Position numbers and translations under genes: made by a program
Shown: in pieces, positions 1-64,000 of the stretch
Layout of the letters: the number at the start of each line of letters is the position of its first letter
How positions within the stretch are numbered: the stretch's first letter is position 1
Assembly (NCBI GenBank): GCA_001592145.1
Contig: BCWJ01000008.1
Coordinates: 62,001 to 126,000 of the forward strand
Reading direction: 5' to 3'
Source of the DNA: Xylanimicrobium pachnodae JCM 13526 = NBRC 107786
GTDB lineage: Bacteria > Actinomycetota > Actinomycetes > Actinomycetales > Cellulomonadaceae
DNA length: 64,000 nt
Notes under the pieces: model-generated
Database searches by the model: none
What the model saw: only the letters and a program-made list of their open reading frames with translations
What the model was told of the DNA's origin: nothing

Positions 1-1562
1 AAGAACACGGCGGCCACCTCGTAGAGGCCGATGAACCCGAGCGAGAGCGTGGCGCGCCCGTGGTCGAAGAGATGGCCCACCTCCTCGCCGTTGTGGAGCC
101 GCGCGAACCCGCCCGACTTGTACAGGATGGGGGCGTTCTCGGGCCGCGCCTGACGCACGCGCGCCTCGCGGAACCGCAGGCCCTCGTGCACGATCTCGAG
201 GCGCTCGTCGAGCAGCTCCCAGAACGCGGCCATGTCCCCGCGGGTCTCCAGCGCGATGCGCGGCAGGTTCACGGTGACGACGCCCAGGTTCATGCGGCCG
301 AGGGTCTCCTGCTCCCCCGTGGCCGGGTTCACGTACGGCGACAGGTGCGAGCGGCAGCCCATCGACGTCTTGTACGAGCCGGTGATCTTGACGATGTTGT
401 CGTACATGACGACGTCGGGGTACATGCGCTCGGTGGCGCACGCGATGGCCTGCTGCTTGATGTCGTAGTTCGGGTCGTTCGGCTCGAGGTTCACGCCGCG
501 CTTGAGGGTGAAGATGAGCTTCGGGAAGATCGGGGTGCGGCCCTCGGCGCCGAGCCCGCGCTGCTGGACGGCGAGCACGGCCTTCTGGATCTCCCGCTCG
601 AACCAGGAGGTGCCCAGGCCCAGCCCGATCGACACGAACGGCGTCTGACCGTTGGTGCTGGAGACGGTGTTGATGTTGTGCAGCAGAGCCTGGGCGCCGT
701 CGTAGATCTCCTTGGCGGTGCGCGCCTTCGCGAACTCGTCGTGCTTCGCGACGTCCTCGATCCACTCGGCGGCGACGGCGCGAAACTTCGCGTACGACTT
801 CTCCGCGTAGGGCGCGAGCAGCAGGTCGATCGTCTCGACCGTCACGCCGCCGTACTGGGCCGACGAGATCGCCGTGATGATCTGGGACAGCACGGAGGCG
901 GCCGTCTCGAACGACTTGGGCGTCATGATGTTCGCGTTGCCCATGGTGAACCCGTTGGCCAGCATGTCCGCGAAGTTCGGCAGGTCGCAGTTGTTGAACG
1001 GCGTGTAGGGCGAGTAGTCGAGGTCGTGGAAGTGGATCTGGCCCTTGATGTGGGCGCTCGCCACGCGCGGCGGCAGCATCGCCAGGCCGCGCGCCTTGGC
1101 CACGGACCCGGCCATACGGTCACGCTGCACGTGGAAGACCCGCGAGTCCTTGTTGGCGTTCTCGTGCGCGACCTCGCTGTCCGAGAGGCGGCCCACCTGG
1201 TGCTCGACGCTGAACGCCTGCTTGCGGCGCAGGTCCTTCTCCAGGCGGTACGTCGCGTAGATCTCCGCGACGTCGCCGTGCCCGGTGGCCATGAGGGTCT
1301 GCTCGACGATGGCCTGGATCTCGTAGACCTTCACGTCCGTCGGGAAGCGCCGGAAGATCTCGGCGTCCACCGCGGCGACGACGGCGGCCAGCTCGGACTC
1401 GTCCACGGCGTCGTCCCACGCACGCAGCCACGCGGGGCGGATGGCGTCGCGCACGCGACGCAGGTCGTACGTGGTGCGGGATCCGTCCCGTTTGATGACG
1501 GTGGGGGCCGTCGCAAGGAGCGTGTGGGGGACTGCGTGAGATTCGACGTCGAGCTGAGTCAC
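1..1562 (-). CDS. nrdD: Anaerobic (class III) ribonucleoside-triphosphate reductase, 3' end outside the window
   Basis: Reduces NTPs to dNTPs without oxygen using a glycyl radical. About 520 residues are visible. An ATP-cone domain fills roughly the first 95 (VIKRDGSRTTYDLRRV near the start). The catalytic core follows, with NrdD-like stretches HFHDLDYSPYTPFNNCDLPN, NTVSSTNGQTPFVSIGLGLG and MGCRSHLSPYVNPATGEQET. The C-terminal glycyl-radical and zinc motifs lie beyond base 1. The start is GTG at 1562; an in-frame GTG at 1571 with a nearer AGGAAGG is the alternative. Two NrdR boxes lie just upstream, so repression by NrdR when dNTPs are plentiful is likely. The activase gene nrdG is probably further left but is not visible. 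Confidence 0.95.
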   Translation of the reverse strand, partial: MTQLDVESHAVPHTLLATAPTVIKRDGSRTTYDLRRVRDAIRPAWLRAWDDAVDESELAAVVAAVDAEIFRRFPTDVKVYEIQAIVEQTLMATGHGDVAEIYATYRLEKDLRRKQAFSVEHQVGRLSDSEVAHENANKDSRVFHVQRDRMAGSVAKARGLAMLPPRVASAHIKGQIHFHDLDYSPYTPFNNCDLPNFADMLANGFTMGNANIMTPKSFETAASVLSQIITAISSAQYGGVTVETIDLLLAPYAEKSYAKFRAVAAEWIEDVAKHDEFAKARTAKEIYDGAQALLHNINTVSSTNGQTPFVSIGLGLGTSWFEREIQKAVLAVQQRGLGAEGRTPIFPKLIFTLKRGVNLEPNDPNYDIKQQAIACATERMYPDVVMYDNIVKITGSYKTSMGCRSHLSPYVNPATGEQETLGRMNLGVVTVNLPRIALETRGDMAAFWELLDERLEIVHEGLRFREARVRQARPENAPILYKSGGFARLHNGEEVGHLFDHGRATLSLGFIGLYEVAAVF

Positions 1563-1593
1563 GGCTTCCACGGGCCTTCCTGGGAGGTCTCGA

Positions 1594-1641
1594 CCACAAG
1601 ATGTTGTGGTCGGAACCAAACGTTAGCCCCATATCCAGTGG
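1594..1641 (-). promoter_or_regulatory. Tandem NrdR boxes upstream of nrdD
   Basis: CCACAAGATGTTGTGG (1594-1609) and GCCCCATATCCAGTGG (1626-1641) match the 16-bp NrdR consensus acaCwAtATaTwGTgt. The first is near-perfect; the second keeps the C..AtAT and GTg core. Their starts are 32 bp apart, three helical turns, which is the usual phasing of paired NrdR sites. They lie 30-80 bp upstream of the nrdD start, where a repressor would cover the promoter. Confidence 0.82.
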
Positions 1642-1750
1642 TTCGCCACGGCTCCTGGCGCGTGGCGCGCGATCATTTCAGGGCGAACGTCACACCGCCG
1701 CGGCCCCCGGACGGAGGCACGGCGCGACGCCGGCTGGAACCGGGCTCGGC

Positions 1751-3349
1751 TCAGGTGAACAGGGCGACAGCCTTGACCAGCGTGGTGACGAGCCCATACG
1801 CGAGACCGCCGACGACGACGACCCACAGCACCCGGGGGACCAGGCTAGCGGCGCTCCAGGCACGCTCGGTTCCGGGCCCCGTCACCGCGCGCACGTCCTG
1901 GCGCGCGACGGCGGGTGCCCCTGAGGCGGCCGCGACGGGACGGCTCTCCCCCAGCTCCTCGCCCGCGGCTCCCGCCAACACCAGGACCGGGACGGGTTCG
2001 ACGGCCTCGTCGCAGGCGGCCGCCTCGAGCACGGGTTCGTGCCAGCGTGCGGCAACCGGACGCACCAGCAGGTTCGCCACGAACCCGACGCCCAGCACCC
2101 CCACCATGACCAGCAGCGACAACGAGTACATCTGCGCGCCCTCACGGCCCGCGGCCCGCTGCCCGTCCGCGATGGCGTTGACGATCAGCGGGCCCGCGAT
2201 ACCGGCCGCTGACCACGCGGTGAGCAGCCGCCCGTGGATCGCGCTGACCTGGAGCCCGCCGAACATGTCCTTGAGGTACGCCGGGATCGTGGCGAACCCG
2301 CCACCGTAGAAGCTGATGATGACCCCGGCGAACAGGACGAACAGCCCGATCGAGGACGTCCCCACCTGCGCGAGCAGGAAGTACGCCACGGCACCCACGC
2401 CCAGGTACAGCATGTAGCTGCGCTTGCGGCCCAGGACGTCCGACAGCGTGGACCACCCGAACCGGCCACCCATGTTGCACAGCGACAGCACACCCACGAA
2501 CCCCGCGGCCACCGCCCCGGCCGTGCCGGGGAAGAAGTCCTGCACCATGGGCGACGCCTGCTCCAGGATGCCGATCCCGGCCGTGATGTTGCAGAACAGC
2601 ACCACCCACAGCAGCCAGAACTGCGGCGTGCGGATCGCGTTGTTCGCCGTCACGTTGCCGGTGCTGATGAGCGCCGACCGGGGCGTCTCCGGCGGTGTCC
2701 AGCCCGCCGGCTTCCAGTCCGGGTGGGGCGTGCGGATCGTCGCCGCACCCGCCAGCATGACGACGACGTCGATCGCCGCGATCGTCAGGAACGCGGGGAT
2801 GATGGCCCCCGACGGCGTCGGCGCGAAGTGGTCCAGGAAGTAGCTCGTCAGGGGTGACGCGATGAGCGCGCCACCGCCGAACCCCATGATCGCCAGGCCC
2901 GTGGCCATGCCGGGCCGGTCCGGGAACCACTTGATCAGGGTGGATACCGGTGAGACGTAACCGATGCCCAGCCCGATGCCGCCGATACCGCCGTAGCCGA
3001 GGTACAGCAGCCAGAGCTGGTTGGTGGCCACCCCCACCGAGCCGATGACGAACCCGGCACCCCAGCACAACGCGGCGAGCACCATGGCCTTGCGCGGGCC
3101 GGCCTTCTCCACCCACGTGCCGCCGAACGCCGCCGACAGGCCCAGCATCCCGATCGCGATGCAGAACACGATGCCGATCTGGGTCAGGCTCGCGTCGAAC
3201 CTCTCGACCAACGCCGTCTTGAACACGCTGAACGCGTACACCTCGCCGATCGCCAGGTGCACGGCGAGTGCGGCGGGCGGGATCAACCAGCGGTTGTAGT
3301 GCAGCGGCGCGACGGCACGGCTCTTGTCAAGGAGGCCCAGCAGGCTCAT
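1751..3349 (-). CDS. OFA-family major facilitator (oxalate/formate antiporter-like)
   Basis: 532-residue membrane transporter with about 12 helices. The N-terminal region (NRWLIPPAALAVHLAIGEVY, near residues 19-38) and the glycine-rich helix GYGGIGGIGLGIGYVSP are typical of the OFA (oxalate/formate antiporter) branch of the MFS. A cytoplasmic tail of about 100 residues ends in an additional hydrophobic segment (VLWVVVVGGLAYGLVTTLVK), so a 13th membrane pass is possible. The ATG at 3349 has GAAGGA seven bases upstream. It lies downstream of nrdD's start on the same strand but transcribes separately. Substrate is inferred from family only; formate, oxalate or another small carboxylate are all possible. 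Confidence 0.85.
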   Translation of the reverse strand: MSLLGLLDKSRAVAPLHYNRWLIPPAALAVHLAIGEVYAFSVFKTALVERFDASLTQIGIVFCIAIGMLGLSAAFGGTWVEKAGPRKAMVLAALCWGAGFVIGSVGVATNQLWLLYLGYGGIGGIGLGIGYVSPVSTLIKWFPDRPGMATGLAIMGFGGGALIASPLTSYFLDHFAPTPSGAIIPAFLTIAAIDVVVMLAGAATIRTPHPDWKPAGWTPPETPRSALISTGNVTANNAIRTPQFWLLWVVLFCNITAGIGILEQASPMVQDFFPGTAGAVAAGFVGVLSLCNMGGRFGWSTLSDVLGRKRSYMLYLGVGAVAYFLLAQVGTSSIGLFVLFAGVIISFYGGGFATIPAYLKDMFGGLQVSAIHGRLLTAWSAAGIAGPLIVNAIADGQRAAGREGAQMYSLSLLVMVGVLGVGFVANLLVRPVAARWHEPVLEAAACDEAVEPVPVLVLAGAAGEELGESRPVAAASGAPAVARQDVRAVTGPGTERAWSAASLVPRVLWVVVVGGLAYGLVTTLVKAVALFT

Positions 3350-3584
3350 GGCGAATTCCTTCGCTCGCGACGGGGGCGGCGCCATGACGCGCTCGCACCC
3401 CGGATGAGTGGAGTGCGAGCACGCTAGGCAGGAACGGCCCCGGCCCGCGGCGGCCTGGCACTCGTGCACCGATCAGCGCCCGGCAACACCCCAGGTCACG
3501 CCAGCACGACCCCCGTCATGCGGTGCCGTGCAGCACACGGTCACGTGGCGCGAAATCGTGCCCCGTGCCCTCACGGCAGGAGCT

Positions 3585-4004
3585 TCAGGGAGCGATGACC
3601 CCGACGGTCAGCAGCACGTTCGCGTACAGGCGTTGGTCACCCGTGGCCACCACGACGGCCAGGTCCGGCTCACGGCACGACTCGTAGAACCCGAACCGGC
3701 CCACGGCTCGCCAGCGGGTCCCTCCGGGCAGGAGCGCTCGGATCGCGGCGTGGGCCTCCGGCGCGGCGCCGCCGTCCGGTGCCATCACGGTGGCCGCCTC
3801 GACGGGCACCGCAGCCACGACGCGCTCCAGCACCTGGGTGACGGAGAGCAGCCCCGGCGCCAGGTTGAGGTACACCCGCTCGGCGTCCTCGCGGGCACCC
3901 GTGGCCACCGGGTAGTTGCCGTCGGCGATCAGGACGGTGGAGCCGTGACCGGCGCGGGCCAGCGCGGCGATCAGTGGCGGGTGGGTCAGCGGTCCGTAGA
4001 GCAC
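3585..4004 (-). CDS. fucU: RbsD/FucU-family mutarotase, probably L-fucose mutarotase
   Basis: Interconverts alpha and beta anomers of L-fucose so that imported sugar feeds the dehydrogenase. 139 residues, normal for the family. The family signature THPPLIAALARAGHGSTVLI then ADGNYP gives His20 and Asp28 at the expected catalytic positions; RFGFYESC follows near the C-terminus. The GTG start at 4004 overlaps the end of the upstream GH95 gene by 19 bases and has GGGAGA upstream, so the two are translationally coupled. RbsD-type ribose pyranase activity is the alternative, but the surrounding fucose genes favour FucU. Confidence 0.85.
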   Translation of the reverse strand: MLYGPLTHPPLIAALARAGHGSTVLIADGNYPVATGAREDAERVYLNLAPGLLSVTQVLERVVAAVPVEAATVMAPDGGAAPEAHAAIRALLPGGTRWRAVGRFGFYESCREPDLAVVVATGDQRLYANVLLTVGVIAP

Positions 4005-6424
4005 GGCGGGTCTCCCATCGGTGGTTGCAGCAGGATCGTCTCGCCGGCGGCGAGCGCGACGGTGATCTCGCCGTGGCCCCCCGGACGGGCACCCGGCCCG
4101 CGCAGGCGCTCCACGCCGGGCCCGCGCAGGCGGACCGTCGCCGCAGGCCCGGCGAACAGCCGTACCTCGGTGACCCGGTGGGCGGCCCAGGCCACGTCGA
4201 CCTCGACGCCGCCGCGGGCGACCAGCCCCACGACGCACCCGGACGGCCAGCCGTCGGGCAGCGCCGGCAACAGGTCGACCACCCCGGCGTGGCTCTGCAC
4301 GAGCATCTCGGCGATGCCCGCCGTACCGCCCAGGTTCCCGTCGATCTGGAACGGGGGGTGGGTGTCCCACAGGTTCGGCAGCGTCCCGGTGGTCAGCAGC
4401 GCGCGCAGCAGGCGGTGGGCGCGCTCGCCGCGACCCAGGCGCGCCCAGGCGTGCAGCCGGTGCGCCATCGCCCACCCGGTCGACTCGTCGGTGCGCAGGT
4501 CGAGCGTGCGCTCCGCGGCGGCCATGACCGCGGGCAGCGCGGCGGTGATCGACCGACCCGGGCTCAGCGCCACCACCTGCGAGATGTGCCGGTGGTGCCG
4601 CTCCCCCACCTCGCCGTACGCCGTCTCCTCGCGGTACTCCTTGACCTGGCCGTCCGCCCCGATCGGCCAGGGGTCGAGCCGGTCGACCATGCTCGCGAGC
4701 GCCGTGATCAGCGCGTCGTCGTCGTCGCCGAGCTCGCGTGCGGCGGCGATGGTGTTGCGGAAGGTCTCGTGGACCATCTGCTGGTCGAAGGTGCATCCGG
4801 TCGTGATGTAGTACTCGGTCGCGTCGTCGACGTCCGTGCCGGGGGTGACACGTTGCTCGGGGGACGCCGACGGCGCCACCAGGTAGGTGTCCCCGACGCT
4901 GGTCAGGGTCTTGCGCAGGAAGTCGGACGCCTCGCGCAGCAGCGGGTAGACGTGCTCGGCGAGCACGGCATCGTCGCGTGTGTGGTCGTACCAGTCCCAG
5001 AACAGCGTGGCGGTCAGGCCCACGGTCCCGGGTCCGGAGTGGCCGCCGACGTCGGGGGCGCTGATGTCGTACAGCCACGCTCCGGTGCCGATGCACCACC
5101 CGTTGCGACCGGGCGGGTCGAGGGCCACGGCGTGGCCGCCGTGCCGGCCCAGGGCGCGTGTGCGGGCGGCGCGCAGATACGTGTCGGCGTGGCGGCGGGC
5201 CAGCGGCCACCAGGCGGCCTGGTAGGCGGCGTAGGGCTCGAAGGTCTCCGCCAGGTTGGTGGTGAACGCGGGCCAGTAGTTCATCTGCACGTTGATGTTG
5301 TGCCAGTACCCGGCGCTCCACGGCGGTGACTCGTAGCAGTTCCACACGCCTTGCAGGTGGGCGGGGAAGGACCCGGGGCGTGAGGAGGCGAGCAGCAGGT
5401 AGCGCCCGTACTGGAAGTAGAGGCTCTCGAGCCCGGGGTCGGCGTCCCCGGCGCGGTAGCGCTCCAGCCGGGCGTCGGTGGGCAGGTCGTCGAGTGCGGG
5501 GTCGGCGTCCAGGGTCAGCCGCACCCGGCCGAAGTACCGGGCGTGGTCCGCGACGTGCCTCTCCCGCAGGGCGGCGTACCCGGCGCCGGCGGCGGCGTCG
5601 AGTCGTGCGCGGACGGCCGGCCCGGGCGCACGGGCTCCGGCGAGCTTGCGCGTGCGGTCCGGCTCGAGGAACACGCGGGGTGCGAGCTCATACGTGGTCC
5701 CGAGGGCGAGGATCACGGTGGCGGCGTCGGCGCCGGTGACGGTGATGAGCCCGTCACGGACGTCGACGCGGCCGCCGTCGGAGGTGACGCGCACCCGACC
5801 CTCGAACTCGATGCCGTAGTACTCCATGCGCCCGGTCAGGGCGAGCTCGCCGCTGGGACCGGTCCCGGCGACGCGGGGCAGCTCGGCGGCGCGGATCGTG
5901 CCGGACTTGCCCTGGTGGCTGATGGTCCGGTGCCGCACCACCCGGTCTCCGTGGCGCCCGAACGGGCGCAGGTGCGGGATCTGCGGGCGCAGGGTGAAGC
6001 CGACGTTCCCGGTGCCCGAGGCCGTCAGCCGGATCACGAGCACCCGGTCCGGGTAGGAGCAGAAGTACTCGCGGCGGTGGCGCACCCCCCGCAGGTCGTA
6101 CGCGACGCGGGCGACGGCCTCGTCCAGGTCGAGCTCGCGGCGATAGCCGGTCATGGCCGCGGCGTCGTGCCCGGTGCGCAGCCAGAGCTCGGCGAAGCTG
6201 TTCAGGCCTTGCGGGAACGGGTTCGCCAGGGTGGGCTCGGTGACCTGGACGCGTTCGACCCCCACCCGCCCGAACACGGACGCGCCGAAGTAGCCGCAGC
6301 CCAGCGGGAGGCCCCAGCTCTCCCAGGCCATGTCGATGTCGGTGTAGGGGTTGGCGGCGGGGCGGGGCAGGCCGCCGGCACCGCGCGGCGCGGGCCGGTC
6401 GTACCACAGCCGCAGGCGCGTCAC
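3986..6424 (-). CDS. GH95 family glycoside hydrolase (alpha-L-fucosidase type)
   Basis: 812 residues, usual for GH95. It hydrolyses terminal alpha-1,2-L-fucose (some members cleave alpha-L-galactose). Residues corresponding to the inverting catalytic set described in GH95 are present: Asn376/Asn378 in GYWHNINVQMNYWPA, Glu523 in PSASPEQ, and Asp695 in FQIDGNLGGTAGIAEML. The N-terminal beta-sandwich begins almost at residue 1 (LRLWYDRPA) and no signal peptide is seen, so action inside the cell on imported oligosaccharide is likely. The GTG start at 6424 shares GTGA with the stop of the DUF624 gene. Confidence 0.92.
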   Translation of the reverse strand: MTRLRLWYDRPAPRGAGGLPRPAANPYTDIDMAWESWGLPLGCGYFGASVFGRVGVERVQVTEPTLANPFPQGLNSFAELWLRTGHDAAAMTGYRRELDLDEAVARVAYDLRGVRHRREYFCSYPDRVLVIRLTASGTGNVGFTLRPQIPHLRPFGRHGDRVVRHRTISHQGKSGTIRAAELPRVAGTGPSGELALTGRMEYYGIEFEGRVRVTSDGGRVDVRDGLITVTGADAATVILALGTTYELAPRVFLEPDRTRKLAGARAPGPAVRARLDAAAGAGYAALRERHVADHARYFGRVRLTLDADPALDDLPTDARLERYRAGDADPGLESLYFQYGRYLLLASSRPGSFPAHLQGVWNCYESPPWSAGYWHNINVQMNYWPAFTTNLAETFEPYAAYQAAWWPLARRHADTYLRAARTRALGRHGGHAVALDPPGRNGWCIGTGAWLYDISAPDVGGHSGPGTVGLTATLFWDWYDHTRDDAVLAEHVYPLLREASDFLRKTLTSVGDTYLVAPSASPEQRVTPGTDVDDATEYYITTGCTFDQQMVHETFRNTIAAARELGDDDDALITALASMVDRLDPWPIGADGQVKEYREETAYGEVGERHHRHISQVVALSPGRSITAALPAVMAAAERTLDLRTDESTGWAMAHRLHAWARLGRGERAHRLLRALLTTGTLPNLWDTHPPFQIDGNLGGTAGIAEMLVQSHAGVVDLLPALPDGWPSGCVVGLVARGGVEVDVAWAAHRVTEVRLFAGPAATVRLRGPGVERLRGPGARPGGHGEITVALAAGETILLQPPMGDPPCSTDR

Positions 6425-7023
6425 GGCGCGGCCCGCACGACGCCGACGTCGGGGAGCACCCGGGACACGGCCCAGGCCAGGGCGGCGGGTGCGGCGAGCC
6501 CGGCGGGCGGGGCCACGGACACCACCACGAGGGTGGCCGCGAGCGCCGCGACCACCCCTGCGGTGCGCACCGGGTACCGGGCGGCGAGGTAGAGGCACGC
6601 GGCCAGGGTGCCCGGTGTCGTCGTCGGCCGCTCGCCGGCGACGACGGGCAGGTAGGCGACGCTGACGAGGAGCAGTGCGAGCACCATCGCGCTCGACAGC
6701 GCGATCCCGGTCAGCACGGGGTGCGCGTCAGGCGCGCGGCGCAGCATCACGGCATCGACGGCGAGCAGCGCCGCGGCCGCCAGGTGGGCGAGGCCCACCG
6801 GGGTGAGCCGCGGCGCGAGCCGCCCGACGTCGCGCAGGAACGTCCTGCTGGGTGCGGGCGTCGCACCGAGGCCGCGCACGGCCCGGTGCAGCGCCACGCA
6901 CGCCGCGGGGACGGTGACCAACGGGACCGCGCAGATCAGCCAGAGGATGCTCAGCGCGATGAGGTCGAACCCACGGCCCATGATCCGCGCGAACGGGCCG
7001 TCGTGGTCGAGGAGGGCGGTCAC
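6421..7023 (-). CDS. DUF624/YesL-like membrane protein
   Basis: 200-residue protein with about five hydrophobic helices (ALSILWLICAVPLVTVPAAC near residue 22; a long pair around 130-150). YesL/DUF624 proteins are regularly found in operons with CUT1 sugar importers and glycosidases; their role is unknown. It shares GTGA overlaps with both neighbours (binding protein upstream, GH95 downstream), so the whole set is one tightly coupled operon. Function is unassigned; a part in sugar uptake or in regulating it is inference from context. Confidence 0.75.
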   Translation of the reverse strand: MTALLDHDGPFARIMGRGFDLIALSILWLICAVPLVTVPAACVALHRAVRGLGATPAPSRTFLRDVGRLAPRLTPVGLAHLAAAALLAVDAVMLRRAPDAHPVLTGIALSSAMVLALLLVSVAYLPVVAGERPTTTPGTLAACLYLAARYPVRTAGVVAALAATLVVVSVAPPAGLAAPAALAWAVSRVLPDVGVVRAAP

Positions 7024-8348
7024 GGTCGGCTGACGATCGGTTCCGCCTGGTCCTTGATGGTCTTCATCGTGGTCTTCAGGTCCTGAGATCCGAGGAGGTA
7101 CGCGTCGGTCTGCTTGTCGAACACCGCGTCGATCTCCACGAACTTGTCCGCGTCGCGGGTGACCATGTTCGCCACCAGGTTCTTGTCCTGCCAGATGGCC
7201 TGCGCCGAGGGCACGTCCACGAGCTTCTCGGCGCCCTGGAACTTCGCGGCGAGCACCGCGGCGTTGTCGGCGCCCTTCTTGGACGAGAACCGGTTCTGGG
7301 AGGCGGCACCCTGGTCGACGAAGTAGGCCAGGAAGTCGTAGGCGGCCTTCTTCTTGGCGTCGTCGATCTTCGATCCCAGGGCCACGTAGGAGGCGGAGCC
7401 CTGGGTGACGCCGGGCTTGCCGCCGTCGAACACGGGGAACGGCGCGAACACCGTCTGGAAGTCGTGCGGGTACTGGGCGGTGTCGATGATCGAGTCGAAC
7501 ATCCACGACCCCATGACCAGCATGGCGGCGTGCCCTCCGAGGAACTCGGTGGCGTAGGCCATGGAGGTGGCCTTGGCGTCCTTGTAGGGCACCTGGACGC
7601 CGTCGTTCTCGAGCGCGGACATGTAGGTGAGCCAGTCGGCGAACTGCGGGTCGCCGAGGTTCGAGGTGCCGTCCTCCTTGATGTACGGGTTGTCCTTGAC
7701 GGAGTTGTACAGCCCCTCGTGGCGGAACTCGGGCCACGTGTGCATGTACGAGCCGTAGACCTTGTCGGCGCCGTCGCCGTGGGTGAGCTTCTTGGCGAGC
7801 GCCGCGTAGTCGTCCCAGGTCCAGCCCGGCTGCGGCAGCTTCTCGCCGGCCGCGTCGAGCATGGACTTGTTGATGAAGGTCAGGTAGAGCGCCGGGTCGT
7901 ACGGCAGGGCGTAGATCTTGGTGTCGACGGCCGCCGGGTAGGCGTACGTGGCGTCGTAGTCGCCGGCCAGGTCCGTGATGTCGGCGAAGTAGCCCTGGCT
8001 CGCCCGGGCCGCGTACTCGCGGTAGCTCGGCAGCTGGATCAGGTCGGCGGTCTGCCCGCCGGCCTGCATGAGGTCGAGCTTCTTGAGGTAGTCGGTCGAG
8101 CTGCCCGGGGCCTGCACGTTGACCGTGATGGTGACGTCCGGGTGATCGGCCTCGTACTTCTTGACGATGTTCTGCACGACGTCGGAGCCGTCGGCTGCCT
8201 TGGTGTTCGACCAGGTGAGGAACGTCAGCTCGGTCTTGCCGCCGGACGACGACGTCGCGTCGGCGCCGCTGGAGCACCCGGCAAGTGCGAGCGGGGCGAC
8301 CAGCACGAGGCCGAGCGCCGCCGCGAGGCGGGAGGTGGAACGGTGCAT
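7020..8348 (-). CDS. Sugar ABC transporter substrate-binding lipoprotein (family 1)
   Basis: 442 residues. A lipoprotein signal (two Arg/Lys-poor N-terminal turns, hydrophobic core, lipobox LAGC at residues 22-25) anchors it to the outer face of the membrane. The mature protein is a family-1 extracellular solute-binding protein (ELTFLTWSNT near the start, PGVTQGSASYVALGSK in the second lobe). It delivers sugar, probably a fucosyl oligosaccharide or fucose, to the two permeases encoded upstream. The downstream DUF624 gene starts within its stop codon. Confidence 0.93.
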   Translation of the reverse strand: MHRSTSRLAAALGLVLVAPLALAGCSSGADATSSSGGKTELTFLTWSNTKAADGSDVVQNIVKKYEADHPDVTITVNVQAPGSSTDYLKKLDLMQAGGQTADLIQLPSYREYAARASQGYFADITDLAGDYDATYAYPAAVDTKIYALPYDPALYLTFINKSMLDAAGEKLPQPGWTWDDYAALAKKLTHGDGADKVYGSYMHTWPEFRHEGLYNSVKDNPYIKEDGTSNLGDPQFADWLTYMSALENDGVQVPYKDAKATSMAYATEFLGGHAAMLVMGSWMFDSIIDTAQYPHDFQTVFAPFPVFDGGKPGVTQGSASYVALGSKIDDAKKKAAYDFLAYFVDQGAASQNRFSSKKGADNAAVLAAKFQGAEKLVDVPSAQAIWQDKNLVANMVTRDADKFVEIDAVFDKQTDAYLLGSQDLKTTMKTIKDQAEPIVSRP

Positions 8349-8418
8349 CGGGGGACTCCTTGAGATGGGTGTGACTGCAGTGCGGACATGAGGCTGTGGG
8401 GTGGGAGGCGGGCGCTGG

Positions 8419-9291
8419 TCAGCCCTTGACGGCGCCGGCGGCCATCCCTTCGATGACGTAGCGCTGCCCGACGAGGAAGACGATCAGCAGGGGGACGACC
8501 GCCGAGACGGACGCCGCCATGAGCAGGGCGTACAGGGTGCCGTTCGCGTCGGAGAAGTAGCTCATGGCGAGCTGGAGCGTGAACTTGGCCGGGGTGTTGA
8601 GGAAGATCAGCGGGTTCTGGTAGTCGTTCCACGTCCACACGAAGCGCAGGATCGCCAGGGTGGCGAGCGTGGGCTTGCTCAGCGGCAGGACGATGCGGGT
8701 GAACACCCGCCAGTGCCCGGCGCCGTCGATCTTCGCGGCCTCGATGAGCGAGTCGGGCAGGGCGATCATCGACTGGCGCAGCAGGAAGACGCCGTACACG
8801 CTGAACGCCGCCATGAGGATCAGGCCGGCGTGGGTGTCGAGGAGCCCGAGCCGCGAGACGAGCAGGAAGCGCGGGATCACGGTGACCTGGTCGGGGATCA
8901 TCATCGTGGCCAGGAACGCGGCGAACAGCGCACCGCCGGCCCGCACCCTCATCTTCGCGAACGCGTACGCCGCCATCGCGGAGATCACGAGCTGGAGGAC
9001 GACGACGGCCACCGTCACCTTGATGGAGTTGAGGTAGTACAGGGGGAAGTTGAACTCCTGGGTGACCGTCCAGACGTCCTTGTAGTTGTCGAGCGTGACG
9101 TGCGGCGGGATCCACTGGATCGGGAACGCGAACACGTCCTTCTCGATCTTGAACGACGTCGAGAGCATCCACAGCAGCGGGAACAGCATGAACGCCACCA
9201 GGACGGCGAGCGCCGCGGTGCGCACGGCCTTGGCCCAGGGCAGGTGCGGCCGAGCCGGGCGACGGAGCTCCCGAGGGCGGGTCTCACTCAT
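8419..9291 (-). CDS. Carbohydrate ABC transporter permease (MalG type)
   Basis: 290 residues with six predicted membrane helices. The EAA loop that contacts the ATPase is seen as LIEAAKIDGAGHWRVFTRIV, followed by LPLSKPTL. The last residues (FLVGQRYVIEGMAAGAVKG) are the typical MalG-type C-terminus. Its start overlaps the end of the partner permease by eight bases. No MalK-type ATPase gene lies in the locus; such CUT1 systems in actinobacteria commonly share one ATPase (MsiK) encoded elsewhere. Confidence 0.93.
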   Translation of the reverse strand: MSETRPRELRRPARPHLPWAKAVRTAALAVLVAFMLFPLLWMLSTSFKIEKDVFAFPIQWIPPHVTLDNYKDVWTVTQEFNFPLYYLNSIKVTVAVVVLQLVISAMAAYAFAKMRVRAGGALFAAFLATMMIPDQVTVIPRFLLVSRLGLLDTHAGLILMAAFSVYGVFLLRQSMIALPDSLIEAAKIDGAGHWRVFTRIVLPLSKPTLATLAILRFVWTWNDYQNPLIFLNTPAKFTLQLAMSYFSDANGTLYALLMAASVSAVVPLLIVFLVGQRYVIEGMAAGAVKG

Positions 9292-10270
9292 AGGTCACCC
9301 ACTTCTTCTGGCCGCGCAGCTGGACCATGGTGACGACGAAGATGATCGCGAACATGACCCAGGCGGCGGCGCTGGACGTGCCCATGCGGTGCGCGACGAA
9401 CGCCTCTTGGTAGATGTAGAAGGAGATCACCGAGGTCGCGTCGCCCGGCCCGCCCCCGGTGGCGAGGTAGATGAGGTCGAACACCTTGAAGCTGCCGATG
9501 ACGCCCATGGTCGTGAGGAAGAACGTGGTCGGGGACACCATGGGGACGGTCACGGAGGCGAAGGTGCGCCACTGGCCGGCGCCGTCGATCATGGCCGCCT
9601 CGTACACCTCGGCCGGGATGGACTTGAGGCCGGCCATGTAGACGACCACGTTGTACCCGATGGTCTGCCACACCTGGAACGCGATGACCGCCGGCATCGC
9701 CCAGTGCGGGTCCACGAACCAGGACGGCGGGTGCGCCACCCCGACGGACTTCAGCAGCTCGTTGATCGGGCCGTAGCTGGGCTGGAGCATGACCTGCCAC
9801 ACGATGACCGAGGCCACCACGGAGGAGACGTACGGGACGAAGATCAGGAACCGGAACAGCTTCGAGCCGTAGACGTGCTTGTCCATGAACGCGGCGAGCG
9901 CCAGGGAGACGGCGATGCCGACGGGTACGGAGACGGCCGTGAACACGACCGTGTTCCACAGCGTGCGCCGGAACACTCCCCCGTCGTGGCCCGAGAGCAG
10001 GTACCCGAAGTTGCTCAGCCCGGTGAACCTCATCGTCGACAGCGGCGCGATCGACTTCCACTCGACCAGGCTCAGGCCGAGGGAGGCGAGCACCGGGAAC
10101 GCGATGAAGACGACGAAGCCCACGAGCGCCGGGGCGAGGAACGCGAGCGCCGGCCAGGTGTCCCGGTGTCGGCGCGGACGGCCTGGGCCAGGGTGCCGCT
10201 GGGGCCCGGGCAACACCCCGGGAACGCCTGCGAGCGCCGCCCGAGGCGCTCCGATCCTCCACCGTGCCAC
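9284..10270 (-). CDS. Carbohydrate ABC transporter permease (MalF type)
   Basis: 328 residues from the GTG at 10270, chosen because GGAG lies seven bases upstream (10278-10281); an ATG at 10354 is in frame but has no ribosome site and adds low-complexity residues. Six helices follow TWPALAFLAPALVGFVVFIA. The EAA loop is VYEAAMIDGAGQWRTFASVT. First gene of the six-gene uptake/fucosidase operon reading left to FucU. The N-terminus upstream of the first helix is Arg/Pro rich. Confidence 0.9.
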   Translation of the reverse strand: MARWRIGAPRAALAGVPGVLPGPQRHPGPGRPRRHRDTWPALAFLAPALVGFVVFIAFPVLASLGLSLVEWKSIAPLSTMRFTGLSNFGYLLSGHDGGVFRRTLWNTVVFTAVSVPVGIAVSLALAAFMDKHVYGSKLFRFLIFVPYVSSVVASVIVWQVMLQPSYGPINELLKSVGVAHPPSWFVDPHWAMPAVIAFQVWQTIGYNVVVYMAGLKSIPAEVYEAAMIDGAGQWRTFASVTVPMVSPTTFFLTTMGVIGSFKVFDLIYLATGGGPGDATSVISFYIYQEAFVAHRMGTSSAAAWVMFAIIFVVTMVQLRGQKKWVTYE

Positions 10271-10604
10271 GCGTGTTCTCCGTCTCCAGCCGCCGACCCT
10301 GGCAGCGCCGGGGAGCACCGTTCGCCGGTGCGTGGCCGGAACGCTAGCGAGCACTCAGCGACACGTCACGCACGCCCTGTTGCGTTCTGTTTCCTGATGT
10401 GCATGGTTCCGAACAGGCCCAGGTGGGCCGCCTTGCGGGGCGCGGTGACCCCGTGTTCTGCGGAAATCCGCGGCCCGCGCGGCGCAGCGGACGGGCCGGC
10501 CCCGTCGGTGGCGACGGGCGGGTGAAGCGCTGGCGGACGGCTTCGCCCGGTGGCGCGGATCGTTCCTGTCATGCTGGCCGCGTGACCAACCTGAGTGCGG
10601 CGCC
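10271..10604. promoter_or_regulatory. Divergent regulatory region between the sugar-uptake operon and its likely regulator
   Basis: 334 bases with no convincing gene. It separates the leftward importer operon from the rightward DeoR/LacI-type gene. It contains a nine-base perfect palindrome GTTCCGAAC (10406-10414), inside wider inverted arms CCTGTT/AACAGG. This is a candidate operator for the adjacent regulator. I could not pick convincing -35/-10 pairs by eye. Confidence 0.4.
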
Positions 10605-11708
10605 GTGAACGAGCCCGGGCAGGACGTGCCCCTCGCTCCGACCCGGCGCGCCCATCTGCTGGAGACCATCGCCCGCGACGGTGAGGTCAAGGTGGTGCGT
10701 GCCAGCCAGACGCTGGGCGTGACCCCGATGACGATCCGCCGAGACCTGACAGCCCTGGAGCAGGAGGGCCTGGTGCACCGGGTGCGCGGCGGTGCCGTGG
10801 CGTCCTGGACGGCAGAGCCGCGCACGGCGGCCCGGGCCAGCGACGACTGGCTCGCCGTCCTGGTGCCGTCGTTCGACTACTACTGGCCGGAGGTGGTGCG
10901 CGGCATCGAGTCGGAGGCGGCGTCGCACGGGTACCGGCTGGTGGTGCGCGGCTCACCGCGCGACACCCCGGACGAGCGGCCCGCCATCGCGCGCCTGATC
11001 CGCATGCCGCAGGTCAAGGGACTGCTGCTGGCCCCGAACACGACGAGCCCGTTCTTCCAGGACACCCTGGTGCGGCTGCGCACGAGCGGGGTGCCGCACG
11101 TGCTCGTCGAGCGCGACGCCGTGCTCCTGCCGCAGCACGAGGCCATCGACTCGGTGACCACGGACCACGCCCTCGGCGCGGTCATGGCCGCCTACCACCT
11201 GGCGGGTCTGGGCCACCGGCGCATCGGGGCGGCGTTCGCGTACCACTCGCCGCACACGGCACGTCTGGCGCTCGGCTGGCGGGCGGCGTGCCGGCAGCTG
11301 GGGCTGCGCGACGACGAGCACTTCGAGACCCGGATCCACGACCACACGAGCCCGGACTTCCAGGCCACGGTGGGCAAGCTGGTCCAGCGCACCTTGGCCG
11401 CGGGTGCCACCGCCCTGTTCGCGCACGCGGACCCGGAGGCCATCGCCATCGTGCAGCACCTCCAGGACCTGGGCATGCGCGTGCCCGGCGACCTGTCCGT
11501 GATCGCGTACGGGGACGAGATCGCGGGGGTGTTCAACCCGTCGATCACGGCGGTGCACCCGCCCCGCTCGGCGGTGGGGGTCAGCGCGGTCCGGCTGCTG
11601 CAGCGGCGCATCGCGGAGCCCACCTTGCCGGTGCACAAGATCGTGCTGAGTCCCCGGCTGAACATCCGGGACTCGACGGGGGCGCTCACGGCGGCGGCAT
11701 CGGCCTGA
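10605..11708 (+). CDS. Transcriptional regulator: DeoR-type HTH fused to a LacI-type sugar sensor
   Basis: 367 residues. Residues about 8-65 form a DeoR-like winged helix (RRAHLLETIARDGEVKVV, then QTLGVTPMTIRRDLTALEQE, then GLVHRVRGGA). From about residue 78 the protein is a periplasmic-binding-fold sensor as in LacI/GalR (WLAVLVPSFDYYWPEVVRGI; IAYGDEIAGVFNPSITAVHP near the end). This combination is common for sugar-locus regulators in actinobacteria. It is divergent from the importer operon, which it probably controls in response to a sugar ligand. GTG start at 10605; its ribosome site is weak. Confidence 0.88.
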   Translation: MNEPGQDVPLAPTRRAHLLETIARDGEVKVVRASQTLGVTPMTIRRDLTALEQEGLVHRVRGGAVASWTAEPRTAARASDDWLAVLVPSFDYYWPEVVRGIESEAASHGYRLVVRGSPRDTPDERPAIARLIRMPQVKGLLLAPNTTSPFFQDTLVRLRTSGVPHVLVERDAVLLPQHEAIDSVTTDHALGAVMAAYHLAGLGHRRIGAAFAYHSPHTARLALGWRAACRQLGLRDDEHFETRIHDHTSPDFQATVGKLVQRTLAAGATALFAHADPEAIAIVQHLQDLGMRVPGDLSVIAYGDEIAGVFNPSITAVHPPRSAVGVSAVRLLQRRIAEPTLPVHKIVLSPRLNIRDSTGALTAAASA

Positions 11709-11760
11709 CCGGGAGGCGTCCTGGGTCAGGTCGCAGCGCGTCCCCTCCTAGACTCGCGGG

Positions 11761-12447
11761 ATGGCTGTGACGGACGAGGCGATCGTCAAGATCAAGCAGA
11801 TGCTCCTGGCGGGTGACCTGCGTCCGGGCGACCGGCTGCCGCCCGAGAAGGAGCTGAGCGAGCGCCTGGGCCTGTCCCGGTCGTCGCTGCGCGAGGCGGT
11901 CAAGGCCCTGGAGGTGATCCGGGTGCTGGACGTGCGCCGCGGGGACGGCACGTACGTCACGAGCCTGGAGCCGCGCCTGCTGCTGGCGGCCATCGGGTTC
12001 GTGACCGACCTGCACCAGGACGGCGCGATCCTGGAGATGTTCGCGGTGCGGCGCATCCTGGAGCCTGCGGCGGCGGCGCTCGCCACGCAGCGCGCCGGTG
12101 CCGCCGACGTCGAACGGCTGCGGGAGCTGGTGTCGCAGACGGCTCCGGACGCGCCCGTGGAGGATCTCATCGAGCACGACGTCGCGTTCCACCGCGCCGT
12201 CGCGGACCTGTCGGGCAACGGCTACCTGAGCGGCATCCTGGAGCAGCTCTCCAGTGCCACGCTGCGCGCCCGCGTGTGGCGCGGGGTCCTGGAGGCGGGG
12301 GCGGTCACGCGGACGCTGGACGAGCATCGCGGCATCGTGGCGGCCATCGCGGCGTCGGACCCGGCGTTGGCGCACGCCCTGGCGACGGCGCACATCGCGG
12401 GCGTGGAGCAGTGGCTGGAGCGCGCCGTCGCGCGTACGCCGAGCTGA
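11761..12447 (+). CDS. GntR-family regulator, FadR subfamily (FCD domain)
   Basis: 228 residues. N-terminal GntR winged helix (LRPGDRLPPEKELSERLGLS, RSSLREAVKALEVI) is followed by an all-helical FCD effector domain with probable metal-binding histidines (EHDVAFHRAV; residues HRGIV further on). FCD regulators usually sense sugar acids or related carboxylates, so a fuconate-pathway intermediate is a reasonable ligand. It lies between the importer side and the catabolic genes of the fucose locus and is convergent with the lactonase gene. Confidence 0.9.
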   Translation: MAVTDEAIVKIKQMLLAGDLRPGDRLPPEKELSERLGLSRSSLREAVKALEVIRVLDVRRGDGTYVTSLEPRLLLAAIGFVTDLHQDGAILEMFAVRRILEPAAAALATQRAGAADVERLRELVSQTAPDAPVEDLIEHDVAFHRAVADLSGNGYLSGILEQLSSATLRARVWRGVLEAGAVTRTLDEHRGIVAAIAASDPALAHALATAHIAGVEQWLERAVARTPS

Positions 12448-12477
12448 CCCGGCGGTGCGGGCGGCCCACCCACCGGG

Positions 12478-13308
12478 TCAGGCCGAGCGCGGCGGGCCCA
12501 GCCGGTACGCGCGGATGGCGGTGCCGGCCAGGACGTCACGCTGCTCGGCGGCGCTCAGCTCACCGATCAGCTCCCGCACGACGGCCCAGTGCGGTGCGTA
12601 CCCGCCGTCCGGCACCGTCATCGGCCAGTCTCCGCCGTACAGGAGCCGCCGGGGGCCGAACGCGTCGAGGGCGACGTCCCACACGGGCCGCAGCGCCCCG
12701 GGGGTGAACGGTTGCCCGGGCCGCTGCAGCCCGGAGACCTTCGCGACCGTGCCGGGCCGCGCCGCGACGGCCCTCACACCCCGCTCCCACGCGGGCATGG
12801 CATCGGTGCCCCGCGGCGGCTTGCCCAGGTGGTCGAGCACCACCGTCAGCCCGGGGACGGCGTCGGCGAGCGCCGCGACGGCGGGCAGGTGCCAGGGCCA
12901 GGCGTCGGGCACGTCGAACGCGAGACCGGCGCGCACGAGCAGGCGCAGGCTGGTGCGCACGGAGGGCAGGTCGAGGAAGTCGAGTCGTGGGTCGTCGTGC
13001 ACCAGGTGGCGTACCCCGCACAGCCGGCGGCCGTAGGCGTCGAGCTGGGCGCGGGCCACGTCCGGGGCGTCGAGCCGCACCCAGCCGACCACCCCGGCCA
13101 CGATCGGGTCGGTGGCCGCGGCCAGCATGGCGCGGGTGTCCGCCTCGGAGTCCTCCGCCTGGACCAGCACGGCGGAGTCGACGCCGCCCGCCCGCAGCAC
13201 GGGGCGCGCGTCGTCCAGGGTGAAGGTCCGGTCGAGCGGCCCGGGCGGGATCCAGGCGTATGCGCCGTTCCGGCGGTCCCACAGGTGCAGGTGCCCGTCG
13301 ATGATCAT
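12478..13308 (-). CDS. Amidohydrolase-family lactonase, probably L-fuconolactonase
   Basis: Opens L-fucono-lactone to L-fuconate after fucose oxidation. 276 residues of the COG3618 amidohydrolase type. Metal-ligand-like residues are visible: HLHLWD (His6 and His8 region), GVRHLVHDDPRLDF, VLDHLGKPP, and YGGDWPM near the C-terminus. The ATG at 13308 overlaps the stop of the aldo/keto reductase by ATGA. Third gene of the leftward catabolic operon fucD-AKR-lactonase. Confidence 0.87.
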   Translation of the reverse strand: MIIDGHLHLWDRRNGAYAWIPPGPLDRTFTLDDARPVLRAGGVDSAVLVQAEDSEADTRAMLAAATDPIVAGVVGWVRLDAPDVARAQLDAYGRRLCGVRHLVHDDPRLDFLDLPSVRTSLRLLVRAGLAFDVPDAWPWHLPAVAALADAVPGLTVVLDHLGKPPRGTDAMPAWERGVRAVAARPGTVAKVSGLQRPGQPFTPGALRPVWDVALDAFGPRRLLYGGDWPMTVPDGGYAPHWAVVRELIGELSAAEQRDVLAGTAIRAYRLGPPRSA

Positions 13309-14279
13309 GGGGCCAGCAGCCCGGCCCCCACCAGGTCCGCCCACAGTGCGTCGGGGACGTGCGCGGCCATCCGGTCGGCGTTCTGCCGCACCTGGTCGGG
13401 GCGCCCGCCGCCGACGACGACGGACGCGACCAGGGGGTTGCGCAGCGGGTAGTGCAGCGCGGCCGTGGGCAGGTCGACGCCGTGCTGCGCGCACAGGGCC
13501 GCGATGCGGCGCACGCGGGTCAGCAGGAGGGGCGGGGTGCGGCCGTAGTCGTAGCGGACGGAGTCGGCCGGGTCGTTGCGTGCGGTCAGACCGGAGTTGA
13601 ACACGGCGGCGGCTACCACGCGCACTCCGTTCTCCCGGCAGGCGGGCAGCACGGACACCACGGCCGACGTGTCGGCGAGCGTGTATCGTCCGGCGACCAT
13701 GAGCAGGTCCACCAGGCCGGACCGGGCCGCGCGGGCCAGGGTCGCGGTGACCATCGACCCGACGCCGACGGCCCGGACCAGGCCGTCGTCGCGCAGGGCG
13801 GCGACGGCGGGGAGACCTTCGCGCAGGCCCCGGTCCAGGTCGAACCGTTCGGGGTCGTGCAGGTAGGCGATGTCGACGGCGTCGAGACCCATCCGCTCCA
13901 GGGACTCCTCCAGGCTGCGCCGCACGCCCGCGGAGGTCACGTCCCAGACCCTGCGCCGGGTGGCCGGCACGGCGAACCCGGCGGCCAGGTCGAGCTTGCC
14001 GGTGCCCCGGCGGTTGGGGACCAGCAGCCGTCCCACCTTGGTGGAGACGACGTACTCGGAGCGGGGCTTGGTGCGCAGGAACTCGCCCAGCCGCCGTTCC
14101 GAGAGGCCCAGGCCGTAGTGCGGCGCGGTGTCGAAGTACCGCACCCCCGCGTCCCAGGCCGCCTCGAGCGCGGCGTGGGCGTCGTCGTCGCTCATCGCCC
14201 GGTACAGGTTGCCGACGTTCGCGGCGCCGTACCCGAGCCGGCCGAGGGCCAGCTCTTCGACCACCGCGCGCTCAGTCAT
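13305..14279 (-). CDS. Aldo/keto reductase, probably L-fucose dehydrogenase
   Basis: 324 residues. Catalytic tetrad typical of AKRs: Asp in YFDTAPHYG with its Tyr, Lys in VVSTKVGR, His in [10 protein letters not shown]. It is similar in layout to the D-threo-aldose (L-fucose) dehydrogenase branch, with [11 protein letters not shown] after the lysine and [16 protein letters not shown] near the end. It would oxidise L-fucose C1 with NAD(P)+, giving the lactone for the next gene. It overlaps fucD upstream (8 bases) and the lactonase downstream (ATGA). Confidence 0.87.
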
Positions 14280-15555
14280 GGTGGTACCGGTGGGCGGCGA
14301 GGGAGTCGGCGAGCATCTGGGCGCCGCTGCCCGGCGCGGTCGGAGCCACATAGCGTCCGCGGCGCACGACGGCCGGGGTCACGAAGTGTTCGTGCAGGTG
14401 GTCGACGTACTCGATGACGCGGTCCGCCAGGGTGCCCGAGACGGCCACGAAGTCGAACATCGCCAGGTGCTGGACGGTCTCGCACAGCCCGACCCCGCCG
14501 GCGTGGGGGCACACGCGCACGCCGAACTTGGCGGCCAGCAGCAGGTTCGCGACGTTCTCGTTGACCCCGGCCACGCGGCAGGCGTCGATCTGGAGCACCT
14601 CGATGGCCCGCACCTGGAGGAGCTGCTTGACCATGACCCGGTTGGCGGCATGCTCGCCGGCGGCCACCGGGATGGGCCGCACGCCGCGGGCGATGGTCGC
14701 GTGCCCGATCACGTCGTCGGGGCTCGTGGGTTCCTCGATCCACGCGATCGAGGAGGGCGCCAGCGCCCGCACCCAGTCGATGGCCTCGGCCACGCCCCAG
14801 CGCTGGTTCGCGTCGATGGCGATCGCGACGTCCTCGCCCACGGCCTCGCGGGCCAGGGCGACGCGCCGCACGTCGTCGCACAGGTTCGCACCCACCTTGA
14901 GCTTGATCTGGGTGTACCCGTCGGCCACCGCTTCGCGGCACAGCCGCACCAGCTTCGCGTCGTCGTACCCGAGCCAGCCGGGGGTGGTGGTGTAGGCGGG
15001 GTAGCCGGCCCGCAGCAGCTCGGCCGCGCGCTCCTCGCGCCCGGGCACGGCCTTCTCGAGCAGCTCGAGGGCCTCGGACGGCGTGAGCACGTCGGTGAGG
15101 TACCGGAAGTCCACGAGCGAGACGATCTCGGCGGGGCTCATGGCGGCGAGCACCTGCCACAAGGGGCGGCCCTCACGCTTGGCGCGCAGGTCCCACAGCG
15201 CGTTGACGACGGCGCCGATCGCCATGTGCGCGATGCCCTTCTCGGGGCCGAGCCAGCGCACCTGGGAGTCGTGCACGAGCTCGCGCCACAGCCCGCCCAG
15301 GTCGGCCAGCGTGGCCTCCACGTCGCGACCCACCACATGGTCGCGCAGCAGGTCGATGGCGGCGACCTGGACGTCGTTGCCGCGCCCGATGGTGAACACG
15401 AACCCGTGGCCGACGTGCCCGTCTGCGGCGTCGGTGCCCACCCGCAGGTAGGCCGCCGAGTAGTCCGGGTCGGGGTTCATCGCATCGGACCCGTCGAGGT
15501 GCTGCGACGTCGGGAACCGGACGTCATCGGTGATGAACGAGGTGAAACGAGGCAC
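14272..15555 (-). CDS. fucD: L-fuconate dehydratase (enolase superfamily)
   Basis: Dehydrates L-fuconate to 2-keto-3-deoxy-L-fuconate. 427 residues from the GTG at 15555, which has GAGGAG just upstream. With this start the residues fall at Lys218/Lys220 (QIKLKVG), Asp248 (AIDANQRW), Glu274 (WIEEPT), Glu301 (AAGEH) and His351 (CPHAGGVGL). As far as I recall this is the same numbering as the characterised Xanthomonas campestris enzyme, and this supports both the start and the function. First gene of the leftward catabolic operon; its promoter carries a likely operator. Confidence 0.95.
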
Positions 15556-15608
15556 GGCGCTCCTCGTGGGCTGGGATGGTGCGGCCACAGGTCCGTGACG
15601 CGCGGCAC

Positions 15609-15672
15609 ACGGTAAACATCGGATGTCTGACCTGTCAACGCCCTGACATGGCGCGATTCCAGGGCGTATCTT
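15609..15672. promoter_or_regulatory. Divergent fucD / FAH-hydrolase promoters with palindromic operator
   Basis: Leftward: TTGACA as -35 (15638-15633 on the minus strand), an 18-base spacer, and TACCGT as -10 (15614-15609). Rightward: CTGACA (15643-15648), 18 bases, TATCTT (15667-15672). A perfect palindrome ACATCGGATGT (15616-15626) lies inside the leftward spacer, and further GACAT/GATGTC half-sites occur at 15645-15649 and 15679-15684. A repressor bound here would block both operons; the FCD GntR regulator at 11761 is the obvious candidate. Confidence 0.6.
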
Positions 15673-15727
15673 CTCCCGGACATCACACCAATGACCCCGC
15701 CGGGAACCCGGCGAGGACGGGAGCACC

Positions 15728-16645
15728 ATGCGTTTCGCACGCCTCGGACCCCTCGGGACGGAGCGCCCCGCGCTCGTGACCGACGGCGCCGTGTTCGACC
15801 TGTCGACCCTGACCGCCGACGTGGACGGCGCCTTCCTCGCCGGCGGAGGGCCCGCCCGGGCAGCCGCCGCGCTGGCCGCCGGGACCCTGCCGGAGCTCGA
15901 CCCCACGGGGCTGCGCGTCGGCGCCCCGATCGCCCGCCCCGGGGCCGTGATCTGCGTCGGGATGAACTACGCCGCGCACGCCGCGGAGTCCGGGTCCGCC
16001 CCACCCGACGTCCCCGTCGTCTTCCTCAAGACCCCCAACACGGTGGCCGGGCCCTACGACCCCGTGGTCGTCCCGCGCGGCAGCGTGCGCACCGACTGGG
16101 AGGTCGAGCTCGGCGTCGTGATCGGCGCGCGCGCCGCCTACCTGGACTCGCCCGAGCAGTCGCTCGCGCACGTCGCCGGGTTCGTCCTCGCCAACGACGT
16201 CTCCGAACGCACCTTCCAGCTCGACGAGTCCGGCGGCCAGTGGTCCAAGGGCAAGTGTTCACCCGGGTTCACTCCTGTTGGCCCGTGGCTCGTCACGCCC
16301 GACGAGGTGGACCACACCGCACTGCGGCTGCGCAGCTGGGTGGGCGGCGAGCCACGCCAGGACTCGACGTCGGCGGACATGATCTTCCCCGTCGCGCACC
16401 TGATTCATCACCTCTCGCAGTACCTCACCCTCGAACCGGGCGACCTGCTGCTGACCGGCACCCCGCAGGGGGTCGCCCTCAGCGGCCGGTTCCCGTACCT
16501 GCGGCCCGGCGACGTCGTCGAGCTGGAGATCGACGGGCTGGGGCGCCAGCGCCAGGACCTCCTCGCCTGGACGCCCGAGCGGGCAGCCGACCGCGCAGCC
16601 GACCGGGCAGCCAGCCGGGCGCCCGAGCCGGAGGTCGTCCGATGA
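15728..16645 (+). CDS. FAH-family hydrolase, probably 2,4-diketo-3-deoxy-L-fuconate hydrolase
   Basis: 305 residues of the fumarylacetoacetase fold. Signatures: [30 protein letters not shown], metal-binding [37 protein letters not shown], and LLTGTPQGV. In the non-phosphorylative fucose route this family cleaves the diketo acid to pyruvate and L-lactate. The C-terminus carries a low-complexity tail from a 12-base repeat ([13 protein letters not shown]). Its stop overlaps the ATG of the SDR gene (ATGA), so the two final steps are coupled. Confidence 0.88.
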
Positions 16646-17424
16646 CCGACACCGCGCTGCCCCGCCGCCGGGCGGCCCGTGGCCCGTTCGCCGGGCTGGC
16701 CGCGATCGTCACGGGCGGCTCCAGCGGCATCGGCTACGCCATCGCCACCACGCTCCGGACGCGTGGCGCCCAGGTCGCCGTGCTCGACCTCGACCCCGCG
16801 GCGGCACCCCCGGGCACGCTCGCCCTACCCGTCGACGTCGCCGACGACGCCTCCGTGCGCGCCGCGGTCGCCGCCGCCGTGGACGGGCTCGGACGCATCG
16901 ACATCCTGGTCAACAACGCCGGGATCGGCGCGCAGGGCACCGTCGCGGACAACGACGACGACACCTGGCGGCGCGTGCTGGACCTCAACGTGCTGGGCGT
17001 CGTGAGGACCACCCGGGCGGCGCTGCCCCACCTGCGCCGCTCCCCCGCGGCCGCGATCGTCAACCTGGGCTCCATCGCCGCGACCGCCGGGCTGCCGCAG
17101 CGCGCCCTGTACTCCGCGAGCAAGGGCGCCGTCCTGGCCCTGACGCGCGCGATGGCCGCCGACCACCTGGCCGACGGCATCCGCGTCAACTGCGTCAACC
17201 CGGGCACCGTCGACACCCCGTGGGTGGCCCGCCTGCTCGCCCAGGCCGACGACGCCGACGCCGAGCGCGCCGCCCTCGAAGCCCGCCAGCCGCACGGCCG
17301 CCTCGTCACCGCCGCGGAGGTCGCCGACGCCGTCGCCTACCTGGCCGGGCCGAACGCCGGCTCCACGACCGGCATCGCCCTCGCCGTGGACGGAGGGATG
17401 CAGAACCTGCGCCCGCGCCGCTGA
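16642..17424 (+). CDS. Short-chain dehydrogenase, probably 2-keto-3-deoxy-L-fuconate dehydrogenase
   Basis: 260 residues, classical SDR. NAD(P)-binding TGGSSGIGYA near residue 23, NNAG near residue 91, and catalytic Ser/Tyr/Lys in LGSIAATAGLP and YSASKGA. C-terminal CVNPGTVDTPW and DGGM motifs are standard. It oxidises the C4 hydroxyl of 2-keto-3-deoxy-L-fuconate, making the substrate for the co-translated FAH hydrolase. Specificity is assigned from context; the fold alone does not prove it. Confidence 0.87.
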   Translation: MTDTALPRRRAARGPFAGLAAIVTGGSSGIGYAIATTLRTRGAQVAVLDLDPAAAPPGTLALPVDVADDASVRAAVAAAVDGLGRIDILVNNAGIGAQGTVADNDDDTWRRVLDLNVLGVVRTTRAALPHLRRSPAAAIVNLGSIAATAGLPQRALYSASKGAVLALTRAMAADHLADGIRVNCVNPGTVDTPWVARLLAQADDADAERAALEARQPHGRLVTAAEVADAVAYLAGPNAGSTTGIALAVDGGMQNLRPRR

Positions 17425-17469
17425 GCTGCGTGACCAAGCACCGCGCCGCCGGCCTCCTATGCTCGGTCG

Positions 17470-18297
17470 GTGTCCCGTAGCCTCATCCGCCTGACCGACT
17501 GGTCCGCCGACGACGTCGCCCACGTGTTCGCGCTCGCAGGCGCGTACCGCGCAGGCACCGGACCCACCACGGACGGCTGTGCGGTCCTGTTCTTCCCCGC
17601 CACCAGCCTGCGCACCCGCGTCACGTTCGAGCGCGGGGCGCACCTCATGGGCCTCCAGCCGGTGCTGTTCCCACCCGAGACGCTCGACAAGCCCGAGGCG
17701 CCGGGCGACGTCGTCGGCTACCTCGCGAACTGGGCCGACGTCGTCGTCGTGCGCCACCGCGACGTCGCGGTGCTGGACCGCCTCGCCGACGCCGGGACGC
17801 TCCCGGTCGTCAACGCGATGACGGACGCGAACCACCCCTGCGAGGTGCTGGCTGACGTCTACGCGCTCGCGCAGGCCCGCGACGTGCGCTCGCTGCGGTT
17901 CGTGTTCGTGGGCGCGGACGGGAACATCGCGCGCGCCTGGGCCGAGGCCGCAACCGTTCTGGGCCTCGACCTGGTCCAGTGCTGCCCGGCAGCCCTGGCC
18001 ACACCCGGGACGCCGTGGACCGACGACCTGGACGCCGCGATCCGCGACGCCGACGTGGTGCTCACCGACGGCGCCGGGCCGAACGCCGTGGCGCTCGCCC
18101 CCTACCAGGTCACGGCCGACCTCATGTCCCGGGCACGGCCGGGGGCCGTGCTCGCCCCGTGCCCGCCGTTCACGCGCGGCGCCGAGGTCTCGGCCGACGC
18201 CGTCGCGCCCGGCGGGCCGTTCGCCGGCTACGGGTTCAAGCGGGCGCTCCTGCCCGTGCAGCAGGGCGTGCTGGCGGCGTGCCTGGGCCTCGGGTGA
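17470..18297 (+). CDS. OTCase-like carbamoyltransferase of unknown acceptor
   Basis: 275 residues, shorter than ornithine carbamoyltransferases (about 310-330). The carbamoyl-phosphate site is seen as SLRTR (46-50; usually STRTR) and HPCEVLAD (122-129; usually HPCQ.LAD). The DxxxSMG motif that binds ornithine is missing: the region reads TDGAGPN around Asp200. The HCLP loop is replaced by APCPPFTRG (Cys231). It follows the fucose SDR by 45 bases on the same strand. It probably transfers carbamoyl to an acceptor other than ornithine; which one is unknown. Confidence 0.78.
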   Translation: MSRSLIRLTDWSADDVAHVFALAGAYRAGTGPTTDGCAVLFFPATSLRTRVTFERGAHLMGLQPVLFPPETLDKPEAPGDVVGYLANWADVVVVRHRDVAVLDRLADAGTLPVVNAMTDANHPCEVLADVYALAQARDVRSLRFVFVGADGNIARAWAEAATVLGLDLVQCCPAALATPGTPWTDDLDAAIRDADVVLTDGAGPNAVALAPYQVTADLMSRARPGAVLAPCPPFTRGAEVSADAVAPGGPFAGYGFKRALLPVQQGVLAACLGLG

Positions 18298-18300
18298 CTC

Positions 18301-18702
18301 TCAGAAGTAGCCGTTGTCGTTGATGGGCGGGTAGATCAGGTCCGGGATGTGCTGGACCACGTCCCAGTGCTCCACGATCCGGCCGTCCTCGACCCGGAAC
18401 ACGTCGAAGATCGTGCGGCCCGTCTCGCCCGGGACGCGGCGCGAGTGGACGTGCAGCGCCACCCTGTCGCCCTCGGCGATGACCTGCTTGATCTCGTTGC
18501 GGCCGTCGGGGAAGTGGTCGCGCAGGAACGTGACGAACCGGCGGAACCCCTCGGGGCCGTCGGCCACCCACGGGTTGTGCTGGATGTACGTGTCGCCGAC
18601 GTACGCCATCGCACCCTCGACGTCCCGGGCGTTGTAACGCTCGTAGAAGGCGAGGACGACGTCTTTCGAGTCCTGGGTCGTGCTGGTCATCGTGCTGGTC
18701 AT
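18301..18702 (-). CDS. SnoaL-like / NTF2-fold protein
   Basis: 133 residues. LAFYERYNARDVEGAMAYVG, then DGPEGFRRFVTFLRDHFPDG and GETGRTIFDVFRVEDGRIVE are typical of the SnoaL-like polyketide cyclase/ester-cyclase branch of the NTF2 fold. The His/Asp pattern (EHWDVVQ) is kept. The N-terminus MTSTMTSTT contains two possible starts four codons apart. Convergent with the carbamoyltransferase gene and separated by three bases from its stop. Substrate unknown. Confidence 0.75.
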   Translation of the reverse strand: MTSTMTSTTQDSKDVVLAFYERYNARDVEGAMAYVGDTYIQHNPWVADGPEGFRRFVTFLRDHFPDGRNEIKQVIAEGDRVALHVHSRRVPGETGRTIFDVFRVEDGRIVEHWDVVQHIPDLIYPPINDNGYF

Positions 18703-18745
18703 CGTGCTGCTCCCTTGCAGTACCGGTGGGTTCCCGGCGGGAGCG

Positions 18746-19450
18746 TCACCCGCCGAGCAGCCCGCGCACCGTGATCTCGCGGACCGTCAAGATGTGCTCG
18801 CGCATCGCCTGCTCGGCCGCCGCCGCATCGTGCGCCACGAACGTGTCGATCAGACGCTCGTGGGCGGTCAGCTCCGCGTCGGAGCTGAGGTAGGTGGCGG
18901 TGAGCGGCACCAGGTGGTGGATGCGCGTCGTGTCGTCGAACAACGGGACCAGGATCGCGGTGGCGCGGTCGTTGCGCGCCGCCGTGACCAGGCGCTCGTG
19001 GAACCGGTGCGCGGCGGCCGACCGCGCGGAGGTCCCCGCCGCGGTGCGCTGCACGGCGAGCGCCTCGCGCAGCGCCTCGACGTCCTCCGGCTGGGCCAGC
19101 CGGGCGCCCGCCCCCACGATCGCGGGTTCGAGCGCGAGCCGGATGTCCAGGATCTCTCGCGCCTCGACCACGCCGATGGGCCGAACCACGTAGCCCTTGC
19201 GGGGGATGACGGTGATCAGCCGGTCCGTGACGAGCACCTGCAGCGCCTCGCGCACCGGCGTCTTCGACATGCCGAACCGCTCCGCGAGCTCCGCCTCCAC
19301 CAGCAGGGTGTCCGGCAGCAGGCGCGCCTCGATGATGTCCTCCCGCAGCGCCGTGTAGACGGAGTCGGTGCGGGACACCCGGGTTGGCGCCGTCGGCCGC
19401 CTGCTGGCCGGCTGCCTGCTGGCCGGCTGCCTGCTGTCCAAGGGGTTCAC
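18746..19450 (-). CDS. GntR-family regulator (FCD type) of the second sugar-acid module
   Basis: 234 residues. GntR winged helix (VEAELAERFGMSKTPVREAL) plus FCD domain (ILDIRLALEPAIV; AAHRFHERLV; ELTAHERLIDTFVAHDAAAA). The first 20 residues come from a 15-base direct repeat (GGCTGCCTGCTGGCC on the plus strand, 19390-19440), giving SRQPASRQPASRRP. It lies at the far end of the leftward MHS transporter/dehydratase genes and probably controls them; a palindrome at 22714 is a candidate site. Confidence 0.87.
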   Translation of the reverse strand: MNPLDSRQPASRQPASRRPTAPTRVSRTDSVYTALREDIIEARLLPDTLLVEAELAERFGMSKTPVREALQVLVTDRLITVIPRKGYVVRPIGVVEAREILDIRLALEPAIVGAGARLAQPEDVEALREALAVQRTAAGTSARSAAAHRFHERLVTAARNDRATAILVPLFDDTTRIHHLVPLTATYLSSDAELTAHERLIDTFVAHDAAAAEQAMREHILTVREITVRGLLGG

Positions 19451-19510
19451 CCGCCCGATGGTACGGGCGCGTCCGCTGCGGGACGCGCCCGTACCGCCGT
19501 CGGCGCTCGG

Positions 19511-20893
19511 TCACGCCTTGGCCAGGACGTGCGCGGGCGCGTACCCGTGCTGGGCGTCCTGGTCGACGCCGAGCGGGATCCCGCTGCGATCACGCAGCAG
19601 CAGCGTGGCGCACAGGCCGATGAGGGTCATCCCGGACAGGTACACGGAGACCATGCTGGTCGAGCCCGTGGCCTGCACGATCGCCTGCGCGATGGTGGGG
19701 GCGAACGCCCCGCCCAGGATCGCGCCGATCGCGTAGGACATCGAGATGCCCGAGAACCGGATGGACGCGGGGAACAGCTCGGAGTAGAACGCCGACATCG
19801 GGCCGTACGTGAAGCCCAGGCCGACGGCCAGCAGCGAGACCCCGAGGAACAGCATCTCCACGCGTCCCGTGTTGACCAGCGGGAACACGGCGATGACGCC
19901 GGCGAGCTGGATGACCCAGCCGATCAGGTACATGCGGCGGCGCCCGATCCGGTCCGACAGCGCGCCGGCCAGGAACGTCGCGATCAGCCAGACGACGGAG
20001 GACCCGGTGATCGCCGCGAGCACCGATCCGGTGTCCAGACGCACGGCGCCCTCAGGGTCGGAGGCGTAGCCCTGGATGAACCCGCCCGTGGTCATGTACC
20101 CGACGGCGTTGTTCCCCGCGAAGAGCAGGGCGGCGATGATCAGCAGCGGCGCGTGGCGGCGCAGCAGCACCGCGATGGGGAGCCGGGCGTGCTGCTTGCG
20201 CTCCGCGAGCTCGGTGAACACGGGGGACTCCTCGACGTGCCGGCGCACCAGGTAGCCGACGATGACGAGCACGAAGCTCACCAGGAACGGCACCCGCCAG
20301 CCCCAGGCCAGGAACGCCTCGCCGGGCGCGACCACGGTCATGAGCGCCATGACGCCCGAGGCCATGAGCAGGCCGATGGGTGTGCCCACCTGTGGTGCCG
20401 AACCGAAGAGCCCCCGCTTGGTGACTGGCGCGTGCTCGACGGCCAGGAGGGCCGCGCCGCCCCACTCGCCGCCCGCCGAGATGCCCTGGAGCACCCGCAT
20501 CAGGATCAGCAGGGCCGGTGCCGCGATGCCGATGGCGGCGTAGTTGGGCAGGAGGCCGACGACCGTGGTGGCCGCCCCCATGAGCACCAGCGTGAAGGTC
20601 AGCACGACGCGGCGCCCGTAGCGGTCGCCGAAGTGACCGGCCAGGAACGCCCCGACGGGGCGGAACAGGAAGGAGATCCCGACGGTGATGAACGCGAGGA
20701 TCTGTGCGAACTGCTCGCCCGCGGGCGCGAAGAACTGCGTGCCGAACACCAGCGCCGCGGCCTGCGCGTAGATGAAGAAGTCGTACCACTCGACGGCCGT
20801 GCCGACGACGGTCGCGAACACGACGCGGCGCCGGTCACGCGTGGTCGGGCCGGTGCCCGCGGGCCCCGAACCTCGTTGCTGGATGGTGCTCAT
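19511..20893 (-). CDS. MFS transporter, metabolite:H+ symporter (MHS) family
   Basis: 460 residues, 12 helices. MHS signatures: TAVEWYDFFIYAQAAALVFG at the start, GHFGDRYGRRVVLTFTLVLM in loop 2-3, RVLQGISAGGEWGGAALLAV in helix 4. The family (ShiA, KgtP, ProP relatives) imports carboxylates and related solutes with protons. The gene follows the IlvD/Edd dehydratase by 44 bases on the same strand, so uptake of a sugar acid that the dehydratase uses is likely. ATG at 20893. Confidence 0.9.
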   Translation of the reverse strand: MSTIQQRGSGPAGTGPTTRDRRRVVFATVVGTAVEWYDFFIYAQAAALVFGTQFFAPAGEQFAQILAFITVGISFLFRPVGAFLAGHFGDRYGRRVVLTFTLVLMGAATTVVGLLPNYAAIGIAAPALLILMRVLQGISAGGEWGGAALLAVEHAPVTKRGLFGSAPQVGTPIGLLMASGVMALMTVVAPGEAFLAWGWRVPFLVSFVLVIVGYLVRRHVEESPVFTELAERKQHARLPIAVLLRRHAPLLIIAALLFAGNNAVGYMTTGGFIQGYASDPEGAVRLDTGSVLAAITGSSVVWLIATFLAGALSDRIGRRRMYLIGWVIQLAGVIAVFPLVNTGRVEMLFLGVSLLAVGLGFTYGPMSAFYSELFPASIRFSGISMSYAIGAILGGAFAPTIAQAIVQATGSTSMVSVYLSGMTLIGLCATLLLRDRSGIPLGVDQDAQHGYAPAHVLAKA

Positions 20894-20937
20894 GAGCCGG
20901 ACTCCTTTGTCTGGTTGGTTGTGCGGCAACTCATGGG

Positions 20938-22665
20938 TCATGGCAGGGCGGCCGGTGCCTGGTGTTCGGACGGCTCGGCGACCAGCGGGTCCTGGAGGAA
21001 GTCGAAGTCGCAGCCCTCGTCGGCCTGCAGGACGTGATCGGCGTGCAGGCGCCCGAACCCGCGCGCCGGTCCGGACCGGACGGGCACGGGGGTACGGGCC
21101 AGGAGCTCGTCCTCGTCGACGAGATGGCGCAGGGTCCCGGCGGCGACATCGATCTCCACCTCGTCGCCGTCGCGCAGGTAGGCGAGCGGGCCGCCGACCG
21201 CGGCCTCGGGTGCGACATGCAGCACGACCATGCCGGTCGACGTCCCGCTCATGCGGGCATCGGAGATGCGCACCATGTCGGTCACCCCGGCCCGGTGCAG
21301 CTTGGCGGGAATGGGCAGGTGGCCGACCTCGGGCATGCCGGGCGCGCCCACGGGGCCGAGCCCGCGCAGCACCAGGATGCTGGACGCGTCGACGTCCAGG
21401 CCGGGGTCGTCGATGCGCGCGTTCAGGTCCTCGATCCCGTCGAACACGATCACGCGGCCGCGGTGGCGCAGCAGCACGTCGGACCGGACACCGGCCAGCT
21501 TGACCAGAGCCCCGGCAGGGGCGAGGTTCCCGCGCAGCACCCGCAGCGAACCGGGTTCCGGGCGGGCGAACAGCACGTCGCCGGGGTCCGTGGTGGCCAC
21601 GCCGTCCAGGGCCCGCGCCCAGGTGGTGCCCAGCGCGGTGCGCTCGGCGAGGTGGAGGTCGGCGCGGATCTCGTGCATGACGCGTGGCACCCCGCCGATC
21701 GCCGCGAGCGCCGGCAGGGTGTGCGTCCCGCCGGGGCGGACGTTCGCCAGGTAGGCGGTGGTGCGCGACCAGTCGTCGAACCGGTCGATGCCGATCCGGT
21801 GCCCGGCGCGTCCCGCGATGGCTTCCAGGTGGATGACGGTGTTGGTCGAACCGCCGAGCGCCGTCACGGTGCGGAAGGCGTTCTCGAGGGCGGCCAGGGT
21901 GATGCGTTCGCGGGGTGTGCGGCCGTCCCGGGCGGCGGCGACGGCGGCCTGCCCGGTCGCGCGGGCGATCTCGGTGCGGCTCGGCGACGTCGCGTCCTGG
22001 AAGCTGCTGCCCGGCAGGGCGAAGCCGAGCACCTCGGCGACGGCGGCCATCGAGGCGGCGGTGCCCAGGACGTTGCAGGTCCCGACCCCGGTGTTGAGGT
22101 TCGCTTCCAGCTCGCCCCACTCGTCGTCGTCGACGGTGCCGGCGCGGCGTGCGTCGCACAGGGGCCAGGCGTCGTCGACCGTGAGCTCGGGGTTGTCGCG
22201 GTGGCAGGAGACGGGGCGCGGACCGGCGACGAGCATCACGGCGGGCTTGTTCGCGCTGACGGCGCCCATGATCTGGGCGGGCACGGTCTTGTCGCAGCCG
22301 CCGAGCAGCACGACGCCGTCGATGGGCGCGGTGGAGATCATCTCCTCGATGTCCATCGACATGAGGTTGCGCAGGTACAGGCTGGTGGGGCGCGTGAACG
22401 GCTCGGAGATGGAGATGGTGGGGAACGCCAGGGGCAGCCCGCCCGCCTCGCGGACCCCTTGCTTGACGTCGTCGACCAGGTGGGCGAGCCCGGCGTTGCA
22501 GGGGCTGAGGTCGCTGGCGCTGTTCGCGATGCCGATGACGGGGTACCGGCGCACGTCCTGCGCGCTGTGCCCCGTGCCGCGCAGGAACGCCCGGTGCATG
22601 AGCCCGTCCTGGCCGTCGTCCCGGAACAGTGCGCTGCCGGCGCTTGCGATGCCTCGTTGTGACAC
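20938..22665 (-). CDS. IlvD/Edd-family sugar-acid dehydratase
   Basis: 575 residues. Three cysteines for a [2Fe-2S] cluster at Cys56 (SDLSPCNAGL), Cys124 (GGCDKTVPA) and Cys197 (GTCNVLGTAASM). The 68/73 spacing matches my recollection of L-arabinonate/D-xylonate dehydratases. The catalytic-serine region SDARMSGTSTG is also present. It would convert an aldonate to a 2-keto-3-deoxy acid. True dihydroxyacid dehydratase (IlvD) is less likely because the gene sits with a GntR regulator, an MHS transporter and a hydroxyacid dehydrogenase. GTG start at 22665 with GGAG six bases upstream. Confidence 0.9.
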   Translation of the reverse strand: MSQRGIASAGSALFRDDGQDGLMHRAFLRGTGHSAQDVRRYPVIGIANSASDLSPCNAGLAHLVDDVKQGVREAGGLPLAFPTISISEPFTRPTSLYLRNLMSMDIEEMISTAPIDGVVLLGGCDKTVPAQIMGAVSANKPAVMLVAGPRPVSCHRDNPELTVDDAWPLCDARRAGTVDDDEWGELEANLNTGVGTCNVLGTAASMAAVAEVLGFALPGSSFQDATSPSRTEIARATGQAAVAAARDGRTPRERITLAALENAFRTVTALGGSTNTVIHLEAIAGRAGHRIGIDRFDDWSRTTAYLANVRPGGTHTLPALAAIGGVPRVMHEIRADLHLAERTALGTTWARALDGVATTDPGDVLFARPEPGSLRVLRGNLAPAGALVKLAGVRSDVLLRHRGRVIVFDGIEDLNARIDDPGLDVDASSILVLRGLGPVGAPGMPEVGHLPIPAKLHRAGVTDMVRISDARMSGTSTGMVVLHVAPEAAVGGPLAYLRDGDEVEIDVAAGTLRHLVDEDELLARTPVPVRSGPARGFGRLHADHVLQADEGCDFDFLQDPLVAEPSEHQAPAALP

Positions 22666-22713
22666 GTGATCTCCAGTGATCGTCGCGGTTCTTCACGAGG
22701 CAACTGAACGTAC

Positions 22714-22729
22714 CAGTGATATCTTACTG
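22714..22729. promoter_or_regulatory. Candidate GntR operator between dehydratase and dehydrogenase genes
   Basis: CAGTGATATCTTACTG is an imperfect palindrome (12 of 16 positions symmetric). A further CCAGTGATC half-site lies at 22673-22681. On the minus strand TTGTCG (22735-22730) and TACGTT (22712-22707), 17 bases apart, could be the dehydratase promoter, so the palindrome would lie within the -35/-10 spacer. Confidence 0.45.
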
Positions 22730-22769
22730 CGACAACAGATGATTCTCCGACCGCTCCCGAGGAGTTCCG

Positions 22770-23708
22770 GTGCCCCACGCCCCCACGACCCCCCGCCCAG
22801 CCGTCGTCCGCTTCGGTCCGGCGCTGCCCGGGCTCCCCGCCGTCCTCGCACGCTCCCCCGTCCGCGCCGGCACCGATCTCGCCCGCGCCAACGGGGCGCT
22901 CGTCACGTTCGGCGCCGACCCCGGGGCGCTCGCCACCGGCATCGCCGACGCCGAGCTCCTGCGCTGGGTGCAGCTACCGACCGCCGGGATCGAGCTGTTC
23001 GCCGACGCCCTCGACGCCCGGCCGGACCTCGTGTGGACCAGCGCGAAGGGCGCCTACGCGCGGCCCGTGGCCGAGCACGCGCTGATGCTCACCCTCGCCG
23101 TGCTGCGCGACCTCCCGCGCCGCGTGACCGCGCGGACCTGGCAGCGGCGGTCCGGCACCTCGCTGCACGGGTTGCGCGTCGTCGTCATCGGCGCTGGCGG
23201 CGTCGCGCTCGAGACCGTGCGGCTGCTCAAGACGTTCCGCACGCACGTCACCGTCGTGCGCCGCCTGGCCCTCCCCGTCGACGCCGCCGATCGCACCGTG
23301 GTCCAGGAGCATCTGGGCTCCGTGCTGCCCGACGCCGACGTCGTCGTCGTGGCGGCCGCCCTGACCGACGCGACCCGCGGACTCCTCTCCCGCGACGCCC
23401 TGGCGCTGCTGCGCCCCACCGCGGTGCTCGTCAACGTGGGCCGCGGCGCCCTGATCGACACCGATGCCCTGGTCGACGCGCTGCGCCGACGTCGCCTGCG
23501 CGGGGCCGGGCTGGACGTCACCGACCCCGAACCGCTGCCGGACGGGCACCCCCTGTGGGACGAACCGCGCTGCATCGTCACGCCGCACACCGCCGACACC
23601 CAGGAGATGATCGAACCCCTGTACCTGGACCGCATCCGGATCAACCTCGCGGCGTTCGCCGCGCACCGGGACCTGATCGGCCGCGTCGATGTGGCGGCGG
23701 GGTACTGA
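22770..23708 (+). CDS. D-isomer-specific 2-hydroxyacid dehydrogenase
   Basis: 312 residues. Rossmann motif VVVIGAGGVALE (about residues 134-145) with the catalytic trio Arg in VNVGRGALIDT, Glu in DVTDPEPLPDGHPLW, and His in VTPHTADT. It would reduce a 2-keto acid (or oxidise a D-2-hydroxy acid) with NAD(P)H. It is divergent from the dehydratase, so it may act on the product of that pathway. GTG start at 22770. Substrate not determinable. Confidence 0.88.
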   Translation: MPHAPTTPRPAVVRFGPALPGLPAVLARSPVRAGTDLARANGALVTFGADPGALATGIADAELLRWVQLPTAGIELFADALDARPDLVWTSAKGAYARPVAEHALMLTLAVLRDLPRRVTARTWQRRSGTSLHGLRVVVIGAGGVALETVRLLKTFRTHVTVVRRLALPVDAADRTVVQEHLGSVLPDADVVVVAAALTDATRGLLSRDALALLRPTAVLVNVGRGALIDTDALVDALRRRRLRGAGLDVTDPEPLPDGHPLWDEPRCIVTPHTADTQEMIEPLYLDRIRINLAAFAAHRDLIGRVDVAAGY

Positions 23709-23726
23709 CGCCTCATGTGCCCGACG

Positions 23727-24176
23727 TCAGACGGCACCCGTATCCAGGTGGTCCGCCAGCCGATGGAGGGCACCTTGCAGCTCGCTCAGCTCTTCCGCAC
23801 TCAGCCCGAGTGCATCGCGGATATAGCACTCGGCGTCGGCCAGCACCGGGCGCATCGCCTGCCCGGCCGCGGTGAGCGCCACCGTCACCGCGCGCGCGTC
23901 GGACTCGGAACGCTCCAGCGAGAGCAGCCCGCGGTCCGCGAGACGGCGCAGCAGCGGGGTGAGCGTGCCGTGGTCGAGCCGGGTGGCCCGCCCGATCTCA
24001 CCGATCGTGGACGGACCGCGCCGCGCGAGCGTGACGAGCACGAGGAACTGCGGGTAGGTCAGGCCGGCCGGTTCGAGCACCGCGCGGTAGCGGCCCGTGA
24101 CGGTACGCGAGAGGGAGTAGAGGTCGAAGCACAGCAGGTCGCCCAGCACGGGCTGCTCACCGACCCGTTCGGTCAT
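23727..24176 (-). CDS. ohrR: OhrR-type MarR regulator
   Basis: 149 residues. Organic-peroxide-sensing repressor. The sensing Cys16 lies in the family motif LLCFDLYSLSR; a second cysteine, Cys117 (AECYIRD), is about 100 residues away, as in two-cysteine OhrR proteins. The wing-helix motif LDHGTLTPLLRRL is present. It is divergent from an OsmC-type peroxidase gene and shares with it two inverted repeats. GGAGGT lies seven bases before the ATG at 24176; a GTG three codons upstream (24185) is also possible. Confidence 0.88.
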   Translation of the reverse strand: MTERVGEQPVLGDLLCFDLYSLSRTVTGRYRAVLEPAGLTYPQFLVLVTLARRGPSTIGEIGRATRLDHGTLTPLLRRLADRGLLSLERSESDARAVTVALTAAGQAMRPVLADAECYIRDALGLSAEELSELQGALHRLADHLDTGAV

Positions 24177-24222
24177 CCCGCTCACCTCCGCACCTCCCTG
24201 CATCCGATCCCTTGCGCCAGGA

Positions 24223-24255
24223 TATCTTGTGTGCAAGTATCTTGTACACAAGATA
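24223..24255. promoter_or_regulatory. Two overlapping OhrR operators
   Basis: TATCTTGT-AC-ACAAGATA (24238-24255) is an inverted repeat with 8-base perfect arms. TATCTTGT-GT-GCAAGTAT (24223-24240) is a second, slightly degenerate copy. Their starts are 15 bases apart and they share TAT. They fill the space between the divergent ohrR and osmC starts, so dimers could bind both and shut both genes. Confidence 0.8.
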
Positions 24256-24276
24256 GTTCGACCACCGGAGGACACG

Positions 24277-24720
24277 ATGCCTACTCGTTCCGCACGCACC
24301 AACTGGACCGGCACCCTGGAGCAGGGCGTCGGCAAGACCGAGCTGACCAGCTCGAAGCTCGCCACCTACGACGTGTCGTTCCCCAAGCGCGCCGCCGACG
24401 ACGCCGCGGGCACCACCAGCCCCGAAGAGCTCATCGCCGCCGCCCACTCCGCCTGCTACGCCATGCAGCTCAGCGCCGAGATCGCCGAGCGTGGCGGCGT
24501 CCCCGAGACCCTGGACGTCAGCGCGTCCGTCTCGCTCGGCCCGGACTCCGCCCGCGGCGGCTTCCAGCTCACCGGCATCACGATCGTCGTGCGCGGCACC
24601 GTCAGCAACCTCGACGAGGCCGGGTTCCTCGACGCCGCCAACGGCGCCAAGGCCAACTGCCCCGTCAGCCGCGCCCTGACCGGCGTCGAGATCACCCTCG
24701 ACGCGGCGCTGGCGGCCTGA
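24277..24720 (+). CDS. osmC: OsmC-family organic peroxide reductase
   Basis: 147 residues. Thiol peroxidase reducing organic hydroperoxides. Catalytic Cys60 (SPEELIAAAHSACYAMQLS) and Cys128 (AKANCPVSRAL). The pattern around both cysteines is closer to OsmC than to Ohr. ATG at 24277 has GGAG seven bases before it. A longer frame upstream was rejected because it runs through the operators. Repression by the divergent OhrR is expected, relieved by peroxide. Confidence 0.9.
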   Translation: MPTRSARTNWTGTLEQGVGKTELTSSKLATYDVSFPKRAADDAAGTTSPEELIAAAHSACYAMQLSAEIAERGGVPETLDVSASVSLGPDSARGGFQLTGITIVVRGTVSNLDEAGFLDAANGAKANCPVSRALTGVEITLDAALAA

Positions 24721-24735
24721 CGACGCCCACAACAC

Positions 24736-24777
24736 AACGGCGACGCCCCCCGAGATCTCTCGGGGGGCGTCGCCGTT
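24736..24777 (+). terminator. Strong hairpin terminator after osmC
   Basis: A 20-base perfect stem (AACGGCGACGCCCCCCGAGA on the left arm) with a two-base loop, 16 bases after the osmC stop. Few T residues follow, as is usual in high-GC actinobacteria. Confidence 0.85.
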
Positions 24778-24852
24778 GCTGCCATCCGGTCACATGGTGA
24801 GACACCAGCTCCTTAACTGGACGGTTTCGCTCAAGAAGACGACGTTGGGCTC

Positions 24853-26595
24853 GTGTCCAGCACCTCCAGCACCGCCAACCGGCTCACGCGGTCAGCCCGC
24901 ATCGCCCGCGCACCGCGCCCGGCGATCCTCCAGAACACCGGAGAGTCGCTCCAGCTCGCGGCCGACGTCCTCGTGCTGGGCGGCGGCCCGGCGGGCACCT
25001 GGGCCGCCATCGCCGCCACCGAGGCCGGCGCCCGCGTGGTCCTCGCGGACAAGGGGTACTGCGGCACCAGCGGGGTCGCGGCCACCGCCGGCGTCGGGCA
25101 CTGGCTGGTCCCGCCCGACGTCGCCGCGCGCGACGCCGAGATCTTTCCCCGTGAGGCGCAGGGCGGGTACCTCACCGACCGCACCTGGACCGACGCCGTG
25201 CTCGACGAGGCCTGGTACCGCACCGAGCTGATCCCCGGCTGGGGTTACCGGCCCGCCACGACCCCACCCCCGCGCCTGTTCGCGCAGCCCGGACGCCGCA
25301 GCTTCGCGGGCACCGCCCCCGACTACCTGCGGTTCCTGCGCGGCCGCACCAAGCGGGGCGGCGCCACGATCCTCGACCACTCCCCCGCCCTCGAGCTCCT
25401 GGTCGACGACGACGGACACGTCAGCGGCGCGCGCGGCTACCAGCGGCAGGCGGGACGGCCCTGGACGGTGACCGCGGGCGCCGTCGTGCTCGCCACCGGC
25501 GGCACCACCTGGAAGAGCCACTCGCTGGGCGGCGACGTGGACACCGGCGAGGGGCACCTCATGGCCGCCGAGGTGGGCGCGCACCTGTCCAGCATGGAGT
25601 TCTCCAACTTCTACGGGATGGTGCCGCTGGGCACCTCCATGGACAAGAACGGCTTCTTCATCGCCGCCTCCTACTGGGACCACCACGGCGACCCGATCAC
25701 GTACCGCAACCTGCACGAGTCGCGCGCCGAACTGCTCGCCGCCTCGCTGCGCGGCACCGTCACCGCAACGTTCACCCAGTTCCCGCCCGAGGCGCGGGCA
25801 CGCGTGCGAGCCGGCATGCCCAACTTCTTCATGGTCGTCGACAAGCTCGGCGTCGACCCCTTCACCGACCGTTTCCCCATCGACTGGGTCCAGGAGGGCA
25901 CCGTCCGCGGCACCGGCGGCGTCCACGTGCTCGACCACGACGCCGCCACCGGGGTACCCGGCCTGTACGCGGCCGGTGACATCGCCGCCCGTGACCGCAT
26001 CGTCGGCTCCGCCACCGGGGCAGGCGGTCCCAACCTCGCCTGGGCGGTCGCCACCGGCACCTGGGCCGGGCGCGCCGCCGCCCGCGACGCGACTACCCCC
26101 GCCGCCCCGGCCCGGCTCACCCCCACCGGCACCCACGGTCTGCGAGCGCCCCGGGCCACCGCTTCCGCGCGCGGCGGCGACTCGTGGCGCGACGTCGTCG
26201 GCGTCGTGCAGGGCCAGATGCACCCCATCGCCAAGGCCGCGTTCCGTGACGAGGAGGGCCTGGCCGCCTCAGGCTCCCTGCTCGACGAGCGCTGGGCGCG
26301 CCCCGAGCGGCTCGTGCCGGCGGCCGGCACGGGCAGCGGCGAGGCGATCCGCACCCGGGAGGCCGCCGGGATGCTCGCGACCGCCCGCTGGGTGATCGCC
26401 GCCGCGCGCGCCCGCACCGAGTCGCGCGGCATGCACACGCGGGTGGACCACCCGCGCACCGACCCCGCCCAGACCCACCGGCTGCTGGTCGGCGGGCTGG
26501 ACGAGACGTGGGTCCGCCCGGACCCCGACCTGCCCGTCACCGGGCCCGTCCCTGCCGGTGCACCCGGCCCGGCCGATGTGAAGGAGGCCTCATGA
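24853..26595 (+). CDS. FAD-dependent oxidoreductase, AprA / fumarate-reductase flavoprotein-like
   Basis: 580 residues. N-terminal dinucleotide fold ADVLVLGGGPAGTWAAIAAT (about 37-56), ADKGYCGTSG next to it, and a C-terminal FAD signature GVPGLYAAGDIAARDRIVG with TGAGGPNLAWAVATG. The architecture resembles the alpha subunit of adenylylsulfate reductase and succinate dehydrogenase/fumarate reductase flavoproteins. The next gene is a two-cluster ferredoxin like AprB, joined by ATGA, followed by an SsuABC-type importer. A redox step on an imported sulfur- or nitrogen-containing compound is the best guess; the substrate is not known. The GTG start at 24853 is uncertain. Confidence 0.82.
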   Translation: MSSTSSTANRLTRSARIARAPRPAILQNTGESLQLAADVLVLGGGPAGTWAAIAATEAGARVVLADKGYCGTSGVAATAGVGHWLVPPDVAARDAEIFPREAQGGYLTDRTWTDAVLDEAWYRTELIPGWGYRPATTPPPRLFAQPGRRSFAGTAPDYLRFLRGRTKRGGATILDHSPALELLVDDDGHVSGARGYQRQAGRPWTVTAGAVVLATGGTTWKSHSLGGDVDTGEGHLMAAEVGAHLSSMEFSNFYGMVPLGTSMDKNGFFIAASYWDHHGDPITYRNLHESRAELLAASLRGTVTATFTQFPPEARARVRAGMPNFFMVVDKLGVDPFTDRFPIDWVQEGTVRGTGGVHVLDHDAATGVPGLYAAGDIAARDRIVGSATGAGGPNLAWAVATGTWAGRAAARDATTPAAPARLTPTGTHGLRAPRATASARGGDSWRDVVGVVQGQMHPIAKAAFRDEEGLAASGSLLDERWARPERLVPAAGTGSGEAIRTREAAGMLATARWVIAAARARTESRGMHTRVDHPRTDPAQTHRLLVGGLDETWVRPDPDLPVTGPVPAGAPGPADVKEAS

Positions 26596-26960
26596 TCGAG
26601 GTTCTCGACCCCGTGCGCTGCACGTCCTGCAACATCTGCGTCCGCGTGTGTCCCACCAACGTGTTCGACGCCGTCGAGGGCGACATCCCCGTGATCGCAC
26701 GGCACTCGGACTGCCAGACCTGCTTCCAGTGCGAGGCATGGTGCCCGGCCGACGCCATCTTCGTCTCGCCGTCACGCACCCCCGAGCCCGACGGGTCACC
26801 CCTGCGCGACGGCGAGGCCCTCGCCGCCCGCAACCTGCTGGGCCTGTACCGCGACCGGGTCGGCTGGCGCCGCGGCACCACGTCCGCGTCCGAGAACCTG
26901 CCCAGCACCGACGACTACCACGTCTGGGCCACCCCCCTCCCCGAAGGAGCACCCCGATGA
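26592..26960 (+). CDS. AprB-like 2[4Fe-4S] ferredoxin subunit
   Basis: 122 residues. Two complete cluster motifs, CTSCNICVRVCP (near residue 10) and CQTCFQCEAWCP (near residue 40), then a cluster-free tail of about 65 residues. It would pass electrons to or from the co-translated flavoprotein. It starts inside the flavoprotein stop (ATGA) and ends on the start of the binding-protein gene (ATGA). The order and size match AprB-type partners; a role as dissimilatory sulfate enzyme is unlikely in this genomic setting. Confidence 0.87.
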   Translation: MIEVLDPVRCTSCNICVRVCPTNVFDAVEGDIPVIARHSDCQTCFQCEAWCPADAIFVSPSRTPEPDGSPLRDGEALAARNLLGLYRDRVGWRRGTTSASENLPSTDDYHVWATPLPEGAPR

Positions 26961-28000
26961 GCCCCCGAACCTCCCGCCCGTCCGACGCACACCGGCCCCG
27001 ACGCGCACCGCGCGCCCTGGCCGCCGTCGTCGCGGTCGCCTCACTGCTCATGGCCGCGGGGTGCGCAGCGTCGTCGTCTGCGGCCACCGGCCACGCATCC
27101 AACGACGGAGAACTCGTGCCGTTGACCGTTGGTGCGCCGTGGGAGGGGACGTCCGGGAAGGCTCCCGTGGCGACGAACGCTTTCGGGTATGCCGTGGCGC
27201 AGGGTCTTGCCGACGACATCCTCGCCAAGTACGGGTTCAGCTACGAAGGGTTCGTCGGATTCAACAACGGCCCACCCGTCGTGCAGGCGCTACAGACCGG
27301 GGACGTGCAGGTGGGCTTCATCGGCGACACTCCGGCGACGCAGGCGCGAGCCAGTGGAATCGACGTGCGGGCCATCTCCATCGCCCGGCCGACGTCGGAC
27401 ATCTGGTTCCTCGGCAAAGAGGGCGGCGTGAGCAGCCTTGACGAGCTCGCGGGGAAGAAGGTGGGCCTGCAGTTCGGCTCCAACTTCGACAAGTACGGGC
27501 GGGCCGCACTCGACCGCGCGGGTGTCGGTGACAAGGTCGAGTACATCAACCTGCTGTTCTCCGACGCCCTCCCCGCCCTCCAGCGGGGGGAGATCGACGC
27601 GGTCCCTCTCCCGGCGACCGTTGCGGGCCTCTGGCTCGCGAAGAACGACTTCCCGATCCTGTCCAAGGCCGGCGAGGACGACCCCGACCTGCTGGCGACG
27701 AGCGTCACGCTCACCTCCGATGAGTTCGCAGCCAAGAACCCGAAGATCACCGAGGCGGTCTGGGCCGTGCTGCAGGCCGGTGCGAAGGCGATCGAGGCCG
27801 ACCACGACAAGTACGCCGCCTGGGTCGAGGAAGCCAATGGTCAGTCTGCCGACATCGTCCTGGCCGCCAACCTGTGGCGCTGGGCCGACGAGCGGGTCGA
27901 CCCGGAGGGCCTGGCGACCGTGCAGTCGACCCTGCAGTTCCTTCTGGACTCCGGAACCGCGACCGAGAGCTTTGACGTCAACGCCTGGGTGCTGCCGTGA
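26957..28000 (+). CDS. ABC transporter substrate-binding lipoprotein (SsuA/TauA type)
   Basis: 347 residues. Twin-arginine-like basic N-terminus, hydrophobic core and lipobox (MAAGC, Cys about 36). The mature part has the NMT1/SsuA fold: GFNNGPPVVQALQTGDVQVG, FIGDTPATQARASGIDVRAI, and KKVGLQFGSNFDKYGR. This family binds sulfonates, taurine, nitrate or pyrimidine precursors. Upstream bases here are slightly less GC-rich than the flanks. Confidence 0.88.
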   Translation: MSPRTSRPSDAHRPRRAPRALAAVVAVASLLMAAGCAASSSAATGHASNDGELVPLTVGAPWEGTSGKAPVATNAFGYAVAQGLADDILAKYGFSYEGFVGFNNGPPVVQALQTGDVQVGFIGDTPATQARASGIDVRAISIARPTSDIWFLGKEGGVSSLDELAGKKVGLQFGSNFDKYGRAALDRAGVGDKVEYINLLFSDALPALQRGEIDAVPLPATVAGLWLAKNDFPILSKAGEDDPDLLATSVTLTSDEFAAKNPKITEAVWAVLQAGAKAIEADHDKYAAWVEEANGQSADIVLAANLWRWADERVDPEGLATVQSTLQFLLDSGTATESFDVNAWVLP

Positions 28001-28848
28001 GTGCCGGGACCCTGGCTCCTGGGACCGTCGCATCGCCATCCGAGACGCCCCGGACGGTCCGGAGGCGGCCCCCGGCCGTCACCGGGCGGCTGGGTGATAT
28101 CGCCCTGCGCACAAGCGTGCCGGTGCTGCTGCTCGGGCTGTGGGCGTGGGGTTCCGGCTCAGGTCGCATCGAAGAGCGGATCTTCCCGTCCCCGTGGTCG
28201 GTGGCCACCACGTTCGTGGACCTGGTGCGCACCGGCGTGCTGTGGGACAACCTGTCGGTATCGATCGGCCGGGTCGCGCTCGGCTTCGTCATCGGCGGCT
28301 CGCTGGGCTTGCTGCTCGGCACCCTGGCCGGGCTCGTGCGCCTGGGCGACCAGCTCCTCGACCCGACCCTCCAGATGCTGCGCACGATCCCGTTCCTCGC
28401 GGTGGCGCCCCTGCTCATCCTGTGGTTCGGCATCGACGAGCGGCCGAAGATCATCATCATCGCGACGGCCGCTCTGTTCCCGCTCTACCTGAACACGCAC
28501 TCGGCGGTCCGCAACGTCGACCGCAAGGTCCTCGAAGCGGGTCGGGTGTTCGGACTGCGGGGGCTGGCACTCGTGCGCCAGGTGGTGCTGCCCGAGGCGA
28601 TCCCAGGCATCCTCGTCGGGCTGCGCGTCTCCCTGTCCGTGTCCTTGCTCGCCCTCATCGTCGCCGAGCTCACCAACGCCCCCAAGGGCCTCGGGTTCCT
28701 GATGACCAGCGCGCAGCAGTACTACCAGACCGACGTGCTCGTGGTCATCATCGTCATCTACGCCGTGTGGGGCTTGTCGGTGGACCTGATCGTGCGTGGC
28801 ATCGAACGGGTGCTCCTGCCCTACAAGCACCTGGGGAGGTCCGCATGA
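27997..28848 (+). CDS. ABC transporter permease (SsuC/TauC type)
   Basis: 283 residues with about six helices. EAA-type loop VLEAGRVFGLRGLALVRQVV then LPEAIPGILVGLRVSLSVSL; ELTNAPKGLGFLMTSAQQYY is typical of the SsuC branch. GTG start at 27997 shares GTGA with the binding-protein stop. It pairs with the ATPase that starts at its 3' end. Confidence 0.92.
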   Translation: MSAGTLAPGTVASPSETPRTVRRRPPAVTGRLGDIALRTSVPVLLLGLWAWGSGSGRIEERIFPSPWSVATTFVDLVRTGVLWDNLSVSIGRVALGFVIGGSLGLLLGTLAGLVRLGDQLLDPTLQMLRTIPFLAVAPLLILWFGIDERPKIIIIATAALFPLYLNTHSAVRNVDRKVLEAGRVFGLRGLALVRQVVLPEAIPGILVGLRVSLSVSLLALIVAELTNAPKGLGFLMTSAQQYYQTDVLVVIIVIYAVWGLSVDLIVRGIERVLLPYKHLGRSA

Positions 28849-29555
28849 GCGGCGTGCACGCCACCGGAGTGGTCAAGAGGTTCGGCGATCGCACGATCCT
28901 GGACGGGTTCAGCCTGGACATCGCACCCGGTGAGTTCGTCGCGCTGCTGGGCGCGTCCGGCAGCGGGAAGACGACGTTCCTGCGCATCCTGGCCGGGCTG
29001 GAAGACCACGACGGGGGCACGGTCGACGCTCCCGGGCAGCGCACCGTCGTCTTCCAGGAGCCGCGCCTCGTCGCCGCCAAGCGCGTTCGGGACAACGTCC
29101 TGCTGGGGCAGCGCCCCACGGCACAGCACCGCAAGGCAGCGTCCGCGGCACTGGCCGAGGTGGCGCTGGCCGGGCAGGAACGGGCCTGGCCCACCACCCT
29201 GTCCGGCGGGGAGGCGCAGCGCGTCGCCCTCGCCCGCGCCCTGGTGCGCCGCCCCGACCTGCTCTTGCTCGACGAACCCTTCGCCGCGCTCGACGCCCTG
29301 ACGCGCATCCGCATGCAGGCGCTCGTCGCGGACCTCGTGCACGAGCACCGCCCCGCCGTCCTGCTCGTCACCCACGACGTCGACGAGGCGATCCTGCTGG
29401 CCGATCGCGTCGCCGTCCTCCAGGACGGAGTCGTGGGCGTCGAGGTCGAGGTACCGTTCGCGCGGCCCCGGCGCCGCGGAGTGGCCGGCTTCGGGGACCT
29501 GCGCCGTCGCCTGCTCGCCGAGCTCGGCGTCGAGGAGACCATCGGGGCGGCGTAG
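28845..29555 (+). CDS. ABC transporter ATP-binding protein (SsuB/TauB type)
   Basis: 236 residues. Walker A LGASGSGKTT (about 35-44), Q-loop VVFQEPRL, signature LSGGEAQRVALARAL, Walker B LLLLDEPFAALDA, and switch His in LLVTHDVDEAI. Last gene of the five-gene operon; an ATGA overlap links it to the permease and a strong hairpin follows. Confidence 0.93.
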   Translation: MSGVHATGVVKRFGDRTILDGFSLDIAPGEFVALLGASGSGKTTFLRILAGLEDHDGGTVDAPGQRTVVFQEPRLVAAKRVRDNVLLGQRPTAQHRKAASAALAEVALAGQERAWPTTLSGGEAQRVALARALVRRPDLLLLDEPFAALDALTRIRMQALVADLVHEHRPAVLLVTHDVDEAILLADRVAVLQDGVVGVEVEVPFARPRRRGVAGFGDLRRRLLAELGVEETIGAA

Positions 29556-29561
29556 CCGGTA

Positions 29562-29598
29562 GGCCTCGTCGGTCACGGCTGCCGTGACCGACGAGGCC
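29562..29598 (+). terminator. Hairpin terminator after the SsuABC-type operon
   Basis: GGCCTCGTCGGTCACGGC and its exact reverse complement are separated by a single T, so the real stem is about 16 bases with a five-base loop. It starts six bases after the ATPase stop. Confidence 0.82.
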
Positions 29599-29767
29599 GC
29601 TTACCCCGAGCCCGTCCCGTACCGTCGCCACACTGCGCTGATGATCGACACCACCCTGCCAGCCGCCGGGTCCGCACCGCCCAGCGTCCGACCCGCACGG
29701 CCCGTGACGGCTGCCCGGAAGGCAGGGCAAAGAACACCGATCGATCCTCTCTCGCGATCGACGAACC

Positions 29768-29899
29768 GTAGAGTTCACATCCGACGAACCGTAGAGGTCA
29801 CTCGAAGGCAGAGTTCTCAGCAGAACCGATGCAGACTTAGCAATTCACGGTGTGCAGACTTATCAATAGAAGCGCTGCAGAGTTCACAGTCGGGCTAGT
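29768..29899 (+). repeat. Six iterated 12-nt repeats at 23-bp spacing upstream of the ATPase gene
   Basis: Copies of G(C/T)AGA(G/C)TT(C/A)NCA begin at 29768, 29791, 29808, 29831, 29854 and 29877. Spacings are 23, 17, 23, 23 and 23 bases. The last copy ends about 20 bases before the ATG at 29908. The DNA is less GC-rich than its flanks. Copies 1 and 2 also share the preceding CGACGAACC. The array has the look of iterated protein-binding sites. From the terminator at 29598 to 29767 I see no other feature. Confidence 0.7.
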
Positions 29900-29907
29900 C
29901 TGGCGCG

Positions 29908-30450
29908 ATGACGGAGCCCAGAGATCACACCAGTTCGACGCGGGATGACGCGCTACGACCGAGGCGCGCACACGCGGTCCTCGAAGCGCTGATCCAAGAC
30001 GAACCTGTGGTCGCGATCCACGGCCCCCGTGCCGTGGGCAAGTCGACCCTGCTCCGATCCGTTGCGGAAGCACACGGGGTCGGCGTCGTCGACCTCGACG
30101 ACCCCCGTGCGCTCGACGCGGCACAGGCGAACCCGAGCCTGACGACGTCTGCCACGCGCCCCGTGTGCATCGACGAGTACCAGCACGCGACCGTCCTCCT
30201 CGACGCGCTGAAGGCTCAGCTCAACGCACAGGGATCGGTTCCGGGCACCGCGATCATCACCGGCTCAACTCGGCAGGACGCGCTGCCGTTGTCGACCCAG
30301 GCGCTCACCGGGCGCCTGTACGCCATGAGCCTGTGGCCGTTGTCCCAAGGAGAGATCGACGGCGTTCACGAGGGGTTCCTCGAAGGCCTTGCCGACGACG
30401 CACAGGCGCTCGTCACCGCACAGCTCGCGTCGACCACGACACGGGCTGAG
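29908..30450 (+). pseudogene. AAA ATPase with DUF4143, 5' half (interrupted gene)
   Basis: 181 codons before the insertion. Walker A GPRAVGKS (residues 39-46), Walker B RPVCIDEYQHA (Asp89-Glu90), and sensor-like IITGSTR. After Glu181 the frame enters the inserted element and stops at 30675. The 3' half lies at 38035-38808 in the same frame. Joining STTTRAE to YVARVCRGGFPDALRR gives a continuous 438-residue protein of the usual family length. Members are DNA-binding-like ATPases of unknown role; some resemble toxin or transposition-related proteins. This copy is presumably inactive. Confidence 0.9.
30446..30450. repeat. Target-site duplication, left copy (CTGAG)
   Basis: CTGAG directly precedes the first base of the insertion and is repeated at 38030-38034 directly after its last base. 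Five bases is the duplication length known for ISEcp1 in the IS1380 family. Confidence 0.85.
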
Positions 30451-32073
30451 CCTGGATCCACCGTCGATGGTTCTTGGCGGTTGTCGGTGACGTTCCGCTG
30501 TGGATGTCTGGGAGTTGGGCATGCGGTGTCCGCCGCTGTGTGCGGCTCTTCCACGTCGGTTCTCCGGTCATGCCCGTGCGGGGCTGGGCGGTCAGGACGG
30601 TGCTGGGGTGGGTGGGCCGGTGGCGGTGTCCCACAGGTTCGTCCACGCCTGAGCCCAGGGCCAACTGGTGGGTAGGTGCATGATCAGCCGTCTCCCGGTG
30701 GCGGCGAGGCGGGCCGGGGTCGCGATGATGGTGCGCAGCATCGTGGCCATGCGGGCCTTGCCCGTCCTGGCCGCGACGGCCGCGGCCCGGCAGATGTTGA
30801 ACGCGATGACCGCGAACGTGAGCCAGGCGGCGTTCGCGGCGAACTTCCCCGAGGGTAGGTGGGCCAGGGGGCCGGCCTTGAGCTCGGCGATGACCTGCTC
30901 GACGATCGCGTGGCCACGGTGATGGCGGTCGGCTTCTACCGCGGACAGGGTGGTGTTCGTGATGAACGCGTGGTGGCAGTAGGTGGTGAACAGCTCGCCC
31001 TGATCAGTGTCGGGTGCGTCGCCGAGGCGCCTGACGCGTCGCACGACCAGCCGGCAGGTGACCTGCTGCGCTTTGGGGTGGGAGACGAACGCGGTGAAGC
31101 CGGTCTCGGCGACCTCGGCCTCGGAGACCCACTCGCCCGTCTCCTCGTCAAGGATCGCGTCGGGGTACTCGATCGGGGTCCACGCCGTCTCGGGGATCTG
31201 GGAGATCGCCCGGGTCACCGTCTTCCAGGCCGGGATCGTGAAGGAGAACCACGCCCCCGCCTTCACGGCGGCGGCGACGTTCTTCGCTGTGGCGAACGCG
31301 GAGTCCCCACGCACCCACACCTGCTGGGTCGGGCCGGTCACCGCCTTGACCGTGGTCAGGGTCCGCTTGAGGTGCCAGTCGGCGCCCTTACCCGACCTCG
31401 TCGACCCCTGACGCAGCGAGCACTCCGCGACCACCGGCGCCGTCGAGGGTGTACTGATCGTGGCGATCAGCGCGTTCAGCCCGCGCACCCCGGAGTACCC
31501 GAACCCGGCACCGTCCTTGGCGTATCCGTGGACCTCACGGATCGTGTCGTCCACGTCCACGAACACCAGGTCATCCGCCCCGACCAGGGCCGGGACCTTC
31601 GCGGCGAGCCCGGCCAGGAGGCGACGGTGCGCGGCGTGTAGCTGCAGTACGTGCCCGTGGGTGAAGGAACGCAGGAAGGTCCCGATCGTCGACGGTGCCC
31701 GCACCGGACCGAGCACCCGGGCCGTGCCACCGGCGCGCAGCACGTTCAGGTCATCGATGCTGTCCGCCCCGGCCAGCATCCCCGCGATCACCGTGCGCGC
31801 CTTGACCACCACACTCGCCGCGGGCAGCGTGCACGCCTCGTCAATCACGTCGGACAACCCGGCCGACTCCGCGAGTTCGAGGACCGGCACCAGGCCAGCC
31901 GTGGACACGAGGTTCGGATCGTCGAGTACCGGCACGATGCCATGGCATGCTTTCATTACTGAGTGCCCCTCTGCTTGGCCTGGTGCTGTCGTCGCACACA
32001 ACATCATCCCAGGTCAGCGGGGCACTCCGGCCACCTACGACCGGCGCGCCACACACCGAACGGTGGACTCAGG
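30451..32073 (-). mobile_element. IS1380-family insertion sequence, complete
   Basis: 1,623 bp with imperfect inverted ends (12 of the first 14 bases identical between 30451 inward and 32073 inward) and one intact transposase gene read leftward. Size fits IS1380-family elements. Its right end is followed by CTCAG rather than the CTGAG found at its left, so it did not insert alone at this spot. Confidence 0.87.
30592..31956 (-). CDS. IS1380-family transposase
   Basis: 454 residues from the ATG at 31956 (GAGGGG upstream); an in-frame ATG at 32007 would add 17 residues. DDE-type: first Asp in VFVDVDDTIREVHGYAKDG, second in VWVRGDSAFATAKN, Glu in HAIVEQVIAELK. The conserved ending WLTFAVIAFNICRAAA is typical. 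The frame is intact, so the element could still move. It is transcribed away from the cargo, unlike ISEcp1, where the transposase reads towards it. Confidence 0.93.
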   Translation of the reverse strand: MKACHGIVPVLDDPNLVSTAGLVPVLELAESAGLSDVIDEACTLPAASVVVKARTVIAGMLAGADSIDDLNVLRAGGTARVLGPVRAPSTIGTFLRSFTHGHVLQLHAAHRRLLAGLAAKVPALVGADDLVFVDVDDTIREVHGYAKDGAGFGYSGVRGLNALIATISTPSTAPVVAECSLRQGSTRSGKGADWHLKRTLTTVKAVTGPTQQVWVRGDSAFATAKNVAAAVKAGAWFSFTIPAWKTVTRAISQIPETAWTPIEYPDAILDEETGEWVSEAEVAETGFTAFVSHPKAQQVTCRLVVRRVRRLGDAPDTDQGELFTTYCHHAFITNTTLSAVEADRHHRGHAIVEQVIAELKAGPLAHLPSGKFAANAAWLTFAVIAFNICRAAAVAARTGKARMATMLRTIIATPARLAATGRRLIMHLPTSWPWAQAWTNLWDTATGPPTPAPS

Positions 32074-32122
32074 CTCAGCCTCGGAGGGTGGTGGACGAGG
32101 CGCCGACCGGCTAGGAGATCCG

Positions 32123-34330
32123 TCAGACGGTGAGTTCGTCGGGTACGGATTGTCCCGGGAGCCAGGTACGCGCGGCGGTGCTGATGATCGAGGCCGAGAC
32201 CCACCAGACCGCGAGTGATGCCAGTCCTGCGAAGGCGGCGGTGCCGAGGATGACCTCCCACGGCAGTTGGTATCCGTAGACGGAGGGGCGGATGGGATAG
32301 GCGGTCACGGCGCTGGCGGCTACTGCCATCACGAGTCCGATCACGACCGCGGGCATGAGCCGGACACCGATGATGGTGGTGATGGCCGTCTTGTCGATGC
32401 CGACCGTGGACAGCGGGGCGATCTCGTCGGCGGACCGGATGATCTCGGCGGTGGTGTTGGCGAAGGCGCCTACGAGGACCAGGAGGATTCCGACGAGCCC
32501 GAAGAATGAGAGCCAGCGTGCTTGGTCGTAGGCGACCAGCGACCCGACGAGCCAGGAGGCCCCTGGTGTCTGGATCACGGGGAGGGGTGCGATCTCGTCG
32601 GTGACGGCCGCGGCGAGCTCGACGTGGTCGATCAGTTCGCCGTCGATGCGGAAGAAGAACGTCTCGAGGCTGCCGCCGGCAGGTGCTGGTTTCGTCTCGA
32701 TGGGCGTTGTGCCGAGTCCTGCGCTGACGAGGTAGTCCAGCGCGACCGGGTCGATGTCGGCCCGTGCCTTGTCGATCGTGTTTCCCGTCGTCATCCCGAG
32801 GCGTTCTAGGACCTCGTCGCTGGTCGTCGCGCGCTGGACGATCTCCATGTCACCGTCCAGGCCGTCGAGCCAGAAGTCGACGGCGACGAAGCCGCTCGGG
32901 AGGCTGTCCAGCGCGTGCAGCGAGCTGCGGCCGTCGCGTGCGCTTGCGGCGACGAGGTGCCCGTCGAGGGAGGCTGCTGTCGCTGCCGCATCGCGGTCGA
33001 CCCCGAAGCTCATGGCGGCGGACGACAAGAGCACGACGACCACGGTGCCCGCGGCGACGACGGAACCCACCCGCACGCTTGCACTGCGATGCCGCTCCAG
33101 TTGGCGAACTCCGATGAGCTGCCCTGCTCCCCCATGGCGGCGTACCCGGGCCGAGAGCATGCGGGTCACCGCCCCGAGGACCGCATCGATCAGCGAGGGC
33201 AGGGTCAGGAGGATGCCGACGGTGATCGCCACGGTCGCGAACAGGATGACGGGCTGAGCCCAGTCGAGATCTGGGCGCATGCTCAGCAGCGCGATCGGGA
33301 TGAGCGCGCCGAGCATGGTCACGCACAATGCGGCGGACCCGAATCGTGAGCGTTGGCGTGCACGCCCGGCCTTGCGTACCCGGGTCGGCTGGCGGCGGCG
33401 GGCGGAGGCGAGAGCCACGGCGCCGGCGGCGAACACGCACCCGATGGCGGCGGCTGCGACGACCTGCACCGCGTGGGGGCGAAGGTCCTCGGGCAGGATC
33501 TCAAAGCCGACCATGGGCAAGCGCAAGCCCGAGGTCACCGTCCAGACGGAGAGAGCCACCGCCGCTGTGGTTCCGGCGAGCAAGGCCCACGCGTTACCGG
33601 CCAGGATCGCCCGCGCCCGCTGCCACGGGGAGGCGCCCATCCGCTCGAGCGCCCTGAGTGCGCTACCGACGTCTCGGTCTCCCAGGCGACCACCCCCGAT
33701 GGCCAGGACGACGCCGCCGATCAGCGGGAACGGCACCATCGCGGTCAGGAACGTCGTCAGGGGTTGCTGATAGAGGATCTCCCCGACGACAGCTCCGCCG
33801 CCGTGCCAGGCGCTGATCGGCACGAAGCTCGACTCGTCGACCTGCTCGGCCGAGCGGAACACGTAGAGCAGCCGCTCCCCGGGGCTGACCAGGGCTGCGC
33901 GATCGATGACCGCCGCGATCGGCCCGTACCGTGCGGCGATGAGCCCATCTTGATCCAGGTCCTTCAGGGCAGCGGACACGGCAATCTGCCCTGGGTCGGG
34001 CCACTCGGTCAGCCCCGGAGGAGGAGGCGCTCCGGGATCGACCCGTACGTAGTAGTACACGCCGATGTACTGGTTGTCGATGAACTCCCACCCTGTGGCG
34101 AGCAACGCCATCGGTGGCTCCGCTTCGGACTCGGTCATCTGGCCCGAGCGGGCGAGTGCGCGGTCCATGCGCCCGTCGTACACCGCCGACGCGATGACTG
34201 CGCTCGCCGCGACGCTACCGATCGTCAGCACCGCCAGGGTGATCACGAGCGCACGGATCCACCGCACTGGGCCACGCGGCCGGACCAGTCGCGCGAGCAC
34301 CGCCGCCTTGTGCGGGTGAGTCACTGCCAT
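32123..34330 (-). CDS. FtsX-like ABC exporter permease
   Basis: 735 residues. Membrane helix near residues 25-50, a large extracytoplasmic domain (about 55-185), a central bundle of helices, a second extracytoplasmic domain (about 460-600), and a final helix bundle (FFGLVGILLVLVGAFANTTA; PAVVIGLVMAVAASAVTAYP). This is the two-domain FtsX/MacB-type plan, and its length resembles the large membrane proteins found with actinobacterial bacteriocin exporters. It overlaps the ATPase gene by 10 bases. Likely exports, or protects against, the peptide encoded upstream. Confidence 0.82.
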   Translation of the reverse strand: MAVTHPHKAAVLARLVRPRGPVRWIRALVITLAVLTIGSVAASAVIASAVYDGRMDRALARSGQMTESEAEPPMALLATGWEFIDNQYIGVYYYVRVDPGAPPPPGLTEWPDPGQIAVSAALKDLDQDGLIAARYGPIAAVIDRAALVSPGERLLYVFRSAEQVDESSFVPISAWHGGGAVVGEILYQQPLTTFLTAMVPFPLIGGVVLAIGGGRLGDRDVGSALRALERMGASPWQRARAILAGNAWALLAGTTAAVALSVWTVTSGLRLPMVGFEILPEDLRPHAVQVVAAAAIGCVFAAGAVALASARRRQPTRVRKAGRARQRSRFGSAALCVTMLGALIPIALLSMRPDLDWAQPVILFATVAITVGILLTLPSLIDAVLGAVTRMLSARVRRHGGAGQLIGVRQLERHRSASVRVGSVVAAGTVVVVLLSSAAMSFGVDRDAAATAASLDGHLVAASARDGRSSLHALDSLPSGFVAVDFWLDGLDGDMEIVQRATTSDEVLERLGMTTGNTIDKARADIDPVALDYLVSAGLGTTPIETKPAPAGGSLETFFFRIDGELIDHVELAAAVTDEIAPLPVIQTPGASWLVGSLVAYDQARWLSFFGLVGILLVLVGAFANTTAEIIRSADEIAPLSTVGIDKTAITTIIGVRLMPAVVIGLVMAVAASAVTAYPIRPSVYGYQLPWEVILGTAAFAGLASLAVWWVSASIISTAARTWLPGQSVPDELTV

Positions 34331-34986
34331 GTCAGCCCTCCCGCACGAAGCATCCCGGTGCGCTGCGCCCTGGCGGCGACAAGAGGCTCATGGGTCACCA
34401 CGACCAGCGCACACTGCCACTGCTGCGGCGCCGAGAAGATGACATCCGCAATCTCCTCACGCGCTTCGACGTCGAGAGAACCGGTCGGCTCGTCCGCCAC
34501 GATCAGCGATGGACGGTTGATCAGAGCACGAGCCAACGCGGTGCGTTGCCGCTCACCACCGGAGAGCCGGTCCGACGACAGATCGACGTCGCCTACCCCC
34601 ACGGCCTCCAGGAGTTCGCGGCCACGCGCACTCGCCTCAGCGGCCGGTACCCCGGCCAGCAGCGCGGGCACGATGACGTTTTCCAGCGGCGTCAACGCGG
34701 GCAGGAGTTCGCCGTGCTGGAAGACCGATCCGATGTGCCGCTGCCGCATCCGGGCAGCATCGCGCCTCCGGCGCCCATCCATCGATTGCCCGGCGATGTG
34801 GACGGCACCGCTCAAGGGCGCCATCAAGCCGAGAAGAATGTTGAGGAGCGTCGACTTTCCCGCCCCTGACGGCCCCATGATCGCGACCGCCTCACCGGCC
34901 TCCACGCTCACGGAGATCTGGTCGAGAATCGTTCGCTCACCAAACCGGAAAGTGATCTCCCGGACATCGAGCATGGGTTCCGTCAC
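34321..34986 (-). CDS. LolD/MacB-type ABC transporter ATPase
   Basis: 221 residues from the GTG at 34986, preceded by GAGAGG; an ATG four codons later (34974) is possible. Walker A MGPSGAGKSTLL, Q-loop SVFQHGELLPAL, signature LSGGERQRTALARAL, Walker B LIVADEPTGSLD, His switch VVVTHEPLVAA. The ADEPTGSLD form is typical of ATPases that pair with FtsX-like permeases, as the next gene does. Confidence 0.92.
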   Translation of the reverse strand: MTEPMLDVREITFRFGERTILDQISVSVEAGEAVAIMGPSGAGKSTLLNILLGLMAPLSGAVHIAGQSMDGRRRRDAARMRQRHIGSVFQHGELLPALTPLENVIVPALLAGVPAAEASARGRELLEAVGVGDVDLSSDRLSGGERQRTALARALINRPSLIVADEPTGSLDVEAREEIADVIFSAPQQWQCALVVVTHEPLVAARAQRTGMLRAGGLTWQ

Positions 34987-35035
34987 TCTGTACCTCTCAC
35001 AGACATCCAGGGCCGGGTCTTCACCGTGAGCCAGT

Positions 35036-35069
35036 CCGGTTGGCGCCGGAGGATGCGGGCGCCAACCGG
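35036..35069 (-). terminator. Hairpin between peptide gene and exporter genes
   Basis: CCGGTTGGCGCC and its exact complement, 12-base perfect stem, ten-base loop. It lies 80 bases after the peptide stop and 50 bases before the ATPase start. It may be a partial terminator that leaves the exporter less expressed than the peptide. Confidence 0.6.
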
Positions 35070-35150
35070 CACTGGATCGCCATGGCAGCGGTGCTGCCGT
35101 TGTACTGCCCACACCGGGCATCGTTCACGCTGTCTCGGAAGCCGAGGCTG

Positions 35151-35497
35151 CTACTTCCAGGCGCCGCACTGCATCCCGCCCAAGAGCGCTCCTGAGCGGC
35201 ACGCCAGGAGCCCGTTGACGTTGTTCGCGAGGCCCGTCTTGGTCGCCGTCGTGCCGGGGCCGCTCTTGTTGTTGAAGGCGTAGACGGTGCCCCCGCTACC
35301 GCTCAACGTGTACTGCGCCTGAACCCAGCGACCGTCGTCGCTGTTGTCCTTGACGGAGACCGATTTGGTACCAGTCGTTGCCGTGGCCCGCTGTCCACGC
35401 TGACCGTCGCCGTGAGCGCGTGCGCGGCACCCATGCCACCGACCGAGAGCGCTCCAGCAACGGCAACACCGATGAGTCGACACACAGACTTCTTCAT
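35151..35497 (-). pseudogene. Small secreted peptide precursor with a -1 frameshift
   Basis: The ATG at 35497 opens a Sec signal peptide (MKKSVCRLIGVAVAGALSVG then GMGAAHA). About 33 codons in, near 35396, the meaningful frame shifts by one base: the start frame gives VDSGPRQRL and soon loses sense, while the other frame gives GQRATATTGTKSVSV and continues to TAG at 35151. The rebuilt product is about 115 residues and ends with a two-cysteine segment (LLACRSGALL, GGMQCGAWK). Gene order (sigma factor, membrane protein, peptide, ABC exporter) suggests a bacteriocin-like or signalling peptide. A sequencing error or recoding could also explain the shift. Confidence 0.65.
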
Positions 35498-35655
35498 CTT
35501 CGTGATCCTTCCTCGCAGCGCACGATGGTCCGGATCGGATGACACGGCTACTCGTGCGTGTGCGTTCGGTGTGAGCGTGGCCGGTTGGCCCGCTCACTCT
35601 GTACGTGACATCTGGGCCGTGGATTTACGCAGGATTCCGTATGGCGTGCGTCACA

Positions 35656-36714
35656 TCACGGGCCGGGTGTGCCGATCGTGTCGACCATCCCGGCGCTCAG
35701 CCAGACCTCGAACCCGGTGACGGTGGGTTCGGTGATACCGAGCGTCGGGTCGGTCACGGTGATGGTCTCGGTTCCGATGAGCTGACCGGTGGTCGTGGAG
35801 ACGTGGAGCACGAAGACCTGGTGGGAGCCGGTGTCGGGCCGGTCCCAGGTGATTGCGAACCCGTGCGCCGGTTGCCCGTCGCGTGCCGTGGTGAGCCCGA
35901 GGTGACGGACGGCGGGCTCGTCGGCGAGAACGTCCCACATGGCGGCGGCGAGGTCGGACGGGATGACGTAAAGGCCATGGAGGTCCGCAATCTCACTGGC
36001 GAGCGTCCACGCCCGCTCCTGCGCGCTTGCGGTGGCAGGCAGCGCCGAACGGTCCAGGAGGGCCGCGCGAAGGGCTTGCGGGTCGCGCGGCAGCGTGTCG
36101 GGCAGGCGCGGGTCGAAGGTCCCGGCCTCGGCGGTGTCGGTGGACTCCAGCACACCCGGTGCCGGGGTGTCGGTCGACTTGAGGAGGCCGTCCAGGTCGA
36201 GGGGGGCGCCGCGTGACTGGTCCATGCGTGCCGACCCGTCTGGTCCCAGCCACATCTGCGTGACGGTCGGGATCAGGTCGGCCTCGACGTCGTCGCCCGC
36301 GTGCACGGACATCAACCAGCCCGAACGTGCGACGTAGTGCACGTCGCCGGTGCCCGACAGCGGGTAGTTCCGTGCGGCCAGCGCCGCCTCGCGGAGCTCC
36401 TGGTGCGCGGCGGGTGCATCGGCCGCGTCCTGGGGTGTGGCGATGGTGTACTCCAGGGGTGCCGGGAACGCCATCGCGGGCGCCGACCCGAACACCATGG
36501 TCATCGCGAACGTGACCGCGGTCACCACGGCGGCTGCCGACGCCAGCCATGCAGTCCGCGTGACCGTGCGGCGCCTGTCGGCGGCACGGATCCGCCACAG
36601 CATCCGCTCAACATCGCCGGGGTCGGGGAGGTGCTCGGCCGGCAACGGCAACACGCCTTGCTCGTGCAGGAGCGCGCGCAGCTCGTCGACAACCCGCTCA
36701 TCGTCCGAGGCCAC
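35656..36714 (-). CDS. CU044_5270-like membrane-anchored protein, possible sigma-factor partner
   Basis: 352 residues. Short cytoplasmic part with ELRALLHEQGVLPLPAEHLP and VERMLWRIRAADRR, one helix (about 55-78, ASAAAVVTAVTFAMTMVFGS), then a long exported domain (WLMSVHAGDDVEADLIPTVT; MWLGPDGSARMDQSRGAP). Proteins of this kind commonly follow ECF sigma factor genes in actinobacteria; an anti-sigma role is plausible but unproven. GTG start at 36714 lies inside the sigma gene (17-base overlap). Confidence 0.72.
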   Translation of the reverse strand: MASDDERVVDELRALLHEQGVLPLPAEHLPDPGDVERMLWRIRAADRRRTVTRTAWLASAAAVVTAVTFAMTMVFGSAPAMAFPAPLEYTIATPQDAADAPAAHQELREAALAARNYPLSGTGDVHYVARSGWLMSVHAGDDVEADLIPTVTQMWLGPDGSARMDQSRGAPLDLDGLLKSTDTPAPGVLESTDTAEAGTFDPRLPDTLPRDPQALRAALLDRSALPATASAQERAWTLASEIADLHGLYVIPSDLAAAMWDVLADEPAVRHLGLTTARDGQPAHGFAITWDRPDTGSHQVFVLHVSTTTGQLIGTETITVTDPTLGITEPTVTGFEVWLSAGMVDTIGTPGP

Positions 36715-37291
36715 GACTCCTCCCTTCCATCTGCGCGTCGACCAGCGCCATCTCGGTGTCGACGGATGCCATCTCGGTATCGACCAGCGGGCGCAGCCGC
36801 CGCAGCGCCCGGGTCACCCGCGCACTGACCGTCGAGGTCGGGCGCCCCAGGATCGTCCCCACCTCGGCGAGGGTGAACCCGCAGATCGCCACCAGGTACA
36901 CCGACGCCCGTTCATGCACGGGCAACGCGCCGAGCCAGCGCTGCACCCGGTCCGTGGCAACGACCTCGTCGGTGGCCGCAGACACGCCAGGCGGCTGGGC
37001 CGCGACGGCATCCACGACACACCGGTCCCGGTCGTAGGCCCGGTACAGCTCGAGGACCTTCATGTGCGCGATCCCGAACACCCACGCCCGACACCGGTCG
37101 TTTGTCGGCGGGCGATCACCCCAACGGCGCCACGCCGTCTCGAACGCCGCGGAGACAACGTCGTCGACATCGTTTGGGCCGACCTGGCGCAGCACGTACC
37201 CATGAAGATCGGCATACGCGGAACGCGCGAACTCCTCGAAACCCTCGATCTCAGTCCCAGGACCGGGGCCGTGGCGGAAGCGATTTAGCAC
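36698..37291 (-). CDS. ECF-type RNA polymerase sigma factor
   Basis: 197 residues from GTG at 37291. Region 2: FARSAYADLHGYVLRQVGPN, DVDDVVSAAFETAWRRW. Region 4: HERASVYLVAICGFTLAEVG, TILGRPTSTVSARVTRALRR. The C-terminus carries a 21-base direct repeat (plus-strand 36727-36788) that encodes VDTEMASVDTEMALVD. The start overlaps the stop of the I36-like gene, so the two are coupled. It probably drives the cargo operon; no recognition promoter was identified. Confidence 0.87.
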   Translation of the reverse strand: MLNRFRHGPGPGTEIEGFEEFARSAYADLHGYVLRQVGPNDVDDVVSAAFETAWRRWGDRPPTNDRCRAWVFGIAHMKVLELYRAYDRDRCVVDAVAAQPPGVSAATDEVVATDRVQRWLGALPVHERASVYLVAICGFTLAEVGTILGRPTSTVSARVTRALRRLRPLVDTEMASVDTEMALVDAQMEGRSRGLGR

Positions 37292-37677
37292 GACGTCGTG
37301 GTCAAGAACCGCACCGATCCGGCGGGCACCGACACCGACGCAGACTGCACCCCGGCTGCGAAGCACTGGGACATCCCCGTTCCCCCAGCACCCGAGAAAA
37401 CGCGGACGGCTCGCCCGGACCGGTTCCAGACCGACTTCGCGCTCGACAATCCGGTCACGTTCTGGTTACCGGTCGTGCCGTAGAAGGTACCGGCATACAT
37501 GCTGCCGGACCACAGGCAGAAGCGACCGGACGCACACGAAGCCGAGCTCAAGGGCACCACTTCCAGAGCAGATGCCGCCGCGGGGGAGGCAAGACCGAGC
37601 GACAGCGTGCAGAGAACAAGCAGGGCTGCGGCGAGTCGAGGACGGCGGACATACGGACGGCGCATCGAACGGACCAT
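37285..37677 (-). CDS. Secreted peptidase-inhibitor I36-like small protein
   Basis: 130 residues. Basic start and hydrophobic signal (LAAALLVLCTLSLGLASPAA), then a Cys-rich domain with SCASGRFCLWSGSMYAGTFY, the pattern of the I36 (SMI) inhibitor family; four cysteines in the mature part, the last being the C-terminal residue. ATG 37677; an ATG four codons later (37665) is possible. First gene of the leftward cargo operon. Role with the exporter unknown. Confidence 0.78.
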   Translation of the reverse strand: MVRSMRRPYVRRPRLAAALLVLCTLSLGLASPAAASALEVVPLSSASCASGRFCLWSGSMYAGTFYGTTGNQNVTGLSSAKSVWNRSGRAVRVFSGAGGTGMSQCFAAGVQSASVSVPAGSVRFLTTTSC

Positions 37678-38016
37678 GGTCGAGTGTCGGGCACGCGGCC
37701 GCCGCGGCGTCGCGTTGGCGCTGACCGAACCGTTCGGCAGACAGTAGGTCCCTCCGACTTGGTTGCGGTCAGCCAACTGTCTGCTCGCGCCGGACACCTC
37801 GGCCTTCAGCTGAGCCGTCGAGTTTCGACTCAGCAACTTGATCGCCGGGCCCTGCTGCGCCGCCAGTGTTGCGATCGCCCGCCCGAAGCCTCTTCACCCG
37901 CGAGGTGACGGGGCTTCACCGCGAACTCCTCCACGCCAGAAGAACCGTCTCCGCAGATCAGCGGCCACGTTCATGGCGCTCGGGCACAAGCCAGACCCAC
38001 CCGGCTGGTCGCCGAG
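37678..38016. other. Right margin of the transposition-unit cargo
   Basis: 339 bases without a supportable gene. It holds a hairpin at 37885-37917 (GAAGCC/GGCTTC outer arms, TCACC/GGTGA inner arms) and ends at the solitary terminal repeat. The upstream region of the I36-like gene, with its promoter, must be here, but I see no clear -35/-10 pair. Confidence 0.5.
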
Positions 38017-38029
38017 CGGTGGATTGAGG
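38017..38029. repeat. Solitary IS-end-like sequence closing the transposition unit
   Basis: CGGTGGATTGAGG; its complement CCTCAATCCACCG matches the IS left end in 11 of 13 positions and the IS right end in 11 of 13. It is directly followed by CTGAG (38030-38034), the right copy of the target duplication. Confidence 0.82.
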
Positions 38030-38034
38030 CTGAG
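38030..38034. repeat. Target-site duplication, right copy (CTGAG)
   Basis: Matches 30446-30450 exactly. With one copy removed, codons GCT GAG TAT GTC read through in the ATPase frame. Confidence 0.85.
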
Positions 38035-38808
38035 TATGTCGCCCGCGTGTGCCGCGGAGGGTTTCCCGACGCACTCCGACGCACCAACACGGCCCGTCGC
38101 CGCTGGTTCGACGCGTACGTCGACCAGAGCGTCCAGCGCGACGCCGTCGAGCTCGCGCGGGTCCGGCAGCGTCAGGCCCTCTCCGAGGTGCTGAGTCGAC
38201 TCGCGGGCCGGACCGCGCAGATCCTCAACGTCAACCAGATCGCCGAGGGACTCGAAATCACGCGAGCCACCGTCGAGACCTACATCCGCCTGCTCGAAGA
38301 CCTCTACCTCGTCGCCCGACTCCCCGCGTGGGGCAAGACGCTCGCGGCTCGTGCCACGCCGAAGCCGAAGATCCACGTCGTCGACTCCGGGGTTGCCGCA
38401 CGCCTGATGCGCCTCAGCGAGGAGCGCCTCGCCGTCGGCGACCCGTCGACGAACACCGAGTTCGGCCACCTACTCGAGACCTTCGCCGTCGGCGAGCTTC
38501 GCAAGCAGGCATCCTGGTTCGACGCGCCGCCGAGCCTTGGGCATTGGCGAACCAGTACGGGCCACGAGGTCGACCTGATCGTCGAGCTCGATGACGGCCG
38601 CGTGCTCGGGTTTGAGATCAAGGCCGGCGAAAGGATCTCGGACGCCGACCTGCAGGGCCTGCGCGAGCTGCGCGACCGCATCGGGCCGCGGTTCGTCGCG
38701 GGAGTCGCTCTGTCGCTCGGCACGCGTTCGTACACGTACGAGGACCGCCTCCACGTCATGCCTCTCGACCGCCTGTGGCAGCCCCCTGCACCGAACCTTG
38801 ACCGGTAG
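38035..38808 (+). pseudogene. AAA ATPase with DUF4143, 3' half (interrupted gene)
   Basis: 258 codons including stop, in frame with 29908-30450. Contains the linker YVARVCRGGFPDALRR, a winged-helix-like NVNQIAEGLEITRATVETYI, and the DUF4143 nuclease-like fold: HVVDSGVAARLM, FGHLLETFAVGEL, HEVDLIVELDDG and LGFEIKAG, the E..D..ExK pattern. A GTG at 38047 could give a free-standing C-terminal fragment, but no ribosome site is evident. Confidence 0.88.
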
Positions 38809-38887
38809 GGCCGTCCCCGTGCCATAGCGGATGGAACTGCCAGGCATCTTCTGTCTCTAGGTGTCCACGCCTCCCCGAGTACAGATA

Positions 38888-38925
38888 GAGGCCCGGACCT
38901 GCGAAAACTCGCAGATCCGGGCCTC
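38888..38925 (-). terminator. Hairpin terminator after lpd
   Basis: GAGGCCCGGA.CTGCGA pairs with TCGCAG.TCCGGGCCTC across an AAAC loop; 16 of 17 positions pair. It lies between the convergent ATPase fragment and lpd, so it may serve both strands. Confidence 0.82.
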
Positions 38926-38962
38926 TGGCCGGGGGTCTGGACAGGCGCGACCGCCGGGAGGA

Positions 38963-40366
<1,404 letters not shown>

Positions 40367-40439
40367 GGCGCCTAGCCTATTGCGCTCGGCCAGCGGTCCT
40401 GACGCGACGTCTGTCACAGGTCGCTCCTACGGTGGGCGC

Positions 40440-41303
40440 ATGAAGATCGGTCTGGTGGGGTCGTTCGGAACACCCAGGCAGCAGGTCACCCTGGCCCGGG
40501 AGTCCGAGCGGCACGGCTGGGACGGGTTCTTCACCTGGGACGGCATCAGCCTGGACGATCCGGGGGCGGGCGTGGCTCCGACGTACGACCCGTTCTCGAT
40601 CCTCGCCGCGGTCGCAGCGGTCACCGAGCGCCTGACGCTCGGCGCGATCGTCTTCGCGCTCCCCCGGCACCGCCCGTGGGAGCTCGCGCAGCGCGCCCTG
40701 ACGGTCGACCACCTCTCGGGGGGCCGCCTGGTGCTGCCCGTGGGTCTCGGCGTGCCGATCGACCGTGCGTTCACCTCCGTCCACGGCCAGCCGACGGCGT
40801 TGCGCGACCGCGCCGACCTGCTCGACGACGTGCTCGCCTGGCTGAGCCGCGCCTGGTCGGGTGAGGAGTTCTCCTTCGAGGGCACGCACCTGAGCACGGG
40901 CCCGTTCCGTTTCCCGGCCCGGCCCGCCCACGGCAGCATCCCGGTGTGGCCGGTCGCCGTCTGGGACGCCGCGAAGCCGCCGCTGCGCTCGTTGAATCGT
41001 GCCCTGCGCTGGGACGGCGTGGTCCCGCAGGTGCGCGGCACCTCGCCCGACGCCGCCGAGGCCCGCCCCGAGCACATCGCCGAGCTGGTCGCGTGGGCGG
41101 CGTCGCGACGCGACCCCGCCGCCGCCCCGTGGGACGTGGTCATCCAGGGCCGCCTGTCGCCCGACGACGGCGAGGCCCGCGACCAGCTCGCCGCCGCGGC
41201 CGACGCCGGGGCCACCTGGTGGGTCGAGAGCTGGTGGGACCCAGCGACGACGACACCCGAGCATCTGCTGACCCTCGCCCGCAGGACGCCGCCGCGGCCG
41301 TAG
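40440..41303 (+). CDS. LLM-class (luciferase-like) flavin-dependent oxidoreductase
   Basis: 287 residues. Luciferase-like TIM barrel: MKIGLVGSFGTPRQQVTLAR, GWDGFFTWDGI, TERLTLGAIVFALPRHRPWE, LSGGRLVLPVGLG. Uses FMN or F420; the substrate cannot be told. Divergent from lpd, sharing a 73-base gap. Monooxygenase or F420-dependent dehydrogenase are both possible. Confidence 0.85.
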   Translation: MKIGLVGSFGTPRQQVTLARESERHGWDGFFTWDGISLDDPGAGVAPTYDPFSILAAVAAVTERLTLGAIVFALPRHRPWELAQRALTVDHLSGGRLVLPVGLGVPIDRAFTSVHGQPTALRDRADLLDDVLAWLSRAWSGEEFSFEGTHLSTGPFRFPARPAHGSIPVWPVAVWDAAKPPLRSLNRALRWDGVVPQVRGTSPDAAEARPEHIAELVAWAASRRDPAAAPWDVVIQGRLSPDDGEARDQLAAAADAGATWWVESWWDPATTTPEHLLTLARRTPPRP

Positions 41304-41325
41304 ACCTCTGGACCGCAACCTCTGG

Positions 41326-41351
41326 CAATGATCTAATGCATTAGATCATTG
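41326..41351. promoter_or_regulatory. 26-bp perfect palindrome, probable GntR operator
   Basis: CAATGATCTAATG followed immediately by its exact reverse complement. It lies 23 bases before the GTG of the membrane-protein gene that is co-translated with a YtrA-type GntR regulator. It is AT-rich in a GC-rich setting. Autoregulation of the pair is the natural reading. Confidence 0.8.
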
Positions 41352-41374
41352 TTCTCGACCGGCCGGAGGGTCCC

Positions 41375-42313
41375 GTGACCGTCATCGCCATGCTCGTCCC
41401 CCTCCTGTCCCCGGCCGTTCCGGTTCTGGCCATCGCCCTCATCCTGTGGCTGGCCACGAGGAGGCGGCCCGACGTCAGCGACACCGTTGCCGATGCCGCT
41501 CGGCGACACGAGGTGCTCGTCTCCACCCTCTCCGCCGCCGCGGCGGTCGTGATCGCCGTCATCCTGCTCTGGCAGCCCGGCGCCTGGCTCGCCAGAACCG
41601 TGACCACGGGAACTCTCCAGGCGATCACGCCCCTCGTCATCGCCACCGCCTTCGCCTCGGTCCGTGCGCTCGGCGAACTGACCTGGCCGCGGCCGCACGG
41701 CGACGTACGGTCCGCCCCGCTGACACGACGAACCGTCTGGTCTCTCGGCGGTCTTCGGCTCAAGAGCGCGCTGGGAACGGGGTTCTTGCTGGTTGCCGGG
41801 CTCATCGCCACCGGCGTGACGGCCGACGCCTCGGGGCGCGGGTTCGTGCTGCAGCGCAGCCTCGGCGACGGCGGGAGCATTCTCACCACCGCGGGCCCGT
41901 ACCCCGGCTGGCCCTCCGGCGGCCCCGTCCTCGTCGCCCTCGCGCTCACCACCGTTGCAACCTGGCTCGCCCTCGTGGCCATCGTCCGACGCCGCCCGCT
42001 GACGGGGGTCCCCACCGTCCACGACGACGCGCTCCGCCACACCTCGGCACACCGGATCCTCGGCGGCGTGCAACTGTGCCTCGGGTTCACGGTGTACGCC
42101 ACGTGGTGGACGGCGGGCTCCGCCATCGCGAACGCGGTCGACGGGGTCCCAAGTCGGCATCCGGTCCTGGGCGTGCTCGCCATCGCGCTGCAAGCCATCG
42201 CGGGCTGTGTCGTGGCCGGATCGACGATGGCCGCTCTGGCCTCGCTGTGGCCACGTCCGGTGCCGCGCGCCGAGCCTGCGGCACCCGCCACCAGTACCGG
42301 ACGTGCCGCATGA
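41375..42313 (+). CDS. Multi-pass membrane protein regulated with a GntR protein
   Basis: 312 residues with about seven hydrophobic helices (SPAVPVLAIALILWLATRRR at the start; LKSALGTGFLLVAGLIATGV; LGVLAIALQAIAGCVVAGST near the end). Not a family I can name; DUF1648-like plans are possible. It ends inside the ATG of the GntR gene (ATGA), so both are made together, and a perfect palindrome lies upstream. GTG start at 41375. Confidence 0.7.
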   Translation: MTVIAMLVPLLSPAVPVLAIALILWLATRRRPDVSDTVADAARRHEVLVSTLSAAAAVVIAVILLWQPGAWLARTVTTGTLQAITPLVIATAFASVRALGELTWPRPHGDVRSAPLTRRTVWSLGGLRLKSALGTGFLLVAGLIATGVTADASGRGFVLQRSLGDGGSILTTAGPYPGWPSGGPVLVALALTTVATWLALVAIVRRRPLTGVPTVHDDALRHTSAHRILGGVQLCLGFTVYATWWTAGSAIANAVDGVPSRHPVLGVLAIALQAIAGCVVAGSTMAALASLWPRPVPRAEPAAPATSTGRAA

Positions 42314-42723
42314 CGGACCTCTTCGTCGCCCTGGGCTCCCCCGTCCCGGTCTACGAGCAGATCCGCGCCCAGGTCGCGGCGGCCGTCGCCGTGGGGACGC
42401 TGCGGCCCGGGGATCGCCTGCCCGCCTCACGCGACCTGGCGCGCGACCTCGGCATTGCGGTCGGGACCGTGCAGCGCGCCTACCGGGAACTGGAGGCGGG
42501 CGGCGTCGTCGAGTCGCGCCGCCGCACGGGCACCGTCATCGCGCCGACGGCGAGCTCTCCGGGTGGGACCGGCACCACGAGTCCACCCCCTGCCGTCGTC
42601 GCGCGGGCGCGCGCCCTGGTCACGGCCGCCCGGCAGGCGAACGTCCCCGACGACGTCGTCCTCGACGTCGTACGCGGGGTCCTCGCCGCGAACGTGGTTT
42701 CGACGGGCTCGACCACCGGATGA
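42310..42723 (+). CDS. GntR-family regulator, YtrA subfamily
   Basis: 137 residues. N-terminal winged helix: VPVYEQIRAQVAAAVAVGTL, RPGDRLPASRDLARDLGIAV, TVQRAYRELEAGGVVESRR, TGTV. Short helical tail as in YtrA members. The last nine residues (VVSTGSTTG) and stop are encoded by a dispersed-repeat-like sequence. Probably binds the 26-bp palindrome at 41326. Confidence 0.88.
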   Translation: MTDLFVALGSPVPVYEQIRAQVAAAVAVGTLRPGDRLPASRDLARDLGIAVGTVQRAYRELEAGGVVESRRRTGTVIAPTASSPGGTGTTSPPPAVVARARALVTAARQANVPDDVVLDVVRGVLAANVVSTGSTTG

Positions 42724-42772
42724 CGACGACAGGCTCAACCACCGCACTCGGTGGTCGAGCCTGTCGAAACCA
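42695..42772. repeat. REP-like inverted repeat cluster overlapping the GntR gene end
   Basis: TGGTTTCGACGGGCTCGACC (42695 on) and its inverted copy at 42749-42772, with an intermediate copy GACAGGCTCAACCACCG (42728-42744). The second and third copies form a 17-base stem around CACT and can terminate both the gntR and leuD transcripts. The motif is of the sort seen dispersed in actinobacterial genomes. Confidence 0.72.
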
Positions 42773-42786
42773 GCCTGTCGAGACCG

Positions 42787-43428
42787 TCAGACCTGCGCCG
42801 GGCGGGCCGGCTCGATGTCCACCTTCGCCCAGTGCTTGGCGGGCAGCGTCTTGGGCCGCCACGCCTCACGCTTCGCCTCGTACTCGGTGATGGCGTCCTC
42901 CTTCTGGAGGGTCAGGCCGATGTCGTCCAGGCCCTCCATGAGGCGCCAGCGGGTGTAGTCGTCGATCTGGAACGGCACGGTGATGTCGTCCGCGTGGACG
43001 GTGCGGTTCTCCAGGTCCACGGTCACCTCGGTGCCAGGGTTGGCCTCCAGGATCTTCCACAGGAGCTCGATGTCCTCCTGCGCGACGACGCCGGCCACAA
43101 GGCCCTGCTTGCCCGAGTTGCCGCGGAAGATGTCCGCGAACCGGGAGGCGAGCACCACCTTGAACCCGTAGTCCTTGAGCGCCCACACGGCGTGCTCACG
43201 CGAGGAGCCGGTGCCGAAGTCGGGCCCGGCCACGAGCACGGAGCCGCTCCGGTAGGCGTCCTGGTTGAGCACGAAGGCGGGGTCGCCGCGCCAGGCGGCG
43301 AACAGCGCGTCCTCGAACCCGGTGCGGGTGATCCGCTTGAGGTAGACGGCGGGGATGATCTGGTCGGTGTCGACGTTGCTGCGGCGCAGCGGAACCCCGA
43401 CGCCCGTGTGGACGGTGAACTTCTCCAT
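42787..43428 (-). CDS. leuD: 3-isopropylmalate dehydratase small subunit
   Basis: 213 residues. Swivelling domain of isopropylmalate isomerase in leucine synthesis. [20 protein letters not shown] at the start and [20 protein letters not shown] are diagnostic. Lies 26 bases after leuC and completes the heterodimer with it. Confidence 0.97.
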
Positions 43429-43454
43429 GGGTCTCTTCCTTCCGGGAAGCGGGG

Positions 43455-44978
43455 TCAGGCGGCGGGCTTGGCGAACGGGAGGTCGACGAACACGGGCGCG
43501 CTGCCGTCGAAGCCGGAGGCGCCCACGCCGTCGAGCGGCGAGCCGTCGAACGTCGTCAGGTCCACGTCGTCCGGCAGGTCCAGGTCGGCGAGCGAGGACA
43601 GCGTGCCGCGGATCGCGGTCGCGGCGGCGACGAGCGGCGAGACCAGGTGGGTGCGCCCGCCCTTGCCCTGGCGGCCCTCGAAGTTGCGGTTCGACGTCGA
43701 CGCCGAGCGCTCCCCCGGGGCGAGCTGGTCGGGGTTCATGCCCAGGCACATCGAGCAGCCCGCGTTGCGCCACTCGGCGCCGAACTCCTTGAAGATCACG
43801 TCCAGGCCCTCGGCCTCGGCCTGGAGGCGCACGCGCGCGGACGCCGGAACCACGAGCACGCGCACGTCCTTGGCCTTCTCGCGGCCCTTGAGCACCTTGG
43901 CGATCGACCGGAGGTCCTCGATGCGGCCGTTGGTGCACGACCCCATGAACACGGTGTCGACCTTGATGTCGCGCAGCGGGACGCCGGGCTCCAGGCCCAT
44001 GTACTCCAGCGCGCGCTCGGCGGCCACGCGCTCGTTGGCGTCCGCGATCTCGGCGGGAACCGGCACGTTGGCCGAGATGGGAAGGCCCTGGCCGGGGTTG
44101 GTGCCCCACGTCACGAACGGCTCCAGGTCGGAGGCCTTGAGGACCACCTCGGCGTCGAAGACGGCGTCGTCGTCGGACTTGAGCGTCTTCCAGTACTCGA
44201 CGGCGGCGTCCCAGTCCTCCCCCTCGGGGGCGTGCGGGCGGCCCTTGAGGTAGTCGAACGTCGTCTGGTCGGGGGCGATCATGCCGGCGCGCGCACCGGC
44301 CTCGATCGACATGTTGCAGATGGTCATGCGGGCTTCCATCGACAACCGCCGGATTGCCTCACCGCGGTACTCGAGCACGTAGCCCTGGCCACCGCCGGTG
44401 CCGATCTTGGCGATGATCGCCAGGATGATGTCCTTCGACGTCGTCCCGGGCGGCAGCTCGCCGTCGACCGTGATCGCCATGGTCTTGAAGGGCTGCAGCG
44501 GCAGGGTCTGCGTGGCGAGCACGTGCTCGACCTCGGACGTGCCGATGCCGAACGCCAGGCCACCGAACGCGCCGTGCGTGGAGGTGTGCGAGTCACCGCA
44601 GACGACGGTCAGGCCGGGCATGGTCAGGCCGAGCTGGGGGCCCACCTGGTGGACGATGCCCTGGTCGGAGTCGCCGAGCGAGTGGATGCGGATGCCGAAC
44701 TCGCGGGCGTTCTCGCGCAGCTTGTCGATCTGCGTGCGGCTCGTGGAGTCCGCGATCGGCAGGTCGATGTCGAGCGTCGGGGTGTTGTGGTCCTCGGTGG
44801 CGATGGTGAGGTCCGGGCGGCGCACGGGGCGGCCGGCGAGGCGCAGACCCTCGAACGCCTGCGGGCTCGTCACCTCGTGGAGCAGGTGGAGGTCGATGTA
44901 GAGAAGGTCGGGCTCACCGTTCGCGCCGTGGCGCACCAGGTGTGCGTCCCAGACCTTCTCTGCCAGTGTTCCGGCCAT
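43455..44978 (-). CDS. leuC: 3-isopropylmalate dehydratase large subunit
   Basis: 507 residues. Aconitase-type catalytic subunit with a [4Fe-4S] cluster; cysteines in [22 protein letters not shown] and [13 protein letters not shown]. Start [16 protein letters not shown] is standard. Isomerises 2- to 3-isopropylmalate. The divergent IclR gene upstream is very likely its regulator. Confidence 0.97.
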
Positions 44979-45083
44979 CCTCTATCCCTTCGCATGCCCC
45001 GGTCCGACGGTCGCGGGGCTCGTGTGGTCTCGACCTACGTCGCGCCGATCCGATCCTCGGGACCGGTTCGCGAAAGTGTTCAC

Positions 45084-45097
45084 GAGAACGTTTTCTC
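45084..45097. promoter_or_regulatory. Inverted repeat in the leuC / IclR divergent region
   Basis: GAGAA-CGTT-TTCTC, followed by AGGAAAC. It is about midway between the divergent starts of leuC and the IclR gene (162-base gap) and is a candidate NdgR-type operator. Confidence 0.45.
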
Positions 45098-45140
45098 AGG
45101 AAACTTGCAATCTCACGTGACGAGACGGCAGTATCGCCCT

Positions 45141-45860
45141 ATGGACGATAGTAGCGGAGTCGGCGTTCTTGACAAGGCGGCGTCCGTGCTCGGCGCCCTG
45201 GAGTCGGGACCGGCCACATTGGCGCAGTTGGTGACCTCGACGGGGCTCGCCAGACCCACGGCCCACCGCCTCGCGGTCGCACTCGAGCACCACCGCCTCG
45301 TGGCCCGGGACATGCAGGGACGGTTCGTCCTGGGTCCGCGCCTCAACGAGCTTGCGACGGCCGCCGGGGAGGACCGCCTCCTGGCCGCCGCCAACCCCGT
45401 GCTCGTCGCCCTGCGCGACCACACGGGCGAGTCCGCGCAGCTCTACCGCCGTCAGGGCGACCACCGCATCTGCGTCGCGGCGGCGGAGCGCCCCGTGGGC
45501 CTGCGCGACTCCATCCCCGTGGGCGCCACGTTGACCATGCACGCCGGCTCCGCCGCCCAGATCCTCCTCGCCTGGGAGGAGCCGGACCGCCTGCACCGGG
45601 GCCTGCGCGACGCCGTCTTCACGGCAACGATCCTGTCGGGCGTGCGCCGCCGCGGCTGGGCGCAGTCCGTCTCCGAGCGTGAGCTCGGCGTGGCCAGCGT
45701 CTCCGCTCCCGTGCGCGGACCGTCCGGCAAGGTCGTGGCGGCCGTCTCGGTGTCCGGCCCTGTCGAGCGGCTCACCCGCCAGCCCGGCAGGCTGCACTCC
45801 GCCGCCGTCGGCGCCGCCGCCAACCGCCTCACCGAGGTCCTGCGGCGCGCCGGGGAATGA
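45141..45860 (+). CDS. ndgR: IclR-family regulator, NdgR-like, divergent from leuCD
   Basis: 239 residues. Winged helix at about 9-70 (VLDKAASVLGALESGPATLA; TGLARPTAHRLAVALEHH) and IclR effector domain (GESAQLYRRQGDHRICVAAA, RPVGLRDSIPVGATLTMHAG, SAAQILLAW). Its position opposite leuCD is conserved for NdgR/LeuR in actinobacteria, where it controls leucine and other amino-acid genes. The symbol rests on this context. Confidence 0.88.
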   Translation: MDDSSGVGVLDKAASVLGALESGPATLAQLVTSTGLARPTAHRLAVALEHHRLVARDMQGRFVLGPRLNELATAAGEDRLLAAANPVLVALRDHTGESAQLYRRQGDHRICVAAAERPVGLRDSIPVGATLTMHAGSAAQILLAWEEPDRLHRGLRDAVFTATILSGVRRRGWAQSVSERELGVASVSAPVRGPSGKVVAAVSVSGPVERLTRQPGRLHSAAVGAAANRLTEVLRRAGE

Positions 45861-45942
45861 TCCCCGCCACGAGCCCACCGGTTCACTACGCTGCGGACCA
45901 GGGTGCGACCGCCGCTCCCCCGACGACCTGCGTGAGGACCTG

Positions 45943-46116
45943 ATGCCGGCAAAGGCCAAGACCGTTCTGATCTGGATCGTCGTGATCTTCCTCATCTACG
46001 CGATCGTCCAGAGCCCCGAGCGTGCCGCCGAGATCGTCAAAGCCCTGGTCGACGTGATCGTCAACGCCGTCCAGTCGATCGGGAAGTTCTTCGGCAACCT
46101 CGTCGGCAGCTCGTGA
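45943..46116 (+). CDS. 57-residue single-pass membrane peptide
   Basis: One helix (VLIWIVVIFLIYAIV, residues 8-22) followed by an amphipathic segment (ERAAEIVKALVDVIVNAVQS). It lies 18 bases before the PH-domain protein gene, with which it is probably co-transcribed. Small conserved proteins of this type are frequent in Micrococcales; function unknown. ATG 45943 with GAGGAC upstream. Confidence 0.7.
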   Translation: MPAKAKTVLIWIVVIFLIYAIVQSPERAAEIVKALVDVIVNAVQSIGKFFGNLVGSS

Positions 46117-46134
46117 GCCGAGCGGGAGCATCCG

Positions 46135-46923
46135 GTGGCAACCCAGCCCCGTGAGGGCGTCCGCATCGGGGACGAGCTGAAGCGGTACGTGCTGCCCACC
46201 GAGACGGTCGTGCTCGCGACGCGCCGTCACTGGGCCTCACTCCTCGAACCCGCCGCGACCTGCGCGGGCACCTTCCTGCTCGTCGGAGTCATCGTCTTCG
46301 TCGCTCCCGCCGGCCTGCAGGACGTCGTCGGCTGGCTGTGGTTCGCCTGGTTGTTCACGCTGGGGCGCCTCGCGTTCCGGTGGCTCGAGTGGCGCCACGA
46401 GTGGTTCGTGTCCACCGACAAGCGCCTGCTGCTCCTGTACGGCCTGGTGATCCACAAGGTGGCCATGATGCCGCTGATGAAGGTCACGGACATGGGCTAC
46501 ACGCGGACCCCGCTGGGCCAGGTCCTCGGGTACGGCCGGTTCGTCATGGAGTCCGCCGGGCAGGACCAGGCGCTGCGCCAGGTCGACTACGTACCCCGCC
46601 CCGACGCCACCTATCGCGCCCTGTGCGCCGAGATCTTCCGGCCCGCCGCGGGCAAGACGACCCCGGAGGCGCCCGGTGTCCCGGTCAGTGCGGAGCCCGC
46701 ACCCGTCGTCGTCGTTCGTGGTCGTGAGGCTCCCGAGGCACCGCGCCCGACGACACAGCCCATCGCCGTCGTCAGCCGTGCGGACCCGGCGCGGGCACAG
46801 CGGCCGGCCGAGGCCTCCCCGAACCACGCCGGACAGGCCCGCCACGACGCCGCGACGACGTCGGCGCCTCACTGGGACCCGCCGGAGTGGCAGCCCCCGC
46901 GCCCCTACGACCCCCACCCGTAG
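46135..46923 (+). CDS. Bacterial PH-domain (DUF304) membrane protein
   Basis: 262 residues. Two helices (ATCAGTFLLVGVIVFVAPAG and DVVGWLWFAWLFTLGRL), then a PH-like domain (EWFVSTDKRLLLLYGLVIHK, VAMMPLMKVTDMGYTRTPLG, QVLGYGRFVMESAG). The last 100 residues are Pro/Ala rich and probably disordered. GTG start. Role unknown. Confidence 0.82.
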   Translation: MATQPREGVRIGDELKRYVLPTETVVLATRRHWASLLEPAATCAGTFLLVGVIVFVAPAGLQDVVGWLWFAWLFTLGRLAFRWLEWRHEWFVSTDKRLLLLYGLVIHKVAMMPLMKVTDMGYTRTPLGQVLGYGRFVMESAGQDQALRQVDYVPRPDATYRALCAEIFRPAAGKTTPEAPGVPVSAEPAPVVVVRGREAPEAPRPTTQPIAVVSRADPARAQRPAEASPNHAGQARHDAATTSAPHWDPPEWQPPRPYDPHP

Positions 46924-46980
46924 TCGGCCCCGTCGTCGGCACGGCCGCTGACCTCGCGGCGCCGAGAGTTGGGAACGACG

Positions 46981-47007
46981 AAGGCCCGATCCGTGGGATC
47001 GGGCCTT
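46981..47007. terminator. Bidirectional hairpin between PH-domain gene and tRNA-Glu
   Basis: AAGGCCCGATCC and its exact complement around a GTG loop (12-base stem). It serves the rightward PH gene and the leftward tRNA transcript. Confidence 0.8.
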
Positions 47008-47015
47008 GCGATGCG

Positions 47016-47088
47016 TACCCCCAGCGGGATTTGAACCCGCGTTACCGCCGTGAGAGGGCGGCGTCCTGGGCCGCTAGACGATGGGGGC
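47016..47088 (-). tRNA. tRNA-Glu (CUC), copy 1
   Basis: 73 bases. Acceptor GCCCCCA/TGGGGGT, anticodon loop CTCTCAC (anticodon CUC, reads GAG), T-arm GCGGGTTCAAATCCCGC. CCA not encoded. Differs by one base in the D-loop from the copy 31 bases away (CCCAGG instead of CCTAGG). Confidence 0.96.
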
Positions 47089-47118
47089 CCATGACTCCGT
47101 TCGCAGACGAACGGTGCG

Positions 47119-47191
47119 TACCCCCAGCGGGATTTGAACCCGCGTTACCGCCGTGAGAGGGCGGCGTCCTAGGCCGCTAGACGATGGGGGC
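47119..47191 (-). tRNA. tRNA-Glu (CUC), copy 2
   Basis: 73 bases, same arms and anticodon as copy 1 with the D-loop CCTAGG. First in the direction of transcription; the two are probably processed from one precursor. Confidence 0.96.
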
Positions 47192-47274
47192 CTATGACTG
47201 CCGATCCGCGTGGACCGACTGCCGGAGAATCCTAACCCGCCATCGTCAACCGTGATGACCAAGTGGATCCTTGG

Positions 47275-47346
47275 CTGGGGTACCAGGACTCGAACCTAGA
47301 ACAACTGAACCAGAATCAGCCGTGTTGCCAATTACACCATACCCCA
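47275..47346 (-). tRNA. tRNA-Gln (CUG)
   Basis: 72 bases. Acceptor TGGGGTA/TACCCCA, anticodon loop TTCTGGT (anticodon CUG, reads CAG), T-arm with GGTTCGAGTCC. CCA is encoded (47272-47274 on the complement). It lies 83 bases upstream of tRNA-Glu copy 2. Confidence 0.96.
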
Positions 47347-47449
47347 TGGTGGTATCAGCCCCGGGGTCTCGCTCGGGGCCAACAGCGGTTAACACTACCC
47401 GACGCAGACCCGTCCACCAAAATGCAGCCCATCCGGCAGGATCGACACC

Positions 47450-48268
47450 ATGACCGCTGCCCACGGACCCAGCGCCCACGACCATGCCGCCCACGACCAT
47501 GCCGCCGCCCACGACCACGCCACGCGCGCCGCCTCCTTCCAGGCGGGCGCCTCGAACTACGCGGCCGTCCGCCCCGCCTACCCGCAGGCCGCGGTCGACT
47601 TCCTGCTCGGCGCCGTCCCGCACCCGCACCCGAGCACGCCGCCGCGCGTGCTCGACCTGGCCGCGGGCACCGGCAAGCTCACGGCATCGCTCGTCACCCG
47701 CGACCTCGACGTCGTCGCCATCGATCCATCAGCGGCGATGCTCGCGGAGCTGGCGGCATCGCTGCCCGACGTCGAGACCCACCGCGCCACGGCCGAGGCG
47801 ATCCCGGTGGTCACCGCCTCCGTCGACGCCGTCGTCGTCGGGCAGGCCTGGCACTGGTTCGACGAACCGGCGGCATCGGCCGAGATCGCACGCATCCTGC
47901 GCCACGGCGGCACCCTCGGGGTGGTGTGGAACATGCGGGACACGTCGCGGGACTGGGTGGCTCGGTTCGGCGAGATCCTGCACCGGGGCGATCGGCTCGA
48001 GCCCGTGGCCGATCACGTCGCGCCGCGCCTGGGCGCACAGTACGACGACGTCGAGCACGAGTCCTTCCCCTGGGCGGACGACATCGCGACGGCGTCGCTG
48101 CGGCCCCTCGCGGCGTCGCGCAGCTACCTGCTCACGCTGCCCGACGACGAGCGCGAGACCCTCCTGGCCGCGGTCGACGAGCTCGTGGCGACGCACCCGG
48201 ATCTCGCGGGCCGCGACCGGGTGGCCCTGCCCTACGTGGCGCACGCCTATCGGGCACGCCGCCGCTGA
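47450..48268 (+). CDS. Class I SAM-dependent methyltransferase with His-rich N-terminus
   Basis: 272 residues. SAM motif I VLDLAAGTGKLT, then VVAIDPSAAMLAEL and LRHGGTLGVVWNMRDTS. Plan as in UbiE/YcgJ-type enzymes of unknown substrate. The first 25 residues contain a His/Asp/Ala repeat (HDHAAHDHAAAHDHA) from a short tandem DNA repeat; it could bind metal or be slippage. The 3' end overlaps the LysR gene by 22 bases, convergently. Confidence 0.82.
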   Translation: MTAAHGPSAHDHAAHDHAAAHDHATRAASFQAGASNYAAVRPAYPQAAVDFLLGAVPHPHPSTPPRVLDLAAGTGKLTASLVTRDLDVVAIDPSAAMLAELAASLPDVETHRATAEAIPVVTASVDAVVVGQAWHWFDEPAASAEIARILRHGGTLGVVWNMRDTSRDWVARFGEILHRGDRLEPVADHVAPRLGAQYDDVEHESFPWADDIATASLRPLAASRSYLLTLPDDERETLLAAVDELVATHPDLAGRDRVALPYVAHAYRARRR

Positions 48269-49191
48269 TCCGCGGTCGCGACGGCCGCGAGCCGCCGCGC
48301 CGCCCCCGAGAGTGTCACCCCGTCCTTCCACACGACGCGCAGGCGACGCGTCAGATCGATCCCGGTGACGGGGACGCGCACGAGCGTGCCGCGGGCGACG
48401 GCGTCCGCCACGCTGAGCGCGGAGACCACCGTGACCGCCCCGCCGTGCACCACGGCGGAGGTCAGCGCGACCGTCGACCCGAGGGCCGGCAGGTGCGGAG
48501 GCAACGTGGCCCCGACCCGGGCCAGCGCCGCCTCCAGGACCTCGCGGGTGCCCGAGCCGGCCTCGCGCACCAGCAGGCGCGCCCCGAGCAGGTCCGCCAC
48601 CCCGACCGACCGTCGTCGCGCCCAGGGATGGCCGGGTGCGACGACCGCGACGAGCTCGTCGTCCGCGACCGTGCGGCTGCGCAGGCCGCGACGCACCCCG
48701 GGACCCTCGACGAAGCCCAGGTCGGCCGCACCCGAGAGCACCAGGTCCATCACCTCGCGCGAGTTGCGCACCACGAGCTCCACATCGGGCGCCGCACCCG
48801 ACCGGGGCGGGGCGGACACCTGGGCGAGCCAGTGGGGCGCCAGGTGCTCGGCCACGGTGAGGCTCGCGGCCACGCGCAGCCGCTCGTGCGAGGTCGCGCG
48901 CAGCGTCGCCGTCGCGTCCTCGAACCGGCTGGAGGCACCGACGACGTCCGCCGCCCACGCGGCGACCACCCGGCCCGTCTCGGTCAGCGCGGTGCCCCGC
49001 GTGGACCGGGCGAGCAGGTCCAGCCCCAGTCGGCGTTCCAGCGTGCGCAGGCCCGTCGACGCCGTCGGCTGCGAGACGCCCAGCGTGCGCGCGGCGGCGC
49101 TGATGGACCCGTGCTCGTCGAGCGCGACCAGCAGCTCCAGCAGGGCGAGCGAGGTGCGCTCACCACGCCGGGTCCCGGCAGTCTCAGCCAT
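48247..49191 (-). CDS. LysR-family regulator
   Basis: 314 residues. HTH at about 15-75 (LLVALDEHGSISAAARTLGV, SQPTASTGLRTLERRLGLDL) and a type 2 periplasmic-binding effector domain (LRVAASLTVAEHLAPHWLAQ; DLGFVEGPGV). Divergent from the YeiH-type transporter; CysB/CbbR-like LysR regulators often adjoin such genes, so it probably controls it. Confidence 0.9.
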   Translation of the reverse strand: MAETAGTRRGERTSLALLELLVALDEHGSISAAARTLGVSQPTASTGLRTLERRLGLDLLARSTRGTALTETGRVVAAWAADVVGASSRFEDATATLRATSHERLRVAASLTVAEHLAPHWLAQVSAPPRSGAAPDVELVVRNSREVMDLVLSGAADLGFVEGPGVRRGLRSRTVADDELVAVVAPGHPWARRRSVGVADLLGARLLVREAGSGTREVLEAALARVGATLPPHLPALGSTVALTSAVVHGGAVTVVSALSVADAVARGTLVRVPVTGIDLTRRLRVVWKDGVTLSGAARRLAAVATADQRRRAR

Positions 49192-49261
49192 AGGGCAACT
49201 CTAGAGGTCCCCCCGCGATCGGGGTCTGGTCGGTGACGGGGCACCGGGGCACGCTCACCGT

Positions 49262-50317
49262 GTGACCATCGTTCCCGGGCTCGTCCTGACCGCCGCCGCC
49301 ACCACGCTGCTGCTTGCCGCCTCCCGGCTCACACCGGCGGTGTCCCCCCTGGTGGTAGCGCTCGTCGTCGGCGCCTGCGTCGGCACCCTCGCCGGGGTGT
49401 GGGTGCGCCGGGCCCCCGTGACCCGCGAGCCGCGGTGGGCCCGGTTCGGCCCCGGGACGCAGTTCGCGGCGAAGCGCATTCTGCGGTTCGCCGTGGCGCT
49501 CCTGGGCCTGCGGCTCTGCCTGCCCGACGTCGTCGCCCTCGGCTGGCGCGGCCTCACCGTCGTCGTGCTCACCCTGACCGCCACGTTCGCCGGGACGCAG
49601 TGGGCGGGGCGGCGCCTCGGCGTGCCACGCGAGGCGGCCCTGCTGGTCGGCACCGGGTTCGCCGTGTGCGGGGCGGCGGCCGTCTCCGCCATGACGGGCG
49701 TGCTCGACCGGGCCCGGCCCGCCGGTCCGCACTCCGCCCGCGACCGGGTCGAGGCCGCCGACGCCGTCGCCGCCGCACTCGCCCTCATCACGCTCTACGG
49801 CACCCTCGCAACCCTCGCGCTGCCCCCGCTCGCGCGGGCGATCGGGCTCGACGACGCCCGCGCCGGGCTGTGGATCGGGGCCTCCGTCCAGGAGGTCGCG
49901 CAGGTGGTGGCCGCCGCCGGAGCCGTCTCCGCGGCGGCCGTGGCGACCGCCACCGTGGCCAAGCTCGCCCGGGTGGCGCTGCTCGCACCCCTGGTCGCGG
50001 GCAGCGGCGCGGTCCTCACACGCCGCACTCCCCCCGCCCGGGTGCCCGGAGCGCTGCGCACACCGCCCGTGCCGCTGTTCGTGGCCGGGTTCCTGGCCGC
50101 CGTCGTGGTGCGCTCGCTGGGTCTGCTGCCCAGCCCCGTGCTCGACGCCGTCGACACCGTCACGACGACGCTGTTCGTGGGGTCGATGTTCGCGCTCGGC
50201 CTGGGCGTGGACCTGCCCCGGCTGCTGCGCACCGGGCGGAGAACCCTGGCGCTCGGCGGGGTGTCCGCGCTCATCGCGACGGGCGTGTCGCTCGCCGGGG
50301 TGCTGGCGCTCACCTGA
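49262..50317 (+). CDS. YeiH-family putative sulfate/sulfur-compound exporter
   Basis: 351 residues, about ten helices. Family marks: KRILRFAVALLGLRLCLPDV, GTGFAVCGAAAVSAM, and GLWIGASVQEVAQVVAAAGA; the last two are the conserved halves of the UPF0324/YeiH fold. Some members export sulfite or taurine-derived sulfate. GTG start. Divergent LysR gene upstream. Confidence 0.87.
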   Translation: MTIVPGLVLTAAATTLLLAASRLTPAVSPLVVALVVGACVGTLAGVWVRRAPVTREPRWARFGPGTQFAAKRILRFAVALLGLRLCLPDVVALGWRGLTVVVLTLTATFAGTQWAGRRLGVPREAALLVGTGFAVCGAAAVSAMTGVLDRARPAGPHSARDRVEAADAVAAALALITLYGTLATLALPPLARAIGLDDARAGLWIGASVQEVAQVVAAAGAVSAAAVATATVAKLARVALLAPLVAGSGAVLTRRTPPARVPGALRTPPVPLFVAGFLAAVVVRSLGLLPSPVLDAVDTVTTTLFVGSMFALGLGVDLPRLLRTGRRTLALGGVSALIATGVSLAGVLALT

Positions 50318-50359
50318 ACCGGGGCGCCCCTGGACCGCGCCTGCCTCAACCGGTGAGCG

Positions 50360-51199
50360 TCACAGGCCGAGCGTGTCCAGCAGCGTGTCGAGCGTCGTGA
50401 TGCGGGACACGCGCGAGCCGGGGACGAACCCGGGCCTGCCCGCGTGCAGCCCACCGCCCCGGGCGTCGAACCGCACCCCCGGACGCTCCAGCCAGACGCC
50501 GAGCAGGCCGGCGTCCGCGGCGGCCCGGGCGTCGATGTCGGGCTCGTCGCCCACGTACGCCGTGCGCGCCGGGTCCGTGCCCAGCAGCCGGCACCCCTCC
50601 CAGAACACCTCGGGGCGTGGCTTGCCGTAGCCCAGAGTGTCCACCCCGACCAGCACGGGCAGCCCCTCGATCTGCGCCGTCGCCAGCTTGGACGTCTGCA
50701 GCTCCACGCTCGCGTTCGTTACGACACCGACCGCGACACCGGCATCCGCGAGCCGCTTGAGCACGCCCGCGACGTCGTCGAACGCTCGCCACGCCCGCTC
50801 GAACGCACCCCAGAACACCTCCAGCCACACCGGGTAGGACGCCTCGTCCACGCGCGGGCCGCCGAACGCGGCGTGCAGCTCGTCCGCGCGCAGTCGGCGC
50901 TGTTCGTCGTACCCGAGCTCACCGCGCGTGTACGCGCGGTACCGCCCGCCGACGTCGGAGCGCCAGATGGCAAGCATCTCGGGCTCACGCTCCACCGGGA
51001 CATCGGGCAGGAACGCGCGCCGGACCGCGGCCACCGCCTCGGCGAACGCCCCCGCGGTGTCCACCACGGTGTCGTCGACGTCGAACAGCACGCCGTCGAG
51101 GGGACGGACGGACGCGGTGTCGACAGGCGCAACCGCCGTGGTATCGGATGCCGGAGTGTCGGACGCCGGCATGTCTAGCGCTCTGGTGGGGTCAGCCAT
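50360..51199 (-). CDS. HAD-family hydrolase
   Basis: 279 residues. Nucleophile motif [14 protein letters not shown] near residue 36, [21 protein letters not shown], and [17 protein letters not shown]. Probable phosphatase, substrate unknown. The first 30 residues are low-complexity ([13 protein letters not shown]). Its ATG overlaps the gltX stop by eight bases. Confidence 0.87.
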
Positions 51200-52622
51200 C
51201 GAGGCGGGCGATCGCGGCGTCCACGCGGGCCAGGGTCCGCTCCCGGCCCAGCACCTCCAGCGACTCGAACAGCGGCAGGCCGATCGTGCGACCCGTGACC
51301 GCGACGCGCACGGGCGCCTGCGCCTTGCCGAGCTTGAGGCCGTGCCGCTCACCGATGCTCGCCACGAGCTCCTTGAGGGGCTCCGCCGTCCACGGCTCGA
51401 GGCCCACGAGCGCCGCGCGCACGTCAGCGAGCAGGGCGGGCGCGGGCTCCTTCATGGCCTTGTTCCACGACTGCTCGTCGTCCACCGGGGTGTCGAGGAA
51501 CAGGAAGTCCACGTTGGCGGTGATGTCGGCCAGGGTGGCGATGCGCGTCTGGGCGAGCGGCGCGACGGCGGCGAACGCGGCGGCGTCGAACTGCTCGGGG
51601 GCCCAGGGGGCGTGCGGCGCGCGCAGCCAAGGGTCCACGGCGGCCACGAACTCGTCGATGCCCAGCGCCCGGATGTACTCGCCGTTGAACGCCGTGAGCT
51701 TCTTGACGTCGAAGAACGCGCTGGCCGAGTTGACGTCGGCGACGTCGAACCGCTCCACGAGCGTGTCGAACGGCAGGATCTCCTCGTCGTTGCCCGGCGC
51801 CCAGCCGAGCAGCATGAGGTAGTTGACCATCGCGGCGGGCAGGATCCCGTCGGCCAGGTAGTCCTCGAGGGCCACCTTGTCGCGGCGCTTGGAGAGCTTC
51901 TGGCGGCGCTCGTTGACGATGACGGGCAGGTGCGCCCAGGTGGGCGGCGTGTGGCCCAGCGCCTCCCACAGCAGTTGCTGCTTGGGCGTGTTGGGCAGGT
52001 GCTCCTCGCCGCGGATCACGTGGGTGATGCGCTCGTCGGCGTCGTCGACCACGTTGGCCAGCAGGAACACGGGCGAGCCGTCCCCGCGCGCGACGACGAA
52101 GTCCTCCATCGCGCTGTTCGGGAAGGTGGGGTTGCCGCGCACCAGGTCGACGACGGCCGTCTCCCCCTCGTCGGGCGTGCGGAAACGCAGTGCCCGGCCC
52201 GGCTCGTATGTCAGGCCGCGGTCGCGGCAGTAGCCGTCGTACCCGGTCTGGGCGTTGCCGGTGCGCGCGGCGACCGCGTCGCGGGTGCAGTCGCAGTAGT
52301 AGGCGCGGCCCTGGTCGTAGAGGGTGGCAGCGGCCTGCTGGTGCAGCGCGACGTTCTGCGACTGGAAGTACGGGCCCTCGAACGTCGGGTCCTCCGCGTG
52401 CATGCCGAGCGACGCCATCGCGGAGAGGATGCCGTCCACCCATTCGGGCTTGTTGCGCGCCGCGTCCGTGTCCTCGATGCGCAGCACGAACGTGCCGCCC
52501 GTGTGCTTGGCCACGGCCCAGTTGAACAGCGCGGAGCGCGCCCCACCGACGTGGAACATCCCGGTGGGCGAGGGGGCGAAACGAACACGGACACCAGCGG
52601 AGCCGGCAGCAGGAAGATTCAC
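51192..52622 (-). CDS. gltX: Glutamate--tRNA ligase
   Basis: 476 residues. Class I signatures: [20 protein letters not shown] (the HIGH region) and [12 protein letters not shown] (KMSKS region), plus RIEDTDAAR. Charges tRNA-Glu, and in actinobacteria probably also tRNA-Gln before amidation. GTG start at 52622. The tRNA-Glu and tRNA-Gln genes lie within 6 kb. Confidence 0.96.
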
Positions 52623-52706
52623 GCGCCCCAGGCTACCCGCGCCGCCCCAGCACCCCGGGTGCGGGGCGTCGCCGCTGGCCCACGAGTCGACGACCAGACG
52701 CCACGT

Positions 52707-53681
52707 TCACCGCGACGACGGCCACGGCGCCAGGCGCGGCAGACGGCGGTCGATCCGGGCGGAAGCGCGGACCACGGGCGGGAACTTCGCGAGCAGGCGT
52801 TGCGCCACGGACTCCGGGTCGCGCGCGTCGGTGGCCATGAAACGCAGCGGCCGCACTCCGAACGCCTCCGCGATGGCATCCTCGCGGCGCTTCTCCTCGA
52901 CAAGGGCCCGTCTGCCGCTGTAGTCCGGGCCAAACGCACCGTCCGCGTACTTCACCTGGCCGTCAAACTCGGCGAGCACCCGATGCTCGGTCCAGGCGAC
53001 GTCGACCCGGAACCGGCCCAGCCGGGTGGGCACCGGGAGCTGGAGCGTGGGCCGGGGCAGGCCACGCCACAGTGCGATGTAGCGAAGCCAGGTCTCCCAC
53101 GCCGACTCCGCGCCACCGTCGGCGAGGGTCAGCACCATCGCGGCCCGCGCCCGCCCGTTCGGTTTGCGCACCGCCGCGAGCAGATCGCGCACCACCTCCA
53201 CCCGAAGCCCCTGCCCGAGGGCGGCGTCGGTGACGACGAGGCCGTCCAGCACGGGGAGCGTCAGTGCACAGTCGAGGACCGTCTGCTCAAGCGAGGTCAC
53301 CGGCAACCCGTCGATCACCATGTGCCGCTCGGGTACACCCACGTGCCGTGCAACGTCGCGCGCGCGTTCGCCACCGGCCCTGGATCGCTGCCGCAGATGT
53401 GTGACCTCTGCGACGGTCCAGGTCCGCAGTCCCCAGAGCAGCGCCGCCGTCTCATGGGAGAAGACGTGCGGCGCTCGCATTTGGCGGTGGACGGCGTGGG
53501 CCCGTACGAGGGCGCGCGCACGAGTCTCGGCGCTGTCACCCCGGGCCGGGGCGGTCTCGGGGTGCACGTACGCCCCGCGGCGCACGCGCACCAACTGACC
53601 CTGGGCCACGGCTTGCCGCAGCGCCTGGGGCTCCTCCGTGCGTGCGAGCACGATGCGGTTGCTGGGCACGTCCGCCAGCAT
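52707..53681 (-). CDS. AbiEi-like HTH with DUF559-type nuclease domain
   Basis: 324 residues. N-terminal region (LRQAVAQGQLVRVRRGAYVH) is like AbiEi-type antitoxin helix-turn-helix proteins; middle (PERHMVIDGLPVTSLEQTVL) matches the same group; C-terminal part (FRVDVAWTEHRVLAEFDGQV, KYADGAFGPDYSGRRALVEE KRRED) resembles a Vsr/DUF559 endonuclease fold with Asp, Glu and Lys in place. No toxin partner lies alongside. Common as single genes in actinobacteria; function unknown. Confidence 0.72.
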   Translation of the reverse strand: MLADVPSNRIVLARTEEPQALRQAVAQGQLVRVRRGAYVHPETAPARGDSAETRARALVRAHAVHRQMRAPHVFSHETAALLWGLRTWTVAEVTHLRQRSRAGGERARDVARHVGVPERHMVIDGLPVTSLEQTVLDCALTLPVLDGLVVTDAALGQGLRVEVVRDLLAAVRKPNGRARAAMVLTLADGGAESAWETWLRYIALWRGLPRPTLQLPVPTRLGRFRVDVAWTEHRVLAEFDGQVKYADGAFGPDYSGRRALVEEKRREDAIAEAFGVRPLRFMATDARDPESVAQRLLAKFPPVVRASARIDRRLPRLAPWPSSR

Positions 53682-53816
53682 CTCGCGCCAACGACCCGGT
53701 CCTGACGACCCTGTGGAAAAGGGCGTCGAGGCTTACCTCCGGTCGTCGACTTGTGGACTGGTCGTCGGTTCAACCCGACGTCCAGACCTCGAACCGACGT
53801 CCAGACCGCCGGTCCC

Positions 53817-54461
53817 TCATCGGCGGGTGGCCACCATCACGCTGAAAACGCCCGCCGTGGCGCGGTGGGTGATCGTCAGGCCGGCGCGTTCCAGGGTCGC
53901 GGCCAGCTCTCGTTCCGGGTGGACGACGAAGCGCCACGACGTGTGCCGCCAGCGACCCGCGAGCGCCGAACCCCGCGCGAACAGGCGCAGCCACCAGGTG
54001 TCGCGCGGGTAGCTGAGCACCACGTGGCGGCGCGCGTGGCCGGCCGCCGCCGTGAGCAGTGCCCCGGCGTCGGCGTAGCAGCACACCACCTTCATGAGCG
54101 CGACGACGTCGGCCGGTTCGACCAGGTCTCCGCGCGCGACGAGGTCGCCCGTCACGCGCCGCACCCGCCCGCCGACACCGGCCTGCTCCGCGAGCGCGGC
54201 CGCCTCGTGCTCGTACCCCGCGGACAGGTCGACGGCGGTGACGTGCGAGGCACCCGCGCGCAACAGCTCGATGCCCAGGTCACCGATGCCGGCGCCGACG
54301 TCGAGCACGGTGTCCCCGCGGAGCACGCCCGCGCGGTACAGGTCCACCACGTGCTGCGGGTCGCGTGTCAGGCCGCGGCGCCGGTACCGGGCGGCGTCGC
54401 GCCGGGCCAGGCCGGCGGTGAAGACGCGGTCGTAGCCCTGCGGCTCGCAGCACGAGGCCAT
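53817..54461 (-). CDS. Class I SAM-dependent methyltransferase
   Basis: 214 residues. Motif I VLDVGAGIGDLGIELL and VTAVDLSAGY, with VVLSYPRDTWWLRLF later, close to magnesium-protoporphyrin-type or hypothetical methyltransferases. The start MASCCEPQGYDRVF contains adjacent cysteines. It follows the FAH-family gene by nine bases on the same strand. Substrate unknown. Confidence 0.82.
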   Translation of the reverse strand: MASCCEPQGYDRVFTAGLARRDAARYRRRGLTRDPQHVVDLYRAGVLRGDTVLDVGAGIGDLGIELLRAGASHVTAVDLSAGYEHEAAALAEQAGVGGRVRRVTGDLVARGDLVEPADVVALMKVVCCYADAGALLTAAAGHARRHVVLSYPRDTWWLRLFARGSALAGRWRHTSWRFVVHPERELAATLERAGLTITHRATAGVFSVMVATRR

Positions 54462-54470
54462 GGCGGCACC

Positions 54471-55253
54471 TCAGTCGCGGCGGAACACCGGGTTGCTCAT
54501 GGTGCCGATGCCCTCGACCTCGACCTCCATGCGGTCGCCGTGCTCCACGAGGCCGACCCCGGCGGGAGTGCCGGTGAGGATCACGTCGCCGGGCAGCAGG
54601 GTCATGGCCTCGGAGATGTAGGAGATGAGGAACGGGATGTCGAACACCAGGTCCGCGGTGCGCCCGTCCTGCTTGAGCTGGCCGTTGACACGGGAGCGGA
54701 CGGCGACGTCCTCCGGGTCCAGGTCGGTGTCGATCCACGGACCGAGCGGCAGCGAGGTGTCGAACCCCTTGGCGCGCGCCCACTGCCCGTCGGTGCGCTG
54801 CGCGTCGCGCGCGGTGACGTCGTTCGCGACCGTGTAGCCGAGCACGTAGCTCAGCGCGCTCTCGGGGGTGACGTCCTTGCACACCTTGGAGATGACGACG
54901 GCGAGCTCGGCCTCGTAGGACACCTCCTGCGACCAGTGCGGCAGGATCACCGGGTCGTCCGGGCCGACGACGGCGGTGTTCGGCTTGAGGAACAGCAGCG
55001 GTGAGGTGGGCACTTCGCCGCCCATCTCGGCGGCGTGGTCGGCGTAGTTCTTGCCGACGCAGACCACCTTCGAGCGGGGGATCACCGGGGCCAGCAGGCG
55101 GACGCCGTCACCCAGCTCGATCCGCTCCCCCGTCGGCATGGCCGGCATGTAGAGCGGGTCGCCGCCCAGCACGGCGAGGAACGTGCGGTCCCCCTCCTGC
55201 TGGACGAGCGCGTAGTGGGGGTCGTTGCCGGTGGTGAATCTCGCGATGCGCAC
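54471..55253 (-). CDS. Fumarylacetoacetate-hydrolase-family protein
   Basis: 260 residues. [61 protein letters not shown] and [10 protein letters not shown] give the complete FAH metal site. It is the usual stand-alone actinobacterial FAH protein found near gltX and is distinct from the fucose-locus enzyme. Acylpyruvase or oxaloacetate decarboxylase are known activities in this group. Confidence 0.9.
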
Positions 55254-55298
55254 GCCACGAGACTACGGGAGTGCCGTCCCGGATCGACAGGATGACCG

Positions 55299-56222
55299 TC
55301 AGACGCGGGCGAGCACCTCACCGTGCAGGATGGCGAACCAGCCGTCGGGGGCCTGCGCCCAGGCGAGCCAGTCCTGGGCGAGCTGTTCGAGGGCGACGTC
55401 GTCGGCGAGCCCGGACTCCTGGGCCTGGACGGCGAAGTTGGAGGCCACGCAGCGTTCGGCCCATACCTGCCCCCACCACTGGCGGTCGGCGGGGGTGGCG
55501 TAGCACCAGGACGACGCCGAGGGCAGCAGGTGCGCGGCGTCGAACCCGGCCTGCTGGACCCAGGAGAACAGGCGGCGGCCGGCGTCGGGTTCGAACCCGT
55601 ATGCGTGGGTGACCTCGTGGTAGAGGGTGTTCCACTCGGCCAGGCCGGCGGACTGCGGGTACCAGGCCATGGCGGCGTAGTCGGCGTCGCGCACGGCGAT
55701 GAGCCCGCCGGGCTTGGCGACGCGCTTCATCTCGCGCAGGGCCGCCACCGGGTCGGAGAGGTGCTGGAGGAGCTGGTGGGCGTAGACGACGTCGAAGCTG
55801 TCGTCGGCGAACGGCAGCTCGTAGGCGTTGGCCTCTTCGAACCGCACGTTGTCGTACCCGGCGGCGTGGTCGCGGGCGGCGTCGAGCACCTGCGGGGCGG
55901 CGTCGACGCCGACGACGGTGCCGCCCTTGAGGATGCGCGCCAGGTCGACGGTGACGGTGCCGGGGCCGCAGCCGACGTCGAGCAGGGTCATGTCGTCGCG
56001 CAGGTGGGGCAGCAGGAACCCGGCCGAGTTCGCGGCGGTGCGCGCGCGGTGGGCGCGCAGCACGGACTCGTGGTGGCCGTGCGTGTAGGACTCGGACTCC
56101 TTGCTGGGCACGGTGTGGTGCGAGCTGGGCGCCTCGATGGCGTCGGTGAGGTCCGCGCCCGCGGGGGGCTCGGTGGTTCCGCCGGCGGGGCGCGCGGCGA
56201 AGGGCTGGTTCTGCTCGCTCAT
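55299..56222 (-). CDS. Methyltransferase-domain protein
   Basis: 307 residues. N-terminal 50 residues Pro/Ala rich. Motif I LLDVGCGPGTVTVDLARIL, VVGVDAAPQVLDAA, FDVVYAHQLLQHLSDPVAAL, REMKRVAKPGGLIAVRD. A UbiE/Coq5-like methyltransferase of unknown substrate. Three genes of the leftward gltX cluster lie close, but a gap of 45 bases separates it from the FAH gene. Confidence 0.87.
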   Translation of the reverse strand: MSEQNQPFAARPAGGTTEPPAGADLTDAIEAPSSHHTVPSKESESYTHGHHESVLRAHRARTAANSAGFLLPHLRDDMTLLDVGCGPGTVTVDLARILKGGTVVGVDAAPQVLDAARDHAAGYDNVRFEEANAYELPFADDSFDVVYAHQLLQHLSDPVAALREMKRVAKPGGLIAVRDADYAAMAWYPQSAGLAEWNTLYHEVTHAYGFEPDAGRRLFSWVQQAGFDAAHLLPSASSWCYATPADRQWWGQVWAERCVASNFAVQAQESGLADDVALEQLAQDWLAWAQAPDGWFAILHGEVLARV

Positions 56223-56438
56223 GGCGCAACGCTAACCAGTCTCGCCGCGCGGGCCACTTCGGTCCCACGGACCGGACGCCTGCTGGCGCCCGGTGCCCGA
56301 TGCCGTGGGGCGTGCACCGGCTGATGGCGTGCCCAGGACTGCCGGCGCCTGGCCCCCACGCCACCGGACCGGCTGCTGTCGCGCCCGCCGCCGCGTTCCG
56401 GGCCGCGCTCGGCGGGCAGGCGTGTCAGGATCCGAGCC

Positions 56439-57632
56439 ATGCCGGCCAGCCCGCCGCCAGGCTCACCCCGATCGGAGTCACCGCGGCCTGCGTCACCCCG
56501 GCCGGGTCACCGCGTTCCGCCGGGTGGCCTGCGCCGCGCCGGCGGCCGGCTCCTGGGCGGCCCGGGCCGTGTCCCGGGGGTCGATGTGGCGCGCGGGATC
56601 GCGGTGCTCGGCATGTTCGCGGCGCACATCGGGGTGATGCCGGCCGAGTGGACGGCCCCGGGTGGCTGGCTGAACGTGGCGCACGGCCGCTCGTCGATCC
56701 TGTTCGCCACGGTGGCCGGCGTCTCGCTGGCGCTCATCTCGGGCCGCGCCGCACCGGTCACGGGGGCGGCGCTGGCGGGTGTGCGGTCACGCCTCGCGGT
56801 GCGCGCCGCCTGCCTGCTGCTGATCGGGGCGCTGCTCGAGGCACTGGGCACCCGCGTGTACGTGATCCTCGGCTTCTACGCCGTCTACTTCGTGCTCGCG
56901 CTCCCGGTGCTGCGGTGGCCGGTGCGCCGCCTGGTCGGCGCCGCGGCGGTCGTCGCCGTCGTCGGGCCGCCGCTGGCGTACTGGGGGCCGGAGGCGCTGG
57001 TTCGCGCCGGGTTCGGCGCGAACGACGTCGTCACGCACTATCTGGTGTCGGGGCACTACCCCGCGGTGGTCTGGATGGCGTACGTGCTGGTCGGGTTGGC
57101 GATCGGACGCAGCACGGCGCTGACGTCCGGGCGGGTGCGGGCCGCGATGGTCGCGGGCGGCCTGGGCGCGGCGGCGGTGTGTGCCGCGGCGTCGTCCCTC
57201 CTGGTCCGGGCCGCCGGCGGAGCGGACTCGGTCCGCACCGCGATCGCGGCGGCGACGGGCGCACGGAGCGGACCCTGGCCGCCGGCGAGCGGGCTCTTCC
57301 TGGCTGGACCGCACGACGACACGTTCTTCGAGGTGGTGGGTTCGGGCGGTGTCGCGGTCGCGGTGATCGGGCTGTGCCTGTGCGTGGGCCGCCTCGGCGC
57401 GCGGGTGCTGGCGCCGCTCGCCGCCGTGGGGTCGATGGCGCTGACCGTGTACACCCTGCAGATCCTCGCGATCTGGCGGTGGGACCTCCTGGCGGCGACC
57501 TCGAACGACCAGCTCGTGATCATGACGCTCGTCTCGCTGGCGGCCGCGACCGTGTGGCGAGCAACCCTGGGACGCGGGCCGCTCGAACGGATCGTGGCCG
57601 CCGTCGCCACCTCAGCGACGGCGCCCCGGTGA
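56439..57632 (+). CDS. Heparan-alpha-glucosaminide N-acetyltransferase-like membrane protein
   Basis: 397 residues. After about 45 low-complexity Pro/Arg/Ser residues comes the family mark VDVARGIAVLGMFAAHIGV, then about nine helices (SSILFATVAGVSLALISGRA; RAACLLLIGALLEALGTRVY; VIGLCLCVGRLGARVLAPLA). Resembles DUF1624/DUF418 acyltransferase-like proteins that move acyl groups across the membrane. Substrate unknown. Divergent from the methyltransferase. Confidence 0.78.
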   Translation: MPASPPPGSPRSESPRPASPRPGHRVPPGGLRRAGGRLLGGPGRVPGVDVARGIAVLGMFAAHIGVMPAEWTAPGGWLNVAHGRSSILFATVAGVSLALISGRAAPVTGAALAGVRSRLAVRAACLLLIGALLEALGTRVYVILGFYAVYFVLALPVLRWPVRRLVGAAAVVAVVGPPLAYWGPEALVRAGFGANDVVTHYLVSGHYPAVVWMAYVLVGLAIGRSTALTSGRVRAAMVAGGLGAAAVCAAASSLLVRAAGGADSVRTAIAAATGARSGPWPPASGLFLAGPHDDTFFEVVGSGGVAVAVIGLCLCVGRLGARVLAPLAAVGSMALTVYTLQILAIWRWDLLAATSNDQLVIMTLVSLAAATVWRATLGRGPLERIVAAVATSATAPR

Positions 57633-57661
57633 CCGGCGTCCGTGCGCGCTAGCCTCGCAGG

Positions 57662-58780
57662 ATGAAGCCGTCCACTGGGGTGCCGCTGCGGGTGGGGATC
57701 GTCGGAGCCGGGATCGCGGGGCTCGCGCTGGCGGGCGCGCTGCGCCGCCGCGGGCACGACGTGACCGTCTTCGAGAAGGCCCCGCGCCTCATGGCGGTCG
57801 GGGCCGGGATCTCGGTGGCGAAGAACGCGGTGCGCGCCCTGGACGAGCTCGGGCTGGTCGAGGACGTGCTGGGCGACGCCGTCCACCACGAGATCGACGT
57901 GACCGCCGTGCTGCTGCGCCCCGACGGCTCGTCAGCCCTGCGCGTCCCGCCCCGGCGCATGGGCGTGGTCCCGATGACGCGCGCGGCCCTGCACGCGGCC
58001 CTGGCCGGCCCGGCGGGCGAGGTCCGGCTCGGCGTGGCGGCGTCCGTGGACGCGTCAGGCGCGCCCGTCGTCACGGCGGGCGGTCAGCGCCACGAGTTCG
58101 ACGTCGTCGTCGCCGCCGACGGCGTCCGGTCGCCGTCCCGCGCCGCCCTGGGGCTGGACCCGGGCCTGCGGTACGCGGGCTGGACCACGTGGCGGGGCGT
58201 GACCACCGAGCCGTTCGACCTGCGCGGGCGCATGAGCGAGACGTGGGGCGGCGGCGCGATGGTGGGGCTGGTGCCGATGGTCGACGGCCGCACCTACTGG
58301 TTCGCGGCACAGCACGCACCCCCGAACGTCACCGTCGAGGACGCGCGCGCGGACGTGCTCGGCCGGTTCGGCACGTGGCACGCACCGATCCGCCACGTGA
58401 TCGAGGCGACGGACCCGCGCGGCGTGATCCGCACCGACGCCTACGACCTGGCGCACCGGCTGCCCACCTACGTGCGCGGGCGCGTGGCGCTGGTCGGGGA
58501 CGCGGCGCACGCCATGACCCCGAACCTCGGGCAGGGCGCCAACCAGGCGATCGTCGACGTGGCAGCGCTGGTTCGTGCTCTCGACCGGGTGGGCGATCGC
58601 GGGCCGGGCGTGGACGCGGCGCTCGCGGCGTACGACGCGCGGCGACGGCGGCCGTCCCAGCGCGTGGCCGCCAACTCGCGCCGGCTGGGGCAGGTGGCGC
58701 TCGCCGAGGGCATCGCGGGGACGGCACGCGAGCGCATGCTGGGCGCGTTCGCGGTGATCACGGGAGGGGTGCGGCGCTGA
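57662..58780 (+). CDS. FAD-dependent monooxygenase (aromatic hydroxylase type)
   Basis: 372 residues. GIVGAGIAGLALAGALRRRG (FAD fold), VVVAADGVRSPSR (DG motif), and VALVGDAAHAMTPNLGQGAN (GD motif), the three marks of para-hydroxybenzoate-hydroxylase-like enzymes. Substrate unknown; salicylate- or kynurenine-type hydroxylation is possible. It ends next to the convergent GNAT gene. Confidence 0.9.
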   Translation: MKPSTGVPLRVGIVGAGIAGLALAGALRRRGHDVTVFEKAPRLMAVGAGISVAKNAVRALDELGLVEDVLGDAVHHEIDVTAVLLRPDGSSALRVPPRRMGVVPMTRAALHAALAGPAGEVRLGVAASVDASGAPVVTAGGQRHEFDVVVAADGVRSPSRAALGLDPGLRYAGWTTWRGVTTEPFDLRGRMSETWGGGAMVGLVPMVDGRTYWFAAQHAPPNVTVEDARADVLGRFGTWHAPIRHVIEATDPRGVIRTDAYDLAHRLPTYVRGRVALVGDAAHAMTPNLGQGANQAIVDVAALVRALDRVGDRGPGVDAALAAYDARRRRPSQRVAANSRRLGQVALAEGIAGTARERMLGAFAVITGGVRR

Positions 58781-59410
58781 TCAGCGCTCGCCGTCGACAC
58801 CGGAGGCGGCCGGCCGGGTCATCGCGGTCGCGGTGACCCCGTCCACGACGACGTCGCCGCTGGGTTCGAAGCCCCAGCGCTCGTAGAGGCGGCGGCTGCC
58901 GTCGGTGGTCGCCTCCAGGAAGGCGGGCAGGTGCTCACCCCGGTCGATGGCGCCCAGGCGGTGCGACAGCAGGGAGGTGCCGACGCCGAGGCCCTGCGCC
59001 CGGGGCGAGACGGCGATCTCGGCCAGGTACCAGTGGGGCACCCGCGGGCGCACCTCGGCAAAGGCGTGCTGCGAGCGCAGCGAGGCCGGCAGCTCGCGCA
59101 GCCCGTACGCGTGCGCCAGGCGCGGCAGGTTGCGCAGCCGCGCCACCCACGGCGTCGTGTCCGTGGGTCCCTCCCACACGCCGACGCCGATCACCTCGCC
59201 GCGGGGCTGGGTCCGTGCGACATCGACGGCGCCGCCGTGCCGCGCCCCGCTGGTCAGCATGGCCAGGTGCAGGTCGGTGAGGCGGGCGAGGCGGGCGCGC
59301 TCGCCGCGGACGTAGGTGCGCACCACCGGATCGTCGAGGAACGCGGCCGTCAGGATGCTGGCGCACACCTCGAGCTCGTCGTCGGCCGCCTGGTCGATGT
59401 GGACGCTCAC
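58781..59410 (-). CDS. GNAT-family N-acetyltransferase
   Basis: 209 residues. Acetyl-CoA loop AVSPRAQGLGVGTSLLSHRL and FLEATTDGSRRLYERWGF are standard. GTG start at 59410. The 227-base gap to the next gene includes a hairpin (GCCCCGCC/GGCGGGGC, 59454-59476) of unclear use. Confidence 0.87.
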   Translation of the reverse strand: MSVHIDQAADDELEVCASILTAAFLDDPVVRTYVRGERARLARLTDLHLAMLTSGARHGGAVDVARTQPRGEVIGVGVWEGPTDTTPWVARLRNLPRLAHAYGLRELPASLRSQHAFAEVRPRVPHWYLAEIAVSPRAQGLGVGTSLLSHRLGAIDRGEHLPAFLEATTDGSRRLYERWGFEPSGDVVVDGVTATAMTRPAASGVDGER

Positions 59411-59637
59411 GTCACTCCCTCAGTCAGGGCCCACCCCGTCAGGATGTGGGCCTGCCCCGCCCCGGTGAGGCGGGGCTCGCCCTGCCATGATGCGGTCGGG
59501 TGCCGCGCGGCGCCCGACGGCGTCCGCCGGGCGCCGTCCGGGTGTCGTGATCCGCACGTCGTCGTGCCGCCGTGCGAACGGCTGCGAACAGGCCCGGCGC
59601 GACGCGGGGACGCGTCGGCGTGCGCCAGACTCGGGGC

Positions 59638-60444
59638 ATGACCGTGCCACCGGCCGACGTCGCCGTCCCTGCGTCCGTGTCCGAGCTCGCCTCCGGGCTC
59701 GGCGGGGGCGGGCACCTGACGCCGGCGTGGCGCAACGAGGCGGGCGGGGTCACGTTCCGGTGGGACGGCCCACCCGGGACGGTCGCCAGGTTCATCAAGT
59801 GGAACCCGGCGTCGACGGGTCTGAGCCTGGCCGGTGAGGCCGCCCGCCTGGTGTGGGCCGCGCGTTACACGCGCGTCCCCGAGGTGATCGAGCACCGGGT
59901 CGACGACGACGGCGCGGAGCTCTTGGTGACGGTCGCCCTGCCGGGACGCAGCGCCGTCGACCCGCGGTGGCTGGCCCGGCCGGACACTGCCGCGAGCGCC
60001 CTGGGGGCGGGGTTGCGGGCGCTGCACGACGCCCTCCCGGTGGACGGCTGCCCGTTCGACTGGGGTGTGCAAGCACGTCTGGCTCGGGTGCGCGACACCG
60101 GATCGGGCGGTGGCCGAGGTGCGGGCGACGACGTCGGCGCGGGTGTCATCGGCGATGCGGAGCGCGCCGTGCTCGCGGTGCCGCCGCCGATCGACCGGCT
60201 GGTGGTGTGTCACGGGGATGCGTGTGCGCCGAACACGCTGCTCGACGACGCCGGGCGACCGGTGGCCCACGTGGACCTGGGTCGCCTGGGGGTCGGGGAC
60301 CGTTGGGCGGACCTCGCGGTGTGCGCGTGGAGCACGCAGTGGAACTACGGGCCGGGCTACGAGCACCTGGTGTACGCGGGATACGGCGTGGAGCCGGACG
60401 ACGCCCGGGTCGCGTACTACCGGCTGCTGTGGGACCGCACCTGA
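59638..60444 (+). CDS. APH(3')-type aminoglycoside phosphotransferase family protein
   Basis: 268 residues. Catalytic HGDACAPNTLLDDAGRP (APH His-Gly-Asp motif), AHVDLGRLGVGDRWADLA (the DLGR.G metal/activation motif of the 3' subclass), and ATP-site KWNPAS. The N-terminus (FRWDGPPGTVARFIKW) fits. Not linked to mobile DNA, so probably an intrinsic kinase; resistance to kanamycin-type drugs is possible but untested. ATG 59638. Confidence 0.82.
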   Translation: MTVPPADVAVPASVSELASGLGGGGHLTPAWRNEAGGVTFRWDGPPGTVARFIKWNPASTGLSLAGEAARLVWAARYTRVPEVIEHRVDDDGAELLVTVALPGRSAVDPRWLARPDTAASALGAGLRALHDALPVDGCPFDWGVQARLARVRDTGSGGGRGAGDDVGAGVIGDAERAVLAVPPPIDRLVVCHGDACAPNTLLDDAGRPVAHVDLGRLGVGDRWADLAVCAWSTQWNYGPGYEHLVYAGYGVEPDDARVAYYRLLWDRT

Positions 60445-60513
60445 GCCTCGGGCGGTCCGAGCCGACGCCGAGGGGGCGGTGGGGCACACCGTTCTGGGCA
60501 ACAATGGGCGGCG

Positions 60514-63186
60514 ATGACCTCCACCGACAGCCCTCGCCCCGCCGGGACGCTCATCCCGTTCCTGCCTCCGCCCACCGGCAAGGCCCCTGACCCGGGCACG
60601 TTGTTCGAGGCGTACGCGCAGTGGGCGGCGCAGGGCGGGCGCCCGCTGTACCCGCACCAGGAGGAGGCGCTGCTGGAGGTCATGACGGGCTCGCACGTGG
60701 TGCTGGCCACGCCCACGGGGTCGGGCAAGTCGCTGGTGGCGATGGGTGCCCAGTTCGCGGCGCTGGCCGCGCACCGGTCGGGGACGGGTGGCCGCACGTT
60801 CTACACGGCGCCCCTCAAGGCGCTGGTCAGCGAGAAGTTCTTCGACCTGGTCGCGGCGTTCGGCTCGAAGAACGTGGGCATGATGACGGGCGACTCGGCG
60901 GTCAACGCGGACGCGCCCATCATCTGCTGCACGGCGGAGATCCTGGCGAACCTGGCCCTGCGACGCGGCGCCGGAGCGCCGGACGACGAGGACGCCGTCG
61001 CCCAGGTGGTCATGGACGAGTTCCACTACTACGGCGACCCGCAGCGCGGCTGGGCGTGGCAGGTGCCGCTCCTGGAGCTGCCGCACACCCAGTTCGTCCT
61101 CATGTCGGCGACGCTGGGCGACACGACCCGGTTGCGCGAGGACCTCGAGAAGCGGTCGGGGCGCCCCGTGGCCGAGGTCGCGGGGGCCGAGCGTCCGGTG
61201 CCCCTGACGTTCAGCTACGTCGTCGAACCGCTCACCGAGGTCATCGAGGAGCTGGTGCACACGCACCGCGCCCCCGTGTACGTGGTGCACTTCACGCAGA
61301 AGGACGCCGTCGAGCGGGCGCAGTCGCTGCTGTCCATGAACGTGGCCTCCAAGGCGCAGAAGGAGGCCATCGCGGCCGAGCTGGGCGCGTTCCGGTTCGG
61401 CACCGGGTTCGGCAAGACGCTCAGCCGCCTGGTGCGCCACGGCGTCGGCGTGCACCACGCCGGGATGCTGCCCAAGTACCGGCGGCTGGTGGAGCGGCTC
61501 ACCCAGAAGGGGCTGCTCCAGGTGATCGCGGGCACGGACACGCTGGGCGTGGGCATCAACGTGCCCATCCGCACCGTGCTCATGACGGGGCTGGTCAAGT
61601 TCGACGGGGAACGCATGCGGCACCTGACCGCGCGCGAGTTCCACCAGATCGCGGGGCGCGCGGGCCGGGCCGGGTTCGACACGCTCGGTGAGGTGCTGGT
61701 CATGGCGCCCGAGCACGTCATCGAGAACCGCAAGGCGCTCGCGAAGGCGGGTGACGACCCGAAGAAGCTCAAGAAGATCGTGCGCAAGAAGGCCCCGGCG
61801 GGTGCCGTCAACTGGACGGACGCCACGTTCGAGCGCCTGCGTGACGCCGACCCGGAACCGCTGACCTCCCAGTTCAGGGTCAGCCACGCGATGGTGCTCA
61901 ACGTCCTGGCCCGTGCGGGTCGCACGGATGCGGCCGCGGAGAGTGCCGACCCCGTCGACGCCATGCGCCACCTGCTCACGGCCAACCACGACGCCGAGGG
62001 TGCCCGCGCCGGCCACGTGCGCCAGGTGTTCCGCATCTACCGCTCGCTGCGCCAGGCGGGCGTCGTCGAGCGCGTGCGTGTCCCGGACCCCACCCGCCCG
62101 CAGGGCTGGCGCCCGTCCGTGCGCCTCACGGTGGACGTGCCGCGCGACTTCGCGCTCAACCAGACGCTCTCCCCGTTCGCGCTGGCCGCGATGGACCTGC
62201 TGGCGATCGACTCCCCCACGCACGCGCTCGACGTCGTCTCCGTCATCGAGGCGACCCTCGACGACCCCCGCCAGATCCTGTTCGGGCAGCAGAACGCGGC
62301 CCGTGGCGAGGCGGTCGCGGCGATGAAGGCCGAGGGCATCGAGTACGAGGAGCGCATGGCCCTCCTGGAGGACGTGACCTGGCCCAAGCCGCTGGCCGAC
62401 CTCCTGGAACCCGCGTTCGCGACGTACAAGCAGACCAACCCGTGGGTGGCGGACGCCGAGCTCGCCCCCAAGTCGGTGGTGCGCGACATGGTGGAGCGCG
62501 CCATGACGTTCCAGGAGCTCGTGAGCCGCTACCAGCTCGAACGCACCGAGGGCGTGGTGCTGCGCTACCTGGCCGACGCATACCGGGCGCTGCGCCAGGT
62601 GGTGCCCGACGAGCATCGCACCGAGGAGGTCGCGGAGATCGTCGAGTGGCTGGGCGAGGTGGTGCGCGGCACCGACTCCTCGCTGCTCGACGAGTGGGAG
62701 CGGCTGGCCAACCCCACCGACGACGACGCCGCGCTCTCGCCCCGCGACGAGGAGGACGAGCCCCCGGTGCGTCCCGTCACCGGGAACCCGCGGGCGCTGC
62801 GCCGCCTGGTGCGCAACGCGATGTTCCGCCTGGTCGAGCTCGCGGCCCGGGAGAGCTACGCCGCCCTGGGCGCCGCGTCGGGCACGACCGCGTGGGACGC
62901 CGACGCGTGGGAGGACGCCCTGGACGACCTGTTCGTGGAGCAGGGTGACGACGCGATCGGCGTCGGCGCACCGGCGCGCGCGTCCGCCCTGGTGACCATT
63001 CTGGAACCGGGCGCGGTCACCCCCCACGGAGAGAAGGTCGCGGCGGACACGTGGTGGGTACGCCAGGTGCTCGACGACCTGGACGGCAACCACGACTGGG
63101 CGATCACCGCGCGCGTGGACCTGCCCGCGAGCGACGAGGCGGGTGCCGTCGTGCTCGCCGTGCTCGCCGTCGGCCCGATCGCGTGA
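60514..63186 (+). CDS. DEAD/DEAH-box helicase with DUF3516
   Basis: 890 residues. Helicase core in the first half: ATPTGSGKSLVAMGAQ (motif I), VVMDEFHYYGD (motif II, DEFH), MSATLGDT (III), GTDTLGVGINVPIRTVL and HQIAGRAGRAGFD (V, VI). The second half is the DUF3516 region specific to actinobacteria and relatives (FALNQTLSPFALAAMDLLA; ILFGQQNAARGEAVAAMKAE). Related to Ski2-like RNA helicases. GTGA overlap with the next gene. Confidence 0.95.
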   Translation: MTSTDSPRPAGTLIPFLPPPTGKAPDPGTLFEAYAQWAAQGGRPLYPHQEEALLEVMTGSHVVLATPTGSGKSLVAMGAQFAALAAHRSGTGGRTFYTAPLKALVSEKFFDLVAAFGSKNVGMMTGDSAVNADAPIICCTAEILANLALRRGAGAPDDEDAVAQVVMDEFHYYGDPQRGWAWQVPLLELPHTQFVLMSATLGDTTRLREDLEKRSGRPVAEVAGAERPVPLTFSYVVEPLTEVIEELVHTHRAPVYVVHFTQKDAVERAQSLLSMNVASKAQKEAIAAELGAFRFGTGFGKTLSRLVRHGVGVHHAGMLPKYRRLVERLTQKGLLQVIAGTDTLGVGINVPIRTVLMTGLVKFDGERMRHLTAREFHQIAGRAGRAGFDTLGEVLVMAPEHVIENRKALAKAGDDPKKLKKIVRKKAPAGAVNWTDATFERLRDADPEPLTSQFRVSHAMVLNVLARAGRTDAAAESADPVDAMRHLLTANHDAEGARAGHVRQVFRIYRSLRQAGVVERVRVPDPTRPQGWRPSVRLTVDVPRDFALNQTLSPFALAAMDLLAIDSPTHALDVVSVIEATLDDPRQILFGQQNAARGEAVAAMKAEGIEYEERMALLEDVTWPKPLADLLEPAFATYKQTNPWVADAELAPKSVVRDMVERAMTFQELVSRYQLERTEGVVLRYLADAYRALRQVVPDEHRTEEVAEIVEWLGEVVRGTDSSLLDEWERLANPTDDDAALSPRDEEDEPPVRPVTGNPRALRRLVRNAMFRLVELAARESYAALGAASGTTAWDADAWEDALDDLFVEQGDDAIGVGAPARASALVTILEPGAVTPHGEKVAADTWWVRQVLDDLDGNHDWAITARVDLPASDEAGAVVLAVLAVGPIA

Positions 63187-64000
63187 GCGACACGCGTCTC
63201 CCCGCACGCCGCGGGGTCCTGGCCGTGCTCGCCGTGCTCGTGGTCGCCGGTGGTCTCGCGGCCCGCACGGTCCTGCCCGACGGCGTCGGCGGCCCGCTGG
63301 GCGACGCCCTGTACGCGACGCTCGTGGTGCTGCTCGTCGCCCTGGTACGCCCGCGCACGAGCGCGGTGACGGCCGCGCTCGCCGGCTGGGTGATCAGCGC
63401 GGCGGTCGAGTCGGCGCAGCTCACGAACGTGCCCGCCGCGATCGTCGACCGCTTCGCCCCCGCGCGCTGGGTGCTCGGCACCACGTTCGTCGCCACCGAC
63501 CTCGCCTGGTATGCGGGCGGGGCCGCGCTCGGTGGCCTGCTCGTCGCGGCTGCCCGTGCGCGGGACCGCGGCCCCGCCCGGCACGACGCGCACCCGCGCG
63601 GCCGCCGCAAGGTATGGCCCCTGCTGGTCGCGGCGCCCCTCGCCGTCGTGCTCGCCGCCGGCGGCGCGGGTGCTTGGGTCGTGCGCGACGAGGCGCACGA
63701 CCTGCGCACCACGCTGCCCGCGGCGCGCGCCCTGGTCGAGGAGTCCGCGGGCCGCGTCGCCGACGACGCACCGCTCGTCGCGCTGCGCGGTCACCTCTCC
63801 GACGCCGACGCGCTGCTCGCGCAGATGCCGCTCCTGGAGCGCCGCCCCGGGGACGCGGCGCGTGCACGAGCCCAGATCCTGCGTGACGCCACTGCCGTGG
63901 CCGCCTCCCGTCTGACGCATGCGGAGGCCGATGCCGGAGCGGCCCGTGACGCCCTGGCGCCCGTGACGGCTCGCGGCCAGCAGGTCGTGGACGCGACCGA
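63183..64000 (+). CDS. DUF2809 membrane protein with C-terminal extension (cut by the window edge)
   Basis: GTG at 63183, GTGA overlap with the helicase stop. Frame stays open to base 64000 (272 codons seen). Four helices form a DUF2809 domain (VVLLVALVRPRTSAVTAALA; GWVISAAVESAQLTNVPAAI). A fifth helix (VWPLLVAAPLAVVLAAGGAG) is followed by an Ala/Asp/Arg-rich, probably coiled, region beyond the normal DUF2809 length. No function is known. Confidence 0.8.
   Translation, partial: MSDTRLPARRGVLAVLAVLVVAGGLAARTVLPDGVGGPLGDALYATLVVLLVALVRPRTSAVTAALAGWVISAAVESAQLTNVPAAIVDRFAPARWVLGTTFVATDLAWYAGGAALGGLLVAAARARDRGPARHDAHPRGRRKVWPLLVAAPLAVVLAAGGAGAWVVRDEAHDLRTTLPAARALVEESAGRVADDAPLVALRGHLSDADALLAQMPLLERRPGDAARARAQILRDATAVAASRLTHAEADAGAARDALAPVTARGQQVVDAT

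Follow-up and report, generated by a model that had tools for sequence, protein, structure and literature searches.

Introduction

Within the IS1380 family, ISEcp1 (ISEc9) keeps its left end (IRL) and uses imperfect right ends lying at varying distances downstream, with a 5-bp duplication around the IS and the adjacent genes, according to the accessible text of two reports (PMC12116815, PMC12589106). A second member, ISPme1, takes along stretches of varying length at its 3' end in structures termed TMos (PMC9330008). The available sections of that source place gene-mobilising elements on a continuum that leads to unit transposons and to transporter ISs (tIS), the latter being defined in general terms. 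Passenger-carrying IS481, ISL3 and ISNCY elements are listed in the accessible part of PMC6305408, with no IS1380 element among them there, and Table 3 of that paper includes ISArsp10, a solo IS1380 element of 1,667 bp with the end CCTTGATCCACCGAT, the direct repeat CTTAG and no passengers. An IS1380 unit built on the 5' side was not found in the literature that we searched, from which subscription journals were mostly absent and which is no proof of absence. Here we describe a unit of this kind in the window, the whole 64,000-nt stretch of Xylanimicrobium pachnodae DNA analysed, together with four sister units in two other genomes of the genus.

Results

An IS1380 element with three ends

The unit occupies positions 30451-38029 of the window (7,579 bp) and forms a single transposed piece between two copies of CTGAG. 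Its boundaries, its IS part and its terminal segment are the following:

30446-30450, + strand: target-site duplication (TSD) CTGAG, left copy
30451-30463, + strand: right end (IRR) of the IS1380 element and outer end of the unit, CCTGGATCCACCG
30592-32007, - strand: tnpA, IS1380-family transposase of 471 aa in an unbroken frame (NF033539, 302.7 bits against a cut-off of 180; Pfam DDE_Tnp_1_4, 91.7 bits)
32061-32073, - strand: inner left end, the probable ancestral IRL, CCTGAGTCCACCG, one mismatch to the group consensus
32074-32078, + strand: CTCAG adjoining the inner end, possibly half of an older target duplication
37776-38029, - strand: terminal segment specific to the units, 254 bp, 80.6% identical to that of sister unit L022
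38017-38029, - strand: probable recruited distal end, CCTCAATCCACCG, full match to CCYNRATCCACCG
38030-38034, + strand: target-site duplication CTGAG, right copy

A preliminary description of this DNA had claimed that the three ends share CCT...TCCACCG, and that the outer pair lies 7,579 bp apart within a CTGAG duplication that the inner end lacks; both points were borne out. The inner end adjoins CTCAG, which is one base off the CTGAG at the IRR and is itself a legitimate target of the IS group, while the two outer flanks agree. Since the inner end is retained with only one mismatch, the bare IS in the window might still be able to move.

Chance pairing of end-like sequences was considered and rejected. 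Allowing up to one mismatch to CCYNRATCCACCG, we counted three left-type and five right-type ends in the window, and 30451-38029 is the sole pair in it with matching 5-bp flanks at a separation of 600 to 16,000 bp. The exact consensus occurs at 12 sites in the 4.0-Mb genome to which the window belongs, two of them being the outer ends of this unit, and at no site of that genome when the consensus is read backwards; the sister units and the empty site described below likewise speak against chance. Two IS copies bordering the cargo, as in a composite transposon, were not found, the genome holding one intact IS copy and one fragment, and no second tnpA was seen in the 64-kb window. A tnpA fragment of 180 bp (L028, G000:C14:105270-105449; 83% identical) lies on another contig and is perhaps the remnant of an older copy.

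The match of the transposase to its family profile above the cut-off places the element in IS1380, and its short ends with CCT...TCCACCG and a 5-bp duplication are those of solo relatives, as seen in 14 further TSD-flanked elements. One solo IS with its own duplication (L109, CTGAG), from Luteimicrobium xylanilyticum, is 1,634 bp long. Between the window unit and sister unit L022, tnpA has a dN/dS of 0.27, a ratio which indicates that the transposase of the unit is kept under purifying selection. In Corynebacterium pacaense, an IS1380 element (L123, 9840-12822) is interrupted by an apparent IS3-type element and keeps its CTAAG duplication; we had considered this locus as a 2,983-bp unit of ISEcp1 polarity and rejected it, as the extra DNA corresponds by eye to the two frames of the IS3-type element, leaving an interrupted solo IS.

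Target preference and insertion sites

Besides the five units, the scan for ends found 14 TSD-flanked elements, and all 14 lie in YTNAR targets, a count which covers TSD-flanked elements alone because the scan keeps matching pairs only. It divided 55 loci into the 5 units, 14 loci with another TSD-flanked pair and 36 without a pair, several of the last being explained by contig ends, runs of N, or missing or diverged ends. At least one of the 36, L104, has both ends and flanks that differ (CTCAG/CTCAC); L106 was missed by the scan, its ends carrying more mismatches though its flanks agree. No other 5'-side unit was seen by the scan within reach of the fetched loci.

Because the IS group prefers YTNAR targets, the agreement between the two CTGAG copies weighs less than a match of 1 in 1024 would suggest. 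The perfect 5-bp duplication, which the preliminary description had read as a signature, is thus present, but it is weaker evidence than it looked. The reality of the unit is settled independently, because homology to an ATPase crosses the join, four sister units carry duplications of their own (one of them CTGAA), and an empty site matches at 98%. The gene that the window unit splits, of the AAA_14/DUF4143 ATPase type, lies in two parts:

29908-30450, + strand: 5' part of the interrupted ATPase gene (AAA_14; PF13173, 67.1 bits)
38035-38808, + strand: 3' part of the interrupted ATPase gene (DUF4143; PF13635, 142.4 bits)

Read across the join, the ATPase protein has matches in 28 of the 221 genomes of the family, its own included (E <= 1e-60), many of them near full length; the closest match in another genome (G039) stands at 57% over residues 15-432. 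An empty ATPase site in relatives, for which the preliminary description had proposed to look, was not recovered, none of the 11 genus genomes yielding the window's own site in unoccupied form at the DNA level, and no excised or circular form of the unit was seen. A search of these 11 genomes with the joined flanks of each of the four sister sites recovered an unoccupied paralogue of the G001 site in G001 itself (G001:C1:1217049-1217447), matching at 98% over 400 letters of joined flanks and carrying a single CTGAG. Unoccupied matches also crossed the junctions of the three G003 units, at 76% for L022 (a neighbouring paralogue of its site), at 73% (in G001) and 68% (in the genome of the window) for L023, and at 78% (in G010) for L024.

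Sister units lacking the inner end

Of the 11 genomes in the genus sample, that of the window included, three carry the two parts of the unit together: the genome of the window and G001 once each, and G003 three times. The G003 units (L022, L023 and L024) are 8,780, 8,781 and 8,780 bp long with the duplications CTGAG, CTGAG and CTGAA, respectively, and the G001 unit (L025) is 8,657 bp long with CTGAG. L022 is 99.99% and 99.97% identical to the other two G003 units, and 99.95% and 99.92% identical, in two pieces, to L025. The sister units are bounded by the IRR CCTGAATCCACCG on the left and by CCCAAATCCACCG on the right. DNA between the IRR and this distal end has been transposed as one piece to five sites, spread over three genomes, each time with a 5-bp duplication just beyond the outer ends, and 5/5 units are homologous in their distal boundary and terminal segment. 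G003 has six exact consensus ends, every one of them an outer end of one of its three units, and full-length IS matches equal the unit count (3 in G003 and 1 in G001), copy numbers that are taken from the genus-wide count, two other searches having scored two candidates per genome.

Homology of the sister units to the IS of the window ends at 32054, short of the inner end, and no inner left end was found in any of the four. The sister units thus moved without it, and movement therefore needs the outer ends only. The three near-identical G003 copies document only a rise in copy number, whether by copying or by excision. With five units, matching duplications and an empty site, the central proposal of the preliminary description, that an IS1380 element transposed with a distant surrogate end, is supported. 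Its reading of the locus as one-ended mobilisation stands insofar as the distal end is used, but not as one event, since the same distal end recurs in all five units and the inner end is lost from the sisters. Among 72,556 plasmid records, nine match the unit, all of them inside the IS part, and none reaches 80% coverage.

Cargo genes and exchange of exporter modules

All cargo genes of the window unit lie on the - strand beyond the inner left end:

32123-34330, - strand: permease-like protein of 735 aa with an FtsX C-terminal domain (FtsX 19.2 bits, below the Pfam cut-off of 25.5)
34321-35121, - strand: ABC transporter ATPase (ABC_tran 117.7 bits)
35151-35597, - strand: small secreted-peptide gene with two overlapping frames (35303-35545 and 35151-35597)
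35656-36714, - strand: CU044_5270-like protein (NF038083 95.7 bits, just below the cut-off of 100)
36698-37366, - strand: ECF-type sigma factor (Sigma70_r4 39.1 bits; TIGR02937 52.4 bits, cut-off 42.9)
37285-37836, - strand: secreted Inhibitor_I36-domain protein (PF03995 43.7 bits, cut-off 21.1)

The position of the CU044_5270-like protein after the sigma gene suggests that it is an anti-sigma factor, and we refer to it as the anti-sigma-like protein. Profile searches gave no family match for either frame of the peptide gene. In the sister units, the permease, ATPase and peptide genes of the window are replaced by a MacB-like ABC protein, a peptidoglycan-binding-domain protein, an uncharacterised protein and a second I36-domain protein. 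The anti-sigma-like frame is full length in one of the four sister units (L023, residues 2-352 in one frame) and is a partial match or split into two pieces in L022, L024 and L025; the function of the cargo is therefore not clearly kept.

Related cargo occurs at two non-mobile loci, one in G003 (L026, homologous to window positions 32120-37706) and one in G002 (L027, homologous to 35567-37775). L026 is the counterpart of the exporter variant of the window, and L027, at lower identity, that of the sister units. The terminal segment (37776-38029) shows no homology in either of the two loci. The exporter of L026 is of the permease and ATPase type and that of L027 of the PG-binding protein and ABC type, and L026 also holds an unbroken 133-aa counterpart of the small secreted-peptide gene (5314-5715, - strand).

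Between the window and L022, dS is 0.30 for tnpA and 0.30 for the anti-sigma-like gene, and because these values are equal, IS and cargo appear to have long travelled together. The sigma and I36 genes have lower values than tnpA (0.16 and 0.19, respectively), for which their overlapping frames may be the cause, but divergence along the unit is uneven. Between the window and L026, dS is 0.29 for the permease and 0.52 for the anti-sigma-like gene. As the permease of the window is thus closer to L026 than the anti-sigma-like gene is, modules have probably been exchanged, and the exporter modules behind the sigma/anti-sigma/I36 part seem to be interchangeable.

The age of the two left ends and the origin of the arrangement

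Inward of the inner end, the sequence is similar to that on the IRL side of solo relatives (z 23.1 for L109, 20.0 for L111 and 12.5 for L103), and the sequence inward of the window's distal end is similar to none of the 26 IS1380 ends compared (best z 1.8). Because the former resembles the left side of a solo IS and the latter does not, we take the inner end to be the ancestral left end and the distal end to be the recruited one. Among the same 26 ends, the sister distal segment reached z 4.0, with the right end of L138, and 3.2, two right ends in all, so that the distal end may conceivably descend from some IS end, as the remnant of a second IS1380 copy.

We consider it very likely that the unit consists of an IS1380 element paired with a left-type end beyond the cargo in a fixed arrangement, and that it represents an established transposon lineage rather than a one-off capture. 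Repeated one-off captures of the ISEcp1 or TMo type, in which each unit would stem from a separate misreading of a weak end-like sequence beside the IS, have their precedent in the IS1380 relatives ISEcp1 and ISPme1, which do so as far as the accessible parts of the reports describe (PMC9330008, PMC12116815, PMC12589106), and they would agree with the occurrence of two unit types with different exporters. Separate captures are nevertheless very improbable, given a distal boundary and terminal segment that show homology in every unit, a distal end that matches the consensus in full rather than weakly, and the equal dS of tnpA and the anti-sigma-like gene.

The relative age of the left ends could also be reversed, the outer distal end being the original one, the cargo having been inserted between it and tnpA, and the inner end being a duplicate or a coincidence. 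The outer end does fit the group consensus better than the inner one, and the sister distal segment is weakly similar to the right end of L138, as noted; yet it is the inner end that has a solo-like left side behind it and the window's distal end that has none, which makes this order hardly plausible. A history of two independent events, in which a cargo island reached the ATPase gene in some other way and its edge was later the target of a bare IS, would be in keeping with CTCAG at the inner end as a legitimate group target. The flanks of the IS itself differ (CTGAG and CTCAG) while the outer flanks match, and in four sister units IS and cargo move together; secondary insertion of a bare IS was rejected on these grounds, and the chance of two such events is next to negligible. 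The preliminary description had named two observations that would tell against its own reading, cargo at this site without the IS and a secondary IS insertion with a duplication of its own. The former was looked for and not seen, the IS-free cargo of G003 and G002 lying at other loci and lacking the terminal segment, and the mismatched IS flanks give no sign of the latter.

Possible transcription of tnpA from the cargo operon

Cargo and tnpA lie on one strand, with the cargo upstream. On that strand, a consensus scan for simple sites found no terminator-like site from the stop codon of the permease gene to the start codon of tnpA, and the RNA fold of the cargo/tnpA junction is not unusual (z 0.51). 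A promoter-like match upstream of tnpA lies inside the permease gene (32397-32370). Because an operon is placed upstream on the same strand and no terminator-like site intervenes, tnpA may be the last gene of the ECF-sigma operon. The locus might then be an IS turning into a transposon by relocation of its 5'-side end, from a solo form through a relic-end form to an end-deleted form multiplied in G003, with tnpA under the ECF-sigma operon and a stress regulator driving transposition; in this full form we regard the proposal as unlikely. If true, it would be the reverse of ISEcp1, with a regulator in the cargo driving transposition instead of the IS driving its cargo.

A family-wide search with the anti-sigma-like protein gave matches in 11 of the 221 genomes (E <= 1e-40), and one of eight distant cargo loci (L179-L186) has IS1380 sequence close by. 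At this locus (L179, G019:C1:1836000-1855900, positions 8156-15558), in another genus, I36, sigma, anti-sigma and ABC cargo is enclosed by two ends of IS1380 type, a right end at 8790 next to CTCAG and a left end at 14489 next to CTGAG. The two transposase pieces there cover residues 311-466 and 13-327, their overlap being a perfect direct repeat of 84 bp, and the cargo is inverted relative to the transposase in comparison with the window. L179 could be a circle of IS and cargo integrated within the transposase gene, or a trimmed composite, and may be a second case in which cargo of this kind is linked to IS1380. In L180, a 13-mer resembling an end precedes the I36 gene; it was taken as chance, since its surroundings do not align with the terminal segment of the units and its flank is TTATG.

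Discussion

The history that we favour for the unit would begin, in an ancestor of the species concerned, with a single IS1380 element beside a chromosomal cluster encoding a secreted I36-domain protein, an ECF sigma factor, an anti-sigma-like protein and an ABC exporter. The transposase would then have come to pair its native IRR with a second left-type end past the far side of the cluster, the first capture being presumably an ISEcp1-like choice of a surrogate end. The CTCAG at the inner junction may be the surviving half of a duplication from an earlier time, when the IS inserted on its own, and the sister lineage would have had its cargo fixed by losing the inner end. The window unit would be an intermediate that keeps a relic of the inner end. 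The window and sister units could be successive or parallel stages, and exporter modules would have been swapped between units and chromosomal loci once the two kinds of unit had diverged.

Taken together, the solo IS, the unit with a relic inner end and the unit free of an inner end give the picture of an IS that is turning into a transposon with passengers. In this lineage a capture on the 5' side is now fixed, the old end having decayed and the enlarged element having multiplied in one species, whereas IS1380 capture as known from the accessible literature is 3'-sided, with ends that vary from event to event. The step from an IS that takes its neighbours along to a transposon with permanent passengers is thereby opened to direct test, and solo, relic-end and end-deleted forms can be compared to map which features of an end the transposase requires. 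IS1380 mobilisation of gene clusters also extends beyond resistance genes.

Among described systems, solo actinobacterial IS1380 elements such as ISArsp10 have ends and a target that, in the data available for them, fit the ends and the YTNAR preference seen here, and they differ in having no passenger genes. Like a tIS, the four sister units carry passengers inside their outer ends with no internal IS end; the window unit, unlike a tIS, retains its inner left end. In mechanism, the units resemble ISEcp1 units and the TMos of ISPme1 and IS1247a (PMC9330008, PMC3281130), as far as the accessible portions of these reports describe them. Like ISEcp1 units, the five units pair the native end of a single IS1380 element with a distal surrogate end and have a 5-bp duplication around IS and cargo, and like TMos they move a single IS1380 copy with adjacent DNA, which in 5/5 units lies between the native and the distal end. 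The side is the opposite one: ISEcp1 keeps its IRL and replaces the IRR, with cargo downstream of tnpA, and ISPme1 takes DNA of varying length from its 3' side, whereas in the window unit the IRR is kept and the IRL replaced. The tnpA gene runs towards the kept IRR and the cargo lies beyond the IRL, upstream of tnpA, confirming the orientation opposite to ISEcp1 that the preliminary description had pointed out. The surrogate end differs as well, for in place of imperfect, weakly matching ends at varying positions, all five units use one fixed distal end with the full consensus. On this comparison, the lineage fits the mechanism class of ISEcp1 and the TMos, and departs from these units in the side of capture and in the variability of the distal end.
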